From the IMG/VR virus record IMGVR_UViG_3300046507_000399, positions 1-60,543 of that record: a stretch of DNA of 60,543 nucleotides; one strand, given 5' to 3'. Below the pieces are notes generated by a model that had not been told where the DNA came from, did no database searches, and saw nothing but the letters and a program-made list of their open reading frames with translations. The first letter of the stretch is position 1. Every line of letters starts with the position of its first letter. Shown here piece by piece: positions 1-60,543 of this stretch. This DNA is from a virus. The position numbers and the translations under genes are program-made.

Positions 1-457
1 ATCCAGATTTTGCCAGCGAGAGTTTTTTAAGGGTGGCCTCTCCGGGCCGCTTGCCGCGTCGCGACTCTGACATTTTGTCCCGCGTCTCTTTTCCGGGGAT
101 CACGCCGGCGTTTGATCCTGCAATCAGCGCTCGGTTCAAAAGCGGCCCATTCGCCTTGTAGCGATCCATCCAGACTTGCTCGGCCCCGATAAGTTCCTCT
201 TGCGGGCATTGCTCAAGGACAACGAAAGCAAAGGCGCTCTCTCCCAATTCGGTCCACGCCTTCTGAAGTATCGGGCTGTTGTTTGTTCCGGCCCTTAGTT
301 TGTTGCGATGCTGCTTCCAGCGATCTTTGATGCATGCAGTGCTACCAATATACGCGCGCCCGTCGGCACAGGTGATTGCGTACACAGCCGATATCGAGAG
401 TGGATGTTTCGCCAAGGCGTAGCCTTCCCGAGGTGCGCCGTTAGCAGCGCAGAACAT
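1..457 (-). CDS. GIY-YIG homing endonuclease, N-terminal part (runs off window start)
   Basis: Starts at ATG 457 and stays open to base 1. The protein begins MFCAANGAPREG; then comes the GIY-YIG core 'VYAITCADGRAYIGS' (about residues 25-40), a WxxH-type helix 'RWKQHRNKLR', a conserved Glu region 'EQVWMDRY', and a NUMOD3-type DNA-binding tail 'SRRGKRPGEATLKKLSLAKS'. Such enzymes cut DNA at intron or intergenic homing sites. It lies divergent from the endolysin, between it and the phosphoesterase on a circular map. The reading frame continues into the segment 60543-60464, which supplies a helix-turn-helix end, giving a 178-aa protein if the ends join directly. Confidence 0.85.
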   Translation of the reverse strand, partial: MFCAANGAPREGYALAKHPLSISAVYAITCADGRAYIGSTACIKDRWKQHRNKLRAGTNNSPILQKAWTELGESAFAFVVLEQCPQEELIGAEQVWMDRYKANGPLLNRALIAGSNAGVIPGKETRDKMSESRRGKRPGEATLKKLSLAKSG

Positions 458-539
458 CCCACAACCTAGCACAAACCCGGAACATCAACCACGGCTGGTC
501 AGCGGCCGCCTGATCCCCTCACATCGAAAGGAGCGCCAG

Positions 540-980
540 ATGACTCCGAGCGCGAAATGCGAGGCCTTCATCAAAGGCTTCGAGAAATGCCGTCTTGTCG
601 GCTATCTCCCTACGCCCGACGACAAACCCACGCTGGGCTGGGGATCGACGGGGCCTGACGTCAAAATCGGCATGACCTGGACCCAAGCACAAGCTGATCA
701 ACGGTTCGCGGCGGACCTGGTCAAGTTCTCGGCCGGCTTGGACGGGCTGATCGACGCCAGCCGTACGACGCAGGGCCAGTTCGACGCTCTAGTGTCCTTC
801 GCCTACAATTGCGGCCTAGAGGCCCTGAAGTCCTCGACCCTCCTGCGGATGCACAAGGACGGCGAGTATGAGAACGCCCGGCTTCAGTTCGGACGCTGGA
901 ACAAGCAGGCCGGGAAGGTGCTCGGCGGGCTCACCAAGCGCCGCGCCGCCGAGGCTGAGATCTACAGGGGTGCAGCATGA
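540..980 (+). CDS. endolysin, GH24 (T4-like) lysozyme
   Basis: 146 aa. Cleaves peptidoglycan to end the lytic cycle. It has the GH24 pattern: Glu15 in 'FIKGFEKC', then 'DDKPTLGWGST' with the Asp and Thr of the catalytic groove, and the conserved 'FDALVSFAYNCG' helix. The ATG at 540 is preceded by AAGGAG. There is no signal peptide or anchor, so it should need a holin, and two multi-span membrane proteins lie upstream on the circular map (58542-59220). Its stop overlaps the next start (ATGA), consistent with a lysis operon. Confidence 0.9.
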   Translation: MTPSAKCEAFIKGFEKCRLVGYLPTPDDKPTLGWGSTGPDVKIGMTWTQAQADQRFAADLVKFSAGLDGLIDASRTTQGQFDALVSFAYNCGLEALKSSTLLRMHKDGEYENARLQFGRWNKQAGKVLGGLTKRRAAEAEIYRGAA

Positions 981-1528
981 TCGCCGCCGCCTTCGCCTTT
1001 CTCCGCTCACCGCTCGGCAAGTACGGAGCCATAACGCTCGCCGTGGCCCTGGCGCTCTGGAGCATTCACCACGCGGGCTATTCGGCCGGCGTAAAGCACG
1101 AGCAAGCCCAATACGCCAAAGCCCTCGCCAAGGCCGAAAAGAAGGCCGCTGAGACCAAGAAGGAGTCCGACGCGATCACCGCGAAGGTCGAGGTCACGCA
1201 CATCCAGACGGTCGAGAAAATCCGCACCGTAACTCAGACCCTCATTAAGGAGGTTCCGTATGCAGTTCCGTCCGATCCTGCTCGCCAGTCTCTCAGCGTC
1301 GGCTTTGTGCGCCTGCACGACGCCGCTGCCACCGGTGATCCCGGCCTTTCCGACCCCACCGGCCGCGCTGATGCAGAAGCCTCGGGAGTTACAGACCCTG
1401 ATCTCTCACGAGTCATTCTCGCGAACTACGAAACCTGCCGCATCAATGCAGAAACAGTGATCGCCTGGCAGTCTTGGGCGACTGACCAGGCCGCACTTTA
1501 CGCGAAGAACTACGGCGCTCAGCGCTGA
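977..1528 (+). CDS. i-spanin (Rz-like)
   Basis: 183 aa. An N-terminal membrane segment (about residues 15-35) is followed by an Ala/Lys/Glu-rich coiled coil (about 40-100), the usual architecture of an inner-membrane spanin that bridges the periplasm to an outer-membrane lipoprotein partner and disrupts the outer membrane. It overlaps the endolysin stop by 4 bases. A second gene with all the features of Rz1 is embedded in its +1 frame (1260-1460), which strongly supports the assignment. Sequence similarity to lambda Rz is not evident by eye; the call rests on topology and context. Confidence 0.8.
   Translation: MIAAAFAFLRSPLGKYGAITLAVALALWSIHHAGYSAGVKHEQAQYAKALAKAEKKAAETKKESDAITAKVEVTHIQTVEKIRTVTQTLIKEVPYAVPSDPARQSLSVGFVRLHDAAATGDPGLSDPTGRADAEASGVTDPDLSRVILANYETCRINAETVIAWQSWATDQAALYAKNYGAQR
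1260..1460 (+). CDS. o-spanin (Rz1-like lipoprotein), embedded in the i-spanin gene
   Basis: 66 aa, +1 frame, wholly inside the i-spanin gene. The start ATG 1260 has a strong ribosome-binding site, AAGGAGG, 6 bases upstream. The N-terminus is a lipoprotein signal with lipobox 'LCAC' (Cys19), followed by a proline-rich stretch 'TPLPPVIPAFPTPP', the hallmark of Rz1 proteins. The product should be an outer-membrane lipoprotein contacting the periplasmic end of the i-spanin. Embedded Rz1 genes are known from lambda, but this one must be found by topology, and annotation pipelines usually miss it. Confidence 0.82.
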   Translation: MQFRPILLASLSASALCACTTPLPPVIPAFPTPPAALMQKPRELQTLISHESFSRTTKPAASMQKQ

Positions 1529-1548
1529 CGGCTCCCCTAGGGTAGAGC

Positions 1549-1662
1549 CTACGATAGGAGTTCAGCGGCAAAGGATATCGCGAGACATCCAGCCGCGACA
1601 AGCGCCCAAGCCCAGGCTGGGGCGTACAAGATGAAGTCGTCGACCCTATCGCGGATTTTCAT
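1549..1662 (-). CDS. 37-aa single-span membrane protein
   Basis: ATG 1662 is preceded by TAGGAGATAGCG, a good ribosome-binding site. The peptide starts MKIRDRVDDFILY and contains one hydrophobic segment (about residues 13-34, ending in AAELLS). It is the most downstream gene of the leftward early block, lying just past the hairpin at 1679-1709 and convergent with the spanin genes. Function unknown; topology and proximity to the lysis cassette would fit a lysis or superinfection modulator, but nothing shows this directly. Confidence 0.55.
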   Translation of the reverse strand: MKIRDRVDDFILYAPAWAWALVAAGCLAISFAAELLS

Positions 1663-1678
1663 CGCTATCTCCTACAAC

Positions 1679-1710
1679 AAGGCCCGGTTCGCTTCGGCGG
1701 CCGGGCCTTT
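1679..1710. terminator. bidirectional terminator-like hairpin
   Basis: A 9-bp perfect stem, AAGGCCCGG (1679-1687) with CCGGGCCTT (1701-1709), and a 13-base loop, followed on the plus strand by TTTCGCGTTT. It lies between the plus-strand lysis genes and the minus-strand early genes, where a terminator serving both directions would be expected. Confidence 0.6.
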
Positions 1711-1716
1711 CGCGTT

Positions 1717-1944
1717 TCAGATGGGCCGACCCGATCCATCAACCGGAACCTCGCTCGTCGCCCACTTCGCGAAATTGGCGGTCGAGATGCACGACGTCCT
1801 GACGAAGCCGCCCAGCGGCAATTGCTTGTGATGACGCCCGAAGACGACGAAGCTTTCGTCAGCGCCCCAGTTTATCACGATGCGGATGTCGTTGTTCTTG
1901 CCGCCACGATACGCGCGGTTCAAGCCGATGTCCTCGATCTTCAC
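1717..1944 (-). CDS. hypothetical 75-aa early protein
   Basis: GTG start at 1944 with AAGGAGGAG upstream; the upstream gene stops 3 bases before it, so translation is probably coupled. Contains 'VINWGADESFVVFGRHHKQLPLGGFV'-type mixed alpha/beta sequence (only the first residues quoted in order), no cysteines arranged for metal binding and no membrane segment. I do not recognise a family. Confidence 0.65.
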   Translation of the reverse strand: MKIEDIGLNRAYRGGKNNDIRIVINWGADESFVVFGRHHKQLPLGGFVRTSCISTANFAKWATSEVPVDGSGRPI

Positions 1945-1947
1945 CCC

Positions 1948-2124
1948 TCACTCCTCCTTAGCTGATAGAGCGGAGGGCTCATCGAGCACCAGGGCTGCGT
2001 CGATGTAGGCGCACCCCTTAAGGCCAGTGTCGATGCAGACCGCTTCGCCTTCCGACCAGCCAGAGCCAAGCGGCAGGCGTTTGACGCGGATCGTGATGTA
2101 TTCGTCGTTCATCTTCTCGCTCAC
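1948..2124 (-). CDS. hypothetical 58-aa early protein
   Basis: GTG start 2124 (MSEKMNDEYITIRVKRL) with AAGGAGA 7 bases upstream; an internal ATG at 2112 is the alternative. Followed directly by the next gene, whose ribosome-binding site (AAGGAGGAG) is inside this gene's last codons. No recognised domain. Confidence 0.6.
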   Translation of the reverse strand: MSEKMNDEYITIRVKRLPLGSGWSEGEAVCIDTGLKGCAYIDAALVLDEPSALSAKEE

Positions 2125-2145
2125 GGCGTCTCTCCTTGTGGGGGG

Positions 2146-2451
2146 CTAGGCGGCTGGAGGGGCGGGAAGGGGCATCCAGTGGGTCGCCCGGTGGCTCTCG
2201 GTGCACATGGCATACGAGAAGAAGCGCCGCTTGGCATGGTCCTTCTCGGTCAGGTCCCACTTCATCGGCCCGACGCGGGGTCCATTCGGTGAGGTGTAGT
2301 GGGCGAGGAAGATCGAGCCGTCTTTCGGAGCGCCGGTCATGGGCTGCCACCCCCTCGCGAGCGCAGCCGTCACACCGTGGTTGACTACATCCCGCTCACC
2401 ACTGTGGTCGTGGGGGACAGGTCCCGGGAGACCGTCTAATTCTTCAACCAT
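2146..2451 (-). CDS. DUF551-like protein
   Basis: About 101 aa from ATG 2451, chosen because TGGAG lies 7 bases upstream; a start at 2463 or 2520 is possible. The pattern 'WQPMTGAPKDGSIFLAHY' with a C-terminal 'HWMPLPAPP' matches the DUF551 signature found in many phage early genes. Function unknown. Confidence 0.65.
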   Translation of the reverse strand: MVEELDGLPGPVPHDHSGERDVVNHGVTAALARGWQPMTGAPKDGSIFLAHYTSPNGPRVGPMKWDLTEKDHAKRRFFSYAMCTESHRATHWMPLPAPPAA

Positions 2452-2482
2452 TTCAAGCTCCATACGGCCAAAGGCCTGGGGG

Positions 2483-2614
2483 TTAGGCTTCGTCGTCCTG
2501 ATCGAATGGGCCGAACTCACGACGTTCGCAGGTCACGCAGATCACGCCGACGCCGGAGACTGAGACTAGGTCTTCATCGACCGAGCCGCACATCTCGCAT
2601 TCATGGTCTTCCAT
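2483..2614 (-). CDS. 43-aa zinc-ribbon protein
   Basis: Starts MEDHECEMCGSVDED with AGGAGAG upstream. Two CxxC pairs (CEMC and CVTC) about 20 residues apart form a one-zinc ribbon; the tail is acidic (FGPFDQDDEA). Too short for an enzyme; probably a nucleic-acid- or protein-binding accessory factor. Confidence 0.6.
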   Translation of the reverse strand: MEDHECEMCGSVDEDLVSVSGVGVICVTCERREFGPFDQDDEA

Positions 2615-2649
2615 GGCCGTCTCTCTCCTACAGAAGCTGTGATGCTGGG

Positions 2650-2829
2650 TTAGGCGGCTACGTCTTCCGGGGGCGTGCGCGTGAAGTGAGCGCCGTTTAT
2701 GTGGGCTCGACCGATGATGCACTCGGCAACGACCGAAGAAATGTCCTCAGTCGGCCACAGGGCCATCAGGGCTACGAGCGCCTTGTAGGCATCTCCAGAA
2801 ACCTCGACCGTAACAGTGTTGTCTTCCAT
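2650..2829 (-). CDS. hypothetical 59-aa early protein
   Basis: ATG 2829 begins immediately after the stop codon of the upstream gene (TAGATG), so translation is probably coupled. Starts MEDNTVTVEVSGDAYKALV, a beta strand then helix pattern; no recognised family. Confidence 0.6.
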   Translation of the reverse strand: MEDNTVTVEVSGDAYKALVALMALWPTEDISSVVAECIIGRAHINGAHFTRTPPEDVAA

Positions 2830-3006
2830 CTAGCCCTCCATGCTCAGGCCGTCGCGCAACGCGATCAGCTCGGGGTCAGTCTTGCGCCAGCAGAGTTGAT
2901 CCCAGACGTACGCCAGGACTTCCTCCAGCGTGTCGGTGTCGTATCGGGCGTCAGCGAGCGCCAGCTTGGCGATGTCGCGGCCGACGTCTTTGCTCTTCGA
3001 GGCCAT
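2830..3006 (-). CDS. hypothetical 58-aa early protein
   Basis: Starts MASKSKDVGRDIAKLALAD with CGGAGAG upstream. Mostly helical, with one Trp-rich stretch (VWDQLCWRKTD). The next gene starts one base after its stop. No recognised domain. Confidence 0.6.
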   Translation of the reverse strand: MASKSKDVGRDIAKLALADARYDTDTLEEVLAYVWDQLCWRKTDPELIALRDGLSMEG

Positions 3007-3049
3007 CTGGCGCTCTCCGTCTACGGCCTGGGCCGCGTTGTGGTGGGTG

Positions 3050-3226
3050 TTAGGCGGTCGGGTCGGGATGCTCGGCTTCAAGGTCCGACCACGCCTTGGC
3101 GACAAGGCGGTCTCGCTCCGCTTGGTCTATCCGGCGAAGATGCAGTTTGAGATCCGCATCCTCGATCTTGTACCGACAGAAGCGCTTGGCCTCAGCCAGT
3201 GAGCTTCTCGCCGAGCCCTCGATCAC
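3050..3226 (-). CDS. hypothetical 58-aa helical protein
   Basis: GTG start 3226 overlaps the stop of the upstream gene (GTGA). Starts MIEGSARSSLAEAKRFCRY and is highly charged and helical throughout. No recognised family. Confidence 0.55.
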   Translation of the reverse strand: MIEGSARSSLAEAKRFCRYKIEDADLKLHLRRIDQAERDRLVAKAWSDLEAEHPDPTA

Positions 3227-3495
3227 GCTGATTCCCCCGACAGTTCCGCCAAAAGCTGCTCATTGGTCATGAGGCTAAATTCCGCCTCCAGCTCATCCAG
3301 TTCGGCGAAGACCTCGTCGAGGGACTTGGAGGGCGTCTGCGCGGCGAGTACGGCGCGGCGCTCGGCGTCCTGACCCGCGCGCTCTGCTTCAGACGCGTCG
3401 GCGAACTCGCCACGGAAGCACTCTGCGCCAGCCCAGTCGTACGCGACGACCGTGAACAGGCCGGTCTCTTTGCTCTTGGCGCTCCGCGTCCACAT
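3223..3495 (-). CDS. hypothetical 90-aa protein, coiled-coil C-terminus
   Basis: Start at ATG 3495 (MWTRSAKSKETG), placed by GGAGGAG upstream; an ATG at 3516 is possible but sits before the ribosome-binding site. The C-terminal third (SLDEVFAELDELEAEFSLM) is an acidic amphipathic helix. Overlaps the next start by GTGA. Confidence 0.65.
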   Translation of the reverse strand: MWTRSAKSKETGLFTVVAYDWAGAECFRGEFADASEAERAGQDAERRAVLAAQTPSKSLDEVFAELDELEAEFSLMTNEQLLAELSGESA

Positions 3496-3536
3496 CGTTC
3501 GCTCTCCTCCGGCCATAGGCCGCGTTAGGGTGGGTG

Positions 3537-4112
3537 TTAGGCGGCCTTGAGCTTGGCGTTGATCTTGTTGAGCTCGAACGCCACGGCCGACTTGAGGCCG
3601 CCGGTGATGGCTTCGTTCGCCGTCTTCAGGGCCTCCTGCATGGCCTTTGCGATCTCGTCGTTCAGGCGCTTGTCGATCAGGAAGGCGACGCGGGTGGTTG
3701 CGTCCTTGTAGCCGTAGGAGTCGCGTCCGCTGGACGAGTACTCCTTCTTGGACTTGCCCTCGAAGTTCACGCCCTCGGTCAGGTACTCGTTGGCGCGGCG
3801 GATGATGTACTCGGTGATGGTCTCGGGCTCGCGCTTGGGCTCGCCGTAACCATTCGTCGACTGGATTTTGTAGTTGTCGATGTACGAGGTGATCGAGCCG
3901 TCAAGGGCGGGAGCGATCAGCCGCTCAACGCTCTCGTCGACACGGGTCAGGATGGCCTCGCGGATCGAGGTCTGAAACTTGCTGACGATGGCGACGGGCT
4001 CGCCGTCCTCGTCGCTGACGCTGCTGGTCAGGAAGCGTTCGATCAGGGCCTCGGTGAGGCGGTCTTGCATTTGTTCGACCGACAGGCCGAGGCTTTCCAG
4101 GGTGATGTTCAT
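3537..4112 (-). CDS. hypothetical 191-aa phage protein
   Basis: First gene of the leftward block reading away from the divergent promoter at 4153-4216. Starts MNITLESLGLSVEQMQDRL with AAGGAACC upstream. Mainly helical, with a Tyr/Ser-rich central loop (about residues 125-140) and a lysine-rich end. Proteins of this type recur in phage early regions, but I know of no assigned function. Confidence 0.7.
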   Translation of the reverse strand: MNITLESLGLSVEQMQDRLTEALIERFLTSSVSDEDGEPVAIVSKFQTSIREAILTRVDESVERLIAPALDGSITSYIDNYKIQSTNGYGEPKREPETITEYIIRRANEYLTEGVNFEGKSKKEYSSSGRDSYGYKDATTRVAFLIDKRLNDEIAKAMQEALKTANEAITGGLKSAVAFELNKINAKLKAA

Positions 4113-4152
4113 TCGATGGTTCCTTGAGGGTTAGTCTGCGGGCGAAGCCGCC

Positions 4153-4216
4153 TTGCGCTTCAATCTGATATCTAATAAATAACTGATATCAGAATGGCGT
4201 CAATAGCGGATATCAG
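4153..4216. promoter_or_regulatory. divergent promoters with three CTGATATC operators
   Basis: Plus promoter: TTGCGC (4153-4158), 17 bases, TAAATA (4176-4181). Minus promoter: TTGACG (complement of 4198-4203), 16 bases, TATTTA, using the same AT-rich -10 block. Operators: CTGATATC (4164-4171), the perfect palindrome CTGATATCAG (4183-4192) and GATATCAG (4209-4216). The likely ligand is the RHH protein encoded just downstream, giving autoregulation plus control of the leftward gene at 3537-4112. Confidence 0.6.
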
Positions 4217-4231
4217 AAATTGTCAGCGGCA

Positions 4232-4417
4232 ATGGAATCCGATACGGCTCCCCGCGTGGGACGCAGGGCCAAGAACTTCGTTGAGCAGATGGTCGCGCGT
4301 TTCCGCGAGGGGACGTTCGCGAGGATCGCTGCCGCCCTACGCTCGGACGAGACGCGAACCGACTTCGTTCAGGAGGCTGTTGAGGCCGAGCTGAAGCGCC
4401 GCGAGGGTGGCCGGTGA
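4232..4417 (+). CDS. ribbon-helix-helix (RHH) DNA-binding protein, probable autorepressor
   Basis: 61 aa from ATG 4232 (a TTG at 4220 is the alternative start). The C-terminal 45 residues match the RHH layout: basic N-terminus, 'FREGTFARIAAALRSDETRT' then 'DFVQEAVEAELKRRE'. RHH dimers bind short palindromes, and three CTGATATC sites lie just upstream. Its stop overlaps the GTG start of the next gene, which ends in a related RHH domain sharing the 'GTFARI' motif; this two-gene layout resembles an antitoxin/effector pair. Confidence 0.7.
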   Translation: MESDTAPRVGRRAKNFVEQMVARFREGTFARIAAALRSDETRTDFVQEAVEAELKRREGGR

Positions 4418-4887
4418 CCAAGTACAACACCCACGCCTACGTCTACGCCGTTGGGCATGACGTCGGCCCGCAGAAGATCGGCTACAGTACCCGTCCCCAG
4501 TCCAGGATGCGGAGCCTGCGCGCCGAAACCGGCCAGCTTGTCACCGTCCAGGCCGCCTATCCTATCGCGAGGGAGTGGGCGATCCACGCCGAGCGCATGG
4601 CCCATTGGCTGTTGAGGGCGAAGCACTTCCGCAACGAATGGTTCAACTGCACGCCGGCCGAGGCCGAAGAGGCTGTGAAGTTGGCCACGTCGATCAACTA
4701 TGACGCAGCTGACTACGTGCCGACCGTCGTCCGTCCGAACGCCCTCTACGATGAGCAAATCACGCTACGCCTCGTTCGAGGGACCTTCGCGCGCATCGAG
4801 GAGGTTGTCGGTAGCCGCGATCGTGCCGACTTCATCCGCGCCGCTATCGACGACGCGTGCGAGCGCCTCTCCAAGCCCAAGCCCTGA
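4414..4887 (+). CDS. MUG113/T5orf172 (GIY-YIG superfamily) domain fused to an RHH domain
   Basis: 157 aa, GTG start. Residues 8-90 fit the MUG113 branch of the GIY-YIG superfamily: 'YVYAVGHDVGPQKIGYS', 'RMRSLRAETGQ', a central Glu/His 'HAERMAHWLL' and 'NEWFNCTP'. Residues about 115-155 form a second RHH domain, 'QITLRLVRGTFARIEEVVGS' and onward, similar to the small protein upstream. Predicted role: a DNA-cleaving or DNA-bound nuclease targeted by its RHH domain. It could also be a purely regulatory protein with an inactive nuclease fold. Confidence 0.65.
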   Translation: MTKYNTHAYVYAVGHDVGPQKIGYSTRPQSRMRSLRAETGQLVTVQAAYPIAREWAIHAERMAHWLLRAKHFRNEWFNCTPAEAEEAVKLATSINYDAADYVPTVVRPNALYDEQITLRLVRGTFARIEEVVGSRDRADFIRAAIDDACERLSKPKP

Positions 4888-4971
4888 GCCCGTTGTGTCT
4901 CACGAAACCCGGTTTCACGTTACACAAGCAGTCTTGTGATCAATGCGTGAGCGACAAGCCCAAGCCCTAGA
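4874..4971. repeat. short direct repeat and palindrome after the RHH operon
   Basis: AAGCCCAAGCCCT occurs at 4874-4886 (the 3' end of the nuclease gene) and again at 4959-4971, just before the next start. Between them is the palindrome GAAACCCGGTTTC (about 4909-4921). This suggests a small tail duplication; the palindrome could be an operator. There is no T tract, so it is not a typical terminator. Confidence 0.4.
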
Positions 4972-4976
4972 GAGAG

Positions 4977-5360
4977 ATGATGCCGGTCATGACGATCATC
5001 GGGGCGGAGTGGAACCGCCAGGGCGTGACGCGCGAGGTCGTTCTGTTCCGCGACTACGCCTTCAAGATCCCCAAACTGATCTATGGCTGGCGGATGTTCC
5101 TGTGCGGACTTCTCGCCAACATGCAGGAAGCGCAGTTCGGCCGCTGCGGGTGGCCAGAGGTTTGCCCCGTCTCCTTCGCCGTGCCGGGCGGCTGGCTGAT
5201 CGTGATGCGCCGCGCGAGGCCGCTCACCGACGCGGAATGGGCCGGCTTCGACGCCGCCGCCTTTGTGAACCAGGAAGACCGCATGATCCCCGCCGAGACG
5301 AAGCGGGACAGCTTTGGCATGTTGGACGGGCGGATCGTCGCGCTCGACTATGGGAACTAG
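4977..5360 (+). CDS. phage protein with kinase-like motifs
   Basis: 127 aa, starts MMPVMTIIGAEWN. Two stretches recall a shrunken protein-kinase fold: 'YAFKIPKL' (like the Lys strand of the N-lobe) and a C-terminal 'GRIVALDYGN' (like DFG). The middle 'CGLLANMQEAQFG' and 'PGGWLIVMRRARPL' fit hinge and helix positions. The HRD catalytic loop is absent, so catalysis is doubtful. Similar short proteins are common in phage early regions. Last gene of the plus-strand trio. Confidence 0.5.
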   Translation: MMPVMTIIGAEWNRQGVTREVVLFRDYAFKIPKLIYGWRMFLCGLLANMQEAQFGRCGWPEVCPVSFAVPGGWLIVMRRARPLTDAEWAGFDAAAFVNQEDRMIPAETKRDSFGMLDGRIVALDYGN

Positions 5361-5530
5361 CCCTAACGGGGATTCACAAGGGCTGCGGATATGGTAGAAG
5401 AGCCCTTGCTGCATCTGCCGGTGTTGGACCGGATAGCCTCCCAAGGCGAAGATCGCGATGGGCACTTGACCTAGTCACCCAGGCCCTAGGGAACGTGACC
5501 CGCAGCATTGGGCGGCTGACCGGGCTTTTC
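5361..5530. other. intergenic region between convergent genes
   Basis: Holds an inverted repeat GTCAC...GTGAC (about 5476-5502) and a hairpin with GGGCGGC and GCCGCCC arms (about 5511-5545) that runs into the 3' end of the next gene. A 27-codon frame from ATG 5392 (MVEEPLLHLPVLDRIASQ) has no convincing ribosome-binding site, so I do not call it. No other gene seen. Confidence 0.35.
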
Positions 5531-5800
5531 TCAGTCGGCCGCCCGCTTCCACCTGAAAATCGGGTCCCGCACCAAATGCGCTGAGACGCTGATAAACCCG
5601 GCCGGCGCTCCGCAGCGGGAGCACTTGAAAGCCCCGCTCTCGGCGAGATCCTGAAGCGTCCGCTCCCGCCAAGGCCCAGGCCTTGAGCAATCCACACCTC
5701 GACCCCCACACCTATTGTCGCACCAAGCCGTAACGCTACGGCCTAGGCGGTCGCAGTCGGCGGGGGTGAGGGGGTCAGGCTCGGACGAAGGGGATGACAT
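5531..5800 (-). CDS. zinc-ribbon protein overlapping the integrase 3' end
   Basis: 89 aa from ATG 5800 (MSSPSSEPDPLTPADCDRLG); the start lies within the last 26 bases of the integrase gene. Four or more cysteines (CDNRC, GVDC, CSRC) form a treble-clef or ribbon-like site. The C-terminus is 'ISVSAHLVRDPIFRWKRAAD'. The longer open frame (to 5992) is integrase shadow. Function unknown; possibly a DNA-binding partner of the integrase. Confidence 0.55.
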   Translation of the reverse strand: MSSPSSEPDPLTPADCDRLGRSVTAWCDNRCGGRGVDCSRPGPWRERTLQDLAESGAFKCSRCGAPAGFISVSAHLVRDPIFRWKRAAD

Positions 5801-6965
5801 TTGCGCAGGGCGATGTAGTGGCGAACTTCTCCCAGGCCTCCATGAGCGCCCGCCGCTTGGCGAGGGCGTCGCTACGGCGATAGGCGCGCTCAACGGCATT
5901 TCCGACAGCGTGGGCCAGGGCTTCCTCGACCAACTCGCGGGGGTGGCCGGTGCAGTCGCCCGCCCAATCTCGGAAAGCCGAGCGGAATCCATGGACTGTG
6001 AAGGCTTCTTCCATCCGCCGCAGAAGCATCAGCATCGCCATGCGCGACAGCGGCTCAATGCGCTGGTCGCCGGGGAAAATGAAATCGCCATTAGCCTTTA
6101 GCGGCGCGACCTCATCCAATATCTCGCGCATGCGGGCGGTGATTGGGACGCGGTGCGGCTTGCCGGCCTTCATACGGTCGGCCGGGATAGTCCAGACGTC
6201 GCCGCTGATCTCCGCCCAGGTCGCCTCGCGGGTCTCGGTCGTCCTAGTCGCGGCGAGGATCGTGAACTCCAGGGCCCGCGCGGCCATCGCCGGCCGGGCG
6301 CGAAGCCGCTGGATGAACGCCGGAACGCCATCGTAGGCGAGGGCGGTGTGGTGGCCCCTGGCGCGCGGCTGCTTGGCGAGGAGTAGCTGCAGGTGACCGC
6401 GCCAGCGCGCCGGGTTCTCGCCTGTCCGCAGGCCTTTCACCTTGGCGACGTCCAGAACCCGCTCGATGCGGGACCGGACTCGCGAGGCGGTTTCGGGGAT
6501 CGCATGCCAGATCGGCTTGAGCACCAAGAGCACATCAGCCGTGTCGACGTCTGAGACCGGTCGTTTGGCGATGGCGCCTGCGTGGGTCTTCAGGCTCGCC
6601 CGCCATTGATCCGCGCTCTTGGGGTTCTTCCAGCCTGGCGTCAGATCGACGATAACCTGTTCGGCGAAGTCCTCGAATGAGACCGCGGCTCCTGTCTCAA
6701 GCCTGCGCGCGCCGATCGGGTCAACGCCGTCGGCGACCATTTGCCGCGCCGTGGCGGCGCTCTGGCGCGCGGAAGCCAGGGAAACGACTTCAGCGGACCC
6801 GAGGCCCATTTCCCTGCGCCGGCCGCGCCAGAAGAAGACCAGCACCCAGCGACGGTTCAAGGTCTGATCGACCTTAAGGTATAGCCCCGCGCCGTCAGCG
6901 TGCATGCCCGGTTCGCGGAGCGCTGCGACAGTCTTGACGGTGAGTCGGTTGACGGCGCGAGCCAT
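5775..6965 (-). CDS. int: tyrosine integrase, P4-type
   Basis: 396 aa. The N-terminus 'GAGLYLKVDQTLNRRWVLVF' and following residues match the arm-binding domain (DUF4102) of P4-type integrases. A core-binding helical region follows, then the catalytic set: Arg in 'AATRTTE' (about 240), Lys in 'KAGKPHRVP', His-x-x-Arg in 'HGFRSAFRDWAG', the second His in 'ALAHAVG' and the nucleophile Tyr in 'ERAYRRSD'. Catalyses attP x attB integration; relatives mostly use tRNA genes. Probable attP and arm sites lie directly upstream (7020-7237), with an excisionase-like gene beyond. Confidence 0.93.
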   Translation of the reverse strand: MARAVNRLTVKTVAALREPGMHADGAGLYLKVDQTLNRRWVLVFFWRGRRREMGLGSAEVVSLASARQSAATARQMVADGVDPIGARRLETGAAVSFEDFAEQVIVDLTPGWKNPKSADQWRASLKTHAGAIAKRPVSDVDTADVLLVLKPIWHAIPETASRVRSRIERVLDVAKVKGLRTGENPARWRGHLQLLLAKQPRARGHHTALAYDGVPAFIQRLRARPAMAARALEFTILAATRTTETREATWAEISGDVWTIPADRMKAGKPHRVPITARMREILDEVAPLKANGDFIFPGDQRIEPLSRMAMLMLLRRMEEAFTVHGFRSAFRDWAGDCTGHPRELVEEALAHAVGNAVERAYRRSDALAKRRALMEAWEKFATTSPCANVIPFVRA

Positions 6966-7019
6966 GGTGGTCCTCAGAACGTAGGCAGAACCTACCGCCT
7001 CGCCCTGAGCCTCGCCAGC

Positions 7020-7237
7020 CTAAGTCCCGTCCTAAGTCGGGCCCTAAGTCAGCGTGCTACGATGTGCGACAACCTGCGATTGGCCGGGCCTGAAAACCTT
7101 GTGCTCAAAGAGGGTTCTGCGGCAAGGCGCTACAGCCTGCGACAGGGTTGTGGCGGACAGGGTGTCCGCCATACTGGCCTGGCGCCGCAAGGGTTTGAGG
7201 GGTTCGCAAAATCTGCGCCCTAAGTCCAGCCCTAAGC
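7020..7237. promoter_or_regulatory. attP: probable attP with integrase arm repeats
   Basis: CCTAAGTC occurs at 7020, 7032 and 7044 (exact 12-bp phasing) and again at 7220, with a shortened CCTAAG at 7232 (again 12 bp apart). The two clusters bracket about 170 bp without a gene, which contain the inverted repeat GGCGGACA-ggg-TGTCCGCC (7153-7171) and an ACAACC/GGTTGT pair. Phased arm clusters on both sides of a core are how integrase and Xis assemble on attP. The exact crossover core cannot be fixed without the host attB. Confidence 0.6.
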
Positions 7238-7423
7238 GGCGCTCCTTGATACCGCCGGGGCCTCCTGGATTAGGCGCTCCAGATCGGCCACCGGAATGAC
7301 CGTCCGCCCGACCACCTTCCGCATGGTGATTGCGCCCTCACGGTGGCGCCGGTACAGCGTGTCGCGGGACAGGCCCGTGGCCTCTACCGCCTCGCTGATC
7401 GTGTAGGCAATTTTGCCGGTCAT
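7232..7423 (-). CDS. excisionase-like helix-turn-helix protein
   Basis: 63 aa. 'AYTISEAVEATGLSRDTLYR' and 'VVGRTVIPVADLERLI' are the winged-HTH (MerR-like, HTH_17) pattern of phage Xis and small DNA-bending proteins. It lies directly upstream of the attP region and integrase, and its 3' end reaches into the second arm-repeat cluster. It overlaps the next gene's stop by ATGA. Xis role inferred from position. Confidence 0.7.
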   Translation of the reverse strand: MTGKIAYTISEAVEATGLSRDTLYRRHREGAITMRKVVGRTVIPVADLERLIQEAPAVSRSAA

Positions 7424-7602
7424 TGCTGCTCCCCCTCCTTAGATAGGGCGCGGGCCAGCTTTCCGACGCTGGCGCAGGGTTCGAACTTGCGTGCGATCGG
7501 GTCCCACGTGCGCGGATCGGTGTGCTGCGTGAACCGGCTGTTCTCCACCACGATACGGCGCTTGCAGGTCGGGCAAGTGCTTTCGATCAGCTCACCGGTC
7601 AT
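7420..7602 (-). CDS. 60-aa zinc-binding protein
   Basis: Starts MTGELIESTCPTCKRRIVVE; one CxxC near the N-terminus and a single later Cys (PCASVG). Translation coupled to its neighbours on both sides by short overlaps. No recognised family. Confidence 0.6.
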   Translation of the reverse strand: MTGELIESTCPTCKRRIVVENSRFTQHTDPRTWDPIARKFEPCASVGKLARALSKEGEQQ

Positions 7603-7726
7603 CGGTCTTGGCCTCCTGGAGGGCTTGGCGATCGGTCAGTGACCTAGCGATTTCCCTCAGCGGCTTGGCGACTTCGTGTAGGCCGATCAGCACGAGAAGG
7701 CCTGCGGCGAGAATGCTCATGGCCAT
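7592..7726 (-). CDS. 44-aa small membrane protein
   Basis: ATG 7726 (MAMSILAAGLLVLIG) with GGGGAGGGG upstream. One hydrophobic segment (residues 3-18) and a charged tail (SLTDRQALQEAKTDDR). Overlaps the start of the zinc protein downstream by 11 bases. Confidence 0.5.
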   Translation of the reverse strand: MAMSILAAGLLVLIGLHEVAKPLREIARSLTDRQALQEAKTDDR

Positions 7727-7727
7727 G

Positions 7728-8540
7728 CTACCCCTCCCCCAGAGAGGGAGCGGCTGCAATCATGGCGCGGTAAGAAGCGTTGGCACCCTCGACTTCGACC
7801 GGATCGGCTTCCCGACGAGCTGCCATCACAGCAGCCTCGGCCTCTGTGGCCCCCGCGTCGAGATAGTCATTCTTCCAAGTCGCGTGGCGCATGGCCATCG
7901 TGATCTCGTGCGGGACCAGCGCCCGCCCCTCCGGCGGCTGATAGGGAGCGGCTGGCAACGCTAGGATGGCGTCGGCGTCCTTGAGGTAGCACTTCCAGAC
8001 GGGGACACTAATCCCGCCCTCCAAGACGATCTTTGCCTCAAGCTCCCGATGGCCCTTCAACTCGGCGAGTTTCTTGGCAAGCGTTTCTCGCTCCGGCTTC
8101 CACCCTCCCGTCCCTACAGGAGAGGCAAAGAGGGGGATCGCTTCGCGGGGCACAAAATTATCGGAGCGCCGCTGCGCCTCAACCCGCGCCGTCCTTTCGG
8201 AGGCGTAGCAGGGTACGTGAACCTTCCCAGTGCGAGGATCGCGAAGGCCCCACACGACCGCCTCGCCCTGACCCGCCCCACGTGCTGCGAGATCGGCTAT
8301 CGGTTCGGCATCGAAAGCTTCGGCCGGCGCGCTCGGGGCATAGGCGCCGTTACCCTGCTCCGCGCCCTTCACGAGAGCGGCGTCATCCGTGGCGAGCCGC
8401 GCGGCGACCAGAAGGTCGAGTTCGCTGGCGACGCGGGAGAAGAGGGCCAAGCGGGGCTCGTCGCCAGTCATGTCGGCCACGGACGCTTCGAGGCGCCAGC
8501 GCGAGACCAACTGGCAGAGTTGTTGAAGGTCTTCGGTCAT
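7728..8540 (-). CDS. hypothetical 270-aa early protein
   Basis: Start ATG 8540 (MTEDLQQLCQLVSRW) with CTGGAG upstream. The middle has a tryptophan/glycine-rich segment (GEAVVWGLRDPRTGKVHVPC) and the C-terminal third holds two helices with 'HEITMAMRHATWKNDYLDAG'. No catalytic motif that I can name. Ends 1 base before the next small gene's start. Confidence 0.65.
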   Translation of the reverse strand: MTEDLQQLCQLVSRWRLEASVADMTGDEPRLALFSRVASELDLLVAARLATDDAALVKGAEQGNGAYAPSAPAEAFDAEPIADLAARGAGQGEAVVWGLRDPRTGKVHVPCYASERTARVEAQRRSDNFVPREAIPLFASPVGTGGWKPERETLAKKLAELKGHRELEAKIVLEGGISVPVWKCYLKDADAILALPAAPYQPPEGRALVPHEITMAMRHATWKNDYLDAGATEAEAAVMAARREADPVEVEGANASYRAMIAAAPSLGEG

Positions 8541-8785
8541 GCTTGGTCTCCAGGATTGCAGATCGGGCAATCAGGTTCGGACTCGACGCCTTCGGTGGCG
8601 CCACAGATGAAGCAGGGCGGAATCGACCCATCACCGATGAAGGCCAGCAGGTTCTCGCCTGCCGCTCGGATCTGATCGCCGAACTTCTCAATGTCCGGAT
8701 GTCCGGCGAGCATGTTCGGCTCGATCGTCAGGATGGACTCGCCATCGACCGACACGGTGACGGACCAGTAAGGCTTCTCGCTCAT
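8537..8785 (-). CDS. 82-aa protein with C-terminal zinc ribbon
   Basis: N-terminal beta-rich part (MSEKPYWSVTVSVDGESIL), then 'CFICGATEGVESEPDCPICN', a CxxC-x(11)-CxxC ribbon. Overlaps both neighbours by ATGA. Confidence 0.65.
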   Translation of the reverse strand: MSEKPYWSVTVSVDGESILTIEPNMLAGHPDIEKFGDQIRAAGENLLAFIGDGSIPPCFICGATEGVESEPDCPICNPGDQA

Positions 8786-8970
8786 CCGGCTTGGTCCTTT
8801 CGGCTAGGTCGCCCCATGATCAGGTCTTCGAAGGCCGTCCGCTCCTCACGAAGCGAGACGATGTTCGCCGACATCTGAAACGGTTGGGATGTTTCGACGC
8901 GCTCGATGGCCCGGCGGAGCCGGTCCCACGCGTTGACGATTTCGAGTTGATCGGGTTCGCGGCGGGCCAT
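8782..8970 (-). CDS. hypothetical 62-aa protein
   Basis: Starts MARREPDQLEIVNAWDRLRR; predicted helical and highly charged. ATG follows the upstream stop directly (TAGATG). No recognised family. Confidence 0.6.
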   Translation of the reverse strand: MARREPDQLEIVNAWDRLRRAIERVETSQPFQMSANIVSLREERTAFEDLIMGRPSRKDQAG

Positions 8971-9183
8971 CTACGACGCCCCGTCCTTCTGCTCGTTCGC
9001 CAAGCCATCGTTCAGGCACTCCAGGGCGCACTCCAGGCGACCCTTGAGCCGATCGAAGACGCGCTGAGCGTTTGAACCACGCTTCGAGGCGGCCCAACGT
9101 TGGTCGAGCTCCTTCATGTCCTCCAGGGCGCCCCGGACAGCGCCACGGGCCATGTCAGCTTCCATTTCGAGCTTGGGTCGCAT
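8971..9183 (-). CDS. hypothetical 70-aa protein
   Basis: Starts MRPKLEMEADMARGAVRGAL and is helical throughout, with a Cys pair (ECALECLN). Part of the tightly packed leftward operon: 0-1 base spacing on both sides. Confidence 0.6.
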   Translation of the reverse strand: MRPKLEMEADMARGAVRGALEDMKELDQRWAASKRGSNAQRVFDRLKGRLECALECLNDGLANEQKDGAS

Positions 9184-9561
9184 CTAGCCCTCCCCCTGCT
9201 CGACCGGCGCGGCCTGGGGCGATAGGAGGGCGTCGCAGATATCAGCAGCTTCGCCCAAGACACGTTTCATGGCCTCTTTGGTCGACTGCCGGTAGGCCTC
9301 GCCGATTTTCTGACGGACGACCTTCACCCGCTCCCCGGCGGACTGGCGGCCTTCTTGGCGGGCGGCGTCGATCAGGGCTTGAGCGGTCTCGTCGTGGGTG
9401 AGGCTGGCCGCGAAGGCGAGGGCGATGAGTTCGTACCGAGTCTGGAACGTCGGAGCGTAGTCTTCCCAATTCAGCCATTTGTATTCGTGACGCCCCCTTT
9501 CGCGCTCGGCATCGAACAGCTTCTCGCCTAGGCTCTTGTCCTCGTTCTGGTCACTCAGCAT
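9184..9561 (-). CDS. hypothetical 125-aa protein
   Basis: Start ATG 9561 (MLSDQNEDKSLGEKLFDAE) with CGGAGACC upstream; overlaps the 3' end of the HNH gene by 11 bases. The segment 'RHEYKWLNWEDYAPTFQTR' is Trp/Tyr rich; the rest is helical. No recognised domain. Confidence 0.6.
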   Translation of the reverse strand: MLSDQNEDKSLGEKLFDAERERGRHEYKWLNWEDYAPTFQTRYELIALAFAASLTHDETAQALIDAARQEGRQSAGERVKVVRQKIGEAYRQSTKEAMKRVLGEAADICDALLSPQAAPVEQGEG

Positions 9562-10330
9562 TGGTGGTCTCCGGGGTGGGGGCGGGTTGACCATGGCGCG
9601 GCGAGAAGCCGTATTTCGCGTTGGCCGCCAAACGTGTGGCTTTGGCCTCCTCGAAAGTGTCGAATGTTCCGAGGCAGATGCGCTTCCGGTTTACGGTGAT
9701 CTTCGCTTGCCATCGTCCCTGAGCAGTTAGGCGGACACCTGACGCACCGCTGGTGTTGTTGGCGTTGAGTTTCGCGTTCTTGGCGTTCTCAAACCGGTCA
9801 ACCGCTCTGAGGTTTGACTTGCGATTGTTCAGCGTATTCCCGTCGATATGATCGACCTGCTCCTTTGGCCATGCCCCACTGAGCAACAGCCAAATCACCC
9901 TATGGGCCTGAACGGTCCGGCCAAGAAGTTTGCCGACCAGATACCCATGAACACCGACATTCCCGAGCGCTTCCGTGCCCGCATAGCGTCGATTCCAGGC
10001 TTGGCAGTCGCGAGGGATGGAGAACATTTCCATCCCCCTCGTTTTCCAAGTGAGGCGTCCACTCTCCGGGTCATAGTCCAGCAGCGCGGCGACTTGCTCA
10101 GAGGTTATGGGTCGCCGCTGCTTTCGGGAATTGATGGCGTCGAGTCCGTTCTTCCGGTCCATCTCGATCTGTTCGATTTGCGCGGTCAGCACCCGCTCAC
10201 TGGCTTCGGCGGCTGAGAGGAGATCGGCGGCTTCGGCGTAGATGCCGCCGCCGTATTGCGGGTACTCGCGTTCAAAGGCCGCCGCGATCCTCCGCAGCCG
10301 CTCCACGGCTTCTTTCAGGCCATCAGCCAT
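9551..10330 (-). CDS. HNH-AP2 homing endonuclease fused to a phage early protein
   Basis: 259 aa from ATG 10330 (MADGLKEAVERLRRIAAA). Residues 1-70 are a helical phage protein fragment. From about residue 75 a typical free-standing HNH homing enzyme follows: 'ALLDYDPESGRLTWKTRG', 'AHRVIWLLLSGAWPKEQVDH', 'IDGNTLNNRKSNLRAV', then an AP2 DNA-binding domain 'GASGVRLTAQGRWQAKITV'. In stand-alone relatives the protein starts close to the YDPESG segment, so this looks like an in-frame insertion into, or replacement of the end of, a resident gene. Confidence 0.85.
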   Translation of the reverse strand: MADGLKEAVERLRRIAAAFEREYPQYGGGIYAEAADLLSAAEASERVLTAQIEQIEMDRKNGLDAINSRKQRRPITSEQVAALLDYDPESGRLTWKTRGMEMFSIPRDCQAWNRRYAGTEALGNVGVHGYLVGKLLGRTVQAHRVIWLLLSGAWPKEQVDHIDGNTLNNRKSNLRAVDRFENAKNAKLNANNTSGASGVRLTAQGRWQAKITVNRKRICLGTFDTFEEAKATRLAANAKYGFSPRHGQPAPTPETTNAE

Positions 10331-10853
10331 GGTCAGGAGCCCCTTGCTGGAGGGCGAGTTTGGCCCGTGCCGCGAGCGTGTGAGCGAGTTCGACGCCCTC
10401 ATTGTAGTTCTTGGCCTCGGCGTCGTCGGCGGTGAGCTTCAGGAAGCCCTCGCCGGTGGCTATGGCTTCAAGCGCCTCCCGTAGCCGCTCGTTCTCCTGC
10501 CGAAGGACAGCCAGATCCGACGTCAGGTCGCGGATCACAGCTTCCGAGGTGGCGAACTGCGTCTCGGCTTCTTCAAGGGCGCCGAGAAGGGATAGGACGA
10601 CGAACGGCTGAACAGCCGAGAAGAACTGAACGACGACATCGTTCTTGTGCAGACCGGGAAGCGAGATAACGCAGCGTGTAGCCGGGTTCATGCTCACAAG
10701 GTTAGTGTGAGGCCTCGGGCCGCTGTCGTCGGTGAACGCGGCCCATGTTTGATAGGGCGCGTTCAGCGCCTTCGCCTTCAGGTCTTCCCGCACTTCAGGG
10801 GTTAGAGCGGCTACGACCCGCTCTCGTTGTTCAGTTTCAATGGGGGTGGTCAT
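10323..10853 (-). CDS. hypothetical 176-aa protein with coiled coil
   Basis: Starts MTTPIETEQRERVVAALTPE. A Leu/Glu heptad region (about residues 95-135, 'VLRQENERLREALEAIATGE') predicts a coiled coil. Overlaps the HNH fusion gene by 8 bases. No recognised family. Confidence 0.6.
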   Translation of the reverse strand: MTTPIETEQRERVVAALTPEVREDLKAKALNAPYQTWAAFTDDSGPRPHTNLVSMNPATRCVISLPGLHKNDVVVQFFSAVQPFVVLSLLGALEEAETQFATSEAVIRDLTSDLAVLRQENERLREALEAIATGEGFLKLTADDAEAKNYNEGVELAHTLAARAKLALQQGAPDHG

Positions 10854-10857
10854 GGGA

Positions 10858-11139
10858 TTAGGACTCCAAAGCGCTGAAATCGTGCTTCTCGAGTTTGGCG
10901 ATCTGTTTCTTGAGGCTGGCGATCTTCTTCACGCGCGCTGCTTCAGCAGCGGTAACGGCCTCTGCATAAGTCTCGTGAATGTCCGCGCCGACCTTAAAGC
11001 TGGTCCATCCGTTGGAGCCCGGCCGAGCGTCGTAAGCGCGCTGGTCGGTGTGGTCAGGAAACCGAACCGGCAATTCGATGATCCGGCTCGTTAGGGCGAA
11101 CTTTGATGCCCACATCATTTTGGTTTGGGTCTCGGTCAT
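10858..11139 (-). CDS. hypothetical 93-aa protein
   Basis: Start ATG 11139 (MTETQTKMMWASKFALTSRI) with AAGGAAC upstream. N-terminal beta-rich part and a C-terminal lysine-rich helix (KKIASLKKQIAKLEKHDFSA). No recognised domain. Confidence 0.6.
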   Translation of the reverse strand: MTETQTKMMWASKFALTSRIIELPVRFPDHTDQRAYDARPGSNGWTSFKVGADIHETYAEAVTAAEAARVKKIASLKKQIAKLEKHDFSALES

Positions 11140-11168
11140 GGGGTGTTCCTTGGGAAGGAAAGAGGGGG

Positions 11169-11948
11169 TCAGGCGGCGGCCTGGCGCTGGTCTTGAAGCC
11201 AATCGATCAACTGCCGGCCGATGTGCTCGGTGAAGGGCGGAGGAACGGCCTCGGACACCTCCGTCATGGTCGCCCACGGCATCTGCATCAGCCGCTTGGC
11301 GAGGGCCTGGCGATCCTCTCCGGGAAGATCGACGGTTCGTCCGGTACCTTTGCCCGTGCGGAAGCCTTCACCGCGGACGCGAAGGTGCGCGCCGTAGACG
11401 CCAGCGATCGGGAGGCCGCCCGTTCCGGGATCAGCCGGCGCCGTCATCCCCCAGTTGGTTTCGAACAGGCGCTCGCGGCTCAGCACGAACTTGCGGCCAT
11501 GGCTGTCGACAACGTGCATGCCGAACATGGTCCCGAACAGCGAGACAGGGTTGATCAGGTGCTTGCGGACGCGGCGGACGTTTTCGATGACATAGGGCCG
11601 ACCCGACGCCTTCAGCCACGTGCGCGTCTGTGGAATTAGGTTCGTGTGACGGTGGCGCGCGTGCTCCGGCGTCAGCTCTGAACCGAACTGACATGGCGGG
11701 CTCGCGTGGATCGCTGCAAAGTCCTCCAGGCCCAAAAGCTCGATGCTTCCGTCCCGGTGCGTGAACGCGACCTTCTCGCCGGCCAGGAGGAGCGCCAGCA
11801 CGGCCAGCACGTCGCCCCGGTGGAAGGCATAGGGGTAGTTCCGCTGCGGGTTGATATCGACGCCGTAGACCTCGAACCCCGCGTCCGCGTAGCCCTTGGC
11901 GGCGCCACCAGCGCACGAGAACAGGTCGAGAAGGCGAGGCCGGCTCAC
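11169..11948 (-). CDS. DNA cytosine-5 methyltransferase
   Basis: 259 aa from GTG 11948, overlapping the upstream stop by GTGA (the longer open frame is shadow). Motif I 'LLDLFSCAGGAAKGYADAG', motif IV 'ASPPCQ' with the catalytic Cys, and motif VI 'YVIENVRR' are present in canonical order; the target-recognition region is short. No matching restriction enzyme is nearby, so it is an orphan, probably used against host restriction or for regulation. Confidence 0.88.
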   Translation of the reverse strand: MSRPRLLDLFSCAGGAAKGYADAGFEVYGVDINPQRNYPYAFHRGDVLAVLALLLAGEKVAFTHRDGSIELLGLEDFAAIHASPPCQFGSELTPEHARHRHTNLIPQTRTWLKASGRPYVIENVRRVRKHLINPVSLFGTMFGMHVVDSHGRKFVLSRERLFETNWGMTAPADPGTGGLPIAGVYGAHLRVRGEGFRTGKGTGRTVDLPGEDRQALAKRLMQMPWATMTEVSEAVPPPFTEHIGRQLIDWLQDQRQAAA

Positions 11949-12592
11949 GACCGCCCACCTTCGCGGCTGTCCCCAGAGCCTTGGATGGGGGTGGAGATGT
12001 CCATTTTGGTCAGCCCGGAACCCACCCCGGTGTGACCCTTCGGGCCATCGGTAGGCGGGGCAGCGGTCTGGAGGGGCGCCGATGTGTCGTCGTCCAGCGT
12101 TGCTTCGAGCCGTTCTAGGCTGTCGTTGTCGAAGTCCTTGCCGGCCCCCTGCTTCTTCCAGGCTGGATGGCAGGGAGCGACCGGATAGAGCGTGTCGCGC
12201 TCCCAGCCCTCGGTGTAGACATCGATGTCGATCAGCACGCCGTTCACGCACTCGACGTCCTCGCCGTAGCGATTGCCGAGGAAGCCGTTGCGGCAGAAGG
12301 CGCACTTCACCGGAGGGGCCGACACGTCGATCGCGTAGACCTCGACCGGATCGGGTCCGAAGTGCTCGTGCGTCATCGTCTTGCGCGTGACGCCGCGCCA
12401 CGGGATCACGAGGCGCTTGGCATGGTCGCCCCAGGCCGGATAGCCCAAGGTCATGATGACGAAGTCGTAGGCGCGGCCCTCCAGGGCCTTCGTCCAGCGC
12501 GGCTTTACGAACCGGTATTCCTCCAGCTTGGTCCCGGCCTTGATCTGGTCGAAGTAGACGCCCTTGACCTGCAAAGTGAGGATCTCACCCAT
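11945..12592 (-). CDS. ASCH-domain protein with C-terminal Cys-rich extension
   Basis: 215 aa. N-terminal residues 1-95 match phage ASCH proteins: 'LQVKGVYFDQIKAGTKLEEY', 'FVIMTLGYP', and 'THEHFGPDPVEVYAIDV'. ASCH domains are PUA-like and thought to bind RNA or modified nucleotides. Residues 100-160 contain 'CAFCRNGF' and further Cys/Trp residues. Next to a cytosine methyltransferase, a role in sensing or handling modified bases is possible but unproven. Confidence 0.75.
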   Translation of the reverse strand: MGEILTLQVKGVYFDQIKAGTKLEEYRFVKPRWTKALEGRAYDFVIMTLGYPAWGDHAKRLVIPWRGVTRKTMTHEHFGPDPVEVYAIDVSAPPVKCAFCRNGFLGNRYGEDVECVNGVLIDIDVYTEGWERDTLYPVAPCHPAWKKQGAGKDFDNDSLERLEATLDDDTSAPLQTAAPPTDGPKGHTGVGSGLTKMDISTPIQGSGDSREGGRS

Positions 12593-12594
12593 GG

Positions 12595-13347
12595 CTACTG
12601 ATCCCCTCTAGAAGAGGAAGGGGGAGTTATTGGTTTTTCATCCCGGAACGGTTGAGAAACCTCTACGGCGACTTGCTCTGTACTTGAGGCAGGCGTCGGC
12701 GTGATTGCCGCGCCAAGGGTGGGTTCGATCGTTACGCCGTGACGCGCGATGGCGGCCCTGGCTCTGGCCAAATCGTATCGAGCCTGATCAGCCGCAATTT
12801 CAGCGGCGATGGCGTTCACTTCCGCTTGCTCCACCTCCGTGTACGGAGGGCGTGTGACCAACTCCTCGCCCCGCGTATCGTCGAAAGTCCAGGGCGTCGG
12901 AAAGATCGCGCGGTGGCGCTCAAACCAAGCCTTCAGGACTTCGTCCAAGTCATCCTCGGCCGCTTTTTCAGCCGCCCGCCCGCCCACATAACCGTCAAAG
13001 CCGTCGTCACCGAACATCCCGTCGTCAGACGCTTTCTCGGCGGCTAGATCCATGATCTCGGCGGCACCGGGAATGGCATTCCAGAACGTCCCCTTGGTCG
13101 CGCTTATCAGCGTGAAGACATCGCCCGGCTCGAATTCACGGAGCGCGGCTCGCATGGCGGCTTCTCGGCTCACCTCGGGTCCGCCCGTGTAGTTCTCGGG
13201 CTGTTCGCCGGCCGCCCAGTACCATTGGAACCCGTCCTGGTCCGTGGTGAGCGGAGCCGCTGCTACCAAGCCGGCCTCATCCCGCGAACCGCTGCCCACG
13301 GGTCCACCGTTCCGGGCGGAGCCCTGTTCTTGTCTGATCTCACCCAT
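12595..13347 (-). CDS. hypothetical 250-aa acidic protein
   Basis: Starts MGEIRQEQGSARNGGPVG. Contains a segment 'GSRDEAGLVAAAPLT' encoded by a 49-bp sequence repeated at 18993-19041 in another early gene. The middle is very acidic with Gly-rich 'DDGMFGDDGFDGYVGG'; the C-terminal third is helical and then Ser/Pro rich. No recognised family. Confidence 0.6.
   Translation of the reverse strand: MGEIRQEQGSARNGGPVGSGSRDEAGLVAAAPLTTDQDGFQWYWAAGEQPENYTGGPEVSREAAMRAALREFEPGDVFTLISATKGTFWNAIPGAAEIMDLAAEKASDDGMFGDDGFDGYVGGRAAEKAAEDDLDEVLKAWFERHRAIFPTPWTFDDTRGEELVTRPPYTEVEQAEVNAIAAEIAADQARYDLARARAAIARHGVTIEPTLGAAITPTPASSTEQVAVEVSQPFRDEKPITPPSSSRGDQ
13246..13294. repeat. 49-bp dispersed repeat, copy 1 (copy 2 at 18993-19041)
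   Basis: The two copies match at 43 of 49 bases (counted by eye) and lie in the same orientation in two otherwise different early genes, encoding GSRDEAGL plus a similar tail in both. Identity is at the DNA level, not just protein, which points to recent duplication or recombination. Confidence 0.6.
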
Positions 13348-13852
13348 TTGTTTCTTCCTTATGCGTAGGGGTGGGGGACATGGCTCGGAAGCGAGCGATT
13401 ACCGGCGCGCCCTCTCCGCCGGCCAGGAACGCGGCCCTGAGGGCGGCGCAGAGTTCAGGCGGATGGATGCCAAGGCGCTCCCACCAGGCCCGCTCGTTCA
13501 TGCGGTGCTGGGCGTCGGGACCTTCGCGATGGCAAGAGGCGCAGCCCGGCGCGGTTCGATCGTCGCTCGGCTTGCGCTGCATCGGTGTTGGCGCCCAGCC
13601 ATCGGCCGGGTAGCCGGCGCGGATGTGCATCGCCTCGACGCCGCGTGTCGTACCGCAGCAGATGCAGGGCAAGCGGCGGATCCACGCCAGATAGACGTTG
13701 TCGCGCTCGCGGACGGCCTTCGGCTGTGCCAGCGTCGAGGCTTTCCAAGCCTGGACGTGCTTGATCGCGGCGGCCTTGCGCTCCTTGCGCTGGCGGGCCT
13801 TGTCGGCGCGAACCGTATCGTAGGCCTGGCGGAGTTCTGGCGATCGGATCAC
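13340..13852 (-). CDS. DUF968/HNH-like nuclease
   Basis: 170 aa. 'WIRRLPCICCG' then 'VEAMHIR', 'TAPGCASCHREG' and 'HRMNERAWWERLGI' give a Cys2...His...Cys2-His pattern as in YbcO/DUF968 metal-dependent nucleases of lambdoid phages. Likely acts on branched or single-stranded DNA in recombination. Located in the leftward operon a few genes downstream of the ERF/YqaJ genes. Confidence 0.65.
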   Translation of the reverse strand: MIRSPELRQAYDTVRADKARQRKERKAAAIKHVQAWKASTLAQPKAVRERDNVYLAWIRRLPCICCGTTRGVEAMHIRAGYPADGWAPTPMQRKPSDDRTAPGCASCHREGPDAQHRMNERAWWERLGIHPPELCAALRAAFLAGGEGAPVIARFRAMSPTPTHKEETNG

Positions 13853-14103
13853 AGGATCACCGGCCTGCCCGTCACGGGGTCACGCTTGAGGTCAGGGAAA
13901 AGCGGGGTGGCCGGCGCCTTGGTGTCGAAGCGGACGAGATATTCGCGCTGCGCCTTGCACCAGGCCTTGTACGGCCAATGGGCGGCGTGGCCCCACGGGT
14001 AGGCGTCCCGGATGATCCGCCGACGCTCCTTGAGCGGGGTTTCATCCGGGATGGTCGCGCCAACCTGGGCGACCATCTCGCGCGCGATGCGGGACCAGTC
14101 CAT
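13849..14103 (-). CDS. hypothetical 84-aa protein
   Basis: Starts MDWSRIAREMVAQVGATIPD; 'ERRRIIRDAYPWGHAAHWPY' followed by 'KAWCKAQREYL' recurs in phage proteins found beside DUF968 nucleases. ATGA overlap with the neighbour. Function unknown. Confidence 0.6.
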   Translation of the reverse strand: MDWSRIAREMVAQVGATIPDETPLKERRRIIRDAYPWGHAAHWPYKAWCKAQREYLVRFDTKAPATPLFPDLKRDPVTGRPVIL

Positions 14104-14618
14104 CAGGCGGCCTCCGCCTGGCGCTGGAGCGTGGTCACGTCCACGCCGATCAGGTTGGAGACGAAGGCGAGGGTCGCCTCTTTGCTGGCCTGAAACTCAC
14201 GGAAGTCCATCTCCTCTTCGGATTGGCTCTTGGCCGTCCGAACCACGACAACGTCTTCGGCGATGCTGACGATGGCGAAATCATCCGTCGGCCGCATGTT
14301 GCCGACGACGCGGCGCGCATCGAGGGCGCTGGCGCAGATGATCCGGGTCTCGTCGTAGTAGCCCGTCAGGATCAGGGCTCGCTTTCTCAGCGCTTTTTCC
14401 GACGGATATTCGGCCGTGAGCCGGTCCGGCAGGTTCTCCCACGCCGTGCGGATCAAGCCGAAATACTGGCGGTGCGTCTCAGGCGACCGGTCGCGCGGAA
14501 CGGCGAGTGTGTAGGTCTCGCCGTCCACGTAGAGTCGGGCGGCGGCGCGCTCAGCGGTGGGCGCCACGACCATGGCCATGCGCTTTTGGTCCCAGACAAA
14601 GGGAAGGCCGATGCTCAT
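14103..14618 (-). CDS. DUF1367-like recombination-associated protein
   Basis: 171 aa. 'RSPETHRQYFGLIRTAWENL' followed later by 'AKSQSEEEMDFREFQASK' and 'FVSNLIGVD' resembles the DUF1367 family (phage proteins next to NinB-type and recombination genes). No catalytic residues recognised. Family call is tentative. Confidence 0.5.
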   Translation of the reverse strand: MSIGLPFVWDQKRMAMVVAPTAERAAARLYVDGETYTLAVPRDRSPETHRQYFGLIRTAWENLPDRLTAEYPSEKALRKRALILTGYYDETRIICASALDARRVVGNMRPTDDFAIVSIAEDVVVVRTAKSQSEEEMDFREFQASKEATLAFVSNLIGVDVTTLQRQAEAA

Positions 14619-14890
14619 TCGCCTGAGGCTCCATAGATGGCGGCGTCAGCGGCCTTAGCGGTCGCTTCGTCGCGGAATTTGATAAGGAGGGCCGGCGCGC
14701 CGTCGGGAGCCGTAGCCAGTTCCCAGCGCCCGGCTTGGCCGAAGGCGCGGAGGTCGCGGACGTTCTCGCCGAACCGGCGCAAGTTCGCCGCCTCGCTGGC
14801 CCGAAGCTGTTCACCCTTGGCCTCGGCCGCGCGCTGTTCAGCGGCGATCCGGGCCTTGACGGCATGGGAAAGGGAGGCGGCGGGCTGCAT
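14615..14890 (-). CDS. hypothetical 91-aa helical protein
   Basis: Starts MQPAASLSHAVKARIAAEQR. N-terminal Ala/Arg/Glu helix and a C-terminal alpha/beta segment (WELATAPDGAPALLIKFRDE). Start overlaps the exonuclease stop by one base, so it is translated with the recombination genes. Confidence 0.6.
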   Translation of the reverse strand: MQPAASLSHAVKARIAAEQRAAEAKGEQLRASEAANLRRFGENVRDLRAFGQAGRWELATAPDGAPALLIKFRDEATAKAADAAIYGASGE

Positions 14891-15525
14891 CAGGCGGCCA
14901 TAGCCGGCTGGCTGAAGCGGCGAACCTTGTCGACCAGCTCGGCCAATTCTTCCTTGAAGATGCGGACTTCACGGGCGAGTTCGGCGATGTACAGCTCGTC
15001 GCGGTAGGCGCGAGCAATGGGCATCGGCATGTCGGGACAGAAGGGCGGCCAATCCACCCAGACCCGCTCGCTGATCCAGAGCTGACCCTGGCATTGAGCC
15101 TTGTGCTCGGCGGCGATCGTGTCGTCCCAGTTGGCCAGGACAGCGACCATCAGGTCGTCGCTCTTGGCCTTGAATTCGGCGATGCCATCATTGCCGACCA
15201 TGCGGTCAAGGCTGGCGCCGGCGCCGTGGTTCTTCATGAAGCCGACCCGCGTCAGCTCCTGGCCGGTCAGATAGGCGTACTGACGCGCCGCCGCTTCTTC
15301 CTGCTCATGCCCGCGCTTGGTGTCGTCGTTGGAGAAGCTCCGCATCGGGCGGCCGGTGATGATCTCCCCGGCCAGCTTGTGCATGTAGCTGTTGCGGGTC
15401 TTGCGGTCAGTGCCGTTCTTCGCCGGCGCCATCACGGCCTTGAACATCGAGGCCGTGGGGATGCCCATGCGGGCCTCTATCCATTCCGGCGAATTCTGTT
15501 CGCAGTTGATGATCTCGATTGCCAT
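14890..15525 (-). CDS. YqaJ/lambda-exonuclease family recombinase nuclease
   Basis: 211 aa from ATG 15525 (MAIEIINCEQNSPEW). Has the RecB-like nuclease order: 'RMGIPTAS', 'RGHEQEEAAARQYA', 'GASLDRMVG' (metal Asp), 'AEFKAK' (Glu-x-Lys) and 'AQCQGQLWIS'. Such enzymes resect double-stranded ends and hand single strands to an annealing protein; the ERF gene lies 2 bases upstream. Confidence 0.88.
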   Translation of the reverse strand: MAIEIINCEQNSPEWIEARMGIPTASMFKAVMAPAKNGTDRKTRNSYMHKLAGEIITGRPMRSFSNDDTKRGHEQEEAAARQYAYLTGQELTRVGFMKNHGAGASLDRMVGNDGIAEFKAKSDDLMVAVLANWDDTIAAEHKAQCQGQLWISERVWVDWPPFCPDMPMPIARAYRDELYIAELAREVRIFKEELAELVDKVRRFSQPAMAA

Positions 15526-15527
15526 GG

Positions 15528-16322
15528 TCAGGCAGCCTTTCGGTTCTGGACCAGCCACATGGCGTGGTCGAATTTGTCGGAGGGGATGGCGGCGAGGTCG
15601 CGGACGCCCAGGAACTCCAGCAGGGCCGGCTCATCCGCGCCGATGCGGTCGATCAGGTTCGCAATGGTGGTCAGCTGGCTGGCGCTGATCGGCCCAGCCG
15701 GCGGGGCGACGACGTTGCCGTCTCCGTCCTTCGCCACCGCGATGTTGAAGGCCAGGCACAGGAGGTAGCGCTGGGCATAGGTGAAGGCCGACGCGGCGGC
15801 GTGGATCAGGGTTTGGACCTGCTCGCCGTCTTCGACGCCGTCTGAGGGGAAGTCGGCGCGGTACGTCTCGCGATGACCATCGACGTGGGTCAGGACGATC
15901 ACCACGCGCTGGTGGCGCTGGAGGTCGCTCGGCTCGGTCGTGAAGCCAACCGTGAGGCCGGCCGCCGTGTAGATCGGGCGCAGGACAGCATCGAGCGCCG
16001 GGTAGGTGGCGTACTGGCTGTCGAAGTCGCTGTTGACGGCGTTGGCGCGGATCGCCGTCATGCTCGCCTGCACGGCGTTCATCGCCACGGTGTAGGCCCG
16101 GCGAGAGGCGTCGCTGATGGCCTCCCGATACATGTCCTGCATCAGGCGCATCTTCTCGGCCGACACCGACGGATCGATCAGACCCTTGGCCATGGCCGAA
16201 AGGATGGCGGGCGCGTCAGACTTCACCACGTGGAGCTTCGGCTTGACCGAAGAGGCTTTCACGCGGGCGGCGGGCGGCGCGGGCTCGGCGGCGAACTGGT
16301 CCAAGGCAGTGCTAGCCAGCAT
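15528..16322 (-). CDS. erf: ERF-family single-strand annealing protein
   Basis: 264 aa. The ERF core spans about residues 75-190: 'SQYATYPALDAVLRPIYTAA', 'HVDGHRETYRADFP' and 'AAASAFTYAQRYLLCLAFNI'. Promotes annealing of complementary single strands, as in P22 Erf. Paired with the YqaJ exonuclease and preceded by a coiled-coil partner (16312-17235). Confidence 0.88.
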   Translation of the reverse strand: MLASTALDQFAAEPAPPAARVKASSVKPKLHVVKSDAPAILSAMAKGLIDPSVSAEKMRLMQDMYREAISDASRRAYTVAMNAVQASMTAIRANAVNSDFDSQYATYPALDAVLRPIYTAAGLTVGFTTEPSDLQRHQRVVIVLTHVDGHRETYRADFPSDGVEDGEQVQTLIHAAASAFTYAQRYLLCLAFNIAVAKDGDGNVVAPPAGPISASQLTTIANLIDRIGADEPALLEFLGVRDLAAIPSDKFDHAMWLVQNRKAA

Positions 16323-17235
16323 GGCGGGTCTCCAAGGTGACGGTGAAATGGCGGATCTGGTTGCGGCCCAGCGCCAGGGCGACGCGGCGCGCCGTCGGCT
16401 CGTCCAGGCCGCACACCGACATCAGGTCTTCCTTGGCGCGGCCGAGGATGATGAGGGTCTGATCGTCGCTCGCGGGCGCGGCGGGCGTCGGAGGCGGGGC
16501 CGAGGTGGAGGCCGGCGGCGCGGACGGCGCGAAGGTCGCATAGGCGCCGACCGTCGAGGCGGGCGCGGGCTGGTCGCTTTCAGCACTGGGCGCCGCAACG
16601 GCCTGGGAGGCGCGGAAGGCGGCGAGGTCCGTCGCGTCCCGTTCCTTCTGCTTCGCCTCGGCGATGGCCGTGGTCAGCGCCGCGATAGCGATGGCGCGGA
16701 GGCGTTCGCAGGCGTCGCGGTGCTCGGCCTCGAACTCGTTCGGCAGCAGGTAGGCGCGAACCGCCTCCAGCCGGGCCGTCAGGGTCTCGCCGGTGTCGGC
16801 GCCCAGAACGACGGGGGCGTTCTGCAGGTAGTCGAACGCCGCCTTGGCGCGGGCCTGCTTCGCGCTCTCCTCCGTTTCCCAGTCGGTCAGGGGCTTCTTG
16901 GCTCGGATGGCCAGGGCCTCGAAGCGCTCCTCGGCGGCGCTGCGGGCCTCGTTGACCGCCTTGGTCTTCTTGCGCCAGTCTTCGGTCAGGGCCTTGCCGG
17001 CCGCGACGATCGCCGTCTTGCGCTTGGTGAACCTGAAGGCGAACGAGGTGATCGCATCGCGGCCCTTCTGGGTCGTGACGTCAGCGACATAGGCGTCAAC
17101 CTCGGCGAGAGACGCGGCATAGAGGGCCGCGCCCTTCTCCGGGTCGGTCAGGACGATTTCGGGCTTGGCCTCGAACAGGGCCAGGATGTCGACGCCGGCC
17201 TCGGCCGACGCGTCGATGGGGGTGACGGCGTTCAT
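16312..17235 (-). CDS. coiled-coil recombination-operon protein
   Basis: 307 aa from ATG 17235 (MNAVTPIDASAEAGVDIL). Helical, Ala/Lys/Glu rich over residues 60-200, then a Pro/Ala-rich linker (about 210-260) and a small C-terminal domain ending 'RRVALALGRNQIRHFTV'. Proteins of this type sit upstream of ERF or RecT in many phages; the function is not known to me. Overlaps erf by 11 bases. Confidence 0.65.
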   Translation of the reverse strand: MNAVTPIDASAEAGVDILALFEAKPEIVLTDPEKGAALYAASLAEVDAYVADVTTQKGRDAITSFAFRFTKRKTAIVAAGKALTEDWRKKTKAVNEARSAAEERFEALAIRAKKPLTDWETEESAKQARAKAAFDYLQNAPVVLGADTGETLTARLEAVRAYLLPNEFEAEHRDACERLRAIAIAALTTAIAEAKQKERDATDLAAFRASQAVAAPSAESDQPAPASTVGAYATFAPSAPPASTSAPPPTPAAPASDDQTLIILGRAKEDLMSVCGLDEPTARRVALALGRNQIRHFTVTLETRHAG

Positions 17236-17390
17236 CGGAATTCTCCGGGTTCGGAATTGTTGTCGTTCCACGGGTCTCGGCCTTGGAAGGCGAGGGCGAT
17301 CATCCCGGCAATGGTCAGGACCAGCGCTGCGAACCACACGACCACGACCAGGGCGGACGACTTGGCGATCAGGAGGGCGAGGGCGGTCAC
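17232..17390 (-). CDS. 52-aa two-segment membrane protein
   Basis: GTG 17390 overlaps the upstream stop (GTGA), and its own stop overlaps the next ATG. Reads MTALALLIAKSSALVVVVWF and so on: one long or two short hydrophobic stretches (residues 2-36), then a polar tail ending PGEFR. Confidence 0.55.
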   Translation of the reverse strand: MTALALLIAKSSALVVVVWFAALVLTIAGMIALAFQGRDPWNDNNSEPGEFR

Positions 17391-17590
17391 GGACGGAAGC
17401 CCTTGGCTTGACGCGCAGCCTTCATCTTCCGGCGCACATCAGCGGCGCGGACGGCTTCTCGGTCGGCCGGGGTGGGGGTGAAGTAGTCGAGCGGGTCGCG
17501 GGCCAGCATCGGTTGCGACGTGACGGACTTCGCCAGCACATCGCCCACCAGCTCGGAAATCTCGGCGAGGTTCAGAGGTTCGCGGATCAC
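17387..17590 (-). CDS. hypothetical 67-aa protein
   Basis: Starts MIREPLNLAEISELVGDVLA; ends in a basic helix (RRKMKAARQAKGFRP). Coupled by 4-base overlaps on both sides. Confidence 0.6.
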   Translation of the reverse strand: MIREPLNLAEISELVGDVLAKSVTSQPMLARDPLDYFTPTPADREAVRAADVRRKMKAARQAKGFRP

Positions 17591-17835
17591 GCCGTCACCG
17601 CCTGGCCCATAGCAGGCACGCCGAGGTGATCCGGCTTCGGTGCCGGCGGCCGGTACACCCGGCGCGTGGTCGTGGTGACCGAGACCTCTAAGACCTCAAT
17701 CCCGTCTTGGCGCTCCGCGGCTTCGCGGGCGCGCTTGCGGGCGATGTCCCGGTGCGGGGTGGACAGCAGCACCATCCCCGCACGAGTGACGACGTGAAAA
17801 TCCACGGCTGCTGTCGTATGAAACCTGGGGGCCAT
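17587..17835 (-). CDS. hypothetical 82-aa protein
   Basis: Starts MAPRFHTTAAVDFHVVTRAG; beta-strand-rich N-terminal half, basic helix (HRDIARKRAREAAERQ), Pro-rich C-terminus. No recognised family. Confidence 0.55.
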   Translation of the reverse strand: MAPRFHTTAAVDFHVVTRAGMVLLSTPHRDIARKRAREAAERQDGIEVLEVSVTTTTRRVYRPPAPKPDHLGVPAMGQAVTA

Positions 17836-17837
17836 GG

Positions 17838-18302
17838 TCAGGCCGCCTCGGCGTTAGCAGCGGCGCCGTGGGTGACGATCTCGAACGGACCTTTGCCGGC
17901 CATCTCGTTCGCGACGTCGCAGGCCCGCGCTCCGAGGCGATCGATCTCGTCCTGGCTGAAGTCCTGGCCACGAAGGGCGGCGTCGGAGCACGAGCCGAGG
18001 TCCATCGTCGTCGAGATGATCGCCAGCGCCATCCGACGAATGGCGTCGGTGGTGTAGGTATTCTGGTGTTCGTCCCAGACAGCTTCGAGCTTGGTCAGCG
18101 CCTCACGGAAGTCGCGACCGTCGCTGTGCAGCCGACCGCCACCAGTGCCAACGCCCGTGGGGTAGATGACCGCGACGACATTGGCCCGCTGGAAGCTTCC
18201 AACCGAGACGGTGACGTCGACGTAGGCTTTCGCGCCCACTCGATCCCTAAGGCGCCCAAGCTCGGCGCGGATCTCGTCGATCGTGTAATCAGGCTGAGAC
18301 AT
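17838..18302 (-). CDS. hypothetical 154-aa protein
   Basis: Start ATG 18302 (MSQPDYTIDEIRAELGRLRD). Compact alpha/beta appearance with 'AYVDVTVSVGSFQRANVVAV' and 'REALTKLEAVWDEH'. No recognised domain. Confidence 0.6.
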   Translation of the reverse strand: MSQPDYTIDEIRAELGRLRDRVGAKAYVDVTVSVGSFQRANVVAVIYPTGVGTGGGRLHSDGRDFREALTKLEAVWDEHQNTYTTDAIRRMALAIISTTMDLGSCSDAALRGQDFSQDEIDRLGARACDVANEMAGKGPFEIVTHGAAANAEAA

Positions 18303-18324
18303 GGGTTCCCCCTTTAGTGAAAGG

Positions 18325-18594
18325 TCAGGCCCGAAGGCGCTGGGTGGGTTGGGTGGAGACCGCACGAAGCGCGGCCCTCGACTGGTTCACGGCGGCCACT
18401 GAGGCGCGGACCAACTGCATGTGGATCGCGTCCAGCATGTTGAGGGTCGGGACGTCCTCGGTCTGGCGGCCAAAGTTGGTCAGGAGGGCCTTGACCTCCG
18501 AGCGCTGGGCCGGGGTGATCGGCCTGTTCTCGAACAGCACTTGGCCGTTACGGGCCGTGAAGGCGGCTGGGGTGAAGAGGGGGGCGGCGGTCAT
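18325..18594 (-). CDS. hypothetical 89-aa protein
   Basis: Starts MTAAPLFTPAAFTARNGQVL; helical C-terminal half. ATGA overlap with the upstream gene. Confidence 0.6.
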   Translation of the reverse strand: MTAAPLFTPAAFTARNGQVLFENRPITPAQRSEVKALLTNFGRQTEDVPTLNMLDAIHMQLVRASVAAVNQSRAALRAVSTQPTQRLRA

Positions 18595-19073
18595 TGCGCG
18601 CCCTCCGCACCAAGATTATGGACTTCGACCGGCTGTTCGACGAAGCGACCGTCGGGTGCGACGCAGTAGATGGGAAGGCCGCCCAAGAGGGGCGCGTCCC
18701 ATTTCGCGTGAGCGCCGTCGCGGAAGGGGCTGTCGAAGTACAGCTTGCCGCTGTCATGGCTACCGATGCACGGCGTTGTTCCGTTCTTGCCGCGCAGAGT
18801 TGGCGACTTCATCGCAACGACCAGTTCTTCGACTGAGCCGACCTCCTCGCCGTCCTTCCAGACTTCGCGCCGGCAGTCGTGCTCTCTCAAGGGCAACACG
18901 AGCTCGTAGTGGCAAAGCCAGACCGGCTCGCCCTTGCCGAAAAAGATGTCGCGTTCCGCGAGGCCATCTTCCCAGCGCAGTTGCAGGCGAGGGGTGAGCG
19001 GAACCGTCGCACCCAAGCCGGCCTCGTCCCGCGAACCGCTGGGCAACTCCGGGAGGTCCACAAATTCAGTCAT
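18591..19073 (-). CDS. hypothetical 160-aa protein
   Basis: Start ATG 19073 (MTEFVDLPELPSGSRDEAGL), which carries the second copy of the 49-bp dispersed repeat (18993-19041). The rest is beta-rich with several Trp/Cys residues (PVWLCHYELVLPLREHDC). No recognised family. Confidence 0.6.
   Translation of the reverse strand: MTEFVDLPELPSGSRDEAGLGATVPLTPRLQLRWEDGLAERDIFFGKGEPVWLCHYELVLPLREHDCRREVWKDGEEVGSVEELVVAMKSPTLRGKNGTTPCIGSHDSGKLYFDSPFRDGAHAKWDAPLLGGLPIYCVAPDGRFVEQPVEVHNLGAEGAQ
18993..19041. repeat. 49-bp dispersed repeat, copy 2
   Basis: Same orientation as copy 1 at 13246-13294, about 88% identical, also coding. Confidence 0.6.
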
Positions 19074-19156
19074 CAGATCCCCCACAAGAAGGCGCTGACC
19101 GACCCAATGAAGGTCGCGGCCAGGGTGAATTGGAAGGTGAGGCGGAGGGCGCGCAT
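19073..19156 (-). CDS. 27-aa membrane peptide
   Basis: Reads MRALRLTFQFTLAATFIGSV then SAFLWGI: a basic start and one hydrophobic helix. ATG 19156 overlaps the upstream stop and its stop overlaps the next ATG (TGATG), the same coupling used across the operon. Too short for most gene finders. Confidence 0.5.
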   Translation of the reverse strand: MRALRLTFQFTLAATFIGSVSAFLWGI

Positions 19157-19425
19157 CAGGCAGCCCTCGGAATGTCGCCCGACGCCCGGCGCCAGCTTCT
19201 GGCGGCGTTGCGCGCATCGATCAGTTGGGCGTTGCGGTCGCCGACGTTGGCCCAGGCAAGACGATCACCCGCCGCATGGGCGGCTAGGGTCTCGTCCATC
19301 ATCACGTCCAGAAGGTCCGCGATGGTCGGCTCGGTCAGAGCGATCGGGGCGCAGCCGGGGACGCGCATCAGCACGTCGCCACCGCAGCTCCAGAAGGTCA
19401 GAGGGGCGCGGGTGATCGTGGTCAT
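19156..19425 (-). CDS. hypothetical 89-aa protein
   Basis: Starts MTTITRAPLTFWSCGGDVLM; helical C-terminus with 'DRNAQLIDARNAARSWRRAS'. No recognised family. Confidence 0.6.
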   Translation of the reverse strand: MTTITRAPLTFWSCGGDVLMRVPGCAPIALTEPTIADLLDVMMDETLAAHAAGDRLAWANVGDRNAQLIDARNAARSWRRASGDIPRAA

Positions 19426-19427
19426 GA

Positions 19428-19667
19428 TCAGGCCTCCGCCTTGAGGCGCGCCATCGTCTCGGCGACCTGCTTACGGTCGAGCCAGAGGACGAGGCCAAGC
19501 CTTTCGGTGCCTTCGAGGTTGACTGGCTGCTCGGTGCCGAAGGTGATCTTGCTGCCCTTCTCGGCGCTCCAATTGGCGCTGAGCAGGCTCTGATCCAGGC
19601 TCTGGAAGGCGATGCCATCGTCGCCAATGGCGCAGAGCAGAGCGGTCATGCTGATGGGCTTGCTCAT
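19428..19667 (-). CDS. hypothetical 79-aa protein
   Basis: Starts MSKPISMTALLCAIGDDGIA; predicted mixed alpha/beta, ends 'LVLWLDRKQVAETMARLKAE'. Two bases from the next gene. Confidence 0.6.
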   Translation of the reverse strand: MSKPISMTALLCAIGDDGIAFQSLDQSLLSANWSAEKGSKITFGTEQPVNLEGTERLGLVLWLDRKQVAETMARLKAEA

Positions 19668-19672
19668 GGCCT

Positions 19673-19993
19673 CTACTCCGCCGCCATGGCGTAGGCCGGA
19701 GCCGCGCCGCCGTTCTTCAGGGCGGCGCGGGCAGCTTCTTCAGCGGCCAGCAGGTTCGCCAGCTGGGCGGCGTCGTCGCCCACCACACCCGCCGGAACCG
19801 TCCGGCGATCCATCACCAGCGCCATCTGCTGCTCACGCGTCAGGCGGAGCGCGAAGGCATCCGTCTTGGTGCAGGCGACCTTGAAGCGGGTCTCGGCGCG
19901 CTGGGCCGGGGTCGGCTCCAGCAGCTTCGCCAGGGCGGCCCGCTCGGCGGGGATCCGTATGTCGAAGGCGAGGACTGAGTTGGTGGTGCGCAC
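19673..19993 (-). CDS. hypothetical 106-aa protein, first gene of the leftward early operon
   Basis: I place the start at GTG 19993 (MRTTNSVLAFDIRIP), which has CGGGAG 7 bases upstream and lies downstream of the PL promoter; the longer frame to 20038 would begin before the expected transcription start. Helical, Ala rich. As the first gene from a repressor-controlled promoter it should be among the earliest made after infection. No recognised family. Confidence 0.6.
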   Translation of the reverse strand: MRTTNSVLAFDIRIPAERAALAKLLEPTPAQRAETRFKVACTKTDAFALRLTREQQMALVMDRRTVPAGVVGDDAAQLANLLAAEEAARAALKNGGAAPAYAMAAE

Positions 19994-20019
19994 TGGGCGG
20001 CTCCCGTTCGGTGACGAGA

Positions 20020-20078
20020 GAATATGTCTCACAGGCATAAACGGTGGTCAATGGAAAAATGCCACGGGGACATATTTC
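20020..20078. promoter_or_regulatory. early leftward promoter (PL) with repressor operators
   Basis: Minus-strand promoter: TTGACC (complement of 20046-20051), 17 bases, GACATA (complement of 20023-20028). Operator 1 is GAGACATATTCTC (20018-20030, imperfect palindrome) lying on the -10; operator 2 is GACATATTTC (20069-20078). The same GACATATTC motif occurs three times in the cI-cro interval (22661-22704), so one repressor should control both regions. Operator 2 may also cover a plus-strand promoter for the Rha gene. Confidence 0.65.
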
Positions 20079-20104
20079 TAACGCTGCGCTATCCTCCGCC
20101 CAGC

Positions 20105-20128
20105 AAAAAGCCCTCCGCAGGGGAGGGC
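20105..20128 (-). terminator. rho-independent terminator on the minus strand
   Basis: On the minus strand: GCCCTCC-cctgc-GGAGGGC followed by TTTTT (plus coordinates 20128 to 20105). It would stop minus-strand transcription from the immunity region before PL, insulating the lysogenic operon from the early operon. Confidence 0.6.
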
Positions 20129-20147
20129 GAACTTTGGGCGTCGCTCT

Positions 20148-20165
20148 TTGTCCACAGCTTGTGGA
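20148..20165. promoter_or_regulatory. inverted pair of DnaA-box-like sites
   Basis: TTGTCCACA (20148-20156) followed by an inverted partner, forming TCCACA-gct-TGTGGA (20151-20165). One mismatch from the DnaA consensus TTATCCACA. Lies in the Rha leader; the phage also encodes a DnaA domain IV protein (29664-30161). Confidence 0.4.
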
Positions 20166-20284
20166 TGGGCTGTGTCTGTTCTCTCACGGGGGCTTTTCCC
20201 CGGAACGCTTTTCGATAAGACCGAATGAAAGGCCCTGGTCGCGCGACGCGACGAGCCAAGCATTCCCGAAAGGGATCTCGCGGC

Positions 20285-20369
20285 GGTCCTACCCGCGAGG
20301 TCACCCCGACGCGGCTGAGTTTCGACAGCCGGCCGCGTCGGGGTGGTGTCTCACCCGGCGCGTAGGACC
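20285..20369 (+). promoter_or_regulatory. structured leader hairpins before the Rha gene
   Basis: Outer stem GGTCCTAC (20285-20292) with GTAGGACC (20362-20369), enclosing a perfect 13-bp stem ACCCCGACGCGGC (20303-20315) with GCCGCGTCGGGGT (20332-20344). The ribosome-binding site AGGAG begins 11 bases after it. No T tract, so it is more likely an mRNA control element, processing site or protein-binding site than a terminator. Confidence 0.5.
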
Positions 20370-20391
20370 CGCCGGAAGACAGGAGCAGCCC

Positions 20392-21141
20392 ATGACGGCG
20401 CCCCAAGTCCAAGTCAACAGCCTTATCGTCGCCGACGCCAGCGGCGATCCCTCTATGACCAGCCGCGAGATCGCTGATCTGGTCGAAAGCCGCCACGACA
20501 AGGTCAAGCAATCGATCGATCGCTTGATCGAGCGCGGCGTGATCGTCCAGCCCCCAATGGGGGACGAACCCCTGACCGACGCAATGGGCCGTCCGCGCTC
20601 CGAACGCATCTATCGGCTCTGCAAGCGCGATAGCTACGTCGTGGTGGCGCAACTCTCGCCGGAGTTCACCGCGCGACTGGTCGATCGGTGGGAGCAGCTA
20701 GAGCGCCAAGTCCGCCAACCGGTCGACCTGATGAAGGCGCTCGACGACCCGGCCTTCCTGCGTCAGGCGCTCTCGCACAAGAACGAAGAGGTCGCCACGC
20801 TTCGGGCGATCAACGACGAGCTGGCGCCCAAAGCGCTAGCGCTCGACCGAATTGCCACGGCTGGCGGATCGATGTGCGTCACCGACGCGGCCAAGACGAT
20901 GCAGGTTCAGCCGAAGGCGCTGTTCCAGTTCCTCCGCTCGCACCGCTGGGTCTACACGCGGGCCGGCGGCAACGAGCTTATCGCCTTCCAGGATAAACTC
21001 GTTCAGGGCCTGCTGGAGCATAAGACCACGACCGTCACCAGGTCGGACGGCTCCGAGAAAGTTACGACCCAGGTCCGGGTCACGCCCAAGGGCCTGACAC
21101 GCTTGGTCAAGGAACTTGAACCGGTCGCTCGCGCGGCCTAG
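20392..21141 (+). CDS. Rha-family / KilAC (ANT) antirepressor-type regulator
   Basis: 249 aa from ATG 20392 (MTAPQVQVNSLIV) with AGGAG upstream; the longer open frame upstream is leader. Residues 15-95 match Phage_pRha: 'MTSREIADLVESRHDKVKQS' and 'SERIYRLCKRDSY'. Residues 135-245 match the KilAC/ANT domain: 'LAPKALALDRIATAGGSM', 'QPKALFQFLRSHRWVY', 'QVRVTPKGLTRLVKEL'. Such proteins act as antirepressors or lytic-switch regulators. The CI-like repressor here lacks a self-cleaving domain, so this protein is a good candidate inducer. Confidence 0.85.
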   Translation: MTAPQVQVNSLIVADASGDPSMTSREIADLVESRHDKVKQSIDRLIERGVIVQPPMGDEPLTDAMGRPRSERIYRLCKRDSYVVVAQLSPEFTARLVDRWEQLERQVRQPVDLMKALDDPAFLRQALSHKNEEVATLRAINDELAPKALALDRIATAGGSMCVTDAAKTMQVQPKALFQFLRSHRWVYTRAGGNELIAFQDKLVQGLLEHKTTTVTRSDGSEKVTTQVRVTPKGLTRLVKELEPVARAA

Positions 21142-21206
21142 CGACTGAAGGGCGGACGGACCCAACATCCGCGAGCCCGTCATTCACCCCTCCGGGGGTA
21201 AGGGGA

Positions 21207-21992
21207 TCAACTGGCCCAGCAGTCAGCCAGCCAGACGGGTTCGGGAGCCTGAAGGGACTGCAGTATGTACGATCTAACCTTTTCGGGGGCGGCTTCGAAC
21301 GGCAGCAATTTTCCGCCATCAACAATCCCGCGCAAGTTGACGGTTCCACCTGCGAGGAAATAAGCGAAGCGCGGCCTCTCTTGCCGGTAGGGATGGTTTG
21401 ATCCGCTCAATACTACGTCGTTGAGGCGCGCCTGGTTATTGAGAATATATGCCGGCTCGAAGTCCCACCACGGAGGACAGGAAGGGCGAGCGTTGATTTT
21501 CTTAGCCGGAGACCCGGCCCATATCTCAAATGAGGGGACGTCTTTGGTGACAATGCTCCCCGCTCCCAGCACGGCCCCGTCGCCGATCGACCGGCCGGAT
21601 AGCACGTGAACGCCGGCGGAGAGCACGACGCCATTTCCAATGCTGAATGGCATTTGTCGCGCCAGCGCCTTATCCCCGTTTTCGCGCGTGAACGTCGGCA
21701 TGGATGCGAAAGTGATGTTGACGGGCCGGCCGTTATCATGATCGCCGTGGACGAGGATCTTTGCCGTGGCGTGCATCTCGACGAAGCGGCCGATGCTGCC
21801 CAAGTAGCCGGTGACTGTGCCGGGGATCTGCGTCAGACATTCGATATAGGGTAGCGACCCGGCCCCGACGTCGATCCATGCATTTTCATTCACGTACCAG
21901 CGTGTGTCGTAGTGCCCCAGCATGGTGATCATACGCAGGAACAGATTTGGGTCAGCGGGAAGCGTGATGGTCTTCGGCTCGTACCAGTTCAT
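21207..21992 (-). CDS. hexapeptide-repeat (LbH) acetyltransferase, lysogenic copy
   Basis: 261 aa, cytoplasmic. The left-handed beta-helix signature is clear: 'FSIGNGVVLSAGVHVLSGRS', 'IGDGAVLGAGSIVTKDVPSF', then 'EIWAGSPAKKI', as in CAT/NodL-type O-acetyltransferases using acetyl-CoA. N-terminus 'WYEPKTITLPADPN', C-terminus 'PVWLADCWAS'. It is a full-length paralogue of 54166-54948 (shared 'FSIGNGVVLSAGVHVL' and 'WLADCW' ends). It lies downstream of cI and the DUF4177 gene on the same strand, so it is probably made in the lysogen. Substrate unknown; a surface polysaccharide is likely. Confidence 0.85.
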   Translation of the reverse strand: MNWYEPKTITLPADPNLFLRMITMLGHYDTRWYVNENAWIDVGAGSLPYIECLTQIPGTVTGYLGSIGRFVEMHATAKILVHGDHDNGRPVNITFASMPTFTRENGDKALARQMPFSIGNGVVLSAGVHVLSGRSIGDGAVLGAGSIVTKDVPSFEIWAGSPAKKINARPSCPPWWDFEPAYILNNQARLNDVVLSGSNHPYRQERPRFAYFLAGGTVNLRGIVDGGKLLPFEAAPEKVRSYILQSLQAPEPVWLADCWAS

Positions 21993-22058
21993 TCGAAATG
22001 ATCGCTCGCAAGGCCGTCAATAATGGCGCCGGCCGAGATCTAGTGCCGCCCACTTTCC

Positions 22059-22075
22059 AGCCGCTAGGCGGCGCT
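22059..22075. repeat. 17-bp hairpin repeat flanking the DUF4177 gene, copy 1
   Basis: AGCCGCTAGGCGGCGCT, self-complementary, overlapping the stop of the DUF4177 gene. Copy 2 (one mismatch) is at 22299-22315, just upstream of the same gene. Confidence 0.55.
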
Positions 22076-22288
22076 CGGTTTCAGGCGACGGCGCATGTAG
22101 CCATAGTGCATGGTGCCGGCCATGCAGCCATTGACAAGATCCCAGCCTTCGGCGGCGCGCTCATTCAACAACTTGTCGAAGCCTGGCGCGCCAATCATAA
22201 CGATGGTCCGGTATTCGTACTCCTGAGCATAGGAAGCGTTCCGACTGTCCTGATCAGCGTAGAGATCGGCGTTCTTCGAACCAAACAT
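22064..22288 (-). CDS. DUF4177-like small protein
   Basis: 74 aa, start with TAGGAGGGG upstream. 'YEYRTIVMIG', 'FDKLLNERAAEGWDLVNGC' and 'HYGYMRRRL' fit DUF4177, short phage/bacterial proteins of unknown role. It lies between cI and the acetyltransferase on the same strand and is bracketed by near-identical 17-bp hairpins, suggesting an inserted cassette. Confidence 0.65.
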   Translation of the reverse strand: MFGSKNADLYADQDSRNASYAQEYEYRTIVMIGAPGFDKLLNERAAEGWDLVNGCMAGTMHYGYMRRRLKPSAA

Positions 22289-22298
22289 TTCCCCTCCT

Positions 22299-22315
22299 AG
22301 CCGCTAAGCGGCGCT
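22299..22315. repeat. 17-bp hairpin repeat flanking the DUF4177 gene, copy 2
   Basis: AGCCGCTAAGCGGCGCT; overlaps the last bases of the cI gene. One difference from copy 1 at 22059-22075. May act as a weak terminator or mRNA-end stabiliser after cI. Confidence 0.55.
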
Positions 22316-22616
22316 AGCTGACCTTGAGCAAGGCCTTAGCGATCTCAACGACCTGCGCCTTCTGGGTGCTGCTCATCTTGTCGTAGAAGTCCCAGATCTC
22401 TTCGGAAGCCTGGGCCTGCGGATCGCGCTTAAGTAGGTCGGCCGGCTCGCAGCCAAGCGCTTCAGCGGCTCGCTCCAGGAATTCTTGGTCATACTTCCTC
22501 GAGCCCTTTTCGATCTTCGAAAGGTTGCCCTGGTTGATCCCGACGCGCTCGGCCAGCTGGACCTGCGACATGCCGCGGTGCTTCCGCCATTCGCGAATGA
22601 AGTGAGGTTGTCCCAT
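22314..22616 (-). CDS. cI: CI-like lysogeny repressor (HTH_3)
   Basis: 100 aa from ATG 22616 (MGQPHFIREWRKHRGMS); an ATG at 22622 adds two residues. HTH: 'MSQVQLAERVGINQGNLSKI' then 'EKGSRKYDQEFLERAAEALG'. After the HTH there are only about 45 residues, and no S24 self-cleavage domain, so RecA-driven autocleavage is unlikely. Divergent from a Cro-like gene across three GACATATTC operators, with a fourth similar site over its own start codon (22618-22626). Confidence 0.85.
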   Translation of the reverse strand: MGQPHFIREWRKHRGMSQVQLAERVGINQGNLSKIEKGSRKYDQEFLERAAEALGCEPADLLKRDPQAQASEEIWDFYDKMSSTQKAQVVEIAKALLKVS

Positions 22617-22704
22617 GGGCATATTCTGCGCGAGGTGACGATTTACCCCGATAGCTCGACGGACATATTCCGCTTGCATTAGAATATGTCCGGGTGACAT
22701 ATTC
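22617..22704. promoter_or_regulatory. cI-cro operator region (OR-like)
   Basis: GACATATTC sites: GGACATATTC (22661-22670), inverted GAATATGTC (22682-22690), GACATATTC (22696-22704), and a weaker GGCATATTC (22618-22626). Plus promoter for cro: TTGCAT (22674-22679), 18 bases, CATATT (22698-22703), placing the transcription start at or next to the ATG at 22710. The three strong sites flank or overlap both promoter elements, as in lambdoid OR. Confidence 0.7.
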
Positions 22705-22709
22705 TAGGC

Positions 22710-22904
22710 ATGACGCTCGACAAGCACATGACCGACCACAAGATGACGGACGCGAAGCTGGCCTCGATGGTCGGCGTGACGCAGCCGCATATCTGGCGGA
22801 TCCGGAACCGCAAGGCGCGCCCTTCACCGGACGTGGCAAAGCGTATCGAGGATGCCACTGGCATACCGGCGTCGGATCTCATCTTCATCGATTTGGCGCG
22901 GTGA
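22710..22904 (+). CDS. Cro-like HTH protein, probably leaderless
   Basis: 64 aa. 'LASMVGVTQPHIWRIRNRKA' is a classic lambda-type HTH; starts MTLDKHMTDHKMTDAKL. The ATG follows the predicted -10 by about 6 bases and has no Shine-Dalgarno sequence, so the mRNA is likely leaderless, which is common in Caulobacterales. An internal ATG (Met7) is an alternative start. Expected to compete with CI at the shared operators. Confidence 0.8.
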   Translation: MTLDKHMTDHKMTDAKLASMVGVTQPHIWRIRNRKARPSPDVAKRIEDATGIPASDLIFIDLAR

Positions 22905-22911
22905 GGGAGGT

Positions 22912-23334
22912 CTAGATGCCTCTGCACCCCGCGCAAGCCTCGCAGGCCCGCCGTAGCTCCTCGATGGCCTTCACCGGCGAAGGCGCGCCCTCTCGCGGGC
23001 GAAGCGCTGTCAGGCCTTTCGCGGCGCGGCGCATGTTCACGCCGCATCGCGCGACGTCGAGTTGCGTTGGCCTGCTGGTGGCCAGGATGGAAGCCAGGGC
23101 CAGCCGCACGGCGGCGGTTTCCGACTTCTCGACGGGGAACGGGATCACTTTGGCGTCTGCTTCGGACATGCGTCCGACTCGCTGCCCTGACTCCGCCAGA
23201 ACCGGACGTGCGACCGTTAACACTTTCCCCGAAACGGGGACGGCCTTCGGCTCCAATTCCTCGCCGATGCGGCGCACGAAGGCTCCGAGATACGCCAAGT
23301 CCTCGGCGTATGTGCTGGGTACTGAGTTGGCCAT
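22912..23334 (-). CDS. hypothetical 140-aa protein
   Basis: ATG 23334 (MANSVPSTYAEDLAYLGAFV) with GGAGGTG upstream. Convergent with cro (7 bases apart). N-terminal helix, basic linker 'AKVIPFPVEKSETAAVRLAL', C-terminus with 'CEACAGCRG'. Transcription of this gene would run into cro, so the pair could be mutually antagonistic. No recognised family. Confidence 0.6.
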   Translation of the reverse strand: MANSVPSTYAEDLAYLGAFVRRIGEELEPKAVPVSGKVLTVARPVLAESGQRVGRMSEADAKVIPFPVEKSETAAVRLALASILATSRPTQLDVARCGVNMRRAAKGLTALRPREGAPSPVKAIEELRRACEACAGCRGI

Positions 23335-23379
23335 AAAGCGGCACCTCCGCCGCCATGACCGTATCAAAAGTTACAATCG

Positions 23380-23625
23380 TCAATGCGACGATTTGGCCCC
23401 TTGCACGGCGGAAAGCACGCGGACCCAGAGCGCTTTGGCGTCGGCGAATGCATCGACGTCCTCTTGCTCCGTAAAGGTTTGCTGCAACTCCGAGCCCTCC
23501 GTGAAGGACATTTCCACGCCGGCGCGGAAGCGCTGCAGCATGGCGGGCGGCATGGCGCGCAGCAGCGCCAGCGCGCCGATCAAGATGAATATCGTGAGGG
23601 CGCGAACGCCAAGTGAGATGGGCAT
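23380..23625 (-). CDS. 81-aa membrane-anchored protein
   Basis: Starts MPISLGVRALTIFILIGALA with AAAGGACC upstream: one N-terminal membrane helix, then a polar, acidic, helical domain (FTEQEDVDAFADAKALWVRV). Could be an exclusion protein or small envelope regulator; no family recognised. Confidence 0.6.
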   Translation of the reverse strand: MPISLGVRALTIFILIGALALLRAMPPAMLQRFRAGVEMSFTEGSELQQTFTEQEDVDAFADAKALWVRVLSAVQGAKSSH

Positions 23626-23886
23626 TTCGGTCCTTTCGCACGGTCAAGCTGTCGGCGAGATGAATGAATTGTTCCCCGCGCTGCGGCACGGTGCCGCAGG
23701 GAAGGGTGACGTCGCGGAAGTTGAGGTTCGACAACCCGACGTACCCGTATCGGGTCTGGGCTAGGCGCCATGGCTCGGGGGCAAACACACAACCAGATCG
23801 ACCAGCAAGCCGCTCTCCCGGCTGGCTGCGTCGCGGCTCGCGCGGGGCCAATGGGTGCTCCCGTTGAGAATGGAAACCCGCGCGCG
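23626..23886. other. intergenic region with hairpins
   Basis: Contains a strong palindrome CTGCGGCACGGTGCCGCAG (23681-23699) and ACCCGATACGGGT (about 23743-23755 on the complement). Open frames on both strands cross it but none has a ribosome-binding site and gene-like composition that I trust. It could be the leader or promoter of the minus-strand gene at 23380-23625. Confidence 0.4.
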
Positions 23887-24117
23887 TCAAACCACATCCC
23901 CTTTGCCGTCGCTGCTCCCCTGGCGCCGGCAAATGCGCGCGACCGGATGGGCCCTCCCTCCCGCGTCCCGGTCGCGCGCACCCCCAAGCTTCATGTCGAT
24001 GATTTTCTTGGCCATGACGCGACCTGCATGGGCGCGGGCGGCCAGCTCGTCGGCTCGCCGCTGATCTTCGACCGCCTGGACCACGTAGGCCAGCACACGT
24101 CCCCAATCCCCACTCAT
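23887..24117 (-). CDS. hypothetical 76-aa helical protein
   Basis: From ATG 24117 (MSGDWGRVLAYVVQAVEDQR); ATG 24132 is possible. One long amphipathic helix ('RRADELAARAHAGRVMAKKI') and a basic, disordered-looking tail. The upstream signal (GAGGGCG) is weak and close. Divergent from 24216. Confidence 0.45.
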   Translation of the reverse strand: MSGDWGRVLAYVVQAVEDQRRADELAARAHAGRVMAKKIIDMKLGGARDRDAGGRAHPVARICRRQGSSDGKGDVV

Positions 24118-24215
24118 CGCCCTCAAGTCCATGCCGCGCGGCCCGCCTGCCGCGATGGCCGGACCATGCCCGAAATGGGTACGGGCCTCACCTTGCAAAC
24201 CGGAGCGACTTTGCA

Positions 24216-24659
24216 ATGACCGCTCGAGCCCTGACCCTTGGAGAAGTGAAGGCCCACTTCCGACAGCTTGTGAAAGCGGCCGGCGGTGTTGAGGCCTGCG
24301 GAATTGAGCTGGGCGTCTCGCACCAGTGGATCTCCGAGCTTCAGAACCCCAACAAGCCGGAAGCCCTTCCTACGTTCATGCAGATCATGGCCCTGGAGGT
24401 CGTGGCGAAGCAGGACATCGTCACCGGCGCCGCGTCTCGCGCCATCAAGGGCCAGGCGACCGACGACATCGCCGATGCCGCCGTCGCTGCCGTCGCCGCG
24501 AGCGCCGACGTGCTCCGGCTGGTCCACGACATGGACCGCGATGGTAAGCGCGACCACGGCGAGATCCGCGCCGTCCAGCGCGCGACCCAGGAGAATGCCC
24601 GGGGCGCCCTGGAGCTGGCCGATGTCGCCGCCCGCCTGACCCCGAAGGTGGCGTCATGA
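24216..24659 (+). CDS. phage HTH regulator (CII-like position)
   Basis: 147 aa, first gene of the rightward operon. 'GEVKAHFRQLVKAAGGVEAC', 'IELGVSHQWISELQNPNKPE' is an HTH with a recognition helix; the C-terminal half is helical. Two TTGCAA palindromes 18 bp apart (24193-24198 and 24211-24216) sit at its start and may be its operator. Position resembles lambda cII, but homology is not shown. Confidence 0.6.
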   Translation: MTARALTLGEVKAHFRQLVKAAGGVEACGIELGVSHQWISELQNPNKPEALPTFMQIMALEVVAKQDIVTGAASRAIKGQATDDIADAAVAAVAASADVLRLVHDMDRDGKRDHGEIRAVQRATQENARGALELADVAARLTPKVAS

Positions 24660-24952
24660 GCGCGATCGGGAAGGGCGACTTCGTCGAGGCGCTGAGCACG
24701 TGGCCATGCGCAGGTGTCACCAAGGGCGTGATCTACCGCGTATGCGAGATCATCCAAGTCAACGATGAGTTCGACCCGTGCGAACTCTGCGGAGACGAGG
24801 GTGACGGCCTTCGGCTGGACGGCGTGCCGATGCATCCCGACCATGCGCTCTGCCACTGCGGGTTCAAGCCGATCTCCGGCGGCGCGCCCGGCATGTTCTC
24901 CCACCTTCTGAAGCAACCGACTGACGCTCCTAGGGAGCCCGTCGCAGCATGA
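24656..24952 (+). CDS. 98-aa protein with zinc-type Cys cluster
   Basis: Starts [20 protein letters not shown]. '[13 protein letters not shown]' and '[11 protein letters not shown]' give a split CxxC/CxC metal site. This '[10 protein letters not shown]...GV..G.IYRV' beginning resembles an SH3-like beta-barrel. Coupled (ATGA) to both neighbours. Confidence 0.6.
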
Positions 24953-25149
24953 ACAAGCCCGACACCAAGCTCTACTGCAGCTTTTGCGGAAAGAGCCATC
25001 GCGAGGTGAAAAAGCTCATCGCCGGGCCGACCTCCTTCATCTGCAACGAGTGCATCCGGATTTGCAGCGCGATCCTCGACGAAGAGGACCGTCAACCAAC
25101 GCCGGAGCAGATCGCCGCCACCATTGGCTGGGAAGGGGCGATCCCATGA
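24949..25149 (+). CDS. stand-alone ClpX zinc-binding domain protein
   Basis: 66 aa. '[20 protein letters not shown]' then '[20 protein letters not shown]' matches the N-terminal zinc-binding domain (zf-C4_ClpX) of the ClpX unfoldase almost residue for residue: Cys10, Cys13, Cys32, Cys35. The AAA+ ATPase part is absent. In ClpX this domain dimerises and docks adaptors and substrates such as SspB-type proteins. A free copy could block, redirect or tether substrates to host ClpXP, which in Caulobacterales controls the cell cycle. Family assignment is confident; role is inferred. Confidence 0.88.
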
Positions 25150-25247
25150 ACCCGCGTCCGGATCCCAAGATCCCACTCGCCTTGGCCGTCTCTATCACGC
25201 TGGCGCTGTGGGTTCTGATCATCGTCGCTCTCCGCACCTTGCGGTGA
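25146..25247 (+). CDS. 33-aa membrane peptide
   Basis: ATG overlaps the previous stop (ATGA). [20 protein letters not shown] then [13 protein letters not shown]: proline-rich start and one membrane helix. Too short for most gene finders. Confidence 0.55.
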
Positions 25248-25307
25248 CGGCCTGGCCAAGCGTCGGGGCCTTCAAGACCGGCGCAGATAGGGAAGGGGCT
25301 TTCCCCG

Positions 25308-25730
25308 ATGAAGACCAACACCAACCGGCGCGCCGGAACTATCGCCGCCGCGATCGCTGTCACCCTGGCGACCTCGGCGTGCGACATGATCCCGTCGTAT
25401 CGGGTCTACAACGCCCGCAAGACCGGTGAGGCCGAACTGGCCCAGGCCGACGGCAACCGGCAAATCAAGGTTCAAGAGGCTAAGGCCGCCTTCGAGTCCG
25501 CCGACTATCTGGCCAGGGCCGAGATCCGGAAAGCCCAAGGCGTCGCTACGGCCAACAAGATCATGGCCGACAGCCTGGGCGGGCCCGACGGCTATCTCCG
25601 CTGGAAGTACATTGAGATGCTCCAGGAGACGGCCGGCAAGGGCCAGACGACCGTCTACGTGCCGACCGAGGCCGGCCTTCCGATCACTGAGGCTGGGCGC
25701 CGCCCCGCCGCTCAGTCGGAGGCTCGCTGA
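25308..25730 (+). CDS. lipoprotein with SPFH/band-7-like tail
   Basis: 140 aa. Signal peptide with lipobox-like 'ATSAC' (Cys25), then a charged Ala-rich coiled coil ('KVQEAKAAFESADYLARAEI') and 'ANKIMADSLGG', 'YLRWKYIEML', 'TVYVPTEAGLPIT', which resembles the end of band-7/stomatin-type proteins. Probably anchored in the envelope. The ribosome-binding site (GGAAGGGG) lies in a small hairpin GGGG-cttt-CCCC. Superinfection exclusion is one possible role. Confidence 0.65.
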   Translation: MKTNTNRRAGTIAAAIAVTLATSACDMIPSYRVYNARKTGEAELAQADGNRQIKVQEAKAAFESADYLARAEIRKAQGVATANKIMADSLGGPDGYLRWKYIEMLQETAGKGQTTVYVPTEAGLPITEAGRRPAAQSEAR

Positions 25731-25732
25731 TC

Positions 25733-26017
25733 ATGGCCGACGCTACCAAGAAGCTGTTCGCCTTCCACTTCGACTGCGGACGCATGGGCGACCTCAATGG
25801 GCTGTTCATCAGCACCGACGAGGCGGTCAAGGCCATCACGGGCCAGGAAGTCAACTTCGGCGAAGTGCTCGGCAAGCACTCCGAAATCTCGGGTCCGATC
25901 GAGGCCGAAGACATCACCGAGAAGTCGGCCGACCAAGACCTGATCGAAAAGCTGGAGGGCATCTTCGGCGCCACGGTCAGCGGCTACTCACCCTTCGACT
26001 ACATCGAGGAGGCATGA
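25733..26017 (+). CDS. hypothetical 94-aa protein
   Basis: Starts MADATKKLFAFHFDCGRMGD. Compact alpha/beta protein: 'LFISTDEAVKAITGQEVNFG' and 'FGATVSGYSPFDYIEEA'. Proteins of this kind are seen in phages, without known function. Confidence 0.65.
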   Translation: MADATKKLFAFHFDCGRMGDLNGLFISTDEAVKAITGQEVNFGEVLGKHSEISGPIEAEDITEKSADQDLIEKLEGIFGATVSGYSPFDYIEEA

Positions 26018-26019
26018 TC

Positions 26020-26286
26020 ATGGCCGACGGCAGCAATCACCCCGACGTGCTGAACTCGACGGCTCAGGGCCAGATCAAGTCGATCATTGACCGAGCCGAA
26101 CGGCTGGAGGTCGAGAAGACCGAAATCATGGAGCAGCTCAAGGAGTTGTTTCACGAGGCAGCCGGCAACGGCTTCGACGTCCGCATCCTGAAAAAGGTCG
26201 TCCGGATCCGCAAGGAAGACCGCGCCAAGCGCCAAGAGGCCGACGCGATCCTGGAGCTCTATTTGCACGCCGTTGGAGAAATCTGA
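26020..26286 (+). CDS. GapR-family (DUF2312) DNA-binding protein
   Basis: 88 aa from ATG 26020, chosen because GAGGAGG is 7 bases upstream (an in-frame ATG at 26014 is too close). 'GQIKSIIDRAERLEVEKTEI', 'ELFHEAAGNGFDVRILKKVV', 'RIRKEDRAKRQEADAILELY' matches DUF2312 along its length. In Caulobacter GapR is an essential nucleoid protein that clamps overtwisted DNA ahead of replication and transcription. The phage copy probably binds phage or host DNA, or forms mixed oligomers with host GapR. Confidence 0.88.
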   Translation: MADGSNHPDVLNSTAQGQIKSIIDRAERLEVEKTEIMEQLKELFHEAAGNGFDVRILKKVVRIRKEDRAKRQEADAILELYLHAVGEI

Positions 26287-26288
26287 CC

Positions 26289-26510
26289 ATGTGCGACTGC
26301 ATCAACCAAATGGACGCGCTTCTCGCCGAGAAGAACACGGGAATTGTCTCGACCATGTTCGGCAAGCCGCCGCGCATGATCGTCCAGACTTACCAGCGCC
26401 AGACGGGGCGTGGAAAGCCGAAAGCGGTAGCGCTCATCGCCGCTTACTGCCCGTGCTGCGGTGACAAGTACGTCGCCGACGCGCCTGCCGCCCAGGCGGA
26501 GGCCGCCTAG
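26289..26510 (+). CDS. 73-aa zinc-binding protein
   Basis: Starts MCDCINQMDALLAEKN; N-terminal CxC and 'AAYCPCCGDKYVAD' could form one metal site. Similar small proteins occur in many Alphaproteobacteria phages. Function unknown. Confidence 0.65.
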   Translation: MCDCINQMDALLAEKNTGIVSTMFGKPPRMIVQTYQRQTGRGKPKAVALIAAYCPCCGDKYVADAPAAQAEAA

Positions 26511-26729
26511 ATGGAGGCCCTCCGCCACTTCATCATGGACTGGTCGCCGCTCGTCCTTCTCGTCGTGGTCATCTACCTGGCCTTAACGATCCAGGAGGCC
26601 GTCGAAGCGCTCAAGGATCTCTTCGAGGTCATGGGCGAACACACTGCCGAGAAGGCTGGCCTGCTTCGCGCTGAACTCGATCGCTACGAGCGCGAGACCG
26701 AGCGGGACTTCCCCCTCGGAGGGTCCTGA
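26511..26729 (+). CDS. 72-aa membrane protein
   Basis: Starts MEALRHFIMDWSPLVLLVVV: one membrane helix (about 12-28), then a charged helix ('RAELDRYERETERDFPLGGS'). No recognised family. Confidence 0.55.
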   Translation: MEALRHFIMDWSPLVLLVVVIYLALTIQEAVEALKDLFEVMGEHTAEKAGLLRAELDRYERETERDFPLGGS

Positions 26730-26731
26730 TC

Positions 26732-27016
26732 ATGGGCGCCGTTCACCCCAAGGCGACCGTCGGCCTGGACGGCGCCGAATACCGCGATTGGCGGAGGGCG
26801 CTTAGCGAGGCCCTCCGCTGGCCCTGGCGATTCATGAGCGTGGACCTGACCAAACCGCCCGCTCCGCCGACGCAGGTCGAGCCGTTCGAGCGCCTTCGCG
26901 CCTGCGCCGCGTCTAGCGACCCTGGCTGTGTACAGGCCCGCAAGAGCTTGAAGGTCGCCACCTTGCGCGGCCTGGCCCAAGCGACGGGTAAGCCACTTCC
27001 TCCTGGGATGGCCTGA
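26732..27016 (+). CDS. hypothetical 94-aa protein
   Basis: Starts MGAVHPKATVGLDGAEYRDW; Trp/Arg-rich first third, then 'CAASSDPGCVQARKSLKVAT'. Two bases from the next gene. No recognised domain. Confidence 0.55.
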   Translation: MGAVHPKATVGLDGAEYRDWRRALSEALRWPWRFMSVDLTKPPAPPTQVEPFERLRACAASSDPGCVQARKSLKVATLRGLAQATGKPLPPGMA

Positions 27017-27018
27017 CC

Positions 27019-27675
27019 ATGGCCGGGGGCGAACTCTTCAAGTCCACCTACGCCTTCAACGATCGGATCGGCGGCTGTGAGCGCGTGCAGATCATCGCCT
27101 GCGCCTGTGGTCGCAACGCCATGGTGAAGGACGAGGTCGCGCGCGGTAGCGGGTTCACCGCCGCCGCCGCCCAGTTTCGCCGCCTCGGCTGGCGCGTCGC
27201 CGGCAAGCGCCGCGACGACACCTGTCCGGACTGCATCGCCGGCCGCCCCGTGCCGGTCCTCAAGCCCAAAGGTCCCAAGATGACCACCACCAAAGCGGCG
27301 GGCCAACCCGGCGTCGCCCTCGGCGTTTCAGCCGCACCGCCCCGCCAGCCCACCTTCGAAGACTGGCGCCGGATCCGCGAAGTTCTGGACGTAGATTATG
27401 ACGACGTCGCGGGCCGATACCGTGAGGCGCTGAACGATCGCATCGTTTCCGAGCGCCTACTTGTCCCGCGAGCCTGGGTTACCGAGGAGCGCGAGCGCGC
27501 ATACGGCCCTGAGCGCTGCGAAGCCGATACCCGCGACCTCGACGACCTGAAGCAGATCGTTGCCATGGCTGGGGAGCTTTCGGCCAAGCACCTCGAGTTG
27601 GCCGCGTCCGCCGAGAACCTCGGCAAGAACGCTCAACGCTTGGCCGACAAGCTGGCCGCGCGAGGTGTCGCATGA
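27019..27675 (+). CDS. 218-aa protein: zinc-finger N-terminus plus helical domain
   Basis: Residues 20-75 hold Cys pairs ('IIACACGRNA' and 'DTCPDCIAG') spaced like a zinc beta-ribbon; residues 110-215 are helical ('FEDWRRIREVLDVDYDDVAG'). The join at 'KMTTTKAAGQP' looks like a linker, and an internal ATG there could produce the second half alone. No recognised family. Confidence 0.6.
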   Translation: MAGGELFKSTYAFNDRIGGCERVQIIACACGRNAMVKDEVARGSGFTAAAAQFRRLGWRVAGKRRDDTCPDCIAGRPVPVLKPKGPKMTTTKAAGQPGVALGVSAAPPRQPTFEDWRRIREVLDVDYDDVAGRYREALNDRIVSERLLVPRAWVTEERERAYGPERCEADTRDLDDLKQIVAMAGELSAKHLELAASAENLGKNAQRLADKLAARGVA

Positions 27676-28103
27676 CCGACGTGATCGGATACACCGCCCG
27701 CCGCACCGACGCCGATCGCCGACCGCATGTGGCGGTCGCTCGGCCAAACGACGGACCCGGCTCAATCGAGCGCCGCTATCAGCTCTCGGAGGAGATCCGC
27801 CAGCGCGTCGAGAACAAGCTTCGGCGCCTTCGGTGCGAGGAGACCTCGGACGAGGCTCGCGCCCGCCTGGCCGTCTTCCACCGCAAGATGATCCTCGTCG
27901 CCCTCATCGAGAACGGTCCGATGCTGATGTCGAGCCTCGCCGTCGCGGCCGGGATCGAGGTCGGCTCCACCTCCCTCATCGGCTCCAAGATGGAGGCCGA
28001 AGGCCTGATCACCCGTGAGGTCATCGGCACGAACAGCAAGGCTCCGACCAGAGCGACGATCACGGACCTAGGCCGCGCCTACATCGAGGCGGCTTCCCAA
28101 TGA
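27672..28103 (+). CDS. winged-helix (MarR-like) DNA-binding protein
   Basis: 143 aa. Residues 75-140: 'MILVALIENGPMLMSSLAVA', 'STSLIGSKMEAEGLITREV', 'ATITDLGRAYIEA' follow the MarR-type wHTH order. N-terminal half is basic. Likely a regulator of the rightward operon. Confidence 0.6.
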   Translation: MTDVIGYTARRTDADRRPHVAVARPNDGPGSIERRYQLSEEIRQRVENKLRRLRCEETSDEARARLAVFHRKMILVALIENGPMLMSSLAVAAGIEVGSTSLIGSKMEAEGLITREVIGTNSKAPTRATITDLGRAYIEAASQ

Positions 28104-28303
28104 GCACTTACATCAGCACCCCTCCGAACCACGCCAACGGCTTCCATGACCCCGGCCATAGCTGGGAAGAGCACGCCGAGCGCCGCTTGGCCTGGGTCTA
28201 TGGACCCGCCCGCGCCGAGGCGGTGATGGCCGGCCGCGACCCTGCCACGAACGCTGACATCGCCGCTTGGACGGGCCTTGGTGAGGGGAGGGCTGCGGCT
28301 TGA
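28100..28303 (+). CDS. hypothetical 67-aa protein
   Basis: Starts MSTYISTPPNHANGFHDPGH; His/Trp-rich first third then helix. Overlaps both neighbours by 4 bases. Confidence 0.55.
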   Translation: MSTYISTPPNHANGFHDPGHSWEEHAERRLAWVYGPARAEAVMAGRDPATNADIAAWTGLGEGRAAA

Positions 28304-29667
28304 GCGTCACCATTCTAATCGGCGACGTCTTCGCGCGCCTGGCCGAACTGCCGGACAACAGCGTCGATATCGTCGTGACGTCCCCGCCATACTGGGGCCT
28401 CCGCGACTACGGAACCGCCACTTGGGAAGGCGGCGATCCCGCCTGCGATCACCGATCGCCGACGATGCGCAAGGGCCGCGACGAACAGCGCGCAGCTCTT
28501 GCCGGATCGGCCGCGACGAACAGCGCGCAGCTCTTGCTCGCCCATCGCTCCGCCTGCGGAAAGTGCGGCGCCGTGAAGGTAGATGCACAGATCGGACTTG
28601 AACCGACGCTCGGCCAACATCTCGATGTGATGGTCGCGGTGTTCGAAGAGGTCCGCCGCGTCTTGAAGCCGACAGGCACGTGCTGGGTGAACTATGGCGA
28701 CTGCTACGCCACCAGCCCGAACGGACGCTCGGCGGCCGACACGAAGGCGACGGGCAACGATGACCGGACATTCCGCGATAAGCCATTCTCCACCATCGGG
28801 CCGATCTATGACGCTGAAGCGTCGACCGGCGGTTACCGTGGTGGCGATCGAAACGCCCACAACCCGACCGGACGGGTGAAGGCCGGCGGGCTCCTCAAAG
28901 CCAAGGACCTGTGCATGGTCCCGAACCGCCTGGCTATCGCGCTCCAAGAGGCAGGTTGGTGGGTCCGCTCGGAGATCATCTGGGCAAAGCCAAATCCGAT
29001 GCCCGAAAGCATCAAGGATCGGCCAGCCTCGGCGCACGAAAAGATCTTCCTGCTGACCAAGTCCGCCCGGTATTTCTATGCGCCGGCGGAGGTTCGCCAG
29101 GGCCGCACTTCGGATGAGGATGCGAACACCTTTCGGGGTGGGAGCTACGTCGGCGGCAAACCTGGTCCGCGCGCCGTCACCAGAAACAAGCGGGTGGGGC
29201 GGGCTAATGCCGACAGTTTTGCTCGCGTGAGCAAGAACACCTCCGGAGAACACGGCCAGAAGCCGCAGCATCGTCCAGAGCGCGACGAGGTCGCCTACTT
29301 GCGCGGGAATGGCCGCAATCTCCGCAACTACGAACCGGCGCCGATGCAGGTCTGGGAAATCGCGACTGCGTCCTTCTCGGAGGCGCACTTCGCGACTTTC
29401 CCGCCCGAGTTGGTGAAGCGCTGCCTGCAGGCGGGTTGCCCAAAGAGTGGCGTTGTCCTCGACCCCTTTGGCGGCGCTGGGACCACGGCGCTGGTGGCCA
29501 ACGATTTGGGCTTGGACGCCATCGTCATCGAATTGAGCGAGGACTACGCCGCAATGGCCAGCCGCCGGCTCAAGGCCGGCCTGGCCATCGTCGTTGGTGG
29601 CGGGGACGCCAGCCGCGGCCTCGACCCTCTCCCCCTTTTCGCTGATAGGGCAGGAGAAGCAGCGTGA
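28300..29667 (+). CDS. beta-class DNA methyltransferase (N6-adenine or N4-cytosine)
   Basis: 455 aa, TTG start overlapping the previous stop. Motif IV 'VTSPPYWGLRDYG' is near the N-terminus and motif I 'VLDPFGGAGTTALVANDLGL' near the C-terminus, the beta-class order. A CxxC pair 'SACGKCG' sits near residue 87. Residues 58-78 contain a tandem 29-bp DNA repeat read in two frames. Not CcrM-like (different TSPPY context). Orphan; likely protects phage DNA from restriction or alters host methylation signals. Confidence 0.9.
   Translation: MSVTILIGDVFARLAELPDNSVDIVVTSPPYWGLRDYGTATWEGGDPACDHRSPTMRKGRDEQRAALAGSAATNSAQLLLAHRSACGKCGAVKVDAQIGLEPTLGQHLDVMVAVFEEVRRVLKPTGTCWVNYGDCYATSPNGRSAADTKATGNDDRTFRDKPFSTIGPIYDAEASTGGYRGGDRNAHNPTGRVKAGGLLKAKDLCMVPNRLAIALQEAGWWVRSEIIWAKPNPMPESIKDRPASAHEKIFLLTKSARYFYAPAEVRQGRTSDEDANTFRGGSYVGGKPGPRAVTRNKRVGRANADSFARVSKNTSGEHGQKPQHRPERDEVAYLRGNGRNLRNYEPAPMQVWEIATASFSEAHFATFPPELVKRCLQAGCPKSGVVLDPFGGAGTTALVANDLGLDAIVIELSEDYAAMASRRLKAGLAIVVGGGDASRGLDPLPLFADRAGEAA
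28474..28537 (+). repeat. 29-bp tandem repeat inside the methyltransferase gene
   Basis: GGCCGCGACGAACAGCGCGC plus AGCTCTTGC at 28474-28502 and again at 28509-28537 (period 35). Because 35 is not a multiple of 3, the copies encode different peptides (RDEQRAALA and ATNSAQLLL). Confidence 0.75.
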
Positions 29668-30161
29668 CCCCAGAAGAGGAAAACCGCCTCCGCGCCAAGG
29701 TCATGCACATGGTCAGCGGCTTGGTGCTGGAAATCGATTCGGCCGACCAGATCGCGGCGTTGGAAGCCACCTATGAGGCGGCCCTGACGATGCGCCTGGC
29801 CATCGGTCCAGTGGACCTTGAAGTCCTGGCTTATCGCGTCATCGCCAAGGCCAGGGCGGCGGGGCTGCAGGGCAGGCCCTCGGCCTGGCGCCCGATCGTC
29901 GCCGCCGTCGCCGAGCGCCATGGCCTAGCGGTCACCGATCTAGTCGGCCCATCCAGGAAGCAAGACATCTGCATGGCGCGCCATGAGGCGATGTACGTCC
30001 TGCGCAGCGTCTTGACGGAAGAGGACCGGCCCCGCTGGAGCCTCCCGGCGGTCGGTCGGATGTTCAATCGCGACCACACGACCATTCTCAACGGCGTGAG
30101 GGCTCACCAAGCCATCCTGGACGCCACGGCGCGCGACATTGCCCAGAGGGAGGCCGCATGA
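29664..30161 (+). CDS. DnaA domain IV-only protein
   Basis: 165 aa, GTG start overlapping the methyltransferase stop. Residues about 75-160 match Bac_DnaA_C: 'AERHGLAVTDLVGPSRKQDI', 'CMARHEAMYVLRS', 'WSLPAVGRMFNRDHTTILNG', including the RDHTT signature that contacts the DnaA box. The AAA+ domain is missing; the first 70 residues are helical and unfamiliar. It should bind DnaA boxes, either competing with host DnaA or marking the phage origin. A pair of box-like sites lies at 20148-20165. Confidence 0.85.
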   Translation: MTPEEENRLRAKVMHMVSGLVLEIDSADQIAALEATYEAALTMRLAIGPVDLEVLAYRVIAKARAAGLQGRPSAWRPIVAAVAERHGLAVTDLVGPSRKQDICMARHEAMYVLRSVLTEEDRPRWSLPAVGRMFNRDHTTILNGVRAHQAILDATARDIAQREAA

Positions 30162-30553
30162 CGTTCGCCCATACCCAAAGTGGCCGCCGCGTTCTCTGGC
30201 TGCCCAACGACGGCCCCCGCCCGGATCGCTACGAGATCTCGGAGGCGCGCCGCCGGCGCATCAACACCCACGGCGAGGAGCGCCGCCAGGCCAAGTCCGG
30301 ACGAAAGCCTGGGTTCGAGACGCCCCTTGCGGTGCTCGCCGCCATCGGCCGGATCGGCGAGACCTCGGCTGAAATCGCGACCGCGCTCGGGCTGTGCAAA
30401 TCGAGCGTCAACAACGCCGCCATGGCGCTGGAGGCGAGGGGGCTGATCGTTCGGACCAAGGTTCGGTGCGGGAAGACCTACGAACTCGCCATGGCGCGAA
30501 CGGCCGAGGGGCATGCTCTGGCCAACTGCCAAGACATCGCGGAGGCGGCATAG
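30158..30553 (+). CDS. winged-helix DNA-binding protein
   Basis: 131 aa. Basic N-terminus, then 'ETPLAVLAAIGRIGETSAEI', 'ATALGLCKSSVNNAAMALEA', 'RGLIVRTKVRCGKTYELA', a wHTH. Probably a regulator or replication accessory factor in the same operon as the DnaA-like protein. Confidence 0.6.
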   Translation: MTFAHTQSGRRVLWLPNDGPRPDRYEISEARRRRINTHGEERRQAKSGRKPGFETPLAVLAAIGRIGETSAEIATALGLCKSSVNNAAMALEARGLIVRTKVRCGKTYELAMARTAEGHALANCQDIAEAA

Positions 30554-30895
30554 ATGGCCACCTTCTACCACGCTGGTCCGATCGGCCTCCGCGAGATCCT
30601 TTCGCCTAGCATCACGGGCGCGCCTTCGACCGCGGCCTATGGTGCGGCAGGCATCTGCCGCCGCGACCGGGTCTATGTGACGACCGATCTGGCGTGCGCC
30701 GTGGGTTTCGCCTCGCTCGTCCCGCCGCACGGCGCTGGCGCGGTCTACGAGGTCGAGCCGGTCAATCCTGTCTCCGACCCCGATTGCCACATGCCAGGCC
30801 TGTCGTTCGAGGCCGAGAGCGCCCGCATCATTCGCCGCGTCTCCGTACCTGGGAAGGCGCTTAAGCAAGCCCGCAAGATCATGAGGGCCGTGTGA
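30554..30895 (+). CDS. Arr-like ADP-ribosyltransferase candidate
   Basis: 113 aa. 'TFYHAGPIGLREILSPSITG', 'RVYVTTDLACAVGFAS', 'GAVYEVEPVNPVSDPD' and 'SARIIRRV' follow the layout of rifampin ADP-ribosyltransferase (Arr): N-terminal H in YH, Y in VYVTTD, acidic residue after the VEP strand. Such enzymes move ADP-ribose from NAD to a drug, protein or nucleic acid. The usual rifampin-binding loops cannot be judged, so the target is open (RNA polymerase, as for T4 enzymes, is one option). Confidence 0.5.
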   Translation: MATFYHAGPIGLREILSPSITGAPSTAAYGAAGICRRDRVYVTTDLACAVGFASLVPPHGAGAVYEVEPVNPVSDPDCHMPGLSFEAESARIIRRVSVPGKALKQARKIMRAV

Positions 30896-31500
30896 AAAAG
30901 GGTGTGATTCCGGCTAAGGTGCGCCCCGCCAACCTTCAGTGGGGCTACGACGGCGAGCAGAGCGACCCAGCACATCGGGTCAGCGTAAACCTTGACGGGA
31001 TGCTGCGCGATATCTTGAGCCTCAGCGCCAGGGCGCGCGGGGTGTTGCTGACGATATTCATCGCCTACTGGCGCAGGCCGACGCCAGAGCCGGTCGAGCT
31101 GAGCTACGTTCAGGGGGCTCTGCGTCTTCGGGGCGACGTCTTCCGGGAAGCCCTAGGAGAACTGGTCGAGGACGGCTGCGTCAAGGTCGCCGGGAAGCGC
31201 GTCACCCCAATAGGAGCGTTCGGCGCTTCGGATGAAAAGCCGGCCGAGCGCAAAGCGCGTCGGGACATGCCGTCTGACTGGCTGGAGCTGCGCGAAGCGG
31301 TGTTCGCGCGTGATGGGTACAGCTGCGTGTATTGCGGCTCTGGCGCCGACCTCCACTGCGACCACGTCGAGCCCGTCGCCCTGGGAGGGTCGCATGACAT
31401 CAACAACCTCGTAACCGCCTGCGCGCCCTGCAACCTAAGCAAGGGCTCCAAGACGGTTGCCGAGTGGCGTCCGGACATCTGGATGGCGATGCAGCGATGA
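30892..31500 (+). CDS. HNH endonuclease with N-terminal DNA-binding domain
   Basis: 202 aa, GTG start overlapping the previous stop. C-terminal HNH: 'AVFARDGYSCVYCGSGADLH', 'CDHVEPVALGGSHDINNLVT', 'ACAPCNLSKG' with both CxxC pairs. Residues 30-110 look like a winged-helix domain ('LSLSARARGVLLTIFIAYWR'). Next to the replication gene; it may be a homing enzyme or a resident nuclease. Confidence 0.8.
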   Translation: MKKGVIPAKVRPANLQWGYDGEQSDPAHRVSVNLDGMLRDILSLSARARGVLLTIFIAYWRRPTPEPVELSYVQGALRLRGDVFREALGELVEDGCVKVAGKRVTPIGAFGASDEKPAERKARRDMPSDWLELREAVFARDGYSCVYCGSGADLHCDHVEPVALGGSHDINNLVTACAPCNLSKGSKTVAEWRPDIWMAMQR

Positions 31501-32207
31501 GCGAGCGCCCCTGGTTCAAGTTCTACCCCCGCGACTGGCGCGGCGATCAGGCCCTCCGCCTGGTCTCCCTGCCGGCGCGCGGACTCTGGATTGAAATGAT
31601 GTGCCTCATGCACGAGGCCACCCCCTACGGACATCTTCTGGTCGGCGGTCAGCCTCTCAGTGAAGTCGCTCTCGCACGTGTTGTCGGATCTGGCGTTGAG
31701 GAGGTCCAAGCCTTGCTTGTCGAGCTTCACACCGCCGGCGTCTCCCGCAAGACGCGCGCGGGCGTCATTTACTCGAAGCGTATGACCGACGATTACAAGA
31801 GGTCGCTAGAGGGCAAGAAGGCGAAACTGGAAGCCCTTGGAAAGGTTACCGAAAAGCCGGGACCTTCAAGGGGTGGTGGTAGGGGGGCTAGGCCCACCCC
31901 TTCCACTCAGAAGCCAGAGTCCAGAGCTAAGGTAGAAGGCCCTTCGGGCTCTTCTACCCTTAGCGACGGCGCTGCCGTCCGCTCGACCGTGCCGGCCGAC
32001 GTCCGCGCCGCCTTTGCCAAGGCGCTTGGCTGGGAATGGGTGGTGTCCTACATCGACCCGTGCGCCTGGCTGGACACGCCGAGAACGCTGATCCCGGCCA
32101 ACGGGATGGCGGCGGGCATCATCGCCAATGACGGCCGGCGCGCTCTGCGACAGTTGGCCGACGAAGGCCTTGGCGTGGTCCTGGGCGACAGGAGCGCGGC
32201 GGCATGA
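31497..32207 (+). CDS. replication initiator-like protein (DUF1376 type)
   Basis: 236 aa. Residues 1-90 match DUF1376-type phage replication proteins: 'PWFKFYPRDWRGDQALRLVS', 'LPARGLWIEMMCLMHEATPY'. A low-complexity Gly/Ser/Pro linker (about 115-155) is followed by a C-terminal helical domain. The linker DNA contains two strong inverted repeats (31868-31902 and 31927-31963), in the same relative place as the origin inside lambda O. Confidence 0.65.
   Translation: MSERPWFKFYPRDWRGDQALRLVSLPARGLWIEMMCLMHEATPYGHLLVGGQPLSEVALARVVGSGVEEVQALLVELHTAGVSRKTRAGVIYSKRMTDDYKRSLEGKKAKLEALGKVTEKPGPSRGGGRGARPTPSTQKPESRAKVEGPSGSSTLSDGAAVRSTVPADVRAAFAKALGWEWVVSYIDPCAWLDTPRTLIPANGMAAGIIANDGRRALRQLADEGLGVVLGDRSAAA
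31868..31963. repeat. paired inverted repeats inside the initiator gene (origin candidate)
   Basis: First: AAGGGGTGG (31868-31876) with CCACCCCTT (31894-31902). Second: a stem of about 16 bp with two single-base bulges, arms 31927-31942 and 31946-31963, core GGTAGAAG / CTTCTACC. Both fall in the region encoding a low-complexity linker, where coding constraint is weak. Confidence 0.5.
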
Positions 32208-32500
32208 GCGTTGAACGCCTCCGCCAACTCGCCACCGAGGGCGCTTACCTGGCCCAACGCCTGGCTGTGAACCTTCTCGCTGCGACCCAGGCCGCCGCGC
32301 CAGAGCCGGACCGCATCGCCAGAATGACCGACGCCTACGCCATCTGGCCCCTGCTTTGCCGCCACATGGCCGAGTTGGAGGACATGGCGCCCAGAACGTC
32401 GAACGCCGGCCGTGACCGCGACGACGCCATGCTCGAACGCCTCGCCGCCTTTCGGGCCCGCCAGCTCACCGTCCAGACCACAATCGAGGAACAACCATGA
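32204..32500 (+). CDS. hypothetical 98-aa helical protein
   Basis: Starts MSVERLRQLATEGAYLAQRL; all-helical, overlaps both neighbours by 4 bases. Possibly a small partner of the initiator protein; nothing shows it directly. Confidence 0.55.
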   Translation: MSVERLRQLATEGAYLAQRLAVNLLAATQAAAPEPDRIARMTDAYAIWPLLCRHMAELEDMAPRTSNAGRDRDDAMLERLAAFRARQLTVQTTIEEQP

Positions 32501-33111
32501 CCAACATCACAGAAGATCCTCGCCGCTGGTTCTGCCTCAGGACCGCCACGCGCCGCGAGAAGGACGCCGCCGCCGCGCTGGTGGAGCACTTCACCTCTGC
32601 AAGCCTGGACGGTGGATCGTCATGCGCCGCCGAGGTCTACCTTCCGCTGGAGAAGCGCCGAACCCCGCTGCGCCGCGTCCCTAAGGGCGCGGCCGACGAA
32701 GACGCATTCGAGATCGTCGAGCGCCCCTTGATCGTGGGCTACATCTTCGTCAGGTGCTTGGCCTCCGAGGCCAAGGGCGCGGTTCCGGATCGCGAGGCGG
32801 GCCACATGGGCGTCGAATTCATCCACGCCGCCCTGGAGTACTGGCGCAACGACGGCCGGCTCGTCCCGTTCCCCATCGCCAGTTCGGTAATCGAGGGCCT
32901 GATCGCCGAGGAAGCCGCCGGCGAGTTCGACTATACCCCGAAGTCCAAGCGCTACCGGCCCGGTAAGCTGGAGCGAGTCCGCATCACCAACGGCCCGTTC
33001 CGCGACTACCTCGCGACCGTGATCGAGATGAGGGCTGACGATCGTCACGTCTTGGTAGAGACGAAGATCGGCCGGCTAGAGATCGCCGCCGGCCATGTGG
33101 AGGCAGCTTAA
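32497..33111 (+). CDS. NusG/RfaH-like transcription factor
   Basis: 204 aa. N-terminal NGN-like domain: 'WFCLRTATRREKDAAAALVE' and 'RPLIVGYIFVR'; C-terminal KOW: 'GKLERVRITNGPFRDYLATV'. NusG paralogues bind RNA polymerase and suppress pausing or termination. Located just before the tRNA and late genes, it is the best candidate for a late antiterminator, and several terminator-like hairpins lie inside the late operon (41764-41790, 47466-47493). Confidence 0.75.
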   Translation: MTNITEDPRRWFCLRTATRREKDAAAALVEHFTSASLDGGSSCAAEVYLPLEKRRTPLRRVPKGAADEDAFEIVERPLIVGYIFVRCLASEAKGAVPDREAGHMGVEFIHAALEYWRNDGRLVPFPIASSVIEGLIAEEAAGEFDYTPKSKRYRPGKLERVRITNGPFRDYLATVIEMRADDRHVLVETKIGRLEIAAGHVEAA

Positions 33112-33617
33112 TGTCCGGACCTGACGCCGTTGCGGCGATGAACTTCGCGCGGGCGGCCCATGCCGGGCATGTCCGCAAGTACACCGGCAATCCCTACGCC
33201 GATCACCTCGCCGAGGTCGCGGGCATCGTCTCGACCGTGGCGCCGTTCGGATCGATGCGCCTCATGGTGTCGGTGGCTTGGCTGCACGACTGCGTCGAGG
33301 ACGTCGGCGTCACCCTGGACCAGATCAAGGCTGAGTTCGGGCCGGAGGTCGCGCAAGGCGTTGCCGGACTTTCCGATCTGGAGGTCGGTAACCGCGCCGA
33401 GCGCAAGGCCGCCAGCCGAGCGCGTCTAGGCGCCTGTGACGGCTGGATCCAGACCATCAAGGTCGCCGACCTGATCAGCAACACCTCGTCGATCGTCAAG
33501 CACGACGCCGACTTTGCCAAGGTCTACCTCCACGAGAAGTGGGCGCTCCTGGACGTTATGCCCAAGGCAGACTCGCGCCTCGTCTCCATCGCCCGCGCCC
33601 AATCGGAGGCCGCATGA
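33111..33617 (+). CDS. HD-domain protein, SpoT/MESH1-like hydrolase
   Basis: 168 aa. 'ARAAHAGHVRKYTGNPYADH', 'VSVAWLHDCVEDVGVTLDQI' and 'VAQGVAGLSDLEVGN' follow the HD hydrolase domain of RelA/SpoT and MESH1 (metal-binding H..., HD, ED). No synthetase or TGS domain. Predicted to hydrolyse (p)ppGpp or a related nucleotide, which could blunt the host starvation response. Start overlaps the previous stop (TAATG). Confidence 0.75.
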   Translation: MSGPDAVAAMNFARAAHAGHVRKYTGNPYADHLAEVAGIVSTVAPFGSMRLMVSVAWLHDCVEDVGVTLDQIKAEFGPEVAQGVAGLSDLEVGNRAERKAASRARLGACDGWIQTIKVADLISNTSSIVKHDADFAKVYLHEKWALLDVMPKADSRLVSIARAQSEAA

Positions 33618-34579
33618 ACAAGCTTGTCTCGATGAAGTTCGGGTCTCACCTATACGGCACAGCCACGCCCGCCAGCGATCTCGACCTCAAGAGCGTTCAT
33701 CTTCCGGACCCGGCCGAGTTGTTGCTGGGGCGGGTGAAGGCCGTGGTCAGTACCTCGACGGGCGATCCGAACGCCAAGAACACGGCGGAGGACGTAGACG
33801 ACGAGAGCTTCACCCTGCAGAAGTTCTTGGCGCTTGCGGCTCAAGGCCAAACCGTGGCTGTGGACATGCTGTTCGCGCCCGACTGGTCGTGGATGGGCGC
33901 GCCGGACCGTCTCTGGCTGGAGGTCGTGGAGAACCGCCACCGGCTGCTGACGAGTCAATCTGCCTCGTTCGTAGGCTACTGCCGGACCCAGGCCAACAAG
34001 TACGGCATTCGCGGTTCACGCGTGGCGGCGGCGCGGGCGGCGCTCGACCTGTTGGGGTCCGCGCGTTCAGATTTGAAGTTGATGCACTTCGCGCACCCGA
34101 TCTTCGAAATGTGCAAGGCCCAGCAGCACATGGCTATCGTCGAGATTCCGATGCCCGACGGAACCAAGGTTGCGCACTGGGAGGTCTGCGGTCGAAAGAT
34201 GCCCTATACGGCTTCGATCAAGTCGGCGCACGACATCATGGACCGGGTCGTGGCCGAGTACGGACATCGCGCCCTTGCCGCCGAGAAGAACCAAGGCGTC
34301 GATTGGAAGGCCCTGTCGCACGCCGTGCGGATCGCTCAGCAGGCCGTTGAATTGCTCGACACGGGCGTCGTCACCTTTCCCCGGCCGAACGCTGACCACA
34401 TCCTGGCGGTCAAGGCCGGCAATCTGGCGTATCAGCTCGTGGCCGAGGAGATCGACGGCCTGCTGATCGACGTCGAAGCGGCAGCGGCGCGCTCGGCGCT
34501 GCCAGAAAGGGCCGACTTGGAATGGGTCGACAGCCTCGTCCTGCGCGCTCACCGCGACCTGATCTTGAGGGCCTACTGA
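33614..34579 (+). CDS. nucleotidyltransferase of the RlaP/DNA polymerase beta superfamily
   Basis: 321 aa. N-terminal 'MKFGSHLYGTATPASDLDLK' is the GS...DxD nucleotidyltransferase signature. The rest is helical ('FVGYCRTQANKYGIRGSRVA', 'NLAYQLVAEEIDGLLIDVEA'). Similar phage proteins are linked to RNA-end repair. Substrate unknown; the tRNA gene 0.9 kb downstream makes RNA repair plausible. Confidence 0.75.
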   Translation: MNKLVSMKFGSHLYGTATPASDLDLKSVHLPDPAELLLGRVKAVVSTSTGDPNAKNTAEDVDDESFTLQKFLALAAQGQTVAVDMLFAPDWSWMGAPDRLWLEVVENRHRLLTSQSASFVGYCRTQANKYGIRGSRVAAARAALDLLGSARSDLKLMHFAHPIFEMCKAQQHMAIVEIPMPDGTKVAHWEVCGRKMPYTASIKSAHDIMDRVVAEYGHRALAAEKNQGVDWKALSHAVRIAQQAVELLDTGVVTFPRPNADHILAVKAGNLAYQLVAEEIDGLLIDVEAAAARSALPERADLEWVDSLVLRAHRDLILRAY

Positions 34580-34580
34580 A

Positions 34581-35027
34581 ATGAACCTCAACACCACCCG
34601 TTGCGCCTTGACTGCCGCCTTCGCCGGCCTCGCGCTGGCCCTGGGTATGTCCCAGGCCCACGCTGACCCCTGCACCGCCCCGGTGCGCGGCTTCAAGGCC
34701 GGCGACCGCCTCACTGGGCTCATCTGGTACGCCGTTGACGGGGACGGGCTTTGCATCTCGAACAGCCCCAGCCCGACCACGTGGATTGAGATTCGCGAGA
34801 GTGATTTCATGGCGCCGGAACTGAACGAGCCCGGCGGGCGCAAGGCCAAGGTTGTGATGGATCGCCTCGTCGGCCGGCGCGCGGTCTGCACGGTCCGCCG
34901 CGGCTTCAATGGACGAGTCGTCTCCTACGACAGGGTCGTGGCGGCGTGCCGGGTCGACGGACGTTCGATCGGCGAGATCATGGCCGGTGCCGGCGTAGCG
35001 CAGGGCGGCCGGGGGATGGCTCGATGA
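34581..35027 (+). CDS. secreted staphylococcal-nuclease-like protein
   Basis: 148 aa. Signal peptide with AHA cleavage site (about residue 28). Then 'IWYAVDGDGLCI', 'WIEIRESDFMAPELNEPGGR', 'GRRAVCTVRRG', 'RSIGEIMAGAGVAQGG', the order seen in SNase/thermonuclease domains (DGD, R...E, GR, late Gly-Ala). Would act in the periplasm; could degrade DNA of superinfecting phages or released host DNA. Not all catalytic residues can be assigned by eye. Confidence 0.65.
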   Translation: MNLNTTRCALTAAFAGLALALGMSQAHADPCTAPVRGFKAGDRLTGLIWYAVDGDGLCISNSPSPTTWIEIRESDFMAPELNEPGGRKAKVVMDRLVGRRAVCTVRRGFNGRVVSYDRVVAACRVDGRSIGEIMAGAGVAQGGRGMAR

Positions 35028-35266
35028 TCCCCGGCCGCATCCCTGGCGCCACGCGGGTTCTCGGCGCGCCTGCCGGCTGGGTCATCGAGCGCGACGGCCT
35101 TTGTTCCGGCCTCGCCATCCGAGACGTCAACAACCACATGGTCTCGTCGTGGCAGCCCTCAGCCGAGGAGATCGAGCGCATCGTAGCCGGCGCACCGGTT
35201 CACCTGTTCGTCATGGGCGTCTCGCACCCGCCCGTAGCCGTCGAGGTCGGCGCCCCACCGACATAA
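35024..35266 (+). CDS. hypothetical 80-aa protein
   Basis: Starts MIPGRIPGATRVLGAPAGWV, ATGA overlap with the nuclease gene. 'WQPSAEEIERIVAGAPVHLF' then 'MGVSHPPVAVEVG' recurs in phage proteins of unknown function. Confidence 0.65.
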   Translation: MIPGRIPGATRVLGAPAGWVIERDGLCSGLAIRDVNNHMVSSWQPSAEEIERIVAGAPVHLFVMGVSHPPVAVEVGAPPT

Positions 35267-35289
35267 CCGACGCCGAGGAACACCACCTA

Positions 35290-35430
35290 TTGCGCTCGCG
35301 CGCGAAGCACTTCACATATACGGTGTTCGCCGGTCCCCGTGTGGCCGGTTCGTTCGCCTGCCGGACCAACGGGCTCACCGGAACCCGCCAGGCGCGAGAT
35401 CACCCCGGCGATTTTTCGCTGGGTCGCTAG
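35290..35430 (+). CDS. possible 46-aa protein
   Basis: TTG start with GAGGAA 8 bases upstream; reads MRSRAKHFTYTVFAGPRVAG then a basic tail. The only candidate in the 180 bases between the preceding gene and the tRNA. Weak case: no family and a rare start codon. Confidence 0.3.
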   Translation: MRSRAKHFTYTVFAGPRVAGSFACRTNGLTGTRQARDHPGDFSLGR

Positions 35431-35449
35431 GTTGTCTAGCCCCCATCTC

Positions 35450-35523
35450 GCGGTCGTAGCTCAGTGGTAGAGCATTCGCCTTCCAAGCCTTGTGCGCGGG
35501 TTCGAGTCCCGCCGACCGCTCCA
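35450..35523 (+). tRNA. tRNA-Gly, anticodon TCC
   Basis: Acceptor stem GCGGTCG / CGACCGC, D stem GCTC / GAGC, T arm GCGGG-TTCGAGT-CCCGC, encoded CCA end. Anticodon loop CTTCCAA gives TCC (reads GGA, a rare codon in GC-rich hosts). The anticodon stem is poor: TTCGC against GCCTT pairs at only the two loop-proximal positions. It may be decaying, or the stem may rely on other contacts. Confidence 0.8.
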
Positions 35524-35706
35524 CCTTTCCCGCCCCTCTCCGACCTTTCGTGTTCCGAGAAGCCCCCTCTCCACACAAGCGGGAAGGGGCGGGGATTCAC
35601 CTTCGCGCCGCCGTCTCTCCGCAAAGCGCGTCCCCTGGACATAGGGCGGGCAGGCGCGAAACCCATCCGCACCCGGCGGTACCGGGCCAACGAGAAGGAA
35701 GAGACG

Positions 35707-35949
35707 ATGAACGTCCGAGCGAAATTCTTCGTGACCGGGATCAACCACACCGGCACGCCTGGTAGCGATCCCTTCGCCACAATCACCCTGGCGCCGGTCT
35801 TCGGCACCTACGGCGACGGCAAGGAAAACGAGAGCTGGTCGAAGTACACGCCCAGCGGCAAGATCGAGATGAGCGTGACGAACCCGGTCGCGATCGACGC
35901 CTTCTCGGTCGGCAAGGCCTACTTCATCGACTTCACGCCGGTCGAGTAA
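35707..35949 (+). CDS. hypothetical 80-aa protein
   Basis: Start ATG 35707 (MNVRAKFFVTGINHTGTPGS) with AAGGAAGAG upstream. Beta-rich, 'ATITLAPVFGTYGDGKENES' and 'KIEMSVTNPVAIDAFSVGK'. This type of protein appears in many siphophages near the packaging genes, without known function. The 180 bases before it hold only inverted repeats (CCCGCCCC near 35529, GGGGCGGG near 35587). Confidence 0.65.
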   Translation: MNVRAKFFVTGINHTGTPGSDPFATITLAPVFGTYGDGKENESWSKYTPSGKIEMSVTNPVAIDAFSVGKAYFIDFTPVE

Positions 35950-35954
35950 CGGCT

Positions 35955-36191
35955 GTGGCGGCGTGCTTCTGTCGCGGCGGCCCCGACTGCTGCATCCATC
36001 GCAACACCCAGGCCGACCTTGACCGCAAGATCGCCGAGGCCTTCGACAAGGCACGCCGCCAAGACACCCGAAAGCGCTGCTTCGCCTATTGCGGCGACGC
36101 CTGCACTTGCGGGGCCAAGGAGGAGGAAGACTACCTCCGCGCCATCGTCGGCGGCCCGCTGAACGGCCTCCTGGAAAACCTAATCGCCTGA
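35955..36191 (+). CDS. 78-aa cysteine-rich protein
   Basis: GTG start (MAACFCRGGPDCCIHRNTQA). Eight or so cysteines in 'FCRGGPDCC' and 'CFAYCGDACTCG' likely bind one or two zinc ions; the middle is a charged helix. Function unknown. Confidence 0.6.
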   Translation: MAACFCRGGPDCCIHRNTQADLDRKIAEAFDKARRQDTRKRCFAYCGDACTCGAKEEEDYLRAIVGGPLNGLLENLIA

Positions 36192-36216
36192 CGGCGAGCC
36201 CCATAGGAGGCCCGAC

Positions 36217-36501
36217 ATGCACTCGACCCGTCGCGCCTACATCGAGATCGCTGCCGCGTGCTTGGCCGACATCGGCCCCCTGATGGACGCTGGCCTTGAG
36301 GTCATCGCCTCGGCCCAGTCCGAAAGCCTTGGGGTGATCAAGCTCCTGATCGCCGGCGACAGCCTCCCCGAGGAGTGTGAAACCAGCCGCGACGCCTGCC
36401 TGACCCAGATCCCCACGGTGACGGTGGAACTGACCCACGAAGCCTATGGCCGCCAACGCATCGTCAAGGTGACCAAGATCACCGCGCATAAGGCGGCGTG
36501 A
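36217..36501 (+). CDS. hypothetical 94-aa protein
   Basis: Starts MHSTRRAYIEIAAACLADIG; helical first half, then 'TVTVELTHEAYGRQRIVKVT'. No recognised domain. Confidence 0.6.
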   Translation: MHSTRRAYIEIAAACLADIGPLMDAGLEVIASAQSESLGVIKLLIAGDSLPEECETSRDACLTQIPTVTVELTHEAYGRQRIVKVTKITAHKAA

Positions 36502-36502
36502 C

Positions 36503-36628
36503 GTGGAAACCATCATCGAACATGCCGGCTTCTTCATCGCCGGGGGCATCGTCACCATCGTTGTCGCGCTCTGGGCCGGCTACCAGCTGATCAAGCGCCT
36601 CTACCGGCGCATCGCGCGGGGGTACTGA
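36503..36628 (+). CDS. 41-aa membrane protein
   Basis: GTG start with AAGGCGG upstream; [20 protein letters not shown] then [18 protein letters not shown]. One membrane helix and a basic tail. Its stop overlaps the small terminase start (TGATG). Confidence 0.55.
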
Positions 36629-37074
36629 TGGCCGCTCCCGAAGGTAACCAGTTCTGGAAGGTGCGTAGCTCCCACGGACGCAAGCCCATCTTCGCCGGCC
36701 CCGACTCCCTCTGGGACGCCGCCGTCGAGTATTTCGAGTGGGTGGAAGCCAACCCCCTGAAGGAATCCCAGGCCTTCGCCTACCAGGGCGTCGTGACCGC
36801 GCACGAGCTGCCGAAGATGCGCGCCATGACACTCTCGGGCTTGTGCCTGTTCCTCGACATCACTCGCGAGACGTTCGGCCAATACCGCGATAAACAAGGA
36901 TTTTCTGACGTCACAACGCGCATTGACGATGTGATCCGCACTCAGAAGTTCGAGGGCGCCTCGGCGGGCCTGCTCAATCCGAACATCATCGCCCGCGATC
37001 TGGGCCTGGCTGAGAAGTCGGAAATCAGCGCCGGCGTCACGCTCAACGTCACGCCGGACGACGCCGCGCTCTAG
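36628..37074 (+). CDS. terS: terminase small subunit
   Basis: 148 aa. '[20 protein letters not shown]' and '[20 protein letters not shown]' (HTH), '[20 protein letters not shown]' match P22 gp3-type small terminases. Binds the packaging start site and assembles on the large subunit encoded 2 bases downstream. The P22-like type suggests headful packaging, in line with the circularly permuted ends. Confidence 0.8.
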
Positions 37075-37076
37075 AG

Positions 37077-38414
37077 ATGGCGGTCGTTCTGACGCCCAAG
37101 CAGGTCGAGGCCAATCGACTGCTCGGGTCGGCCGCGTCGAACATCATGCTTCGGGGCGGGTCGCGGTCCGGGAAGACGTTCCTACTGTTGCGGGCGATCA
37201 TCCAGCGGGGATTGAATGCGCCCTGCAGCCGTCACGCGATCTGGCGCCACCGCCTCAATCACGCCCGGGCTTCGATCTGGAATGACACCCTGCCCAAGGT
37301 GCAGGCGACGTGCTTCCCCGACGTTCGGATCCACAAGAGCGAAGTCGAGCTGATCGCCACGCTGCCGAACGACAGCGAGATCGTGCTGGGCGGCTTGGAT
37401 GACAAGGCCCGAGTCGAGAAGGTTCTGGGCCAGGAGTACTCGACCCTCTATTTCAACGAGAGCAGCCAGATACCGTGGTCGTCGGTCGACACGGCGATGT
37501 CGCGCTTGGCGCAAAACGTGCTGCTCGACCCAGCCATCGCCGCGGCTACCGGCCGCACTCATCTGCCGCTGAAGGCCTACTTCGACTGCAACCCGCCGTC
37601 CAAGCTCCATTGGAGCTACGAGCTCTTCCGCTCCAAGCTGAAGCCTGGGACGAAGGAGAGGCTTCCAAACCCCGACGACTACGTCGAGATGCTGATGAAC
37701 CCGGCGGACAACCGGGCGAACCTGCCGGCCAAGTACTTCGAGATCCTGGCCAACATGTCCGAGGCCAAGCGCCTGCGCTTCGAGCGTGGCGAGTGGGCGA
37801 GCGAAGTGGCCGGCGCGCTCTGGGCGATCGAGGATCGCATAGGCGCAGACGGTCAGATCATCCAGGGGATCGACAGCGCCAGGATCTCCCCCGAGCAGGT
37901 CCCCGAGCTTCAGCGCATCGTGGTTGCGGTAGACCCATCGGGCACCAAGGGCGACGGCGGAGGCGACGACATCGGGATCGTGGTCGCGGGCAAGGGCGTC
38001 GACGGTCGCGGATACGTCCTGGCTGACCGGACCTGCCAACTGTCCCCGAACGGATGGGGCCGCCGCGCGGTCGAGGCCTACCACGAGTTCAAGGCGGACC
38101 GCGTCATCGGCGAGAAGAACTTCGGCGGCGCCATGGTCCAGTTCGTCATCGAGACGGCGGACAAGGGCGTCCCGTTCAAGGAAGTCACCGCCAGCCGGGG
38201 CAAGTCGGTTCGCGCCGAGCCCGTCGCCGCTCTCTACGAGCAGGGCCGCGTATCGCACGTCGGCCCATTCCCCGACATGGAGGACCAGATGTCGAACATG
38301 ACAGTGGCCGGCTACGTCGGCGAGGGCTCCCCCGACCGCGCTGACGCGCTCGTCTGGGCCCTGACCGAGTTGATGATCGACGAGACGCCCGAATTCGTTT
38401 GGCACGTCGCCTGA
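37077..38414 (+). CDS. terL: terminase large subunit
   Basis: 445 aa. Walker A 'GGSRSGKT' (27-34), then the ATPase core with 'STLYFNESSQ' as Walker B, and a C-terminal RNase-H nuclease with 'VVAVDPSGT', 'VIGEKNFGG' and 'DRADALVWALTEL'. Drives ATP-dependent packaging into the prohead. Confidence 0.93.
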   Translation: MAVVLTPKQVEANRLLGSAASNIMLRGGSRSGKTFLLLRAIIQRGLNAPCSRHAIWRHRLNHARASIWNDTLPKVQATCFPDVRIHKSEVELIATLPNDSEIVLGGLDDKARVEKVLGQEYSTLYFNESSQIPWSSVDTAMSRLAQNVLLDPAIAAATGRTHLPLKAYFDCNPPSKLHWSYELFRSKLKPGTKERLPNPDDYVEMLMNPADNRANLPAKYFEILANMSEAKRLRFERGEWASEVAGALWAIEDRIGADGQIIQGIDSARISPEQVPELQRIVVAVDPSGTKGDGGGDDIGIVVAGKGVDGRGYVLADRTCQLSPNGWGRRAVEAYHEFKADRVIGEKNFGGAMVQFVIETADKGVPFKEVTASRGKSVRAEPVAALYEQGRVSHVGPFPDMEDQMSNMTVAGYVGEGSPDRADALVWALTELMIDETPEFVWHVA

Positions 38415-39691
38415 TGGGCTGGTGGGACCGCCTCCGCGGACGCGAGGCCAAGCACTCGGCCGTTGGACCGATCGTCGCGACAGCGCTCGTCGGACAGCCG
38501 GCCTGGACGCCTCGCGACTACAAGCAGCTTGCCGAAGAGGCTTATCGCCGCAACGCCATCGCCTACCGCTGCGTGAAGATGATCGCCTCGGCCGGCGCGG
38601 CGATGCCGTGGGTCGCCTACAATGGCGTCAGGGAGCGCGCGGAGAACGATCCCCTTCTGAAGCTGCTGGCGAACCCGAACCCGAACTGCGGCGGCCAGCA
38701 ACTGTTCGAGGCGTACTTCGCCTACATGCTGCTCGCCGGGCAGGGCTACATCGAGGGCGTCGGCCCGAACGACGCGGCGCCGCCGAGTGAGCTGTGGATC
38801 CACCGACCCGACCGCATGAAGGTCATCCCCGGCAAGTTCGGCCTGCCCGAGGGCTACCGCTACGAGGTCAACGGCCTGGCCAAGGATTGGCAGGCCGACC
38901 CGATCACCGGCAGGGGGCCGATCCTTCACGTCAAGGAGTTCAATCCCCTCGACGACTGGTATGGGATGCCGCGCGTCGACCCTGCCGCCTACGCCATCGA
39001 CCGCCACAACGCCGGCTCGGCCCACAACAAGGCGCTGCTCGACAACGGCGGCCGACCGTCCGGCGTCCTGAGTTTCAAGTCGGTCACGGTCAACGGCACG
39101 TCCACGAACGCCCCGCAGGACATCGTAGATCTGGCCAAGAAGCGCCTGCTCGAGAGCAGCCGCGACCTGACCAAGCGCGGCGAACCTCTAGTCCTGTCCG
39201 GTGACGTCGACTGGCACGAGATGGGCATCAGCCCGAAGGACATGGACTTCGGCGAGAGCATGGACGCCGCAGGCCGCGACATCTGCTCCGCCTTCGGCGT
39301 TCCGCACATCCTCGTCGTGCCCGGCCAAGCCACCTACAACAACCTCCGCGAGGCGCGCCTGCAGCTCTACGAGGACACCGTCCTTCCGCTGGCCACCCAG
39401 CTGCGCGGTGCTCTGAACACCTGGCTCACGCCGAAATTCGGAACCCGCCTGCGCCTCGAACACGATCTTGACGAGGTCCCGGCCCTGGAGCCGCGCCGCG
39501 AGGCCAAGCGCAAGAGCACCATCGACCTGTTCAAGGCCAAGATCATCACCCGCAACGAGGCCCGCGACGCGCTTCAGTACGACGAGATCGAGGGCGCCGA
39601 CGGTGCGGCCTTCGACACGTCGACCCAGCCCGCCGCTGACGCCGCCAAGCCGGACGTGACCAACCCAGACACCACGGCAGGAGACGCATGA
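38414..39691 (+). CDS. portal protein, HK97 family
   Basis: 425 aa from ATG 38414 (MGWWDRLRGREAKHS). 'EEAYRRNAIAYRCVKMIASA', 'NPLDDWYGMPRVDPA', 'FGVPHILVVPGQATYNNLRE' are typical HK97-type portal segments. Forms the dodecameric DNA gate at one head vertex. Overlaps the terminase stop by one base. Confidence 0.92.
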   Translation: MGWWDRLRGREAKHSAVGPIVATALVGQPAWTPRDYKQLAEEAYRRNAIAYRCVKMIASAGAAMPWVAYNGVRERAENDPLLKLLANPNPNCGGQQLFEAYFAYMLLAGQGYIEGVGPNDAAPPSELWIHRPDRMKVIPGKFGLPEGYRYEVNGLAKDWQADPITGRGPILHVKEFNPLDDWYGMPRVDPAAYAIDRHNAGSAHNKALLDNGGRPSGVLSFKSVTVNGTSTNAPQDIVDLAKKRLLESSRDLTKRGEPLVLSGDVDWHEMGISPKDMDFGESMDAAGRDICSAFGVPHILVVPGQATYNNLREARLQLYEDTVLPLATQLRGALNTWLTPKFGTRLRLEHDLDEVPALEPRREAKRKSTIDLFKAKIITRNEARDALQYDEIEGADGAAFDTSTQPAADAAKPDVTNPDTTAGDA

Positions 39692-40407
39692 CCATGGATC
39701 GCTTCAACTGCCGCATGGAGATCAAGTTCGCCGGCGACGAGGCCAAGACGGGGGCGTTCTCCGGCTACGGAGCGATCTTCGGCAACGTCGACAGCTACGG
39801 CGACGTCATCCAGAAAGGCGCGTTCAAGGAGACCTTGCGCGAGGCCAAGAAGGCCGGCCGCATGCCCAAGATGCTGCTGCAGCACGGCATGGGCTTCTCG
39901 ACGATGGACGACATCCCCGTCGGCCTCTGGAACTCGATGGAGGAGGACGACGTCGGCCTGAAGGTCGAAGGCGAGCTTTTCGCCCTCACGACCGAGCGCG
40001 GGCAATACATCTACGAGGGCATGAAGACCGGCGCTATCGACGGCCTTTCGATCGGGTTCAAGGCCAAGGAGTTCACCTTCGGCACGAAGCCGGACGAGCC
40101 CCGCCGCACCCTCAAGAAGCTGGACCTCCACGAGGTCAGCATCGTGACATTCCCAGCGAACGACCGCGCCCGCATGACGGGCGTCAAGTCGGCAGCCGAC
40201 TACACCCCCCAAGATTGGCGCGCTCTTGAAGCGGTCCTTCGTGACGAAGGGCTTTCGCGCTCGGACTCGGTCAAGGCCGTGTCCGGCTTCAAGGCATATC
40301 TCCAGCGTGACGCTGGGGTTTCGGATCCCGCCCCTCGCGACGAGACGGCGGCCGAGGAACAGCAGCTCCGCGAACTCGCGGGGCGCATCCGGGCCCTCTC
40401 GGCCTAA
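39688..40407 (+). CDS. HK97-type prohead protease
   Basis: 239 aa. 'FSGYGAIFGNVDSYGDVIQK', 'LLQHGMGFSTMDDIPVGLWN', 'GAIDGLSIGFKAKEF', 'LDLHEVSIVTFPANDRARM' show the conserved His and Ser (GLSIGF) of family S78. Cleaves the scaffold-like N-terminus of the capsid protein during maturation. ATGA overlap with the portal. Confidence 0.9.
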   Translation: MTMDRFNCRMEIKFAGDEAKTGAFSGYGAIFGNVDSYGDVIQKGAFKETLREAKKAGRMPKMLLQHGMGFSTMDDIPVGLWNSMEEDDVGLKVEGELFALTTERGQYIYEGMKTGAIDGLSIGFKAKEFTFGTKPDEPRRTLKKLDLHEVSIVTFPANDRARMTGVKSAADYTPQDWRALEAVLRDEGLSRSDSVKAVSGFKAYLQRDAGVSDPAPRDETAAEEQQLRELAGRIRALSA

Positions 40408-40431
40408 CCCTACATCACACGGAAAAATCAG

Positions 40432-41736
40432 ATGAGCGACACGGACAAGACCGCCGCTGGCGAAGTCATGCGCGCGTTCGAGGAATTCAAGGCCACGAAC
40501 GACAAGCGCCTGGCGGAAATCGAGAAGAAGGGCGTCGCCGATCCCACGACCGAGGCCAAGCTGGTCAAGATCGAGGGCGACATCGCCAGGTTCGAAGACC
40601 TGAACCAGAAGGTCACCGCCTCCGACCAGGAAGCCAAGGCCGCCAAGGAAGAACTCGCCGAGCTGAAGGGCAAGTTCGACGGCCTGTCGACGGCCCTGCG
40701 CCGCACCGGCGGTTCCGCCGATCCGGCGGAACGCGCCCAGGAACTGAAAGCCGCCCGCAACCACTGGGCCCGCGGCGTCATCGCCTCGACCGTGCCCGGC
40801 ATGCAGCCCACCGCCGAGCAGTTGAAGGCCCTGGCCGACGTCGACGCCGAGTTCAAGGCGCTGTCGGTCAACAACGACTCGACCGGTGGCTACTTGGCTC
40901 CGGCCGAATACGTCCGCGAGATCATCAAGGGCGTGACCGAGATCAGCGCGCCGCGGCTCCTGGTCCGCGTCCGCTCGACCGGCGCCAAGTCGATCATGCT
41001 GCCCAAGCGGACCGGCCAATTCGCCGCCCAGCGCGTGGCCGAGCAGGGCACCCGTTCCGAAACGGACGGCCTGCGCTACGGCATGGTCGAGATCGTCGCG
41101 CCGGAGATGTTCGCCCTGATCGACATCAGCCAGCAGAACCTCGAGGACAGCGCGTTCGACCTCGAAGCCGAGCTGTCGATGGAGGCGGTCGAGCAGTTCG
41201 CCGTCAAGGAAGGCACCGAGTTCGTCTCGGGCACCGGTGTCGGCGAGATGGAAGGCATCCTGACCAATGCCGACGTGTCCGCCACCAACTCGGGCTCGGC
41301 CACCACGATCAAGGGCACCGGCACCGGCGGCGACGGCGACGGCCTGTTGTCGCTGAAGTACGGCATCAAGACCGCCTATGCCCGCAACGCCACATGGATC
41401 ATGAACCGGACCACCCTGGGCAGCGTCCGTCGCCTGAAGGACGGCCAGGGCGCCTACGTCTGGCAACCGGGCATCGCCGATGGTCGCCCCAACACCATCG
41501 ACGGCGACCCCTACGTGGAAGTGCCGGACATGCCGTCGGAGGGCGTGAACACCTATCCCGTGGCCTACGGCGACTTCCGCCGCGCCTACTCGATGGTGGA
41601 CCGTGTCGCCATGCAACTGCTCCGCGACCCCTACACCCAGGCCACGTCGGGCAACATCCGGTTCCTGTTCCGTCGTCGCGTCGGCGGCGCCGTGGTGCTG
41701 GCCGAGGCCATCCGCAAGCTGAAGTGCTCGACCTAA
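40432..41736 (+). CDS. major capsid protein, HK97 fold
   Basis: 434 aa. N-terminal 110 residues are a charged coiled coil (the delta domain removed by the protease). The capsid domain begins near 'STGGYLAPAEYVREIIKGVT' and includes 'SQQNLEDSAFDLEAELSMEA', 'FVSGTGVGEMEGIL' and 'GDFRRAYSMVDRVAMQLLRD'. Confidence 0.93.
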   Translation: MSDTDKTAAGEVMRAFEEFKATNDKRLAEIEKKGVADPTTEAKLVKIEGDIARFEDLNQKVTASDQEAKAAKEELAELKGKFDGLSTALRRTGGSADPAERAQELKAARNHWARGVIASTVPGMQPTAEQLKALADVDAEFKALSVNNDSTGGYLAPAEYVREIIKGVTEISAPRLLVRVRSTGAKSIMLPKRTGQFAAQRVAEQGTRSETDGLRYGMVEIVAPEMFALIDISQQNLEDSAFDLEAELSMEAVEQFAVKEGTEFVSGTGVGEMEGILTNADVSATNSGSATTIKGTGTGGDGDGLLSLKYGIKTAYARNATWIMNRTTLGSVRRLKDGQGAYVWQPGIADGRPNTIDGDPYVEVPDMPSEGVNTYPVAYGDFRRAYSMVDRVAMQLLRDPYTQATSGNIRFLFRRRVGGAVVLAEAIRKLKCST

Positions 41737-41763
41737 GAGCCTGACGCCGGCCTGAACCCTCAT

Positions 41764-41790
41764 GGGGCCGTCCAGAGCGGCGGCCCCTTT
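41764..41790 (+). terminator. hairpin after the capsid gene
   Basis: GGGGCCG (41764-41770) with CGGCCCC (41781-41787), followed by TTTCTCCCC. Probably a partial terminator or mRNA-stability element that lowers expression of downstream genes relative to capsid. Confidence 0.5.
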
Positions 41791-41818
41791 CTCCCCATCT
41801 CGACAAGGAAACCTCGCC

Positions 41819-42250
41819 ATGTGGGATCTCCACAACAACATCAAGCGCGTGCGCTCGATCTCGCCCGTCGCGATCGGCACCACGGGCACCGGCCAAACCG
41901 GCAAGATCGTCGACCGCGCAGGCTTTGACGCCGTTGAATTCGAGCTGGACTATGGCTCGATCACCGCCACCAACGCCGTGTTCAGCGTCGTGCTGAAGGA
42001 GGGTGACGCGACCGGCACGATGACGTCGATCGCCGACGCCGACCTCCTGGGCAGCGAGTCGGCCGCCGGCATCGCCGCGACCACTCCGCGCACCTCGGGC
42101 GTGTCGAAGAACGTCAGCAAGCGCGTCGGCTACAAGGGCAAGAAGCGCTACGTCCAGGTCTTCAAGCTGTCCTCGACGATCACTGCCGCCACGCCGGTTT
42201 CGGCGACGGTCCTGCTGGGCCGCCCGCGCAACGCGCCCGTCGCGACCTGA
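41819..42250 (+). CDS. structural protein after the capsid (possible head decoration)
   Basis: 143 aa from ATG 41819 (MWDLHNNIKRVRSIS) with AAGGAA upstream. Beta-rich, 'GFDAVEFELDYGSI', 'KRYVQVFKLSS', typical of small proteins that follow the HK97 capsid gene. Decoration or stabilisation role is inferred from position. Confidence 0.65.
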   Translation: MWDLHNNIKRVRSISPVAIGTTGTGQTGKIVDRAGFDAVEFELDYGSITATNAVFSVVLKEGDATGTMTSIADADLLGSESAAGIAATTPRTSGVSKNVSKRVGYKGKKRYVQVFKLSSTITAATPVSATVLLGRPRNAPVAT

Positions 42251-42347
42251 TCCGAGAAGCGCGCGACTAGGGCATGCAACCCGAAAAGCCGTTCCCCGGA
42301 CGGTCTGTCGCGCGCGCCTCGTTCCGGGCCATTTGCGGGAAATGGAT

Positions 42348-43094
42348 ATGGAAGAGAACAAAGGGCCCGGTCACGTCGTGATCCTGGGCCTTGGCCCATC
42401 GGCCGAGCAATACATCGACCTCACCAAGCGCCTCGGAGGGCGCCGCGCCTTCGCTGATCAGGTCTGGGCCATCAACGGCCTGGGCGACATCGTCCAGTGC
42501 GACCTCGTCTTCCACATGGACGACATCAGGGTGCAGATGCTGCGCGCCGATGCCAAGCCGCGAAGCAACATCGCGGTCATGGTCGACTGGCTGCGGACGA
42601 CGAAGACGCCGGTGATCACGAGCCGGGCGCATCCCGATTTCCCCGCCATGGTGGAGTTCCCGCTGCAGGACGTGATCAACGGCCTGGGCTACGCCTACTT
42701 CAACGGAACGGCCGCCTACGCCGTCGCCTACGCCATCCACCTGGGCGCCACCAAGATCAGCTTCTTCGGCTGCGACTTCACCTATCCGAACGCCCACCAT
42801 GCCGAGAAGGGCAGGGCCTGCGTCGAGTTTTGGATCGGCGTCGCCGCGGCGCGCGGAATCGAACTCGGTTTCGCCGACTCCACGTCGCTCATGGACACCA
42901 TCGACGAGCCAAGCAACCCGACGGAACTCGGCGTCTACGGCTACGACTTCGATCACGTCCGGGTCGAGACCGTCGACGGTCTGGCCAAGATCCGTTTCGA
43001 GCCCCGCGACACGCCACCTACGGCCGACGCGGTCGAGGCGGCCTATGACCACACCAAGCACCCCGTCGCGCCCGGCCTGATGGCCAAGGCCTAA
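42348..43094 (+). CDS. Rossmann-like enzyme in the head cluster (DUF115-like)
   Basis: 248 aa from ATG 42348 (GGGAA 6 bases upstream; ATG 42342 is the alternative). 'HVVILGLGPSAEQYIDLTKR', 'VWAINGLGDIVQCDLVFHMD', 'VITSRAHPDFP' and 'LGATKISFFGCDFTYPN' recall DUF115/MAF-type transferases and sialyltransferase-like folds that bind nucleotides. An enzyme amid head genes is unusual; it might modify virion proteins or a surface sugar. Confidence 0.5.
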   Translation: MEENKGPGHVVILGLGPSAEQYIDLTKRLGGRRAFADQVWAINGLGDIVQCDLVFHMDDIRVQMLRADAKPRSNIAVMVDWLRTTKTPVITSRAHPDFPAMVEFPLQDVINGLGYAYFNGTAAYAVAYAIHLGATKISFFGCDFTYPNAHHAEKGRACVEFWIGVAAARGIELGFADSTSLMDTIDEPSNPTELGVYGYDFDHVRVETVDGLAKIRFEPRDTPPTADAVEAAYDHTKHPVAPGLMAKA

Positions 43095-43127
43095 ACCGCC
43101 GCTGCGCCGGCGAAAGAGGACACGCCC

Positions 43128-44015
43128 ATGCTCGTCAACGTCATCAAGACCTTTCCGTACAGCGAGGACCCGCGCGGACTGGAGATCAGGCACGCCGAGC
43201 TAGGCGAGCGCGAGATCCCCGACAGCATCGTCGCGGGCCTGGTCTCGGAGGGCTATATCGAGCAGCCCGAAGACATGGAGCCCGTTCCGTTCGCCACTCA
43301 ACGTCGCAAGCTGATCGTCGACCGGGTGGTTGGCCTGTTCCGCGCTCATCTGGAAACGGTCTGCGATGATGAGCTGCTGCACATCGAGCGTAGCGCCGAG
43401 CGGCAAGCCGCCGATGAGGCCGAACGCAAAGCACACCAGGCCAGCGAAGCGGATGATCGCGCTGAAGCCGAGTTCAACCTGGAGGGCCTGGCAGGGCTCG
43501 GGGAAATGGACCTGAGCGCGGCTGAACTCTTCGACGTCATGTACCGAAACCCGACCTCGGGCGAGCAGCTGGCCGACAAGGGTCTGACCCGAGAAGATGC
43601 CGACGCCCGCGCCAAGGCGCTCGCCGAAATGGACGAGCCGGCCGCCGATATCCAGATTGTGGCGCACGTCGAGCAAGCGGCGGATGATGACGGGGGCTAT
43701 ATCGTGCCGCCAGCCGTCGAGACGGTCGCCATTCCCGATGGCTGGCAGTCCTTGCACCACAAGACCCGCGGCGCCCTGGCCAAGAAGCTGGGCTGGGTCG
43801 ATGGCGAGCCGACGGCTGAACAGGCCAACGGCTGGATCGCCGACATTCTGGTGCACCGCGAGCGCGCCGCGCCTCGTGAAGACCTGGGCGGCCTGTCGCT
43901 CCAGGAAGTCCATGCCACCCTGACCGCCGCTGGCGTCGAGTGGGACGCCGACACCTCGCCGGCCGACCTGCTGGCGCTGTACGAACTGGCTAAGGCTGAG
44001 AAGGCGGGCGCGTAA
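43128..44015 (+). CDS. hypothetical head/connector-region protein
   Basis: 295 aa. N-terminal 'NVIKTFPYSEDPRGLEIRHA' and 'REIPDSIVAGLVSEGYIEQ', an acidic Ala/Glu-rich middle, and a C-terminal part with two small repeats ('LGWVDGEPTAEQANGWIADI', 'LTAAGVEWDADTSPADLLAL') of HeH/LEM-like helices. Function unknown; location suggests virion assembly. Confidence 0.6.
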   Translation: MLVNVIKTFPYSEDPRGLEIRHAELGEREIPDSIVAGLVSEGYIEQPEDMEPVPFATQRRKLIVDRVVGLFRAHLETVCDDELLHIERSAERQAADEAERKAHQASEADDRAEAEFNLEGLAGLGEMDLSAAELFDVMYRNPTSGEQLADKGLTREDADARAKALAEMDEPAADIQIVAHVEQAADDDGGYIVPPAVETVAIPDGWQSLHHKTRGALAKKLGWVDGEPTAEQANGWIADILVHRERAAPREDLGGLSLQEVHATLTAAGVEWDADTSPADLLALYELAKAEKAGA

Positions 44016-44018
44016 GCC

Positions 44019-44282
44019 ATGGTCGGCCTCGTCGCGCTGCACTTCGGAGGCGAAGCCGTGATGGACGCGGTCAATCTGGTGATTGCAGCACACGAGGCCC
44101 TGACCAAGCGTCACGGCGATCGGTACCGCACCTTGGAGCGCCGCATCGAGACTATCATCGAGAGCGGCGACTTTGGCGCGATAGAACATCACGACCTCGG
44201 CGACGGCCACATCGAGCTTTCCGCACCGCCCAATCTGACCGAGTTGATCCGCGACGCGCGGGCGTTCGGCGTGATCCAGTAG
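44019..44282 (+). CDS. hypothetical 87-aa protein
   Basis: Starts MVGLVALHFGGEAVMDAVNL; an alternative start at the second Met (44061) lacks a clear ribosome-binding site. Helical then beta. No recognised family. Confidence 0.55.
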   Translation: MVGLVALHFGGEAVMDAVNLVIAAHEALTKRHGDRYRTLERRIETIIESGDFGAIEHHDLGDGHIELSAPPNLTELIRDARAFGVIQ

Positions 44283-44291
44283 GGAGAGCCC

Positions 44292-44876
44292 ATGGCCCTG
44301 ACGCCTGAAACCGGCTCTGGCGTGGCCGGGGCTGACAGCTACTTCGCCCTGACCGCCTCGACGGCCTACTGGACGGCCCGGCCGCATGATGCCCTTGGCG
44401 TTGCATGGCTCGCCGCCACCAGCACGAACCAAGACGGCGCGGCGCGTGAGGCTACCGCCTACCTCGACGGCGTCTGGGGCTCGCTCTATCGGGGCAGCCG
44501 CAAGACCACGACCCAAGGTCTGCTCTGGCCGCGCGTGAGCCGCGCCGTGCTGGATCCGACGCTCTACGACAGCCTCGACGACTTCGAAGCCGCTCAGGCC
44601 GAGACGGACGCGCCAATCATAGGAGCCGATGGCCTGGAGCTGGCCGCCCTGCCGGCTCAGATCGTCACCGCCGCGATCGAACTCGCCGCCCGGGCCCTGA
44701 CCGCGCGGCTGGCGCAGGACAAGACTGAGACCGGTTGGCTGAAGCGCGAGAAGGTCGGACCGATCGAGACCGAATGGGGCTCTGGCGGTGTTCCTGGCGG
44801 CTCCTACGGGTTCATCGACGACATGCTCCGCCCCGTCCTCATCGGGCAGCGCAACGCTTCGTGGGCATGGGCGTGA
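44292..44876 (+). CDS. head-tail connector (DnaT-like/gp6-type) protein
   Basis: 194 aa. 'SGVAGADSYFALTASTAYWT', 'REATAYLDGVWGSLYRGSRK' and 'TTQGLLWPRV' are the recurring pattern of this connector family. Sits directly under the portal ring. Preceded by AGGGAG. Confidence 0.75.
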   Translation: MALTPETGSGVAGADSYFALTASTAYWTARPHDALGVAWLAATSTNQDGAAREATAYLDGVWGSLYRGSRKTTTQGLLWPRVSRAVLDPTLYDSLDDFEAAQAETDAPIIGADGLELAALPAQIVTAAIELAARALTARLAQDKTETGWLKREKVGPIETEWGSGGVPGGSYGFIDDMLRPVLIGQRNASWAWA

Positions 44877-45280
44877 CGGCCTACGATCTCCGGGCTCAGG
44901 CAACCGCCGCCGCCAAGCTCGCGCCTGTCGCGCGGGGCGGGAAGGGCCAGGCCGTCACCCTGACCTGGCAAGCCTCGTCCACCTACAATCCGGACACGGG
45001 CGCGAGCACCACGCCCAGCCCTGTAACCCAGGCCTGTAGCGGCATCGAGGAGCAGTACGCCGCATTCTTCGTCAACGGGTCCAGCGTCCTGACCGGCGAC
45101 ACCAAGTTCATGCTGTCGCCGCTGACTGTCGCCGGCGCCGTGGTCGACCTGCACGAAGGCGAGAAGGGCAAGATGACCCTCACCCTCGCCGACGGCTCGG
45201 TAAAGTCTGTGATCCGGTCAGAGCCGTTCCGGCCGGCCGGGGCACTGGTGTTCGCCTACTTGCAGCTCAGGGGGGCGTGA
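44873..45280 (+). CDS. head-closure/head-tail joining protein
   Basis: 135 aa from GTG 44873 overlapping the previous stop (ATG 44867 possible). Beta-rich: 'GQAVTLTWQASSTYNPDTGA', 'FFVNGSSVLTGDTKFMLSPL'. Gene order matches HK97-like head-closure proteins. Confidence 0.6.
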   Translation: MTAYDLRAQATAAAKLAPVARGGKGQAVTLTWQASSTYNPDTGASTTPSPVTQACSGIEEQYAAFFVNGSSVLTGDTKFMLSPLTVAGAVVDLHEGEKGKMTLTLADGSVKSVIRSEPFRPAGALVFAYLQLRGA

Positions 45281-45708
45281 TGGGCTTTGCTGGCGTCATG
45301 GAGGCCTTCGCCGAGAAGGCGATGACCAACTACGACCGTGTCGTGCGCGAGACGGTGATCGAAGCCGGCGACCGCACCGTGACGTACCTGTCTCCGGTGG
45401 GCGATCCCACGCTCTGGATCTCCGCGCCGCCCGCCGACTACCGCCCCGGCGACTTCCGAGGCAACTGGTTCTATTCGCTGGACCGGGTCAGCAACGCCAC
45501 CCACGACGGGATTGGAATCACCGAGGTCAACAACCTTTCGGCCATGCCCGTCGAGGCCGGCGGTCATGTCCACTACCTGTCGAACAATCTCAGCTACAGC
45601 GTCGCCCTGGAGCGCGGCCATTCCACCCAGGCGCCGGCCGGGATCATCGCTGTCATCAACGTCGAGCTGCCCGACATCGCCTATCGGCAGGCGAGGGCGC
45701 TCACGTGA
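45280..45708 (+). CDS. HK97 gp10-like neck/tail completion protein
   Basis: 142 aa. 'MEAFAEKAMTNYDRVVRETV', 'VGDPTLWISAPPADYRPGDF', 'LSNNLSYSVALERGHSTQAP' match phage gp10-like proteins ending in the characteristic 'YA..lE.G' region. Confidence 0.7.
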   Translation: MGFAGVMEAFAEKAMTNYDRVVRETVIEAGDRTVTYLSPVGDPTLWISAPPADYRPGDFRGNWFYSLDRVSNATHDGIGITEVNNLSAMPVEAGGHVHYLSNNLSYSVALERGHSTQAPAGIIAVINVELPDIAYRQARALT

Positions 45709-46109
45709 GCCGCCCCAAGATCCGCCGGGCGCTGGAGACCGCCGTTGCCGCCCTGAGCCCCGCCCTGGCGACCCAGTGGGAGAACAAGGCCTACGCCCCG
45801 GTCGACGGCACGCCCTACCAGCGGGTGTGGTTCATTTGGGCTGAGCCGCTGAACGACGAGTTCGGCAAGGCCTGCGTGGAGCAGGGCGTTCTCGACATCT
45901 CGCTCCGCTACCCGACCGACGCAGGTCCCGTGACCGCTGAAGCGCGCGCCGAACTGATCCGCGAATCCTTCCCGCGCGGGGCATCCTTTACCTCGGGCGG
46001 GCTGACCACCACGATCACCCGCACGGCGGAGATCGCCACCGGCGCCATCGCCGACGGCCGCTACATCGTCCCGGTGCGCATCCGCTTCCACGCCTACCTC
46101 CAGAACTGA
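45705..46109 (+). CDS. tail terminator protein
   Basis: 134 aa, GTG start with a 4-base overlap. 'PVDGTPYQRVWFIWAEPLND' and 'ADGRYIVPVRIRFHAYLQN' fit DUF4128-type tail terminators that cap the tube and join it to the head. Confidence 0.7.
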   Translation: MSRPKIRRALETAVAALSPALATQWENKAYAPVDGTPYQRVWFIWAEPLNDEFGKACVEQGVLDISLRYPTDAGPVTAEARAELIRESFPRGASFTSGGLTTTITRTAEIATGAIADGRYIVPVRIRFHAYLQN

Positions 46110-46193
46110 ACGGCCCCACGGCCGCCAGACGACGCCCTCGGACATGCGCCGAGCGTCCCGCATGTCCCAACCCCACATCGATAGGAGATCGCC

Positions 46194-47411
46194 ATGACGG
46201 TCGCTCAGGGCATCAATAAAGTCGTCAGCTATAAGAAGCAGTCCGGCCTCGGCACGGCGGCTTCGGGCGCTGGCGGGCAAAAGTACCGCCGGCGCACCTC
46301 GGTTTTCACCAAGCCGAAGGACACGTTCGAGAACAACGAGATCGTTTCGCACCAACAGGACACCGGCGTCAGCTTCGGCGGCACGAAGCCGATGGGCAAG
46401 GTGGACGGTCTGCTCTCGCCGGGCGCCTATTCGGACTGGTTCGCCTCCCTGGTCCGCCGCAACTTCGCGGCCATCACGGCCACGTCGGGCGCCTCGATCA
46501 CCATCGCCGGTTCAGGCCCGACCTATACCATCACCCGCGCGGCCGGCTCCTGGCTGACCGACGGCGTCAAGATCGGCCACGTCGGGCGCCTGTCCGTGGG
46601 CTCCTTCAACGCCGCCAACCTGCTGAAGAACCTTCTGGTGGTCAGCGAGACGGCCACCGTCCTGACGGTTCGGCCTCTGAACGGCGTGGCCATGGTCGCG
46701 GAGGGGCCGATCGCGACCTCGACCTTCACCGTCATTGGCAAGACCACCTACGCCCCCACCACGGGCCACACCAGCGACTACTACACGTTCGAGCAGTACT
46801 TCGCCGACCTGGTCCGCTCGGAAACCTTCACGGATGCGATGATCGCCAAGGCCGACCTGAACGTCTCGGCGAGCGGCAACACCAGCGTGACCTTCGACAT
46901 CCCGGCCCTGGCCCGAGTCCTCGGCACATCCCAGGTCTTGACGTCGCCATCGGCGGAGATCGGCAACGACGTCGTGACCGGCGCCTTCGGCTCGGTGATC
47001 TGCAACGGCTCGGTCGTTGCCAACATCACCAGCTTCACGGTCTCGATCGACGGCACGACCACGCACTCCGACCTGGTCCTCGGCTCCACCGTGGCCGACG
47101 ACATGCAGCGGGGCCGGATCAGGGTCACTGGTTCGTTCACCGCCAAGTTCGACGGCGTGACCCTGCAGACCATCGTCGACGCGGGTTCTGTGACCAGCAT
47201 CGTCCTCGGCCTAGCCGAAGATCTGACCGGTACGGCCGATTTCGTGGTCTTCACCTTGCCGACGATCAAGCTCACCGGCGACGACCACGACGACGGCGAA
47301 AAGCAGGTGCTCCGGACCTATCCGTTCGTCGCTCAGTACAACTCAGCCGGCGGATCGGGCATCTCGTCGGAGCAGACGATCCTCGGCATCCAAGACAGCG
47401 CCGCGGCGTGA
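46194..47411 (+). CDS. major tail tube protein
   Basis: 405 aa. Starts MTVAQGINKVVSYKKQSGLG; beta-rich, with Ser/Thr/Gly-rich loops and a central Ig-like insertion (about 95-185). 'DYYTFEQYFADLVRSETFTD' and 'VTFDIPALARV' are typical of long siphophage tail tube proteins. Followed by a terminator-like hairpin and the tail chaperone. Confidence 0.85.
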   Translation: MTVAQGINKVVSYKKQSGLGTAASGAGGQKYRRRTSVFTKPKDTFENNEIVSHQQDTGVSFGGTKPMGKVDGLLSPGAYSDWFASLVRRNFAAITATSGASITIAGSGPTYTITRAAGSWLTDGVKIGHVGRLSVGSFNAANLLKNLLVVSETATVLTVRPLNGVAMVAEGPIATSTFTVIGKTTYAPTTGHTSDYYTFEQYFADLVRSETFTDAMIAKADLNVSASGNTSVTFDIPALARVLGTSQVLTSPSAEIGNDVVTGAFGSVICNGSVVANITSFTVSIDGTTTHSDLVLGSTVADDMQRGRIRVTGSFTAKFDGVTLQTIVDAGSVTSIVLGLAEDLTGTADFVVFTLPTIKLTGDDHDDGEKQVLRTYPFVAQYNSAGGSGISSEQTILGIQDSAAA

Positions 47412-47465
47412 TAGACGCCCGGCCGCGAGGGCAGTGCGTCGCGGCAATCCCCTCCCTCAACTCAG

Positions 47466-47500
47466 CGCCAGGGTAGCGCCCTGGCGTCCTTTTCAAGGAC
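47466..47500 (+). terminator. terminator hairpin with overlapping RBS-masking hairpin
   Basis: CGCCAGGG (47466-47473) with CCCTGGCG (47479-47486), then TCCTTTTC. A second hairpin, TCCTT (47487-47491) with AAGGA (47495-47499), pairs the ribosome-binding site of the next gene. Together they should lower expression of the chaperone relative to the tail tube. Confidence 0.6.
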
Positions 47501-47506
47501 ACCGCC

Positions 47507-47929
47507 ATGACCAAAACCCTTTCCCTCTCCGCCCTGAGCGCGGTCGCCGCCAGCGATACGCCGTTCGAGATCGAATACGTCCTGCCGAATGGGGAGGGCT
47601 CTGGCGTCTTTCTGTCAGTCCTGGGCGGTCAGTCCGCCACGGTCCAGGAGGCGGTCAACAAGATGGTGAACGACCGGCGCCGGAAGCAGGCCGCCGCCGA
47701 GGCGCTGAAGAAGGGCCCGGACAAGGCCGACTTCACTCCGATCGAGGACGACATCGCCTTTGGCCACCGCCTGACCGCCGTCCGCCTGGTCGGCTGGCGC
47801 GGCATCACCGAAGACTGGTCGGCCGAGAACGCGCTTACCCTGGTCCGCAGCAACGCAGACATCGCCGAACAGATCACCTCGGCCTCGAACAACCTCGCAA
47901 ATTTTATGAAGGCCTCGCCGAAGGCCTAG
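47507..47929 (+). CDS. tail assembly chaperone, short form (G)
   Basis: 140 aa. 'FEIEYVLPNGEGSGVFLSVL' and 'AVRLVGWRGITEDWSAENAL' are typical of lambda G-like chaperones that bind the tape measure protein. Near its end is the slippery heptamer A_AAT_TTT (47899-47905) that yields the longer G-T form. Confidence 0.85.
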   Translation: MTKTLSLSALSAVAASDTPFEIEYVLPNGEGSGVFLSVLGGQSATVQEAVNKMVNDRRRKQAAAEALKKGPDKADFTPIEDDIAFGHRLTAVRLVGWRGITEDWSAENALTLVRSNADIAEQITSASNNLANFMKASPKA

Positions 47930-48270
47930 CCGCCTTCGCGAGGGAGCAGTTCGAGCTAGGGGTTCGCCAGGATGACGGCGAACCCCTCCGGGTCCACCTT
48001 GAGAACGACGCCCAGCAGGGCGATCCGGACTCCATCTGGCGCCTTGCCAACCCGCCACCTCTATCGCCGCACGTCGCGCATATCTGGGCTTGGTACGCAG
48101 ATCTCTGCCAGACCCGACCTTCCGGAGGCTTTGGACCATCGCGCCTGCCGAGGCTTGAAATCCAGGCCTGGGAACGGGACGAGGGCGTCCGGATTGAGCC
48201 GTGGGAGCGGCGAGCCATCATGCGGCTCGATGCGCTGCACCTAGCGATCCTGTCGGAAAAGAAGGGCTAG
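47507..48270 (+). CDS. tail assembly chaperone, long form (G-T) by -1 frameshift
   Basis: 254 aa. Ribosomes slip -1 on A_AAT_TTT (47899-47905); reading resumes at 47905 as YEGLAEGLAAFAREQFELGV and runs to 48270. The T part ends 'RLEIQAWERDEGVRIEPWER' then 'RAIMRLDALHLAIL', the usual T signature. A stem GAAGGC...GCCTTC just downstream could stimulate slippage. The fusion has no start of its own, so it must be annotated as a joined product. Confidence 0.85.
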
Positions 48271-48506
48271 GGCTTCCTGGCCAGCGCCTCGGCGAGCATT
48301 GCACCGCCGGTGAAGAGCCGGCGGTGCACCTCTCCCCAAGTCCCGAACGTGTGGCCGCACTCGCCGCACCAGAACGGCTCGTTTTCGGGCGCCTGCATCT
48401 CCGGGTGCATCCACTCCGCGTGGCCCTTGGGACAGGTGACCGTCAGCCCTTCGGCGACGGCCTCCTCGTCGATCTCGATCCTGATCTCGTCGCGCTTGAA
48501 GCCCAT
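48267..48506 (-). CDS. minus-strand zinc-ribbon moron between T and the tape measure
   Basis: 79 aa. MGFKRDEIRIEIDEEAVAEG, then 'VTCPKGHAEW' and 'FWCGECGHTF' (C...H...CxxC). It is the first minus-strand gene in the 36.5-48.3 kb structural operon, convergent with the chaperone (stop codons overlap) and back-to-back with the tape measure. Such isolated reverse genes are usually morons with their own promoter, often expressed in the lysogen. Confidence 0.65.
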   Translation of the reverse strand: MGFKRDEIRIEIDEEAVAEGLTVTCPKGHAEWMHPEMQAPENEPFWCGECGHTFGTWGEVHRRLFTGGAMLAEALARKP

Positions 48507-48577
48507 GCGCGGACCCTAGCACCGATTAGGCCGGCAGCCCAGCAAGCGGGCGCGCCTACAGCGTAGAGGAGGCCATG

Positions 48578-51500
48578 ATGAGCGTCGAAATCGCCTCTCT
48601 ACGCATCGAAATCGACGCGACCGACGCCAAAACGGCCAAGGTCTCGCTTGATGACCTGACCAAGTCGGGCGCGACGCTTGAACAGCAGGCGGGGAAGCTG
48701 TCGCGTAGCCAACGGGACGTTGGTGTGTCCCACGGCCTGGCGGGTACCGCTGCGGGCCAGGCCGAGAAGTCCATGCGCGCCCTGGCGGCCGTCTATGGCG
48801 ACGCCCGCGACAGCCTTGGCCGGTTCACCAAGGTAGATGGCAGTTTCCGGGCTTCTCAGGAGGCCACGGCGCTGATGATGATCCGCAACGCCCAGGCGGC
48901 GGCCACGCTGGCCCGTCAGCAGGAGCAAGCGGCAAAGGCGGTAGCGAAGGCCGACGCCGACGCGGCCCGCGTCCGCGAAAGCGCATGGAGGCAATCCCAA
49001 GCCGTCGAAGCCGAAGTCATGCGCGAGCGAGTCCAGCTCGCGCGGGCGGCAGAGGCGGCGGAGGCGCAGGCGGCGGCCACGACGGCGTCTTATACCGCGA
49101 AAGTGGCGAGCCTGAAGGCTCAACTCGACCCCTTCGCCGCCGTTCAACTCAAGTTGGCGCAGAACACCCGGCTTCTTGACGAGGCTCTAACGCATGGGGC
49201 GATCACGGCGGATCAACACGCCACAGCGCTGAGTCAGGTCACGCGCGCGGCGCTGGCGGACGTTCAGGCCATTAACGGCCTGCATGGGGCAAACACCGTT
49301 GCTGGCGGCTCGATGAAGACGCTTCAGCAACTTTCCCTCAACACTGGTCGGCAGTTGACCGACATGGGAGTCCAGATTTCCGGCGGGCAGTCCTTCGGGC
49401 TGATCCTAATTCAACAATTGCCGCAGATCATTGATGGTTTCCAAGTGGCCAAGCTGCAAGGGCTCGGCTTCAAGGCGGCGCTTGCGGGCATGGCGGCCGA
49501 GGCCGTGCCTCTCATTGCGCTCTTCGGGCCTTGGGTCGCCGGGCTCGCCGCCGTCGGGGCGGGCGTGTTCTATCTGGTGAACCAGCATAACAAGCAGGCC
49601 AAGGCCATCAAGGATCTCAATGCAGAACTGGTGAAGCAGCGCCAGGAACTGGAAAGCATCTCTCCGCTGATTCTCAACAGCGGCCATAATGCCGATCTCG
49701 CCAGCGAAGGTCTGAAGAATTTCGACACGTGGCTCAGGAACACCAATGTGTCTCTGGCTGAGCAAAACCGCCTTCTGCGAGAGAACACCCTAAACAAGCT
49801 CAACGAACAGGCCACGAAGGCGGCTGAGGAATACAGCAAGGCCCAGAAGGCGTTCGACAAGATCAACAAGCCTGGCCCGTCGATCGCTTCCTCCGGCGGC
49901 CAGGGCAGCTTTAGCGCCGTTGCGCCCGCGCAGGCCAGAGACCCGAAGAATAACCCCTTCTATAAGGAGGCGGCCGAAAACCTTCGGATCGCCAAACAGT
50001 CCTATGAGGGGATCAACGAGTATCGCAACAAGGCCTATCTCGCGCCGGTGGCGGCGTTCGGCAGTCAGGCGGCAGGCGCCACCAAGGCGGCCAAAGCCGT
50101 CCGAGACGTCACCAAGGCCACGGAAGAGTACACTCGCTTCGCGGCGCCGATCCAAGAAGATCAGCTAATCAAGGCGAAGGATGAGATCTATCCCGAGCTG
50201 GCTCAAGCCATTCAGGCGACCGAAAAGCGCCAAAAAGATCTCAACGCAGCGGCGAACGACAACATCACGACCTTCGACGAGGCAACCAAGGGCCAGGTCC
50301 GCTTCTCGTCGGTGCTTGAGAAGGTAGCCATCGACCTTGAGGATGCCGCGTCGGTCAGCCGAAACCTGAGCTATGACGTCGAGGACATCGCCCGCGCTAT
50401 CAACGGCAATGACTGGACTTCAGCCTTTGCAGGGCTTGCGCGGGTGCTTTTGCAGGTCGAGACGGCCTTCAAGACGGCTAAGACCGCGCAGGACCAGTTC
50501 AACGCCGTCGCCATGGTCGGGCAGGTGGCGGGCAGCGCCATCGGCGGCAAGGGCGGATCGGCGCTGAGTGGTGCTGCTAGTGGGCTGGCGGCGGGCGCGA
50601 CGATCGGTTCGATTATTCCTGGCGTAGGCACAGCGGTCGGCGCGGCAGTAGGCGCCGTCATTGGCGGCCTCGGCGGCCTGTTCGGCGGTTCATCGGCCAA
50701 GAAGAAGGCCAAGGCTCAGGCCGCCGCCCAAGCTGCCGCTGAAGAGGCGCAGCGCCAGGACCAGATCGCCGAATCCACCTACAGCATCAACCTCGCGATC
50801 CTTCAGGCTCAGGGCAAGGCCGAGGAAGCGCTGGCCATGTCCCGCCAGCACGAGTTGGACGCGCTGGGCAAGCTGTCGCCGTCGCTGGTCGATCTGCAGA
50901 AGCAGCTCTACGCCGCCGAAGATGCGGAGAAGGCCGCCACCAAGGCCGCCGAGCACGCCGCTGCGGTCCAGGCGCGCCAGGACTCGATCCAAGATGAGAT
51001 CGACAAGCTAACCCTGTCGTCGAGCGATCTGCTCGCAGCGTCACGGGCGAAGGAGCGCGCCGAAGCGGTCGCGTTGGATCCGGCCCTCGGCGCGCTGATC
51101 GACAAGCTGTTCGGCCTGCAGGATGCGGCGACAGCGGCGGAGACCGCGACCGCAGCCGCCGAGGCCCAAGCCAAGGCCGTCAATGACGCCTACACCGAGC
51201 AACAGCGGATCGCCGAATATCTGGCCAATGAATCCCTGGCCTCGGTGACCTCGGCTTACGAGAAGCAAACCGCAGCGATCCAGGGTGTCAATGACGCCAT
51301 CGGGTCAAGCGTCAAGACGCTCGACGACATGACGAAGTCGCTGCTGGCGTTCCAGAACGAGCTTGACCTGGGAGAAGGCGGCAATGGCGCGGCGGGTTAT
51401 GAGCGCGCCAAGGCGGCGCTTCTCGCGGCGTCCGGCCCCAACGCCAGTTCGGATCAGTTGCGCGCCATCCCTGAACTCGGCAAGGCCTTCCTCGCCGCCT

Positions 51501-51934
51501 CGGAGGCGACGCAGTCGACCAGCATCGGCCACGCCCGCGACGTCGCCTTGGTGCGCGCGATCGTCGGCCAAGGTTTGTCTGCGACCCAGAACATCGCTTC
51601 AGGTCAAGGCTGGATCGCCAAGATCATGCAGCAGCAGGCGATGGGCCTGACGGGCTTCGCCACCGGCGGCAGCTTCACGGTCGGCGGTTCGGGCGCGCCG
51701 GACTCCAAGATGTTCAACCTGGCCCTGTCGCCCGGCGAGATGGTCAACGTCACCCGGCCGGGATCGAACGACAATTCCATGGCTGCCGCCATTCGGGATT
51801 TGGCCGCAGAGGTGAGTTCGCTCAGGGCCGAGCTGGTGGCGATCAAGTCCAACACGGGCGCGACCGCCAGCAACACCGAAGAGACCCACGGCTTCCTGAG
51901 AAACGGGACGCTTTCGGTCGTGCAGGAGGCTTAA
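48578..51934 (+). CDS. tape measure protein
   Basis: 1118 aa (ATG 48578 is 5 bases after AGGAGG; ATG 48575 is too close). N-terminal Ala-rich coiled coils, a hydrophobic middle ('LIALFGPWVAGLAAVGAGVF' and a Gly/Ala-rich segment around residues 650-705), and a C-terminal 'GFATGGSFTVGGSGAPDSKM' with 'LSPGEMVNVTRPG'. Sets tail length; at about 0.15 nm per residue the tail would be near 170 nm. Confidence 0.93.
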   Translation: MSVEIASLRIEIDATDAKTAKVSLDDLTKSGATLEQQAGKLSRSQRDVGVSHGLAGTAAGQAEKSMRALAAVYGDARDSLGRFTKVDGSFRASQEATALMMIRNAQAAATLARQQEQAAKAVAKADADAARVRESAWRQSQAVEAEVMRERVQLARAAEAAEAQAAATTASYTAKVASLKAQLDPFAAVQLKLAQNTRLLDEALTHGAITADQHATALSQVTRAALADVQAINGLHGANTVAGGSMKTLQQLSLNTGRQLTDMGVQISGGQSFGLILIQQLPQIIDGFQVAKLQGLGFKAALAGMAAEAVPLIALFGPWVAGLAAVGAGVFYLVNQHNKQAKAIKDLNAELVKQRQELESISPLILNSGHNADLASEGLKNFDTWLRNTNVSLAEQNRLLRENTLNKLNEQATKAAEEYSKAQKAFDKINKPGPSIASSGGQGSFSAVAPAQARDPKNNPFYKEAAENLRIAKQSYEGINEYRNKAYLAPVAAFGSQAAGATKAAKAVRDVTKATEEYTRFAAPIQEDQLIKAKDEIYPELAQAIQATEKRQKDLNAAANDNITTFDEATKGQVRFSSVLEKVAIDLEDAASVSRNLSYDVEDIARAINGNDWTSAFAGLARVLLQVETAFKTAKTAQDQFNAVAMVGQVAGSAIGGKGGSALSGAASGLAAGATIGSIIPGVGTAVGAAVGAVIGGLGGLFGGSSAKKKAKAQAAAQAAAEEAQRQDQIAESTYSINLAILQAQGKAEEALAMSRQHELDALGKLSPSLVDLQKQLYAAEDAEKAATKAAEHAAAVQARQDSIQDEIDKLTLSSSDLLAASRAKERAEAVALDPALGALIDKLFGLQDAATAAETATAAAEAQAKAVNDAYTEQQRIAEYLANESLASVTSAYEKQTAAIQGVNDAIGSSVKTLDDMTKSLLAFQNELDLGEGGNGAAGYERAKAALLAASGPNASSDQLRAIPELGKAFLAASEATQSTSIGHARDVALVRAIVGQGLSATQNIASGQGWIAKIMQQQAMGLTGFATGGSFTVGGSGAPDSKMFNLALSPGEMVNVTRPGSNDNSMAAAIRDLAAEVSSLRAELVAIKSNTGATASNTEETHGFLRNGTLSVVQEA

Positions 51935-51937
51935 GCC

Positions 51938-53098
51938 ATGGCGACCTGCACCCCGCCGATCCCCATCACCGACAAAATCCTGACCGCCTGCTCCGTGGCC
52001 GAGCCGAGCACGGGCGAAGCGGCCTGGGCGTCAGGAACGACCTACGCCGCCGGCGCGAAGGCGATCATCGGTCGCCCATCCGCGACGGTGACGATCACCA
52101 TTGCCGCGCCAGGCGTCGTCACGATGACGGGCCACGGCCTGCCGAACGGAACGCCGGTCATACTGACCACCACGGGAGCGCTTCCGACGGGCCTGACGGC
52201 CGGCGACATCTACTATGCGGTCAACCGCGCGACGGACACGTTTCAGCTATCGACCACGGTCGATGGCGCCCCGATCACCACGACGGGGTCCCAAAGCGGC
52301 GTTCACACCGCTGCCGCCTCGGTCCACCGCCTCTACGAGAGCGTGACCGGGAGCAACGTCGGGAACCCGCCCGCCATCGACGACGGTACGAAATGGCTTG
52401 ACCTTGGCCCGACCAACCTGTGGTCGATGTTCGATCTCTATCGGCCGAGCATCACCTGGGCGACGTCGCCCGTGACCTTCACCTTGACGCCGGGGAGGCG
52501 GGTCCGCTCGATCTTCCTGGGGAGCATGCTTGCCGATCAGGTCGATGTCGTCATGAAGGTCTCCGGATCGCCGGTCTACACCGCGACCCGAACCCTGCTG
52601 ACCCGCAAGACGATCACCTACACCGACTTCTGCTTCAAGCCGTTCACCCAAAAGCCGTCGGTTCAGTTGCTCGACCTGCCGCCCTACACCGCGGCCACGA
52701 TCGAGGTGACGATTACCCGCGCCAACGGCCCGGTCGGTATCGGCGAAGTCGTGATCGGAAACCCCGTCTATCTGGGCAAGACCCAGCACGGCGCGGAGGC
52801 CAAGACGCGAAACTACACCAAGTTCGACCGCAACACCGATGGAACGCCCACGGCGCCGGTGCGTAGGCGAAACGTCCCGACCTCGGCCCAAACGATCTGG
52901 TTCGACAAGGAAAACGCGCAGATCCTGACCGAACTGCGCGACGCCACCAACGGTGTTGTCGCGGTGTGGTCCGGCCTGGACGACGACACCAGCCCCTATT
53001 TCGAGCCGGTCCTGATCCTGGGCCTGGCCACGACCTTCGACATCAATCTGGCCCAACCCAACACCGGCATCCTGTCGCTGGTGGCCGAGGAGTACTGA
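51938..53098 (+). CDS. minor tail / baseplate protein
   Basis: 386 aa. Residues 60-115 contain a carbohydrate-binding-like beta module ('MTGHGLPNGTPVILTTTGAL', 'YYAVNRATDTFQLST'). The rest, with 'WSMFDLYRPSITWATSP' and 'YFEPVLILGLATTFDINL', follows distal-tail proteins found after the tape measure. Confidence 0.65.
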   Translation: MATCTPPIPITDKILTACSVAEPSTGEAAWASGTTYAAGAKAIIGRPSATVTITIAAPGVVTMTGHGLPNGTPVILTTTGALPTGLTAGDIYYAVNRATDTFQLSTTVDGAPITTTGSQSGVHTAAASVHRLYESVTGSNVGNPPAIDDGTKWLDLGPTNLWSMFDLYRPSITWATSPVTFTLTPGRRVRSIFLGSMLADQVDVVMKVSGSPVYTATRTLLTRKTITYTDFCFKPFTQKPSVQLLDLPPYTAATIEVTITRANGPVGIGEVVIGNPVYLGKTQHGAEAKTRNYTKFDRNTDGTPTAPVRRRNVPTSAQTIWFDKENAQILTELRDATNGVVAVWSGLDDDTSPYFEPVLILGLATTFDINLAQPNTGILSLVAEEY

Positions 53099-53100
53099 TC

Positions 53101-54108
53101 ATGCCCGCCGGCATCACCGACCTGCCGACACCGCCGTCGATCTCGGATCCGACGAACTTCGACACCAGAATGGACGCGCTGCTCAACGCGCTGCCGACCT
53201 TCGTCACCGAGGCCAATGCCTACGCGCTCTACCTCGCAGGCGCGGCAACCCCTGGCGCGATCACCATCCCCTATACCTTCAGCACCACCACGACCGATAG
53301 CGATCCCGGCGCCGGCGTGGTTCGGCTGAGCAACGCGACGCAGAACGCATCAACGGTCATTCGAGCTGACCTGGTCGACGGAGTCGCCACTACGGTGACG
53401 GCGTTGCTGGACGCCATGGATGACAGCACGTCGACCACCAAGGGCTATTTGCGCCTGACGAAAGTCGGTGACGGCTCGAAGTGGCTGGTCTTCGCCGTGA
53501 CAGCCGTGGCGACCCCGAGCGGCTATCGCAACATCGCCGTTTCCGTCGTAGCGGGATCCGCTTCGAGCCCGTTCACCAACGGTGACATGGTCCTACTGAC
53601 CTTCACGCCTAATGGGGACAAGGGCGATACGGGCGCGGTGCCGGATTTGGGTCCCCATCTGATCGTGCGCGATGAAAAGGCATCAGGAACGGGGGGCGGA
53701 GCGGCGTCTGGGGGCGCGTGGAACCAGCGCACGTTGAATACTGTCGACCTCAATTCCATCCCTGGCGCGTCGCTAGGTTCGAACCAGATCACGCTCCCCG
53801 CAGGGACTTACTATATCCAGGCTCGCGCCCCCGCCTACGGCGTCGATGGCGCCGTTCTGCGCTGGTACAATGTCACGGACTCGGCGATCACTCTGGTTGG
53901 TGATCTTGCGGTGGCCACGGCTATCGCGGGGACCTATTTCAGCGAAGCCAGGCTCCACCTTTCCAACGTGTTCACGATCGCAGGAGCCAAGGCCTTCCGG
54001 CTCGAACAGTATTGCAATTCGGCCAAGAGCGATGGTCTTGGGTATTCACCCGGTAGCGTGCCGGGGGTTCCGGAGACCTACTCCATTGTGCAGATCTGGA
54101 AAAAGTAG
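53101..54108 (+). CDS. tail fibre protein with C1q-like tip
   Basis: 335 aa from ATG 53101. Helical N-terminal attachment part, a beta-rich shaft, a short collagen-like 'GDKGDTG' (about 180), and a C-terminal jelly-roll: 'WNQRTLNTVDLNSIPGASLG', 'LPAGTYYIQARAPAYG', 'YSIVQIWKK'. The tip is the likely receptor-binding domain. Confidence 0.7.
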   Translation: MPAGITDLPTPPSISDPTNFDTRMDALLNALPTFVTEANAYALYLAGAATPGAITIPYTFSTTTTDSDPGAGVVRLSNATQNASTVIRADLVDGVATTVTALLDAMDDSTSTTKGYLRLTKVGDGSKWLVFAVTAVATPSGYRNIAVSVVAGSASSPFTNGDMVLLTFTPNGDKGDTGAVPDLGPHLIVRDEKASGTGGGAASGGAWNQRTLNTVDLNSIPGASLGSNQITLPAGTYYIQARAPAYGVDGAVLRWYNVTDSAITLVGDLAVATAIAGTYFSEARLHLSNVFTIAGAKAFRLEQYCNSAKSDGLGYSPGSVPGVPETYSIVQIWKK

Positions 54109-54165
54109 GCGGTTCGCAGCAGCGCAGCCCTAGCGAATTTAGCGGATATTCTGATAAGTGCCGGC

Positions 54166-54948
54166 ATGGACTGGACTCGCCCTATCAAGGTGACGCTGAC
54201 GGCGGATGCGACGCCGATGCAGAGGCTTTCACTGTTCATCGGGCACTTCGATTGCCGGTTTTACTTGAATGACGACGCCTATATCGACGTTGGGGCCGGA
54301 TCGCTCGCGCTGATCGATAATGTCCATGTTGGCCCCGACAGGTCGGGCGGAATGCTCGGCGAGATAGGGCGATGGTGCGAATTCCACCAGACCGCGCGCA
54401 TCCAGGTGCGCGGTGCTCACGCGAACCAGAGGCCCGTCAATATTACCTTTTCCGCCTTGAGCGTCATGGGGGGCTTTGGCCAAGGTCTCGATGATCCTGC
54501 GCCGTTCAGCATTGGAAATGGCGTCGTGCTCTCGGCCGGCGTTCACGTGCTCGACGGCGCGATCATTGGTGATGGTTCCGTGGTTGGCGCCGGCGCGGTA
54601 GTCGCCGGAAGCCTGGACGCGCGGAGTATTTTCGGCGGTGTGCCTGCGCGGAAAATCGGCTCGCGCCCAGAGTTCGCCCCATGGTGGGACTTCGAGGTCT
54701 CGTACCTATTGGCGAACAAGGCAGGCCTCCAAGATCTGGCGGCCGACGTCGCCGCGGCGCACATCTACCGCGCGGAAAAGCCAAAGTTCGCCGTCCGCCT
54801 CGCGGGTGGAGCCCTGTCGATTACGGGGTTTGTCGAGCGCGGCGCGCTTAAGCCCCTGGACGAAGCGCCGGAGCCGGTGCGCAATTACCTTGTCCAGGCC
54901 TTTTCAGACGAAGCCCCCTACTGGCTAGCCGATTGCTGGCCTGACTAG
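54166..54948 (+). CDS. hexapeptide-repeat (LbH) acetyltransferase, late-region copy
   Basis: 260 aa. Full-length paralogue of 21207-21992: 'IDVGAGSLALIDNV' aligns with 'IDVGAGSLPYIECL', then 'FSIGNGVVLSAGVHVLDGAI', 'IGDGSVVGAGAVVAGSLDAR' and 'YWLADCWPD'. Predicted acetyl-CoA-dependent O-acetyltransferase, cytoplasmic. Placed after the tail fibre gene and before three genes with export signals. Confidence 0.85.
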   Translation: MDWTRPIKVTLTADATPMQRLSLFIGHFDCRFYLNDDAYIDVGAGSLALIDNVHVGPDRSGGMLGEIGRWCEFHQTARIQVRGAHANQRPVNITFSALSVMGGFGQGLDDPAPFSIGNGVVLSAGVHVLDGAIIGDGSVVGAGAVVAGSLDARSIFGGVPARKIGSRPEFAPWWDFEVSYLLANKAGLQDLAADVAAAHIYRAEKPKFAVRLAGGALSITGFVERGALKPLDEAPEPVRNYLVQAFSDEAPYWLADCWPD

Positions 54949-55046
54949 GCCTGATTTCAAGATCAACGACCCAATAGTTGCCGGATCGGCCTGACCGACC
55001 GGGCGAACCGGATTCGCCTCGACCTTTCCACATCGGAGATCTCCCC

Positions 55047-55586
55047 ATGATCCACCTGCTCAAGCGGGCGGCGATCGGCTGCGCGCTAGCGCTCGGCCTG
55101 ATCTCGGCCGCGCCGGCCCTGGCCGACTGCACCACGGCGACGACGCCGAACACTGTCGGCACGACAGCGAACGCCACCTATGAGGCGACGAAGAAGACCT
55201 GTGAGGCCGTGTCCGGCGTCTCCGGCCTGGCCGCCTCTGGCGTCACCGCTGTCACTGGCACTCTGGCCACCAACACCATCTCGGCGACCTTCGCCCCGAT
55301 TGCTGGTCGGACGTACTACGTCACCCTCAGTGGGACGGGGTCGGCGACCGTGATGGTGATCTACAGCCGTGACGCTGGCGCGACCTGGGCCCCCGAGGCG
55401 ACGGGCGTCGATGGCTCGGCTCCCATCGTGATGAACAAGATCGCCTATGCGGGCCTGCCGGTCCGGGTCCCGCTCTCCGTCTCTGAAAGCGGCGTCCTAA
55501 CGGCCCTCTGCCCCGGCACGATGTCCAGCGGTACGGCCTGCGCCGGCACCGTCACCGGCACCGTCCCCTTCGGCTTCACCCAGTAG
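55047..55586 (+). CDS. secreted beta-rich protein
   Basis: 179 aa. Signal peptide MIHLLKRAAIGCALALGLIS with ALA cleavage (about residue 26). The mature part is Thr/Gly/Ser rich and beta-stranded ('RTYYVTLSGTGSATVMVIYS', 'VRVPLSVSESGVL'), with Cys residues that could form disulfides. Function unknown; context suggests the cell surface. Confidence 0.6.
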   Translation: MIHLLKRAAIGCALALGLISAAPALADCTTATTPNTVGTTANATYEATKKTCEAVSGVSGLAASGVTAVTGTLATNTISATFAPIAGRTYYVTLSGTGSATVMVIYSRDAGATWAPEATGVDGSAPIVMNKIAYAGLPVRVPLSVSESGVLTALCPGTMSSGTACAGTVTGTVPFGFTQ

Positions 55587-55595
55587 GAGGCGACC

Positions 55596-56942
55596 ATGAA
55601 GAGCTTCATGAAGCGCACCCTGCATTGGTGGGGGCGGGAGCGGAATAGGCGCTGGGCGGCTGAGCGCACGAAGTTGTTCCTTGGCCACCATGCCCACGTC
55701 TGGGCGGTCGCCTCGCTGGTCCTGCTGGCCAGTGCGGGGGTTCCGCTCGCCCAGGATGGTCGCGTGGGCGGCGCCTACGCCATGGCCGCTCGCGCCAACA
55801 CCTCATCCGGGATCCAGGCGGCCGGCGGTCAGGTCAAGCAGTGGCGCGTGATCGCGTCGAAGATCGGCGTCCTGGGCAACACCGACAGCACTGGCGTTTC
55901 GGATGGCGTCGCGACCTCCGAGACCAGCCGAGACTCGATCATCACGACAGCGTACGCCGCGAGCGACCTTCGCTTCGGTTTCGACAACTACCGGGTCAAT
56001 GCGGGCGGCGAGGCGGTGTCGTCCAATGACATCACGGTCCGGGCTTCGGTCGAGATCGGCGGCGTTTCCTATCCTCTCTACGTGAACGGGCGACGATCGT
56101 TCACCCTTGAGCCGGGCGCGTCGTTCGTTCTCACCGACCCGCTCAGTGTCGACGTTCCCGCCAATACGACGATCTATCACCGGACCTACGTCAGCGTGTC
56201 GTCGGGCGGTGTCTGGCCGCGCGGGCGGTTTGGTCGGAACAACCGAGTGGGCGGCATCACGGCCGGCGCCGACGACACGGCCGGGTTCGGTGTTTTACCG
56301 AACGACCAGGGAAGCTTCATCTACGGCCCCTCGCTCGTTCTTGGGAGGGTCGTCGGAAGCAATATCCCGTGCACTGTCATCGTCGGAGACAGCCTCGCGG
56401 CCGGCCAAAACGACACCGGCGACAGCAACGGCGCTGTCGGCTTCATCGAGAGGGCGTTAACCGGGCGGGTTGCCTACACGACCCTCACCAAGTCGGGCGC
56501 TCTCCTCAGCTCGTTCAATGGGTCCCACACCCGTTCGTTGTCGCGCAACACCGAGTTCTGCACGACCGCGATCCTGGAGCTGGCCTCAAACGACATCTTC
56601 GGCTCGCATGTCAGCCTGGCCACGGTTTCGGCGCGGACGATCACCGCCGTCAACCTGCTGAAGGCGCGGGGCCTGAAGGTCTATCTGACCACCATCCTGC
56701 CCCGCTCCAGCGGTGGCGTTCAAAGCAACCCCACGGACAGCGCCACGACGGCGGCGCACAACGATAACATCCGCAGCAATGCCTACGGCGCTGACGGGTA
56801 TTTCGAGTGCGCAGACGTGGCCGAGACCGCTAGGAACTCGGGCCTTTGGAAGCCGGCAATCCAACCGGCCGACGCCATCCACCCGAACGGGACGGGCTAT
56901 CAGACCCTCTCGGCCTGCATCGACATCACCAAGCTGCAGTAG
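55596..56942 (+). CDS. exported SGNH/GDSL hydrolase 1
   Basis: 448 aa. Long basic N-terminus, then a hydrophobic export or anchor segment (about residues 36-52, 'WAVASLVLLASAGVPLAQDG'). SGNH blocks: block I 'CTVIVGDSLAAGQND' (catalytic Ser), block III 'LELASNDIFG' (Asn), block V 'DAIHPNGTGYQ' (Asp, His). About 170 residues of beta-rich sequence precede the catalytic part. Likely an esterase, for example a polysaccharide O-deacetylase. Confidence 0.8.
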   Translation: MKSFMKRTLHWWGRERNRRWAAERTKLFLGHHAHVWAVASLVLLASAGVPLAQDGRVGGAYAMAARANTSSGIQAAGGQVKQWRVIASKIGVLGNTDSTGVSDGVATSETSRDSIITTAYAASDLRFGFDNYRVNAGGEAVSSNDITVRASVEIGGVSYPLYVNGRRSFTLEPGASFVLTDPLSVDVPANTTIYHRTYVSVSSGGVWPRGRFGRNNRVGGITAGADDTAGFGVLPNDQGSFIYGPSLVLGRVVGSNIPCTVIVGDSLAAGQNDTGDSNGAVGFIERALTGRVAYTTLTKSGALLSSFNGSHTRSLSRNTEFCTTAILELASNDIFGSHVSLATVSARTITAVNLLKARGLKVYLTTILPRSSGGVQSNPTDSATTAAHNDNIRSNAYGADGYFECADVAETARNSGLWKPAIQPADAIHPNGTGYQTLSACIDITKLQ

Positions 56943-56943
56943 C

Positions 56944-57039
56944 TCACCAGTGGCGGTCCTCGAATTGATCTTCGTCGGTCCGTTCATCCCTGAGCAGGTT
57001 CCGCAGCGCGGCCCATAGCTGTTTTAGAAATTCCCCCAT
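56944..57039 (-). CDS. possible 31-aa minus-strand protein
   Basis: Reads MGEFLKQLWAALRNLLRDER then TDEDQFEDRHW: an amphipathic helix and an acidic tail. It fills the only sizeable gap between the two SGNH genes. No clear ribosome-binding site, so tentative. Confidence 0.3.
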   Translation of the reverse strand: MGEFLKQLWAALRNLLRDERTDEDQFEDRHW

Positions 57040-57105
57040 CGACGATGTAGGCGCCTAGCTTGGCCATTCGTCAAGGCTAGCGCTCCCACCTCCCGGAGAT
57101 CCCCC

Positions 57106-58464
57106 ATGACCACCCAACTCCGCCGCCTGGCGGGAATGATGCTGCATGTCCTGATTGCAGCCGTAATCGGCCTCGCGCCGGTCGCTGCGAGCGCCCAGTC
57201 CGACACGCGGGCCGGCAACGCCTTGGGCATGGCGGGCAAGGCGGTTAACGACCTGACCGCCGCCGCTGGCGCTGAGCTGCAATATCAGCACTACGGCCAA
57301 GCCCAGGTCATCCAGGACGTAGACCTGGACCAGACGACGCCGATCCGGAACGTCGCTCGCTACACCGAAGATCTGACCTGGGCGTACTGGATCGTCACCG
57401 GCGCGGCCAAAACCGGAACGACCAAAACTGCGATCGTCGACGGGCGGGCGATCACGCTCTCGGAAATCACGGCGACCAGCTTCAACAACAGCTTGGAGTC
57501 TCGCTTCAGTGCGGCGTCGCTGACGCCATTCGTCGTCGGTAAAAAGTATCTTCTCTCCTACTATGTTTGGTCGGCGGATCCTCAGTGGTTCTGGATGCGC
57601 GCGGTGGCCACAACCGGGTCTTTGGGTCATGGCGCTCTCGCTGCCCCCAAAGGGGTATTGACCCGTGTGTGGACAGTGTTCACGGCGACCTCGACTTCGC
57701 TCGTGGATGCCGGCCTTGACCCGACCGTTACCATGGGCAGCGGCACGGCCCAAAACCCCACGGTTTTTCAGCTCGGGTCCACCCAGAGCCCGGCGGCGAG
57801 CATCTATGTCGGCGGCTTCCAGATCGAGGCCGTGCCGGACAGCTACAAGCCGGGCGTTGCTCTGATCGGCGACAGCACCGACGCGGGGTCGTCAGGCAAG
57901 ATCGACACGCCAAGGGACTTCCGTCTCCAGGATAACCGCGAGATTTCGACCGTCCTCGGGGCGCTGCTCCGCGTGCCGTTCTTCAACCGCGCCGTTGGCG
58001 GCGAGCGGTGCGACCAGATGGACACCCGTTGGGCCACCGACATGACGCCGCTCAAGGCGTGGGCGGCTCACAGCGCCATTCGGTGCGGGATCAACGATAT
58101 CGGTCAAGGCCGGACCTTCTCGCAGATCCAGGCGTCGATCACGTCAATGGTCAACAAGTCGAACACCGACGGTATGACGCCGATGGTGTTCACCATCACG
58201 CCGACGGCGACGATCGGCGCGAACCCGACGATGGAGGCGCTTCGCCAGCAGGTGAACGCCTGGGTCAAGGCCACCTACAACGCTTGTGATGTCGCGGCTG
58301 CTGTCGAAGACCCAGCAAACCCCGGCTATTTGCGGCCGGAATGGTGGGGCGACGGGACCCACTTCGTCGGGATCGGCAAGACCTCGGCCGCGCGCTACAT
58401 CGTGAAGAACTGCGACTTCAGCTGGCGCGTCACGCCAGGCACGTATCAGCAGATTTTCCGGTAG
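57106..58464 (+). CDS. exported SGNH/GDSL hydrolase 2
   Basis: 452 aa, GGAGATC upstream. Signal peptide with ASA cleavage (about residue 30). N-terminal beta-rich module resembling a carbohydrate-binding jelly roll ('WAYWIVTGAAKTGTTK' to 'GGFQIEAVPDSYKPG'), then SGNH blocks 'VALIGDSTDAG' (Ser), 'FNRAVGGERCDQM' (Gly), 'CGINDIGQG' (Asn) and 'DGTHFVGIG' (Asp, His). Only weakly similar to the first SGNH protein, so not a simple duplication. Confidence 0.8.
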   Translation: MTTQLRRLAGMMLHVLIAAVIGLAPVAASAQSDTRAGNALGMAGKAVNDLTAAAGAELQYQHYGQAQVIQDVDLDQTTPIRNVARYTEDLTWAYWIVTGAAKTGTTKTAIVDGRAITLSEITATSFNNSLESRFSAASLTPFVVGKKYLLSYYVWSADPQWFWMRAVATTGSLGHGALAAPKGVLTRVWTVFTATSTSLVDAGLDPTVTMGSGTAQNPTVFQLGSTQSPAASIYVGGFQIEAVPDSYKPGVALIGDSTDAGSSGKIDTPRDFRLQDNREISTVLGALLRVPFFNRAVGGERCDQMDTRWATDMTPLKAWAAHSAIRCGINDIGQGRTFSQIQASITSMVNKSNTDGMTPMVFTITPTATIGANPTMEALRQQVNAWVKATYNACDVAAAVEDPANPGYLRPEWWGDGTHFVGIGKTSAARYIVKNCDFSWRVTPGTYQQIFR

Positions 58465-58541
58465 ATCGCCCAGCGGCGCAATTCCTCCAGGCGGCCGGCG
58501 GGGCGGCTTGGTCAATCCTTCCTGACATCCTGGAGGTCCGA

Positions 58542-58910
58542 ATGGACGTCAAGAACCGGGCGCAAGCCGCGCTCGTAGGCCTCGCTGTGGCGGCGCTTTA
58601 TGCTGGCTTCGCCCTGGTCGCCTTCATCTTCGCCGAGCCTCCGCCCGATAAGCGGAAGGTGACGCGGGCCGTCGCAGAGAAGGTGCTCGTCGTCTTCTCC
58701 GGCGCAGGCCTGGCGATGTTGAGCGCGCCTTGGGCGGCCGACCTCACGAACGCCGTCTTGGCGATGAGCCCGGTGAAACTGGCCTTCAAGGTCGATCCGA
58801 TGACCGCCGCCGCCGTGGTGTCGGGCCTCACTGTCGTTCTGATCGCCGATCCCACGGCCCGCCAACGCCTGTTCGCGTGGGTTAAGGCCAAAGTTCCGGG
58901 GGGCGTGTGA
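58542..58910 (+). CDS. multi-span membrane protein, holin candidate
   Basis: 122 aa from ATG 58542 with GGAGG upstream. Hydrophobic segments at about 9-30, 50-70 and 88-105, a short basic tail ending AWVKAKVPGGV. Three spans, small size and position just before the lysis genes on the circular map fit a class I holin. Confidence 0.6.
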   Translation: MDVKNRAQAALVGLAVAALYAGFALVAFIFAEPPPDKRKVTRAVAEKVLVVFSGAGLAMLSAPWAADLTNAVLAMSPVKLAFKVDPMTAAAVVSGLTVVLIADPTARQRLFAWVKAKVPGGV

Positions 58911-58911
58911 G

Positions 58912-59220
58912 ATGGCCGCCCTGCAGGTCATCGGCGTCGCCCTGGCCCTCGTGGCCGTTGCGGCGCTCGCTCTCTCCGCCCGAATGCTTGGCGACGAGGC
59001 TAAGGGCTGGCGGGAGGCGAGTTTCCAGTACATCGCTGGCCTCGACCTCTTGGCTCTGTTCTGGCTGGTGGCGGCCTTCGTCGGCGCCAGGTCGAAGGCG
59101 GTCATCACCGTCCCCTCAGTGCTATTCGCCGCCGCCTTCGCTCTTGGGGGCCTGCTGCTGCTGGCTTGGATCTGGCGCCACCGGCCGGCGCGAGCCCGCG
59201 GCTCGGAGCGGAACGGATGA
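58912..59220 (+). CDS. multi-span membrane protein, second holin or antiholin candidate
   Basis: 102 aa. Three hydrophobic segments (about 4-24, 45-60, 67-87) and a basic tail 'RHRPARARGSERNG'. Starts 1 base after the previous stop, so the two membrane proteins are probably made together. Confidence 0.55.
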   Translation: MAALQVIGVALALVAVAALALSARMLGDEAKGWREASFQYIAGLDLLALFWLVAAFVGARSKAVITVPSVLFAAAFALGGLLLLAWIWRHRPARARGSERNG

Positions 59221-60467
59221 GCGCCGCCACCGACGTCAAGGATCTGCTCAAGCCTGAGTACGAAGACCTGGTGACGGCGAGGCAATGGCAAATTCTCAAG
59301 GCCATCGACAAGCACGGCGGCCAGGCCGGGGCGGCCAAGGCCCTCGGCCTGGCGACCAACGCCGTCCACGAGCAATACCACGCCGCTCGGAAGAAGCTGG
59401 CCAAGCACGGCCACGCGCCGGGCCACTTCAACGAAGGCGTGGCGCCGGGCTACCGGATGGGCCTTGTCACGGTCCAGCGGGGTGCGGCCGGCGTCGTCGA
59501 GCGAACCTGGGAGCGTCAATCGCCAGAGGCCGAGGCGGTACAGGAGATGATCCGCGAAGGCGTGAAGGCGTTCATGGAGGCGCCGGTAGTCACACCACCA
59601 TTCATCTGCCCCGATGCAGAACAAGACGTCATACCGTGGATCCAGATCGGAGACGCGCATATCGGAATGCTGGCTCATGAGGCCGAGGCCGGCGCTGATT
59701 TCAACGTGGAAATCGCTCAACGTGAAATGTGCGCAGCGTTCAAGCTTCTCATCGACCAAGTCGAGCCCTGCGAGCGCCTAGTCATTAATGACCTTGGCGA
59801 CCGTGATCACGTCGAGAACACCGAGAAGCTGACGGCCAGGTCTCGCGTCCCGCTGGACGCCCAGCGCCCCCGCTTGATGATCCGGACGTCGAGTAAGGTG
59901 ATGCGGTTCGTCATTGACCTAGCACTCACCAAGGCCAGGTTCGTCGACGTCATCATCAATCAGGGTAACCACAGCCGCTTTGGTGATCTCTACATGAACG
60001 AGCTTCTACAGGTGGCCTACGCCCCCTGCGGCCGCGTGAATGTCATAGACAACGAGAGCGTTTTCATCGGCTACCGCATGGGGAAAACGCTAGTGATGAC
60101 CCATCACAGCGACCGCTGCCCCGTGGATCGTCTGGCCGGCGTGATGATGAGCGACTTCAAGCAGGACTTCGCCGAGACGGAATTCCACTATATCGACATA
60201 GGTCACATTCATCACAAGACCGCCGTGAAGGAACGGGACGGCATCGTCATCGAGTCGTGGAACACCCTCGCGCGGGGTGACAGGTGGCACAAGGAAAGCG
60301 GCTACCGTGCTCGGCAGAGCATGTCCTTAGTTTTTCGCAGCCGCACTTATGGCGATGTAGGAAGGCGCACTGTGCCCATCGAGATGGTCTATGACGCCAT
60401 TAGGCGTGGTCACGATGCCGCGGGAGCTTCCTTCATTCCAAAGGAGCGCCGCGCGTTCGCCGCCTAG
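59217..60467 (+). CDS. HTH plus calcineurin-like metallophosphoesterase
   Basis: 416 aa from ATG 59217 (ATGA overlap). Residues 15-65 form an HTH ('RQWQILKAIDKHGGQAGAAK', 'ALGLATNAVHEQYHAARKKL'). The phosphoesterase follows: 'IGDAHIG', 'NDLGDRDHVEN', 'INQGNHSR', 'THHSD' and 'IGHIHHK' give the five metal-binding motifs in order. Similar HTH-phosphoesterase proteins are frequent in phages and may act on DNA ends or nucleotides. Its position between holins and endolysin is odd. Confidence 0.85.
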   Translation: MSAATDVKDLLKPEYEDLVTARQWQILKAIDKHGGQAGAAKALGLATNAVHEQYHAARKKLAKHGHAPGHFNEGVAPGYRMGLVTVQRGAAGVVERTWERQSPEAEAVQEMIREGVKAFMEAPVVTPPFICPDAEQDVIPWIQIGDAHIGMLAHEAEAGADFNVEIAQREMCAAFKLLIDQVEPCERLVINDLGDRDHVENTEKLTARSRVPLDAQRPRLMIRTSSKVMRFVIDLALTKARFVDVIINQGNHSRFGDLYMNELLQVAYAPCGRVNVIDNESVFIGYRMGKTLVMTHHSDRCPVDRLAGVMMSDFKQDFAETEFHYIDIGHIHHKTAVKERDGIVIESWNTLARGDRWHKESGYRARQSMSLVFRSRTYGDVGRRTVPIEMVYDAIRRGHDAAGASFIPKERRAFAA

Positions 60468-60543
60468 ATATTCGACCATCGCACACGGTTCACGATGAGA
60501 GACACCATCGGACGGGAAATGCCAAACCGCGCCGCAATCGCAC
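60464..60543 (-). CDS. C-terminal end of the GIY-YIG homing endonuclease
   Basis: On the minus strand from 60543: AIAARFGISRPMVSLIVNRV then RWSNI and a TAG stop (60464-60466). This is the C-terminal HTH found in phage GIY-YIG/HNH homing enzymes. The frame joins that of 457..1 exactly (T at base 1 plus GT at 60543-60542 make a Cys codon). Its stop overlaps the phosphoesterase stop on the other strand. Confidence 0.75.
   Translation of the reverse strand, partial: AIAARFGISRPMVSLIVNRVRWSNI

Follow-up and report, generated by a model that had tools for sequence, protein, structure and literature searches.

By sequence comparison, three consecutive genes of a temperate siphophage encode proteins that are kin of non-exported phage proteins and that themselves begin with export-type N-termini. 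The three products, a small protein and two SGNH hydrolases (here SGNH1 and SGNH2), are very probably exported. Their relatives are of virion type as judged from annotation and gene position, and kinship of the three to virion-type phage proteins is supported equally well. The genes lie in the 60,543-base virus record IMGVR_UViG_3300046507_000399, all of which was analysed and is called the window, and they follow a gene for a cytoplasmic acetyltransferase. The features considered are as follows.

540–980, plus strand: endolysin, reached across the in-frame record ends (PHROG 7, E 1.1e-46)
977–1528, plus strand: Rz-like spanin (PHROG 8821, E 2e-6)
5775–6965, minus strand: integrase-like gene, by sequence
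21207–21992, minus strand: acetyltransferase paralogue (48–50% identity to 54166–54948; codon-usage rank 2 of 59)
22314–22571, minus strand: repressor-type gene near the acetyltransferase paralogue
48578–51934, plus strand: tape measure protein (PHROG 24, E 1.8e-12)
51938–53098, plus strand: conserved tail-tip gene (PHROG 6278, E 5.7e-37)
53101–54108, plus strand: tail fibre protein, upstream edge of a variable slot (PHROG 24210, E 5.7e-28)
54166–54948, plus strand: hexapeptide (left-handed beta-helix) acetyltransferase, XAT/WbbJ-like, cytoplasmic (Pfam Hexapep, 7.5e-8, over the cut-off)
55047–55586, plus strand: small exported protein, probable beta-sandwich (signal score 10.1; signal at about residues 1–26)
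55596–56942, plus strand: SGNH1, export segment, beta-sandwich domain and SGNH esterase domain (Pfam GDSL, 3.7e-12, over the cut-off; PHROG 8480, 5.7e-39)
55782–55784, plus strand: internal ATG, Met63 of SGNH1
57106–58464, plus strand: SGNH2, signal peptide, N-terminal domain and SGNH domain (signal score 10.8)
58542–58910, plus strand: small membrane protein, holin-region candidate, downstream edge of the slot (equivalents in the same place in phages DMCA and JY42)
58912–59220, plus strand: second small membrane protein, by position and hydrophobicity
59217–60467, plus strand: metallophosphoesterase/exonuclease-like protein (PHROG 704, E 1.5e-73)

The record is a complete, or nearly complete, siphophage genome in which genes for terminase, portal, major head protein, tape measure, endolysin and spanin can be identified; the integrase-like gene and a repressor-side region indicate that it is temperate. 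A minus-strand open reading frame, GIY-YIG-like by eye, runs unbroken across the junction of the two record ends. The genome is thus probably complete, with the lysis genes at 540–1528 following on from position 60,543. In its tail module the genome comes closest to Caulobacter phage DMCA (host C. vibrioides), to a Caulobacter metagenome-assembled genome (L010) and to phage Ssp-JY42, which makes a host among Caulobacter-type bacteria (Caulobacterales) likely.

An earlier, sequence-only reading had described 54166–58464 as four genes in one orientation, encoding an acetyltransferase, a signal-peptide protein and two exported SGNH hydrolases. Coordinates, strand, enzyme identities and export segments were all borne out. 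The cassette lies between the tail fibre gene and the lysis genes. When the tail-tip gene (45% identity in DMCA and in Ssp-JY42) was used as a probe for phages with the same tail module, the slot from fibre to lysis genes proved variable, and exported proteins occurred there repeatedly. For instance, the JY42 slot encodes a small and then a large signal-bearing protein, an order shared with the window; that of L013 encodes a small signal protein and that of L016 a lipoprotein-type SGNH protein, and exported proteins are also present in the slots of L026 and L037. The DMCA slot holds an SGNH-type protein without a signal, and in many other phages with the same tail gene the slot has no exported protein. 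A search of a defence-system library gave no match.

Export was assessed with a crude rule that requires a positively charged n-region, a hydrophobic stretch, an AxA-like site and no other membrane segment. Of the 42 genes in the window that encode 150 amino acids or more, only three passed, namely the consecutive genes starting at 55047, 55596 and 57106; in 80 related viral loci, 9 genes out of 514 did so. With this predictor, the n/h/c signal and AxA-like site are clear in the first and third proteins, and the site is uncertain in SGNH1. Shine-Dalgarno pairing at the long starts of the three genes (−6.6, −10.3 and −6.6 kcal/mol) supports those starts.

The small protein has a textbook Sec signal with cleavage near ALA/DC. 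Among 8004 open reading frames from all loci, its best non-self matches were in L055 (E 0.002) and L059 (Mesorhizobium phage Lo5R7ANS; E 0.024). Both are small proteins encoded directly upstream of SGNH genes, and this common position supports the modest E-values. At the limits used, a search of 50,697 phage records matched neither its gene nor that at 54166, and close scans of viral contigs with the small protein and with SGNH1 found nothing.

A profile scan of viral contigs with SGNH1 recovered 80 loci, the best of which (L099, on a 205,908-base phage contig) encodes a protein 63% identical to SGNH1 over residues 56 to 447. The L099 protein has no export segment; it begins where that of SGNH1 ends, with MTTAVLAATDLSKAGGAL, an N-terminal tag common to the tandem array of SGNH-type genes in which it lies. 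Met63 of SGNH1 lines up with the start of L099, and its ATG has no clear Shine-Dalgarno sequence. Of the 80 loci, L139 alone has a clear signal peptide, in agreement with the earlier statement that virion tail esterases normally lack such signals; signal calls for L140 and L175 were judged to be false or at unlikely starts. SGNH1 is also akin in sequence to the lysophospholipase L1-like esterases of PHROG 8480 from Gordonia, Arthrobacter and Rhizobium phages, many of which are annotated as minor tail proteins. These share its beta-sandwich and SGNH architecture and its ARNSG...DxxH signature, but start without an export segment.

Residues S266, N332, D426 and H429 of SGNH1 align with the conserved catalytic columns. 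Its hydrophobic stretch (about residues 35–52) follows a charged n-region of about 34 residues, and therefore the N-terminus, as read from the sequence, may be either a signal peptide or an uncleaved signal anchor; the cleavage site is poor. An AF2 model built from 41 sequences has a mean pLDDT of 82.6, with both domains confident. The best whole-length matches of the model among solved structures are polyvinyl-alcohol esterase 9kr0 and the acetyl-xylan esterases PbeAcXE and CspAcXE (7tog, 7toj), with TM-scores of 0.70–0.75 on target length but only about 16–22% identity. More distant matches are other SGNH enzymes, and among viral proteins the model is matched best by a group that includes fibre-type and SGNH proteins from phages of Sinorhizobium, Rhizobium and Xanthomonas.

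SGNH2 has a textbook Sec signal with cleavage near residue 30 (ASA/QS) and intact motifs: GDS at 255–257, GGE at 298–300, GIND at 328–331, and DGTH with His419. Its direct profile matches are weak (OSK, 3.6e-4; PHROG esterase/lipase, 0.005), and its family membership is established via a 44% identical homologue, L002, which passes Pfam GDSL at 1.5e-16. L002 is the sole close relative found (an initial search of genomes with its profile gave none); it is podophage-type, has no signal and is encoded between portal and head genes. Residues 81–242 of SGNH2 weakly match the gene transfer agent (GTA) head-spike fibre domain NF048003 of NCBIfam (E 9.7e-6, 26.2 bits against a cut-off of 36). In RcGTA, head-spike fibres bind the capsule and are attached through the extreme N-terminus (PMC10218006); unlike them, SGNH2 adds an SGNH domain and a signal peptide. 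Because L002 has no head-spike match, this likeness is only a lead. A structure model of SGNH2 from a two-sequence alignment (pLDDT 36) was discarded, and a post-signal tag common to SGNH1 and SGNH2 is not claimed, its similarity being reached by 1.2% of Ala/Gly-rich shuffles.

A tree was built from 47 SGNH proteins, among them secreted bacterial relatives encoded in 299 Caulobacterales genomes; in it, SGNH1 was joined with L099 and SGNH2 with L002, each at 100*. Several non-exported relatives are located among head and tail genes. The sequence-only reading had set the esterases against virion tail enzymes as looking meant for the cell envelope; in this respect it needs amending, since the exported proteins form no envelope family of their own and are kin to virion-type proteins. 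As the relatives lack signals, export appears to have been gained by three virion-type proteins in the lineage of the window; loss of export in all the relatives would explain the pattern less simply.

Exported phage esterases are not unique to the window, as shown by L016, L139 and several actinophages. In at least six actinophage loci (TripleJ, AbbyDaisy, L108, L112, L113 and L136), a virion-type SGNH gene is accompanied by a convergent second gene whose product, an SGNH protein of 229–260 amino acids, has an N-terminal signal, lipobox or anchor. These exported hydrolases (gp32 in TripleJ and gp29 in AbbyDaisy) are thus encoded by small separate genes, whereas the window enzymes are virion-type proteins with an added signal. 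In L139, several consecutive signal-bearing fibre-like genes, including its SGNH gene, lie between head and tail genes. The earlier remark that no described phage module has exactly this content therefore stands for the four-gene order, of which no other record was found, but not for phage-encoded exported SGNH proteins as such.

The acetyltransferase has no export signal. Its best named models, WbbJ (NCBIfam, 1.2e-9) and WcaF, are far below their cut-offs, and its sequence matches structures of serine, galactoside, CatB and Vat acetyltransferases. Only two viral relatives were found, the paralogue at 21207–21992 and a gene in L003, and both adjoin repressor-type genes outside any tail or esterase cassette. 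The position of the paralogue points to surface modification during lysogeny. The L003 phage also carries a small-protein and SGNH pair, both without signals, and the co-occurrence of acetyltransferase and esterase set in both carriers, only two genomes, hints at a link. It is possible that the acetyltransferase and the esterases write and erase groups on the same polymer.

The whole-length fold matches of SGNH1 make polymer O-acetylesterase the best structural guess, in line with the removal of O-acetyl groups proposed earlier, and the enzymes are probably polysaccharide O-acetylesterases. Esterase activity has been demonstrated for two SGNH tail fibres of Klebsiella prophages, and G7C gp63.1 deacetylates O-antigen (PMC13123978, PMC10743462). 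The window enzymes resemble these in having an SGNH domain and, by analogy, probably in deacetylating polysaccharide; in contrast, the fibres and gp63.1 are virion receptor-binding proteins, whereas the enzymes of the window look like products that the infected cell exports. The Caulobacter capsule blocks phage phiCr30 (PMC4241560), which indicates that polysaccharide at the cell surface is relevant to phages infecting the likely host group; the phiCbK paper makes no mention of SGNH proteins.

The explanation judged best, at about even odds, is that the cassette encodes a receptor-processing set of virion type in exported form, acting on the envelope of the infected cell. According to this proposal, a small beta-sandwich protein and two SGNH esterases would have formed an ancestral virion-type set, whose short N-termini, probably used for docking to the particle, were extended by Sec signals. 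Synthesis would be late; once across the inner membrane, the products would strip O-acyl groups, most likely acetyl, from a polysaccharide of the envelope. Erasing the phage's own receptor determinant could then reduce superinfection and keep progeny off their own debris, while the acetyltransferase, and more clearly the paralogue beside the repressor, would acetylate a surface-sugar precursor in the cytoplasm. Delivery to the periplasm alone falls short of outer-membrane sugars, so a further step would be needed, for which passage across the outer membrane, editing of precursors in the periplasm and release at lysis are candidates. Receptor destruction is the leading purpose, though a tentative one, its main rivals being an aid to lysis and virion assembly after lysis.

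The position of the cassette beside the lysis genes suits a lysis role equally well. O-acetylated peptidoglycan generally hampers lysozyme-type endolysins, and the esterases could help such an endolysin and the spanins by de-O-acetylating peptidoglycan or cleaving an outer-membrane ester. The cassette directly precedes the holin-region membrane genes, with endolysin and spanin following across the junction, and the SGNH1 model weakly matches a peptidoglycan O-acetylesterase (4k3u, E 7e-8). There is also a precedent in mycobacteriophage LysB (PMC6116005), an esterase with which a phage attacks the envelope of its host as infection ends; the cassette is similar to it in gene position and perhaps, by analogy, in role, but not in proposed substrate. 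LysB was absent from the 50 PDB fold matches listed for the SGNH1 model. However, the best fold matches, over the full two-domain length, are polymer and xylan acetylesterases, the close relatives are virion-type proteins, and L016 combines an exported SGNH protein with an endolysin that is M15-like by sequence, which unties exported SGNH proteins from lysozyme-type endolysins. A lysis role is therefore considered unlikely.

Somewhat less probable again is that the three are virion proteins after all, passing through Sec to the periplasm (for example, for disulfide formation) and assembling at lysis, or using the N-terminus as a docking segment or membrane anchor. All close relatives look like virion proteins, four cysteines lie outside the signal in each of the exported proteins, and the run of signal-bearing fibre-like genes in the head-tail gap of L139 would fit. 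However, tailed-phage particles assemble in the cytoplasm, and neither SGNH1 nor SGNH2 has the signal-free N-terminus expected for this. Moreover, RcGTA spikes are anchored by the extreme N-terminus, which a signal would displace (PMC10218006).

A lower probability still is given to lysogenic conversion, in which the acetyltransferase and the esterases would be prophage-expressed morons that change the host surface. The acetyltransferase has atypical codon usage (rank 7 of 59), the paralogue and the L003 homologue adjoin repressor-type genes, and integrase or integrase-like genes lie near four of the six actinophage exported-SGNH loci. In contrast, the three exported genes have codon usage ordinary for the phage (ranks 18–27 of 59) and lie in the late strand run, and a limited test found no sigma-70-like promoter in the cassette region. 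Finally, Caulobacterales genomes do encode secreted SGNH proteins of similar length, but acquisition of the esterases with their signals from such host proteins, as ordinary cargo, is highly improbable, and for SGNH1 it is rejected, since host matches are distant (best 34–45 bits), phage relatives are at 63% and 44% identity, and the bacterial secreted esterases form their own clade at 100* while SGNH1 falls in the phage clade.

A broader and rather speculative proposal is that tailed phages have several times made receptor-processing virion enzymes into enzymes that destroy the receptor on the infected cell, by a change of address in which a Sec signal takes the place of the virion-docking N-terminus. 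The window cassette and L139 would be direct cases, and L016 and the actinophages would reach the same end through separate genes. The receptor-destroying enzymes would be analogous in role to influenza neuraminidase. Translation of the same genes from internal starts (Met63 and Met42) might additionally produce forms that stay in the cytoplasm and bind to virions.

Overall, for polysaccharide-binding phages these observations bear on two questions: how lysing phages escape the receptors on debris of their own host, and by what means prophages keep competitors out at the cell surface. SGNH genes beside tail genes do not always encode tail proteins, and the occurrence of virion-type and exported forms within one esterase family would make receptor destruction directly testable.

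Because a minus-strand GIY-YIG-like open reading frame runs in frame across the junction from position 60543 to position 1, the map given by this record is probably circular and complete, with no terminal repeat. Elsewhere in the window are a second acetyltransferase gene and two genes for signal-bearing proteins:

21207-21992, minus strand: acetyltransferase paralogue, 48-50% identical to the 54166-54948 enzyme
25308-25730: a phage lipoprotein, PHROG 11227/200, whose signal is lipobox-like
34581-35027: a protein of 148 aa that has a clear signal peptide

The paralogue has a repressor-type gene nearby, and its codon usage is among the most atypical in the phage. A family match was sought for the 148-aa protein, and none was convincing.

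Signal-bearing genes also occur in related loci. In phage Ssp-JY42, whose listed host is Synechococcus and yet whose tail module is Caulobacter-phage-like, the fibre-to-lysis slot holds one small and one large signal-peptide protein (locus L006, 11794-14581), and the fibre-to-endolysin slot of locus L016 holds a lipoprotein-type SGNH hydrolase (12949-13584). Five adjacent genes of phage contig L139 (2788-8399) score for signal peptides; this run of fibre-like, SGNH and collagen-repeat genes is flanked by head and tail genes. The 206-kb phage contig L099 carries a tandem array of SGNH-type genes (865-11300) that share a 16-residue N-terminal tag, MTTAVLAATDLxxAGG, possibly a virion-docking peptide.

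In further phage loci, an exported SGNH hydrolase gene is convergent to a virion-type one (L113, 7061-7765; L008, 6105-6857; L066, 5551-6270; all minus strand; likewise L108, L112 and L136). Integrase genes lie close by in several of these six, and the exported enzymes are candidate receptor-destroying lysogeny genes.
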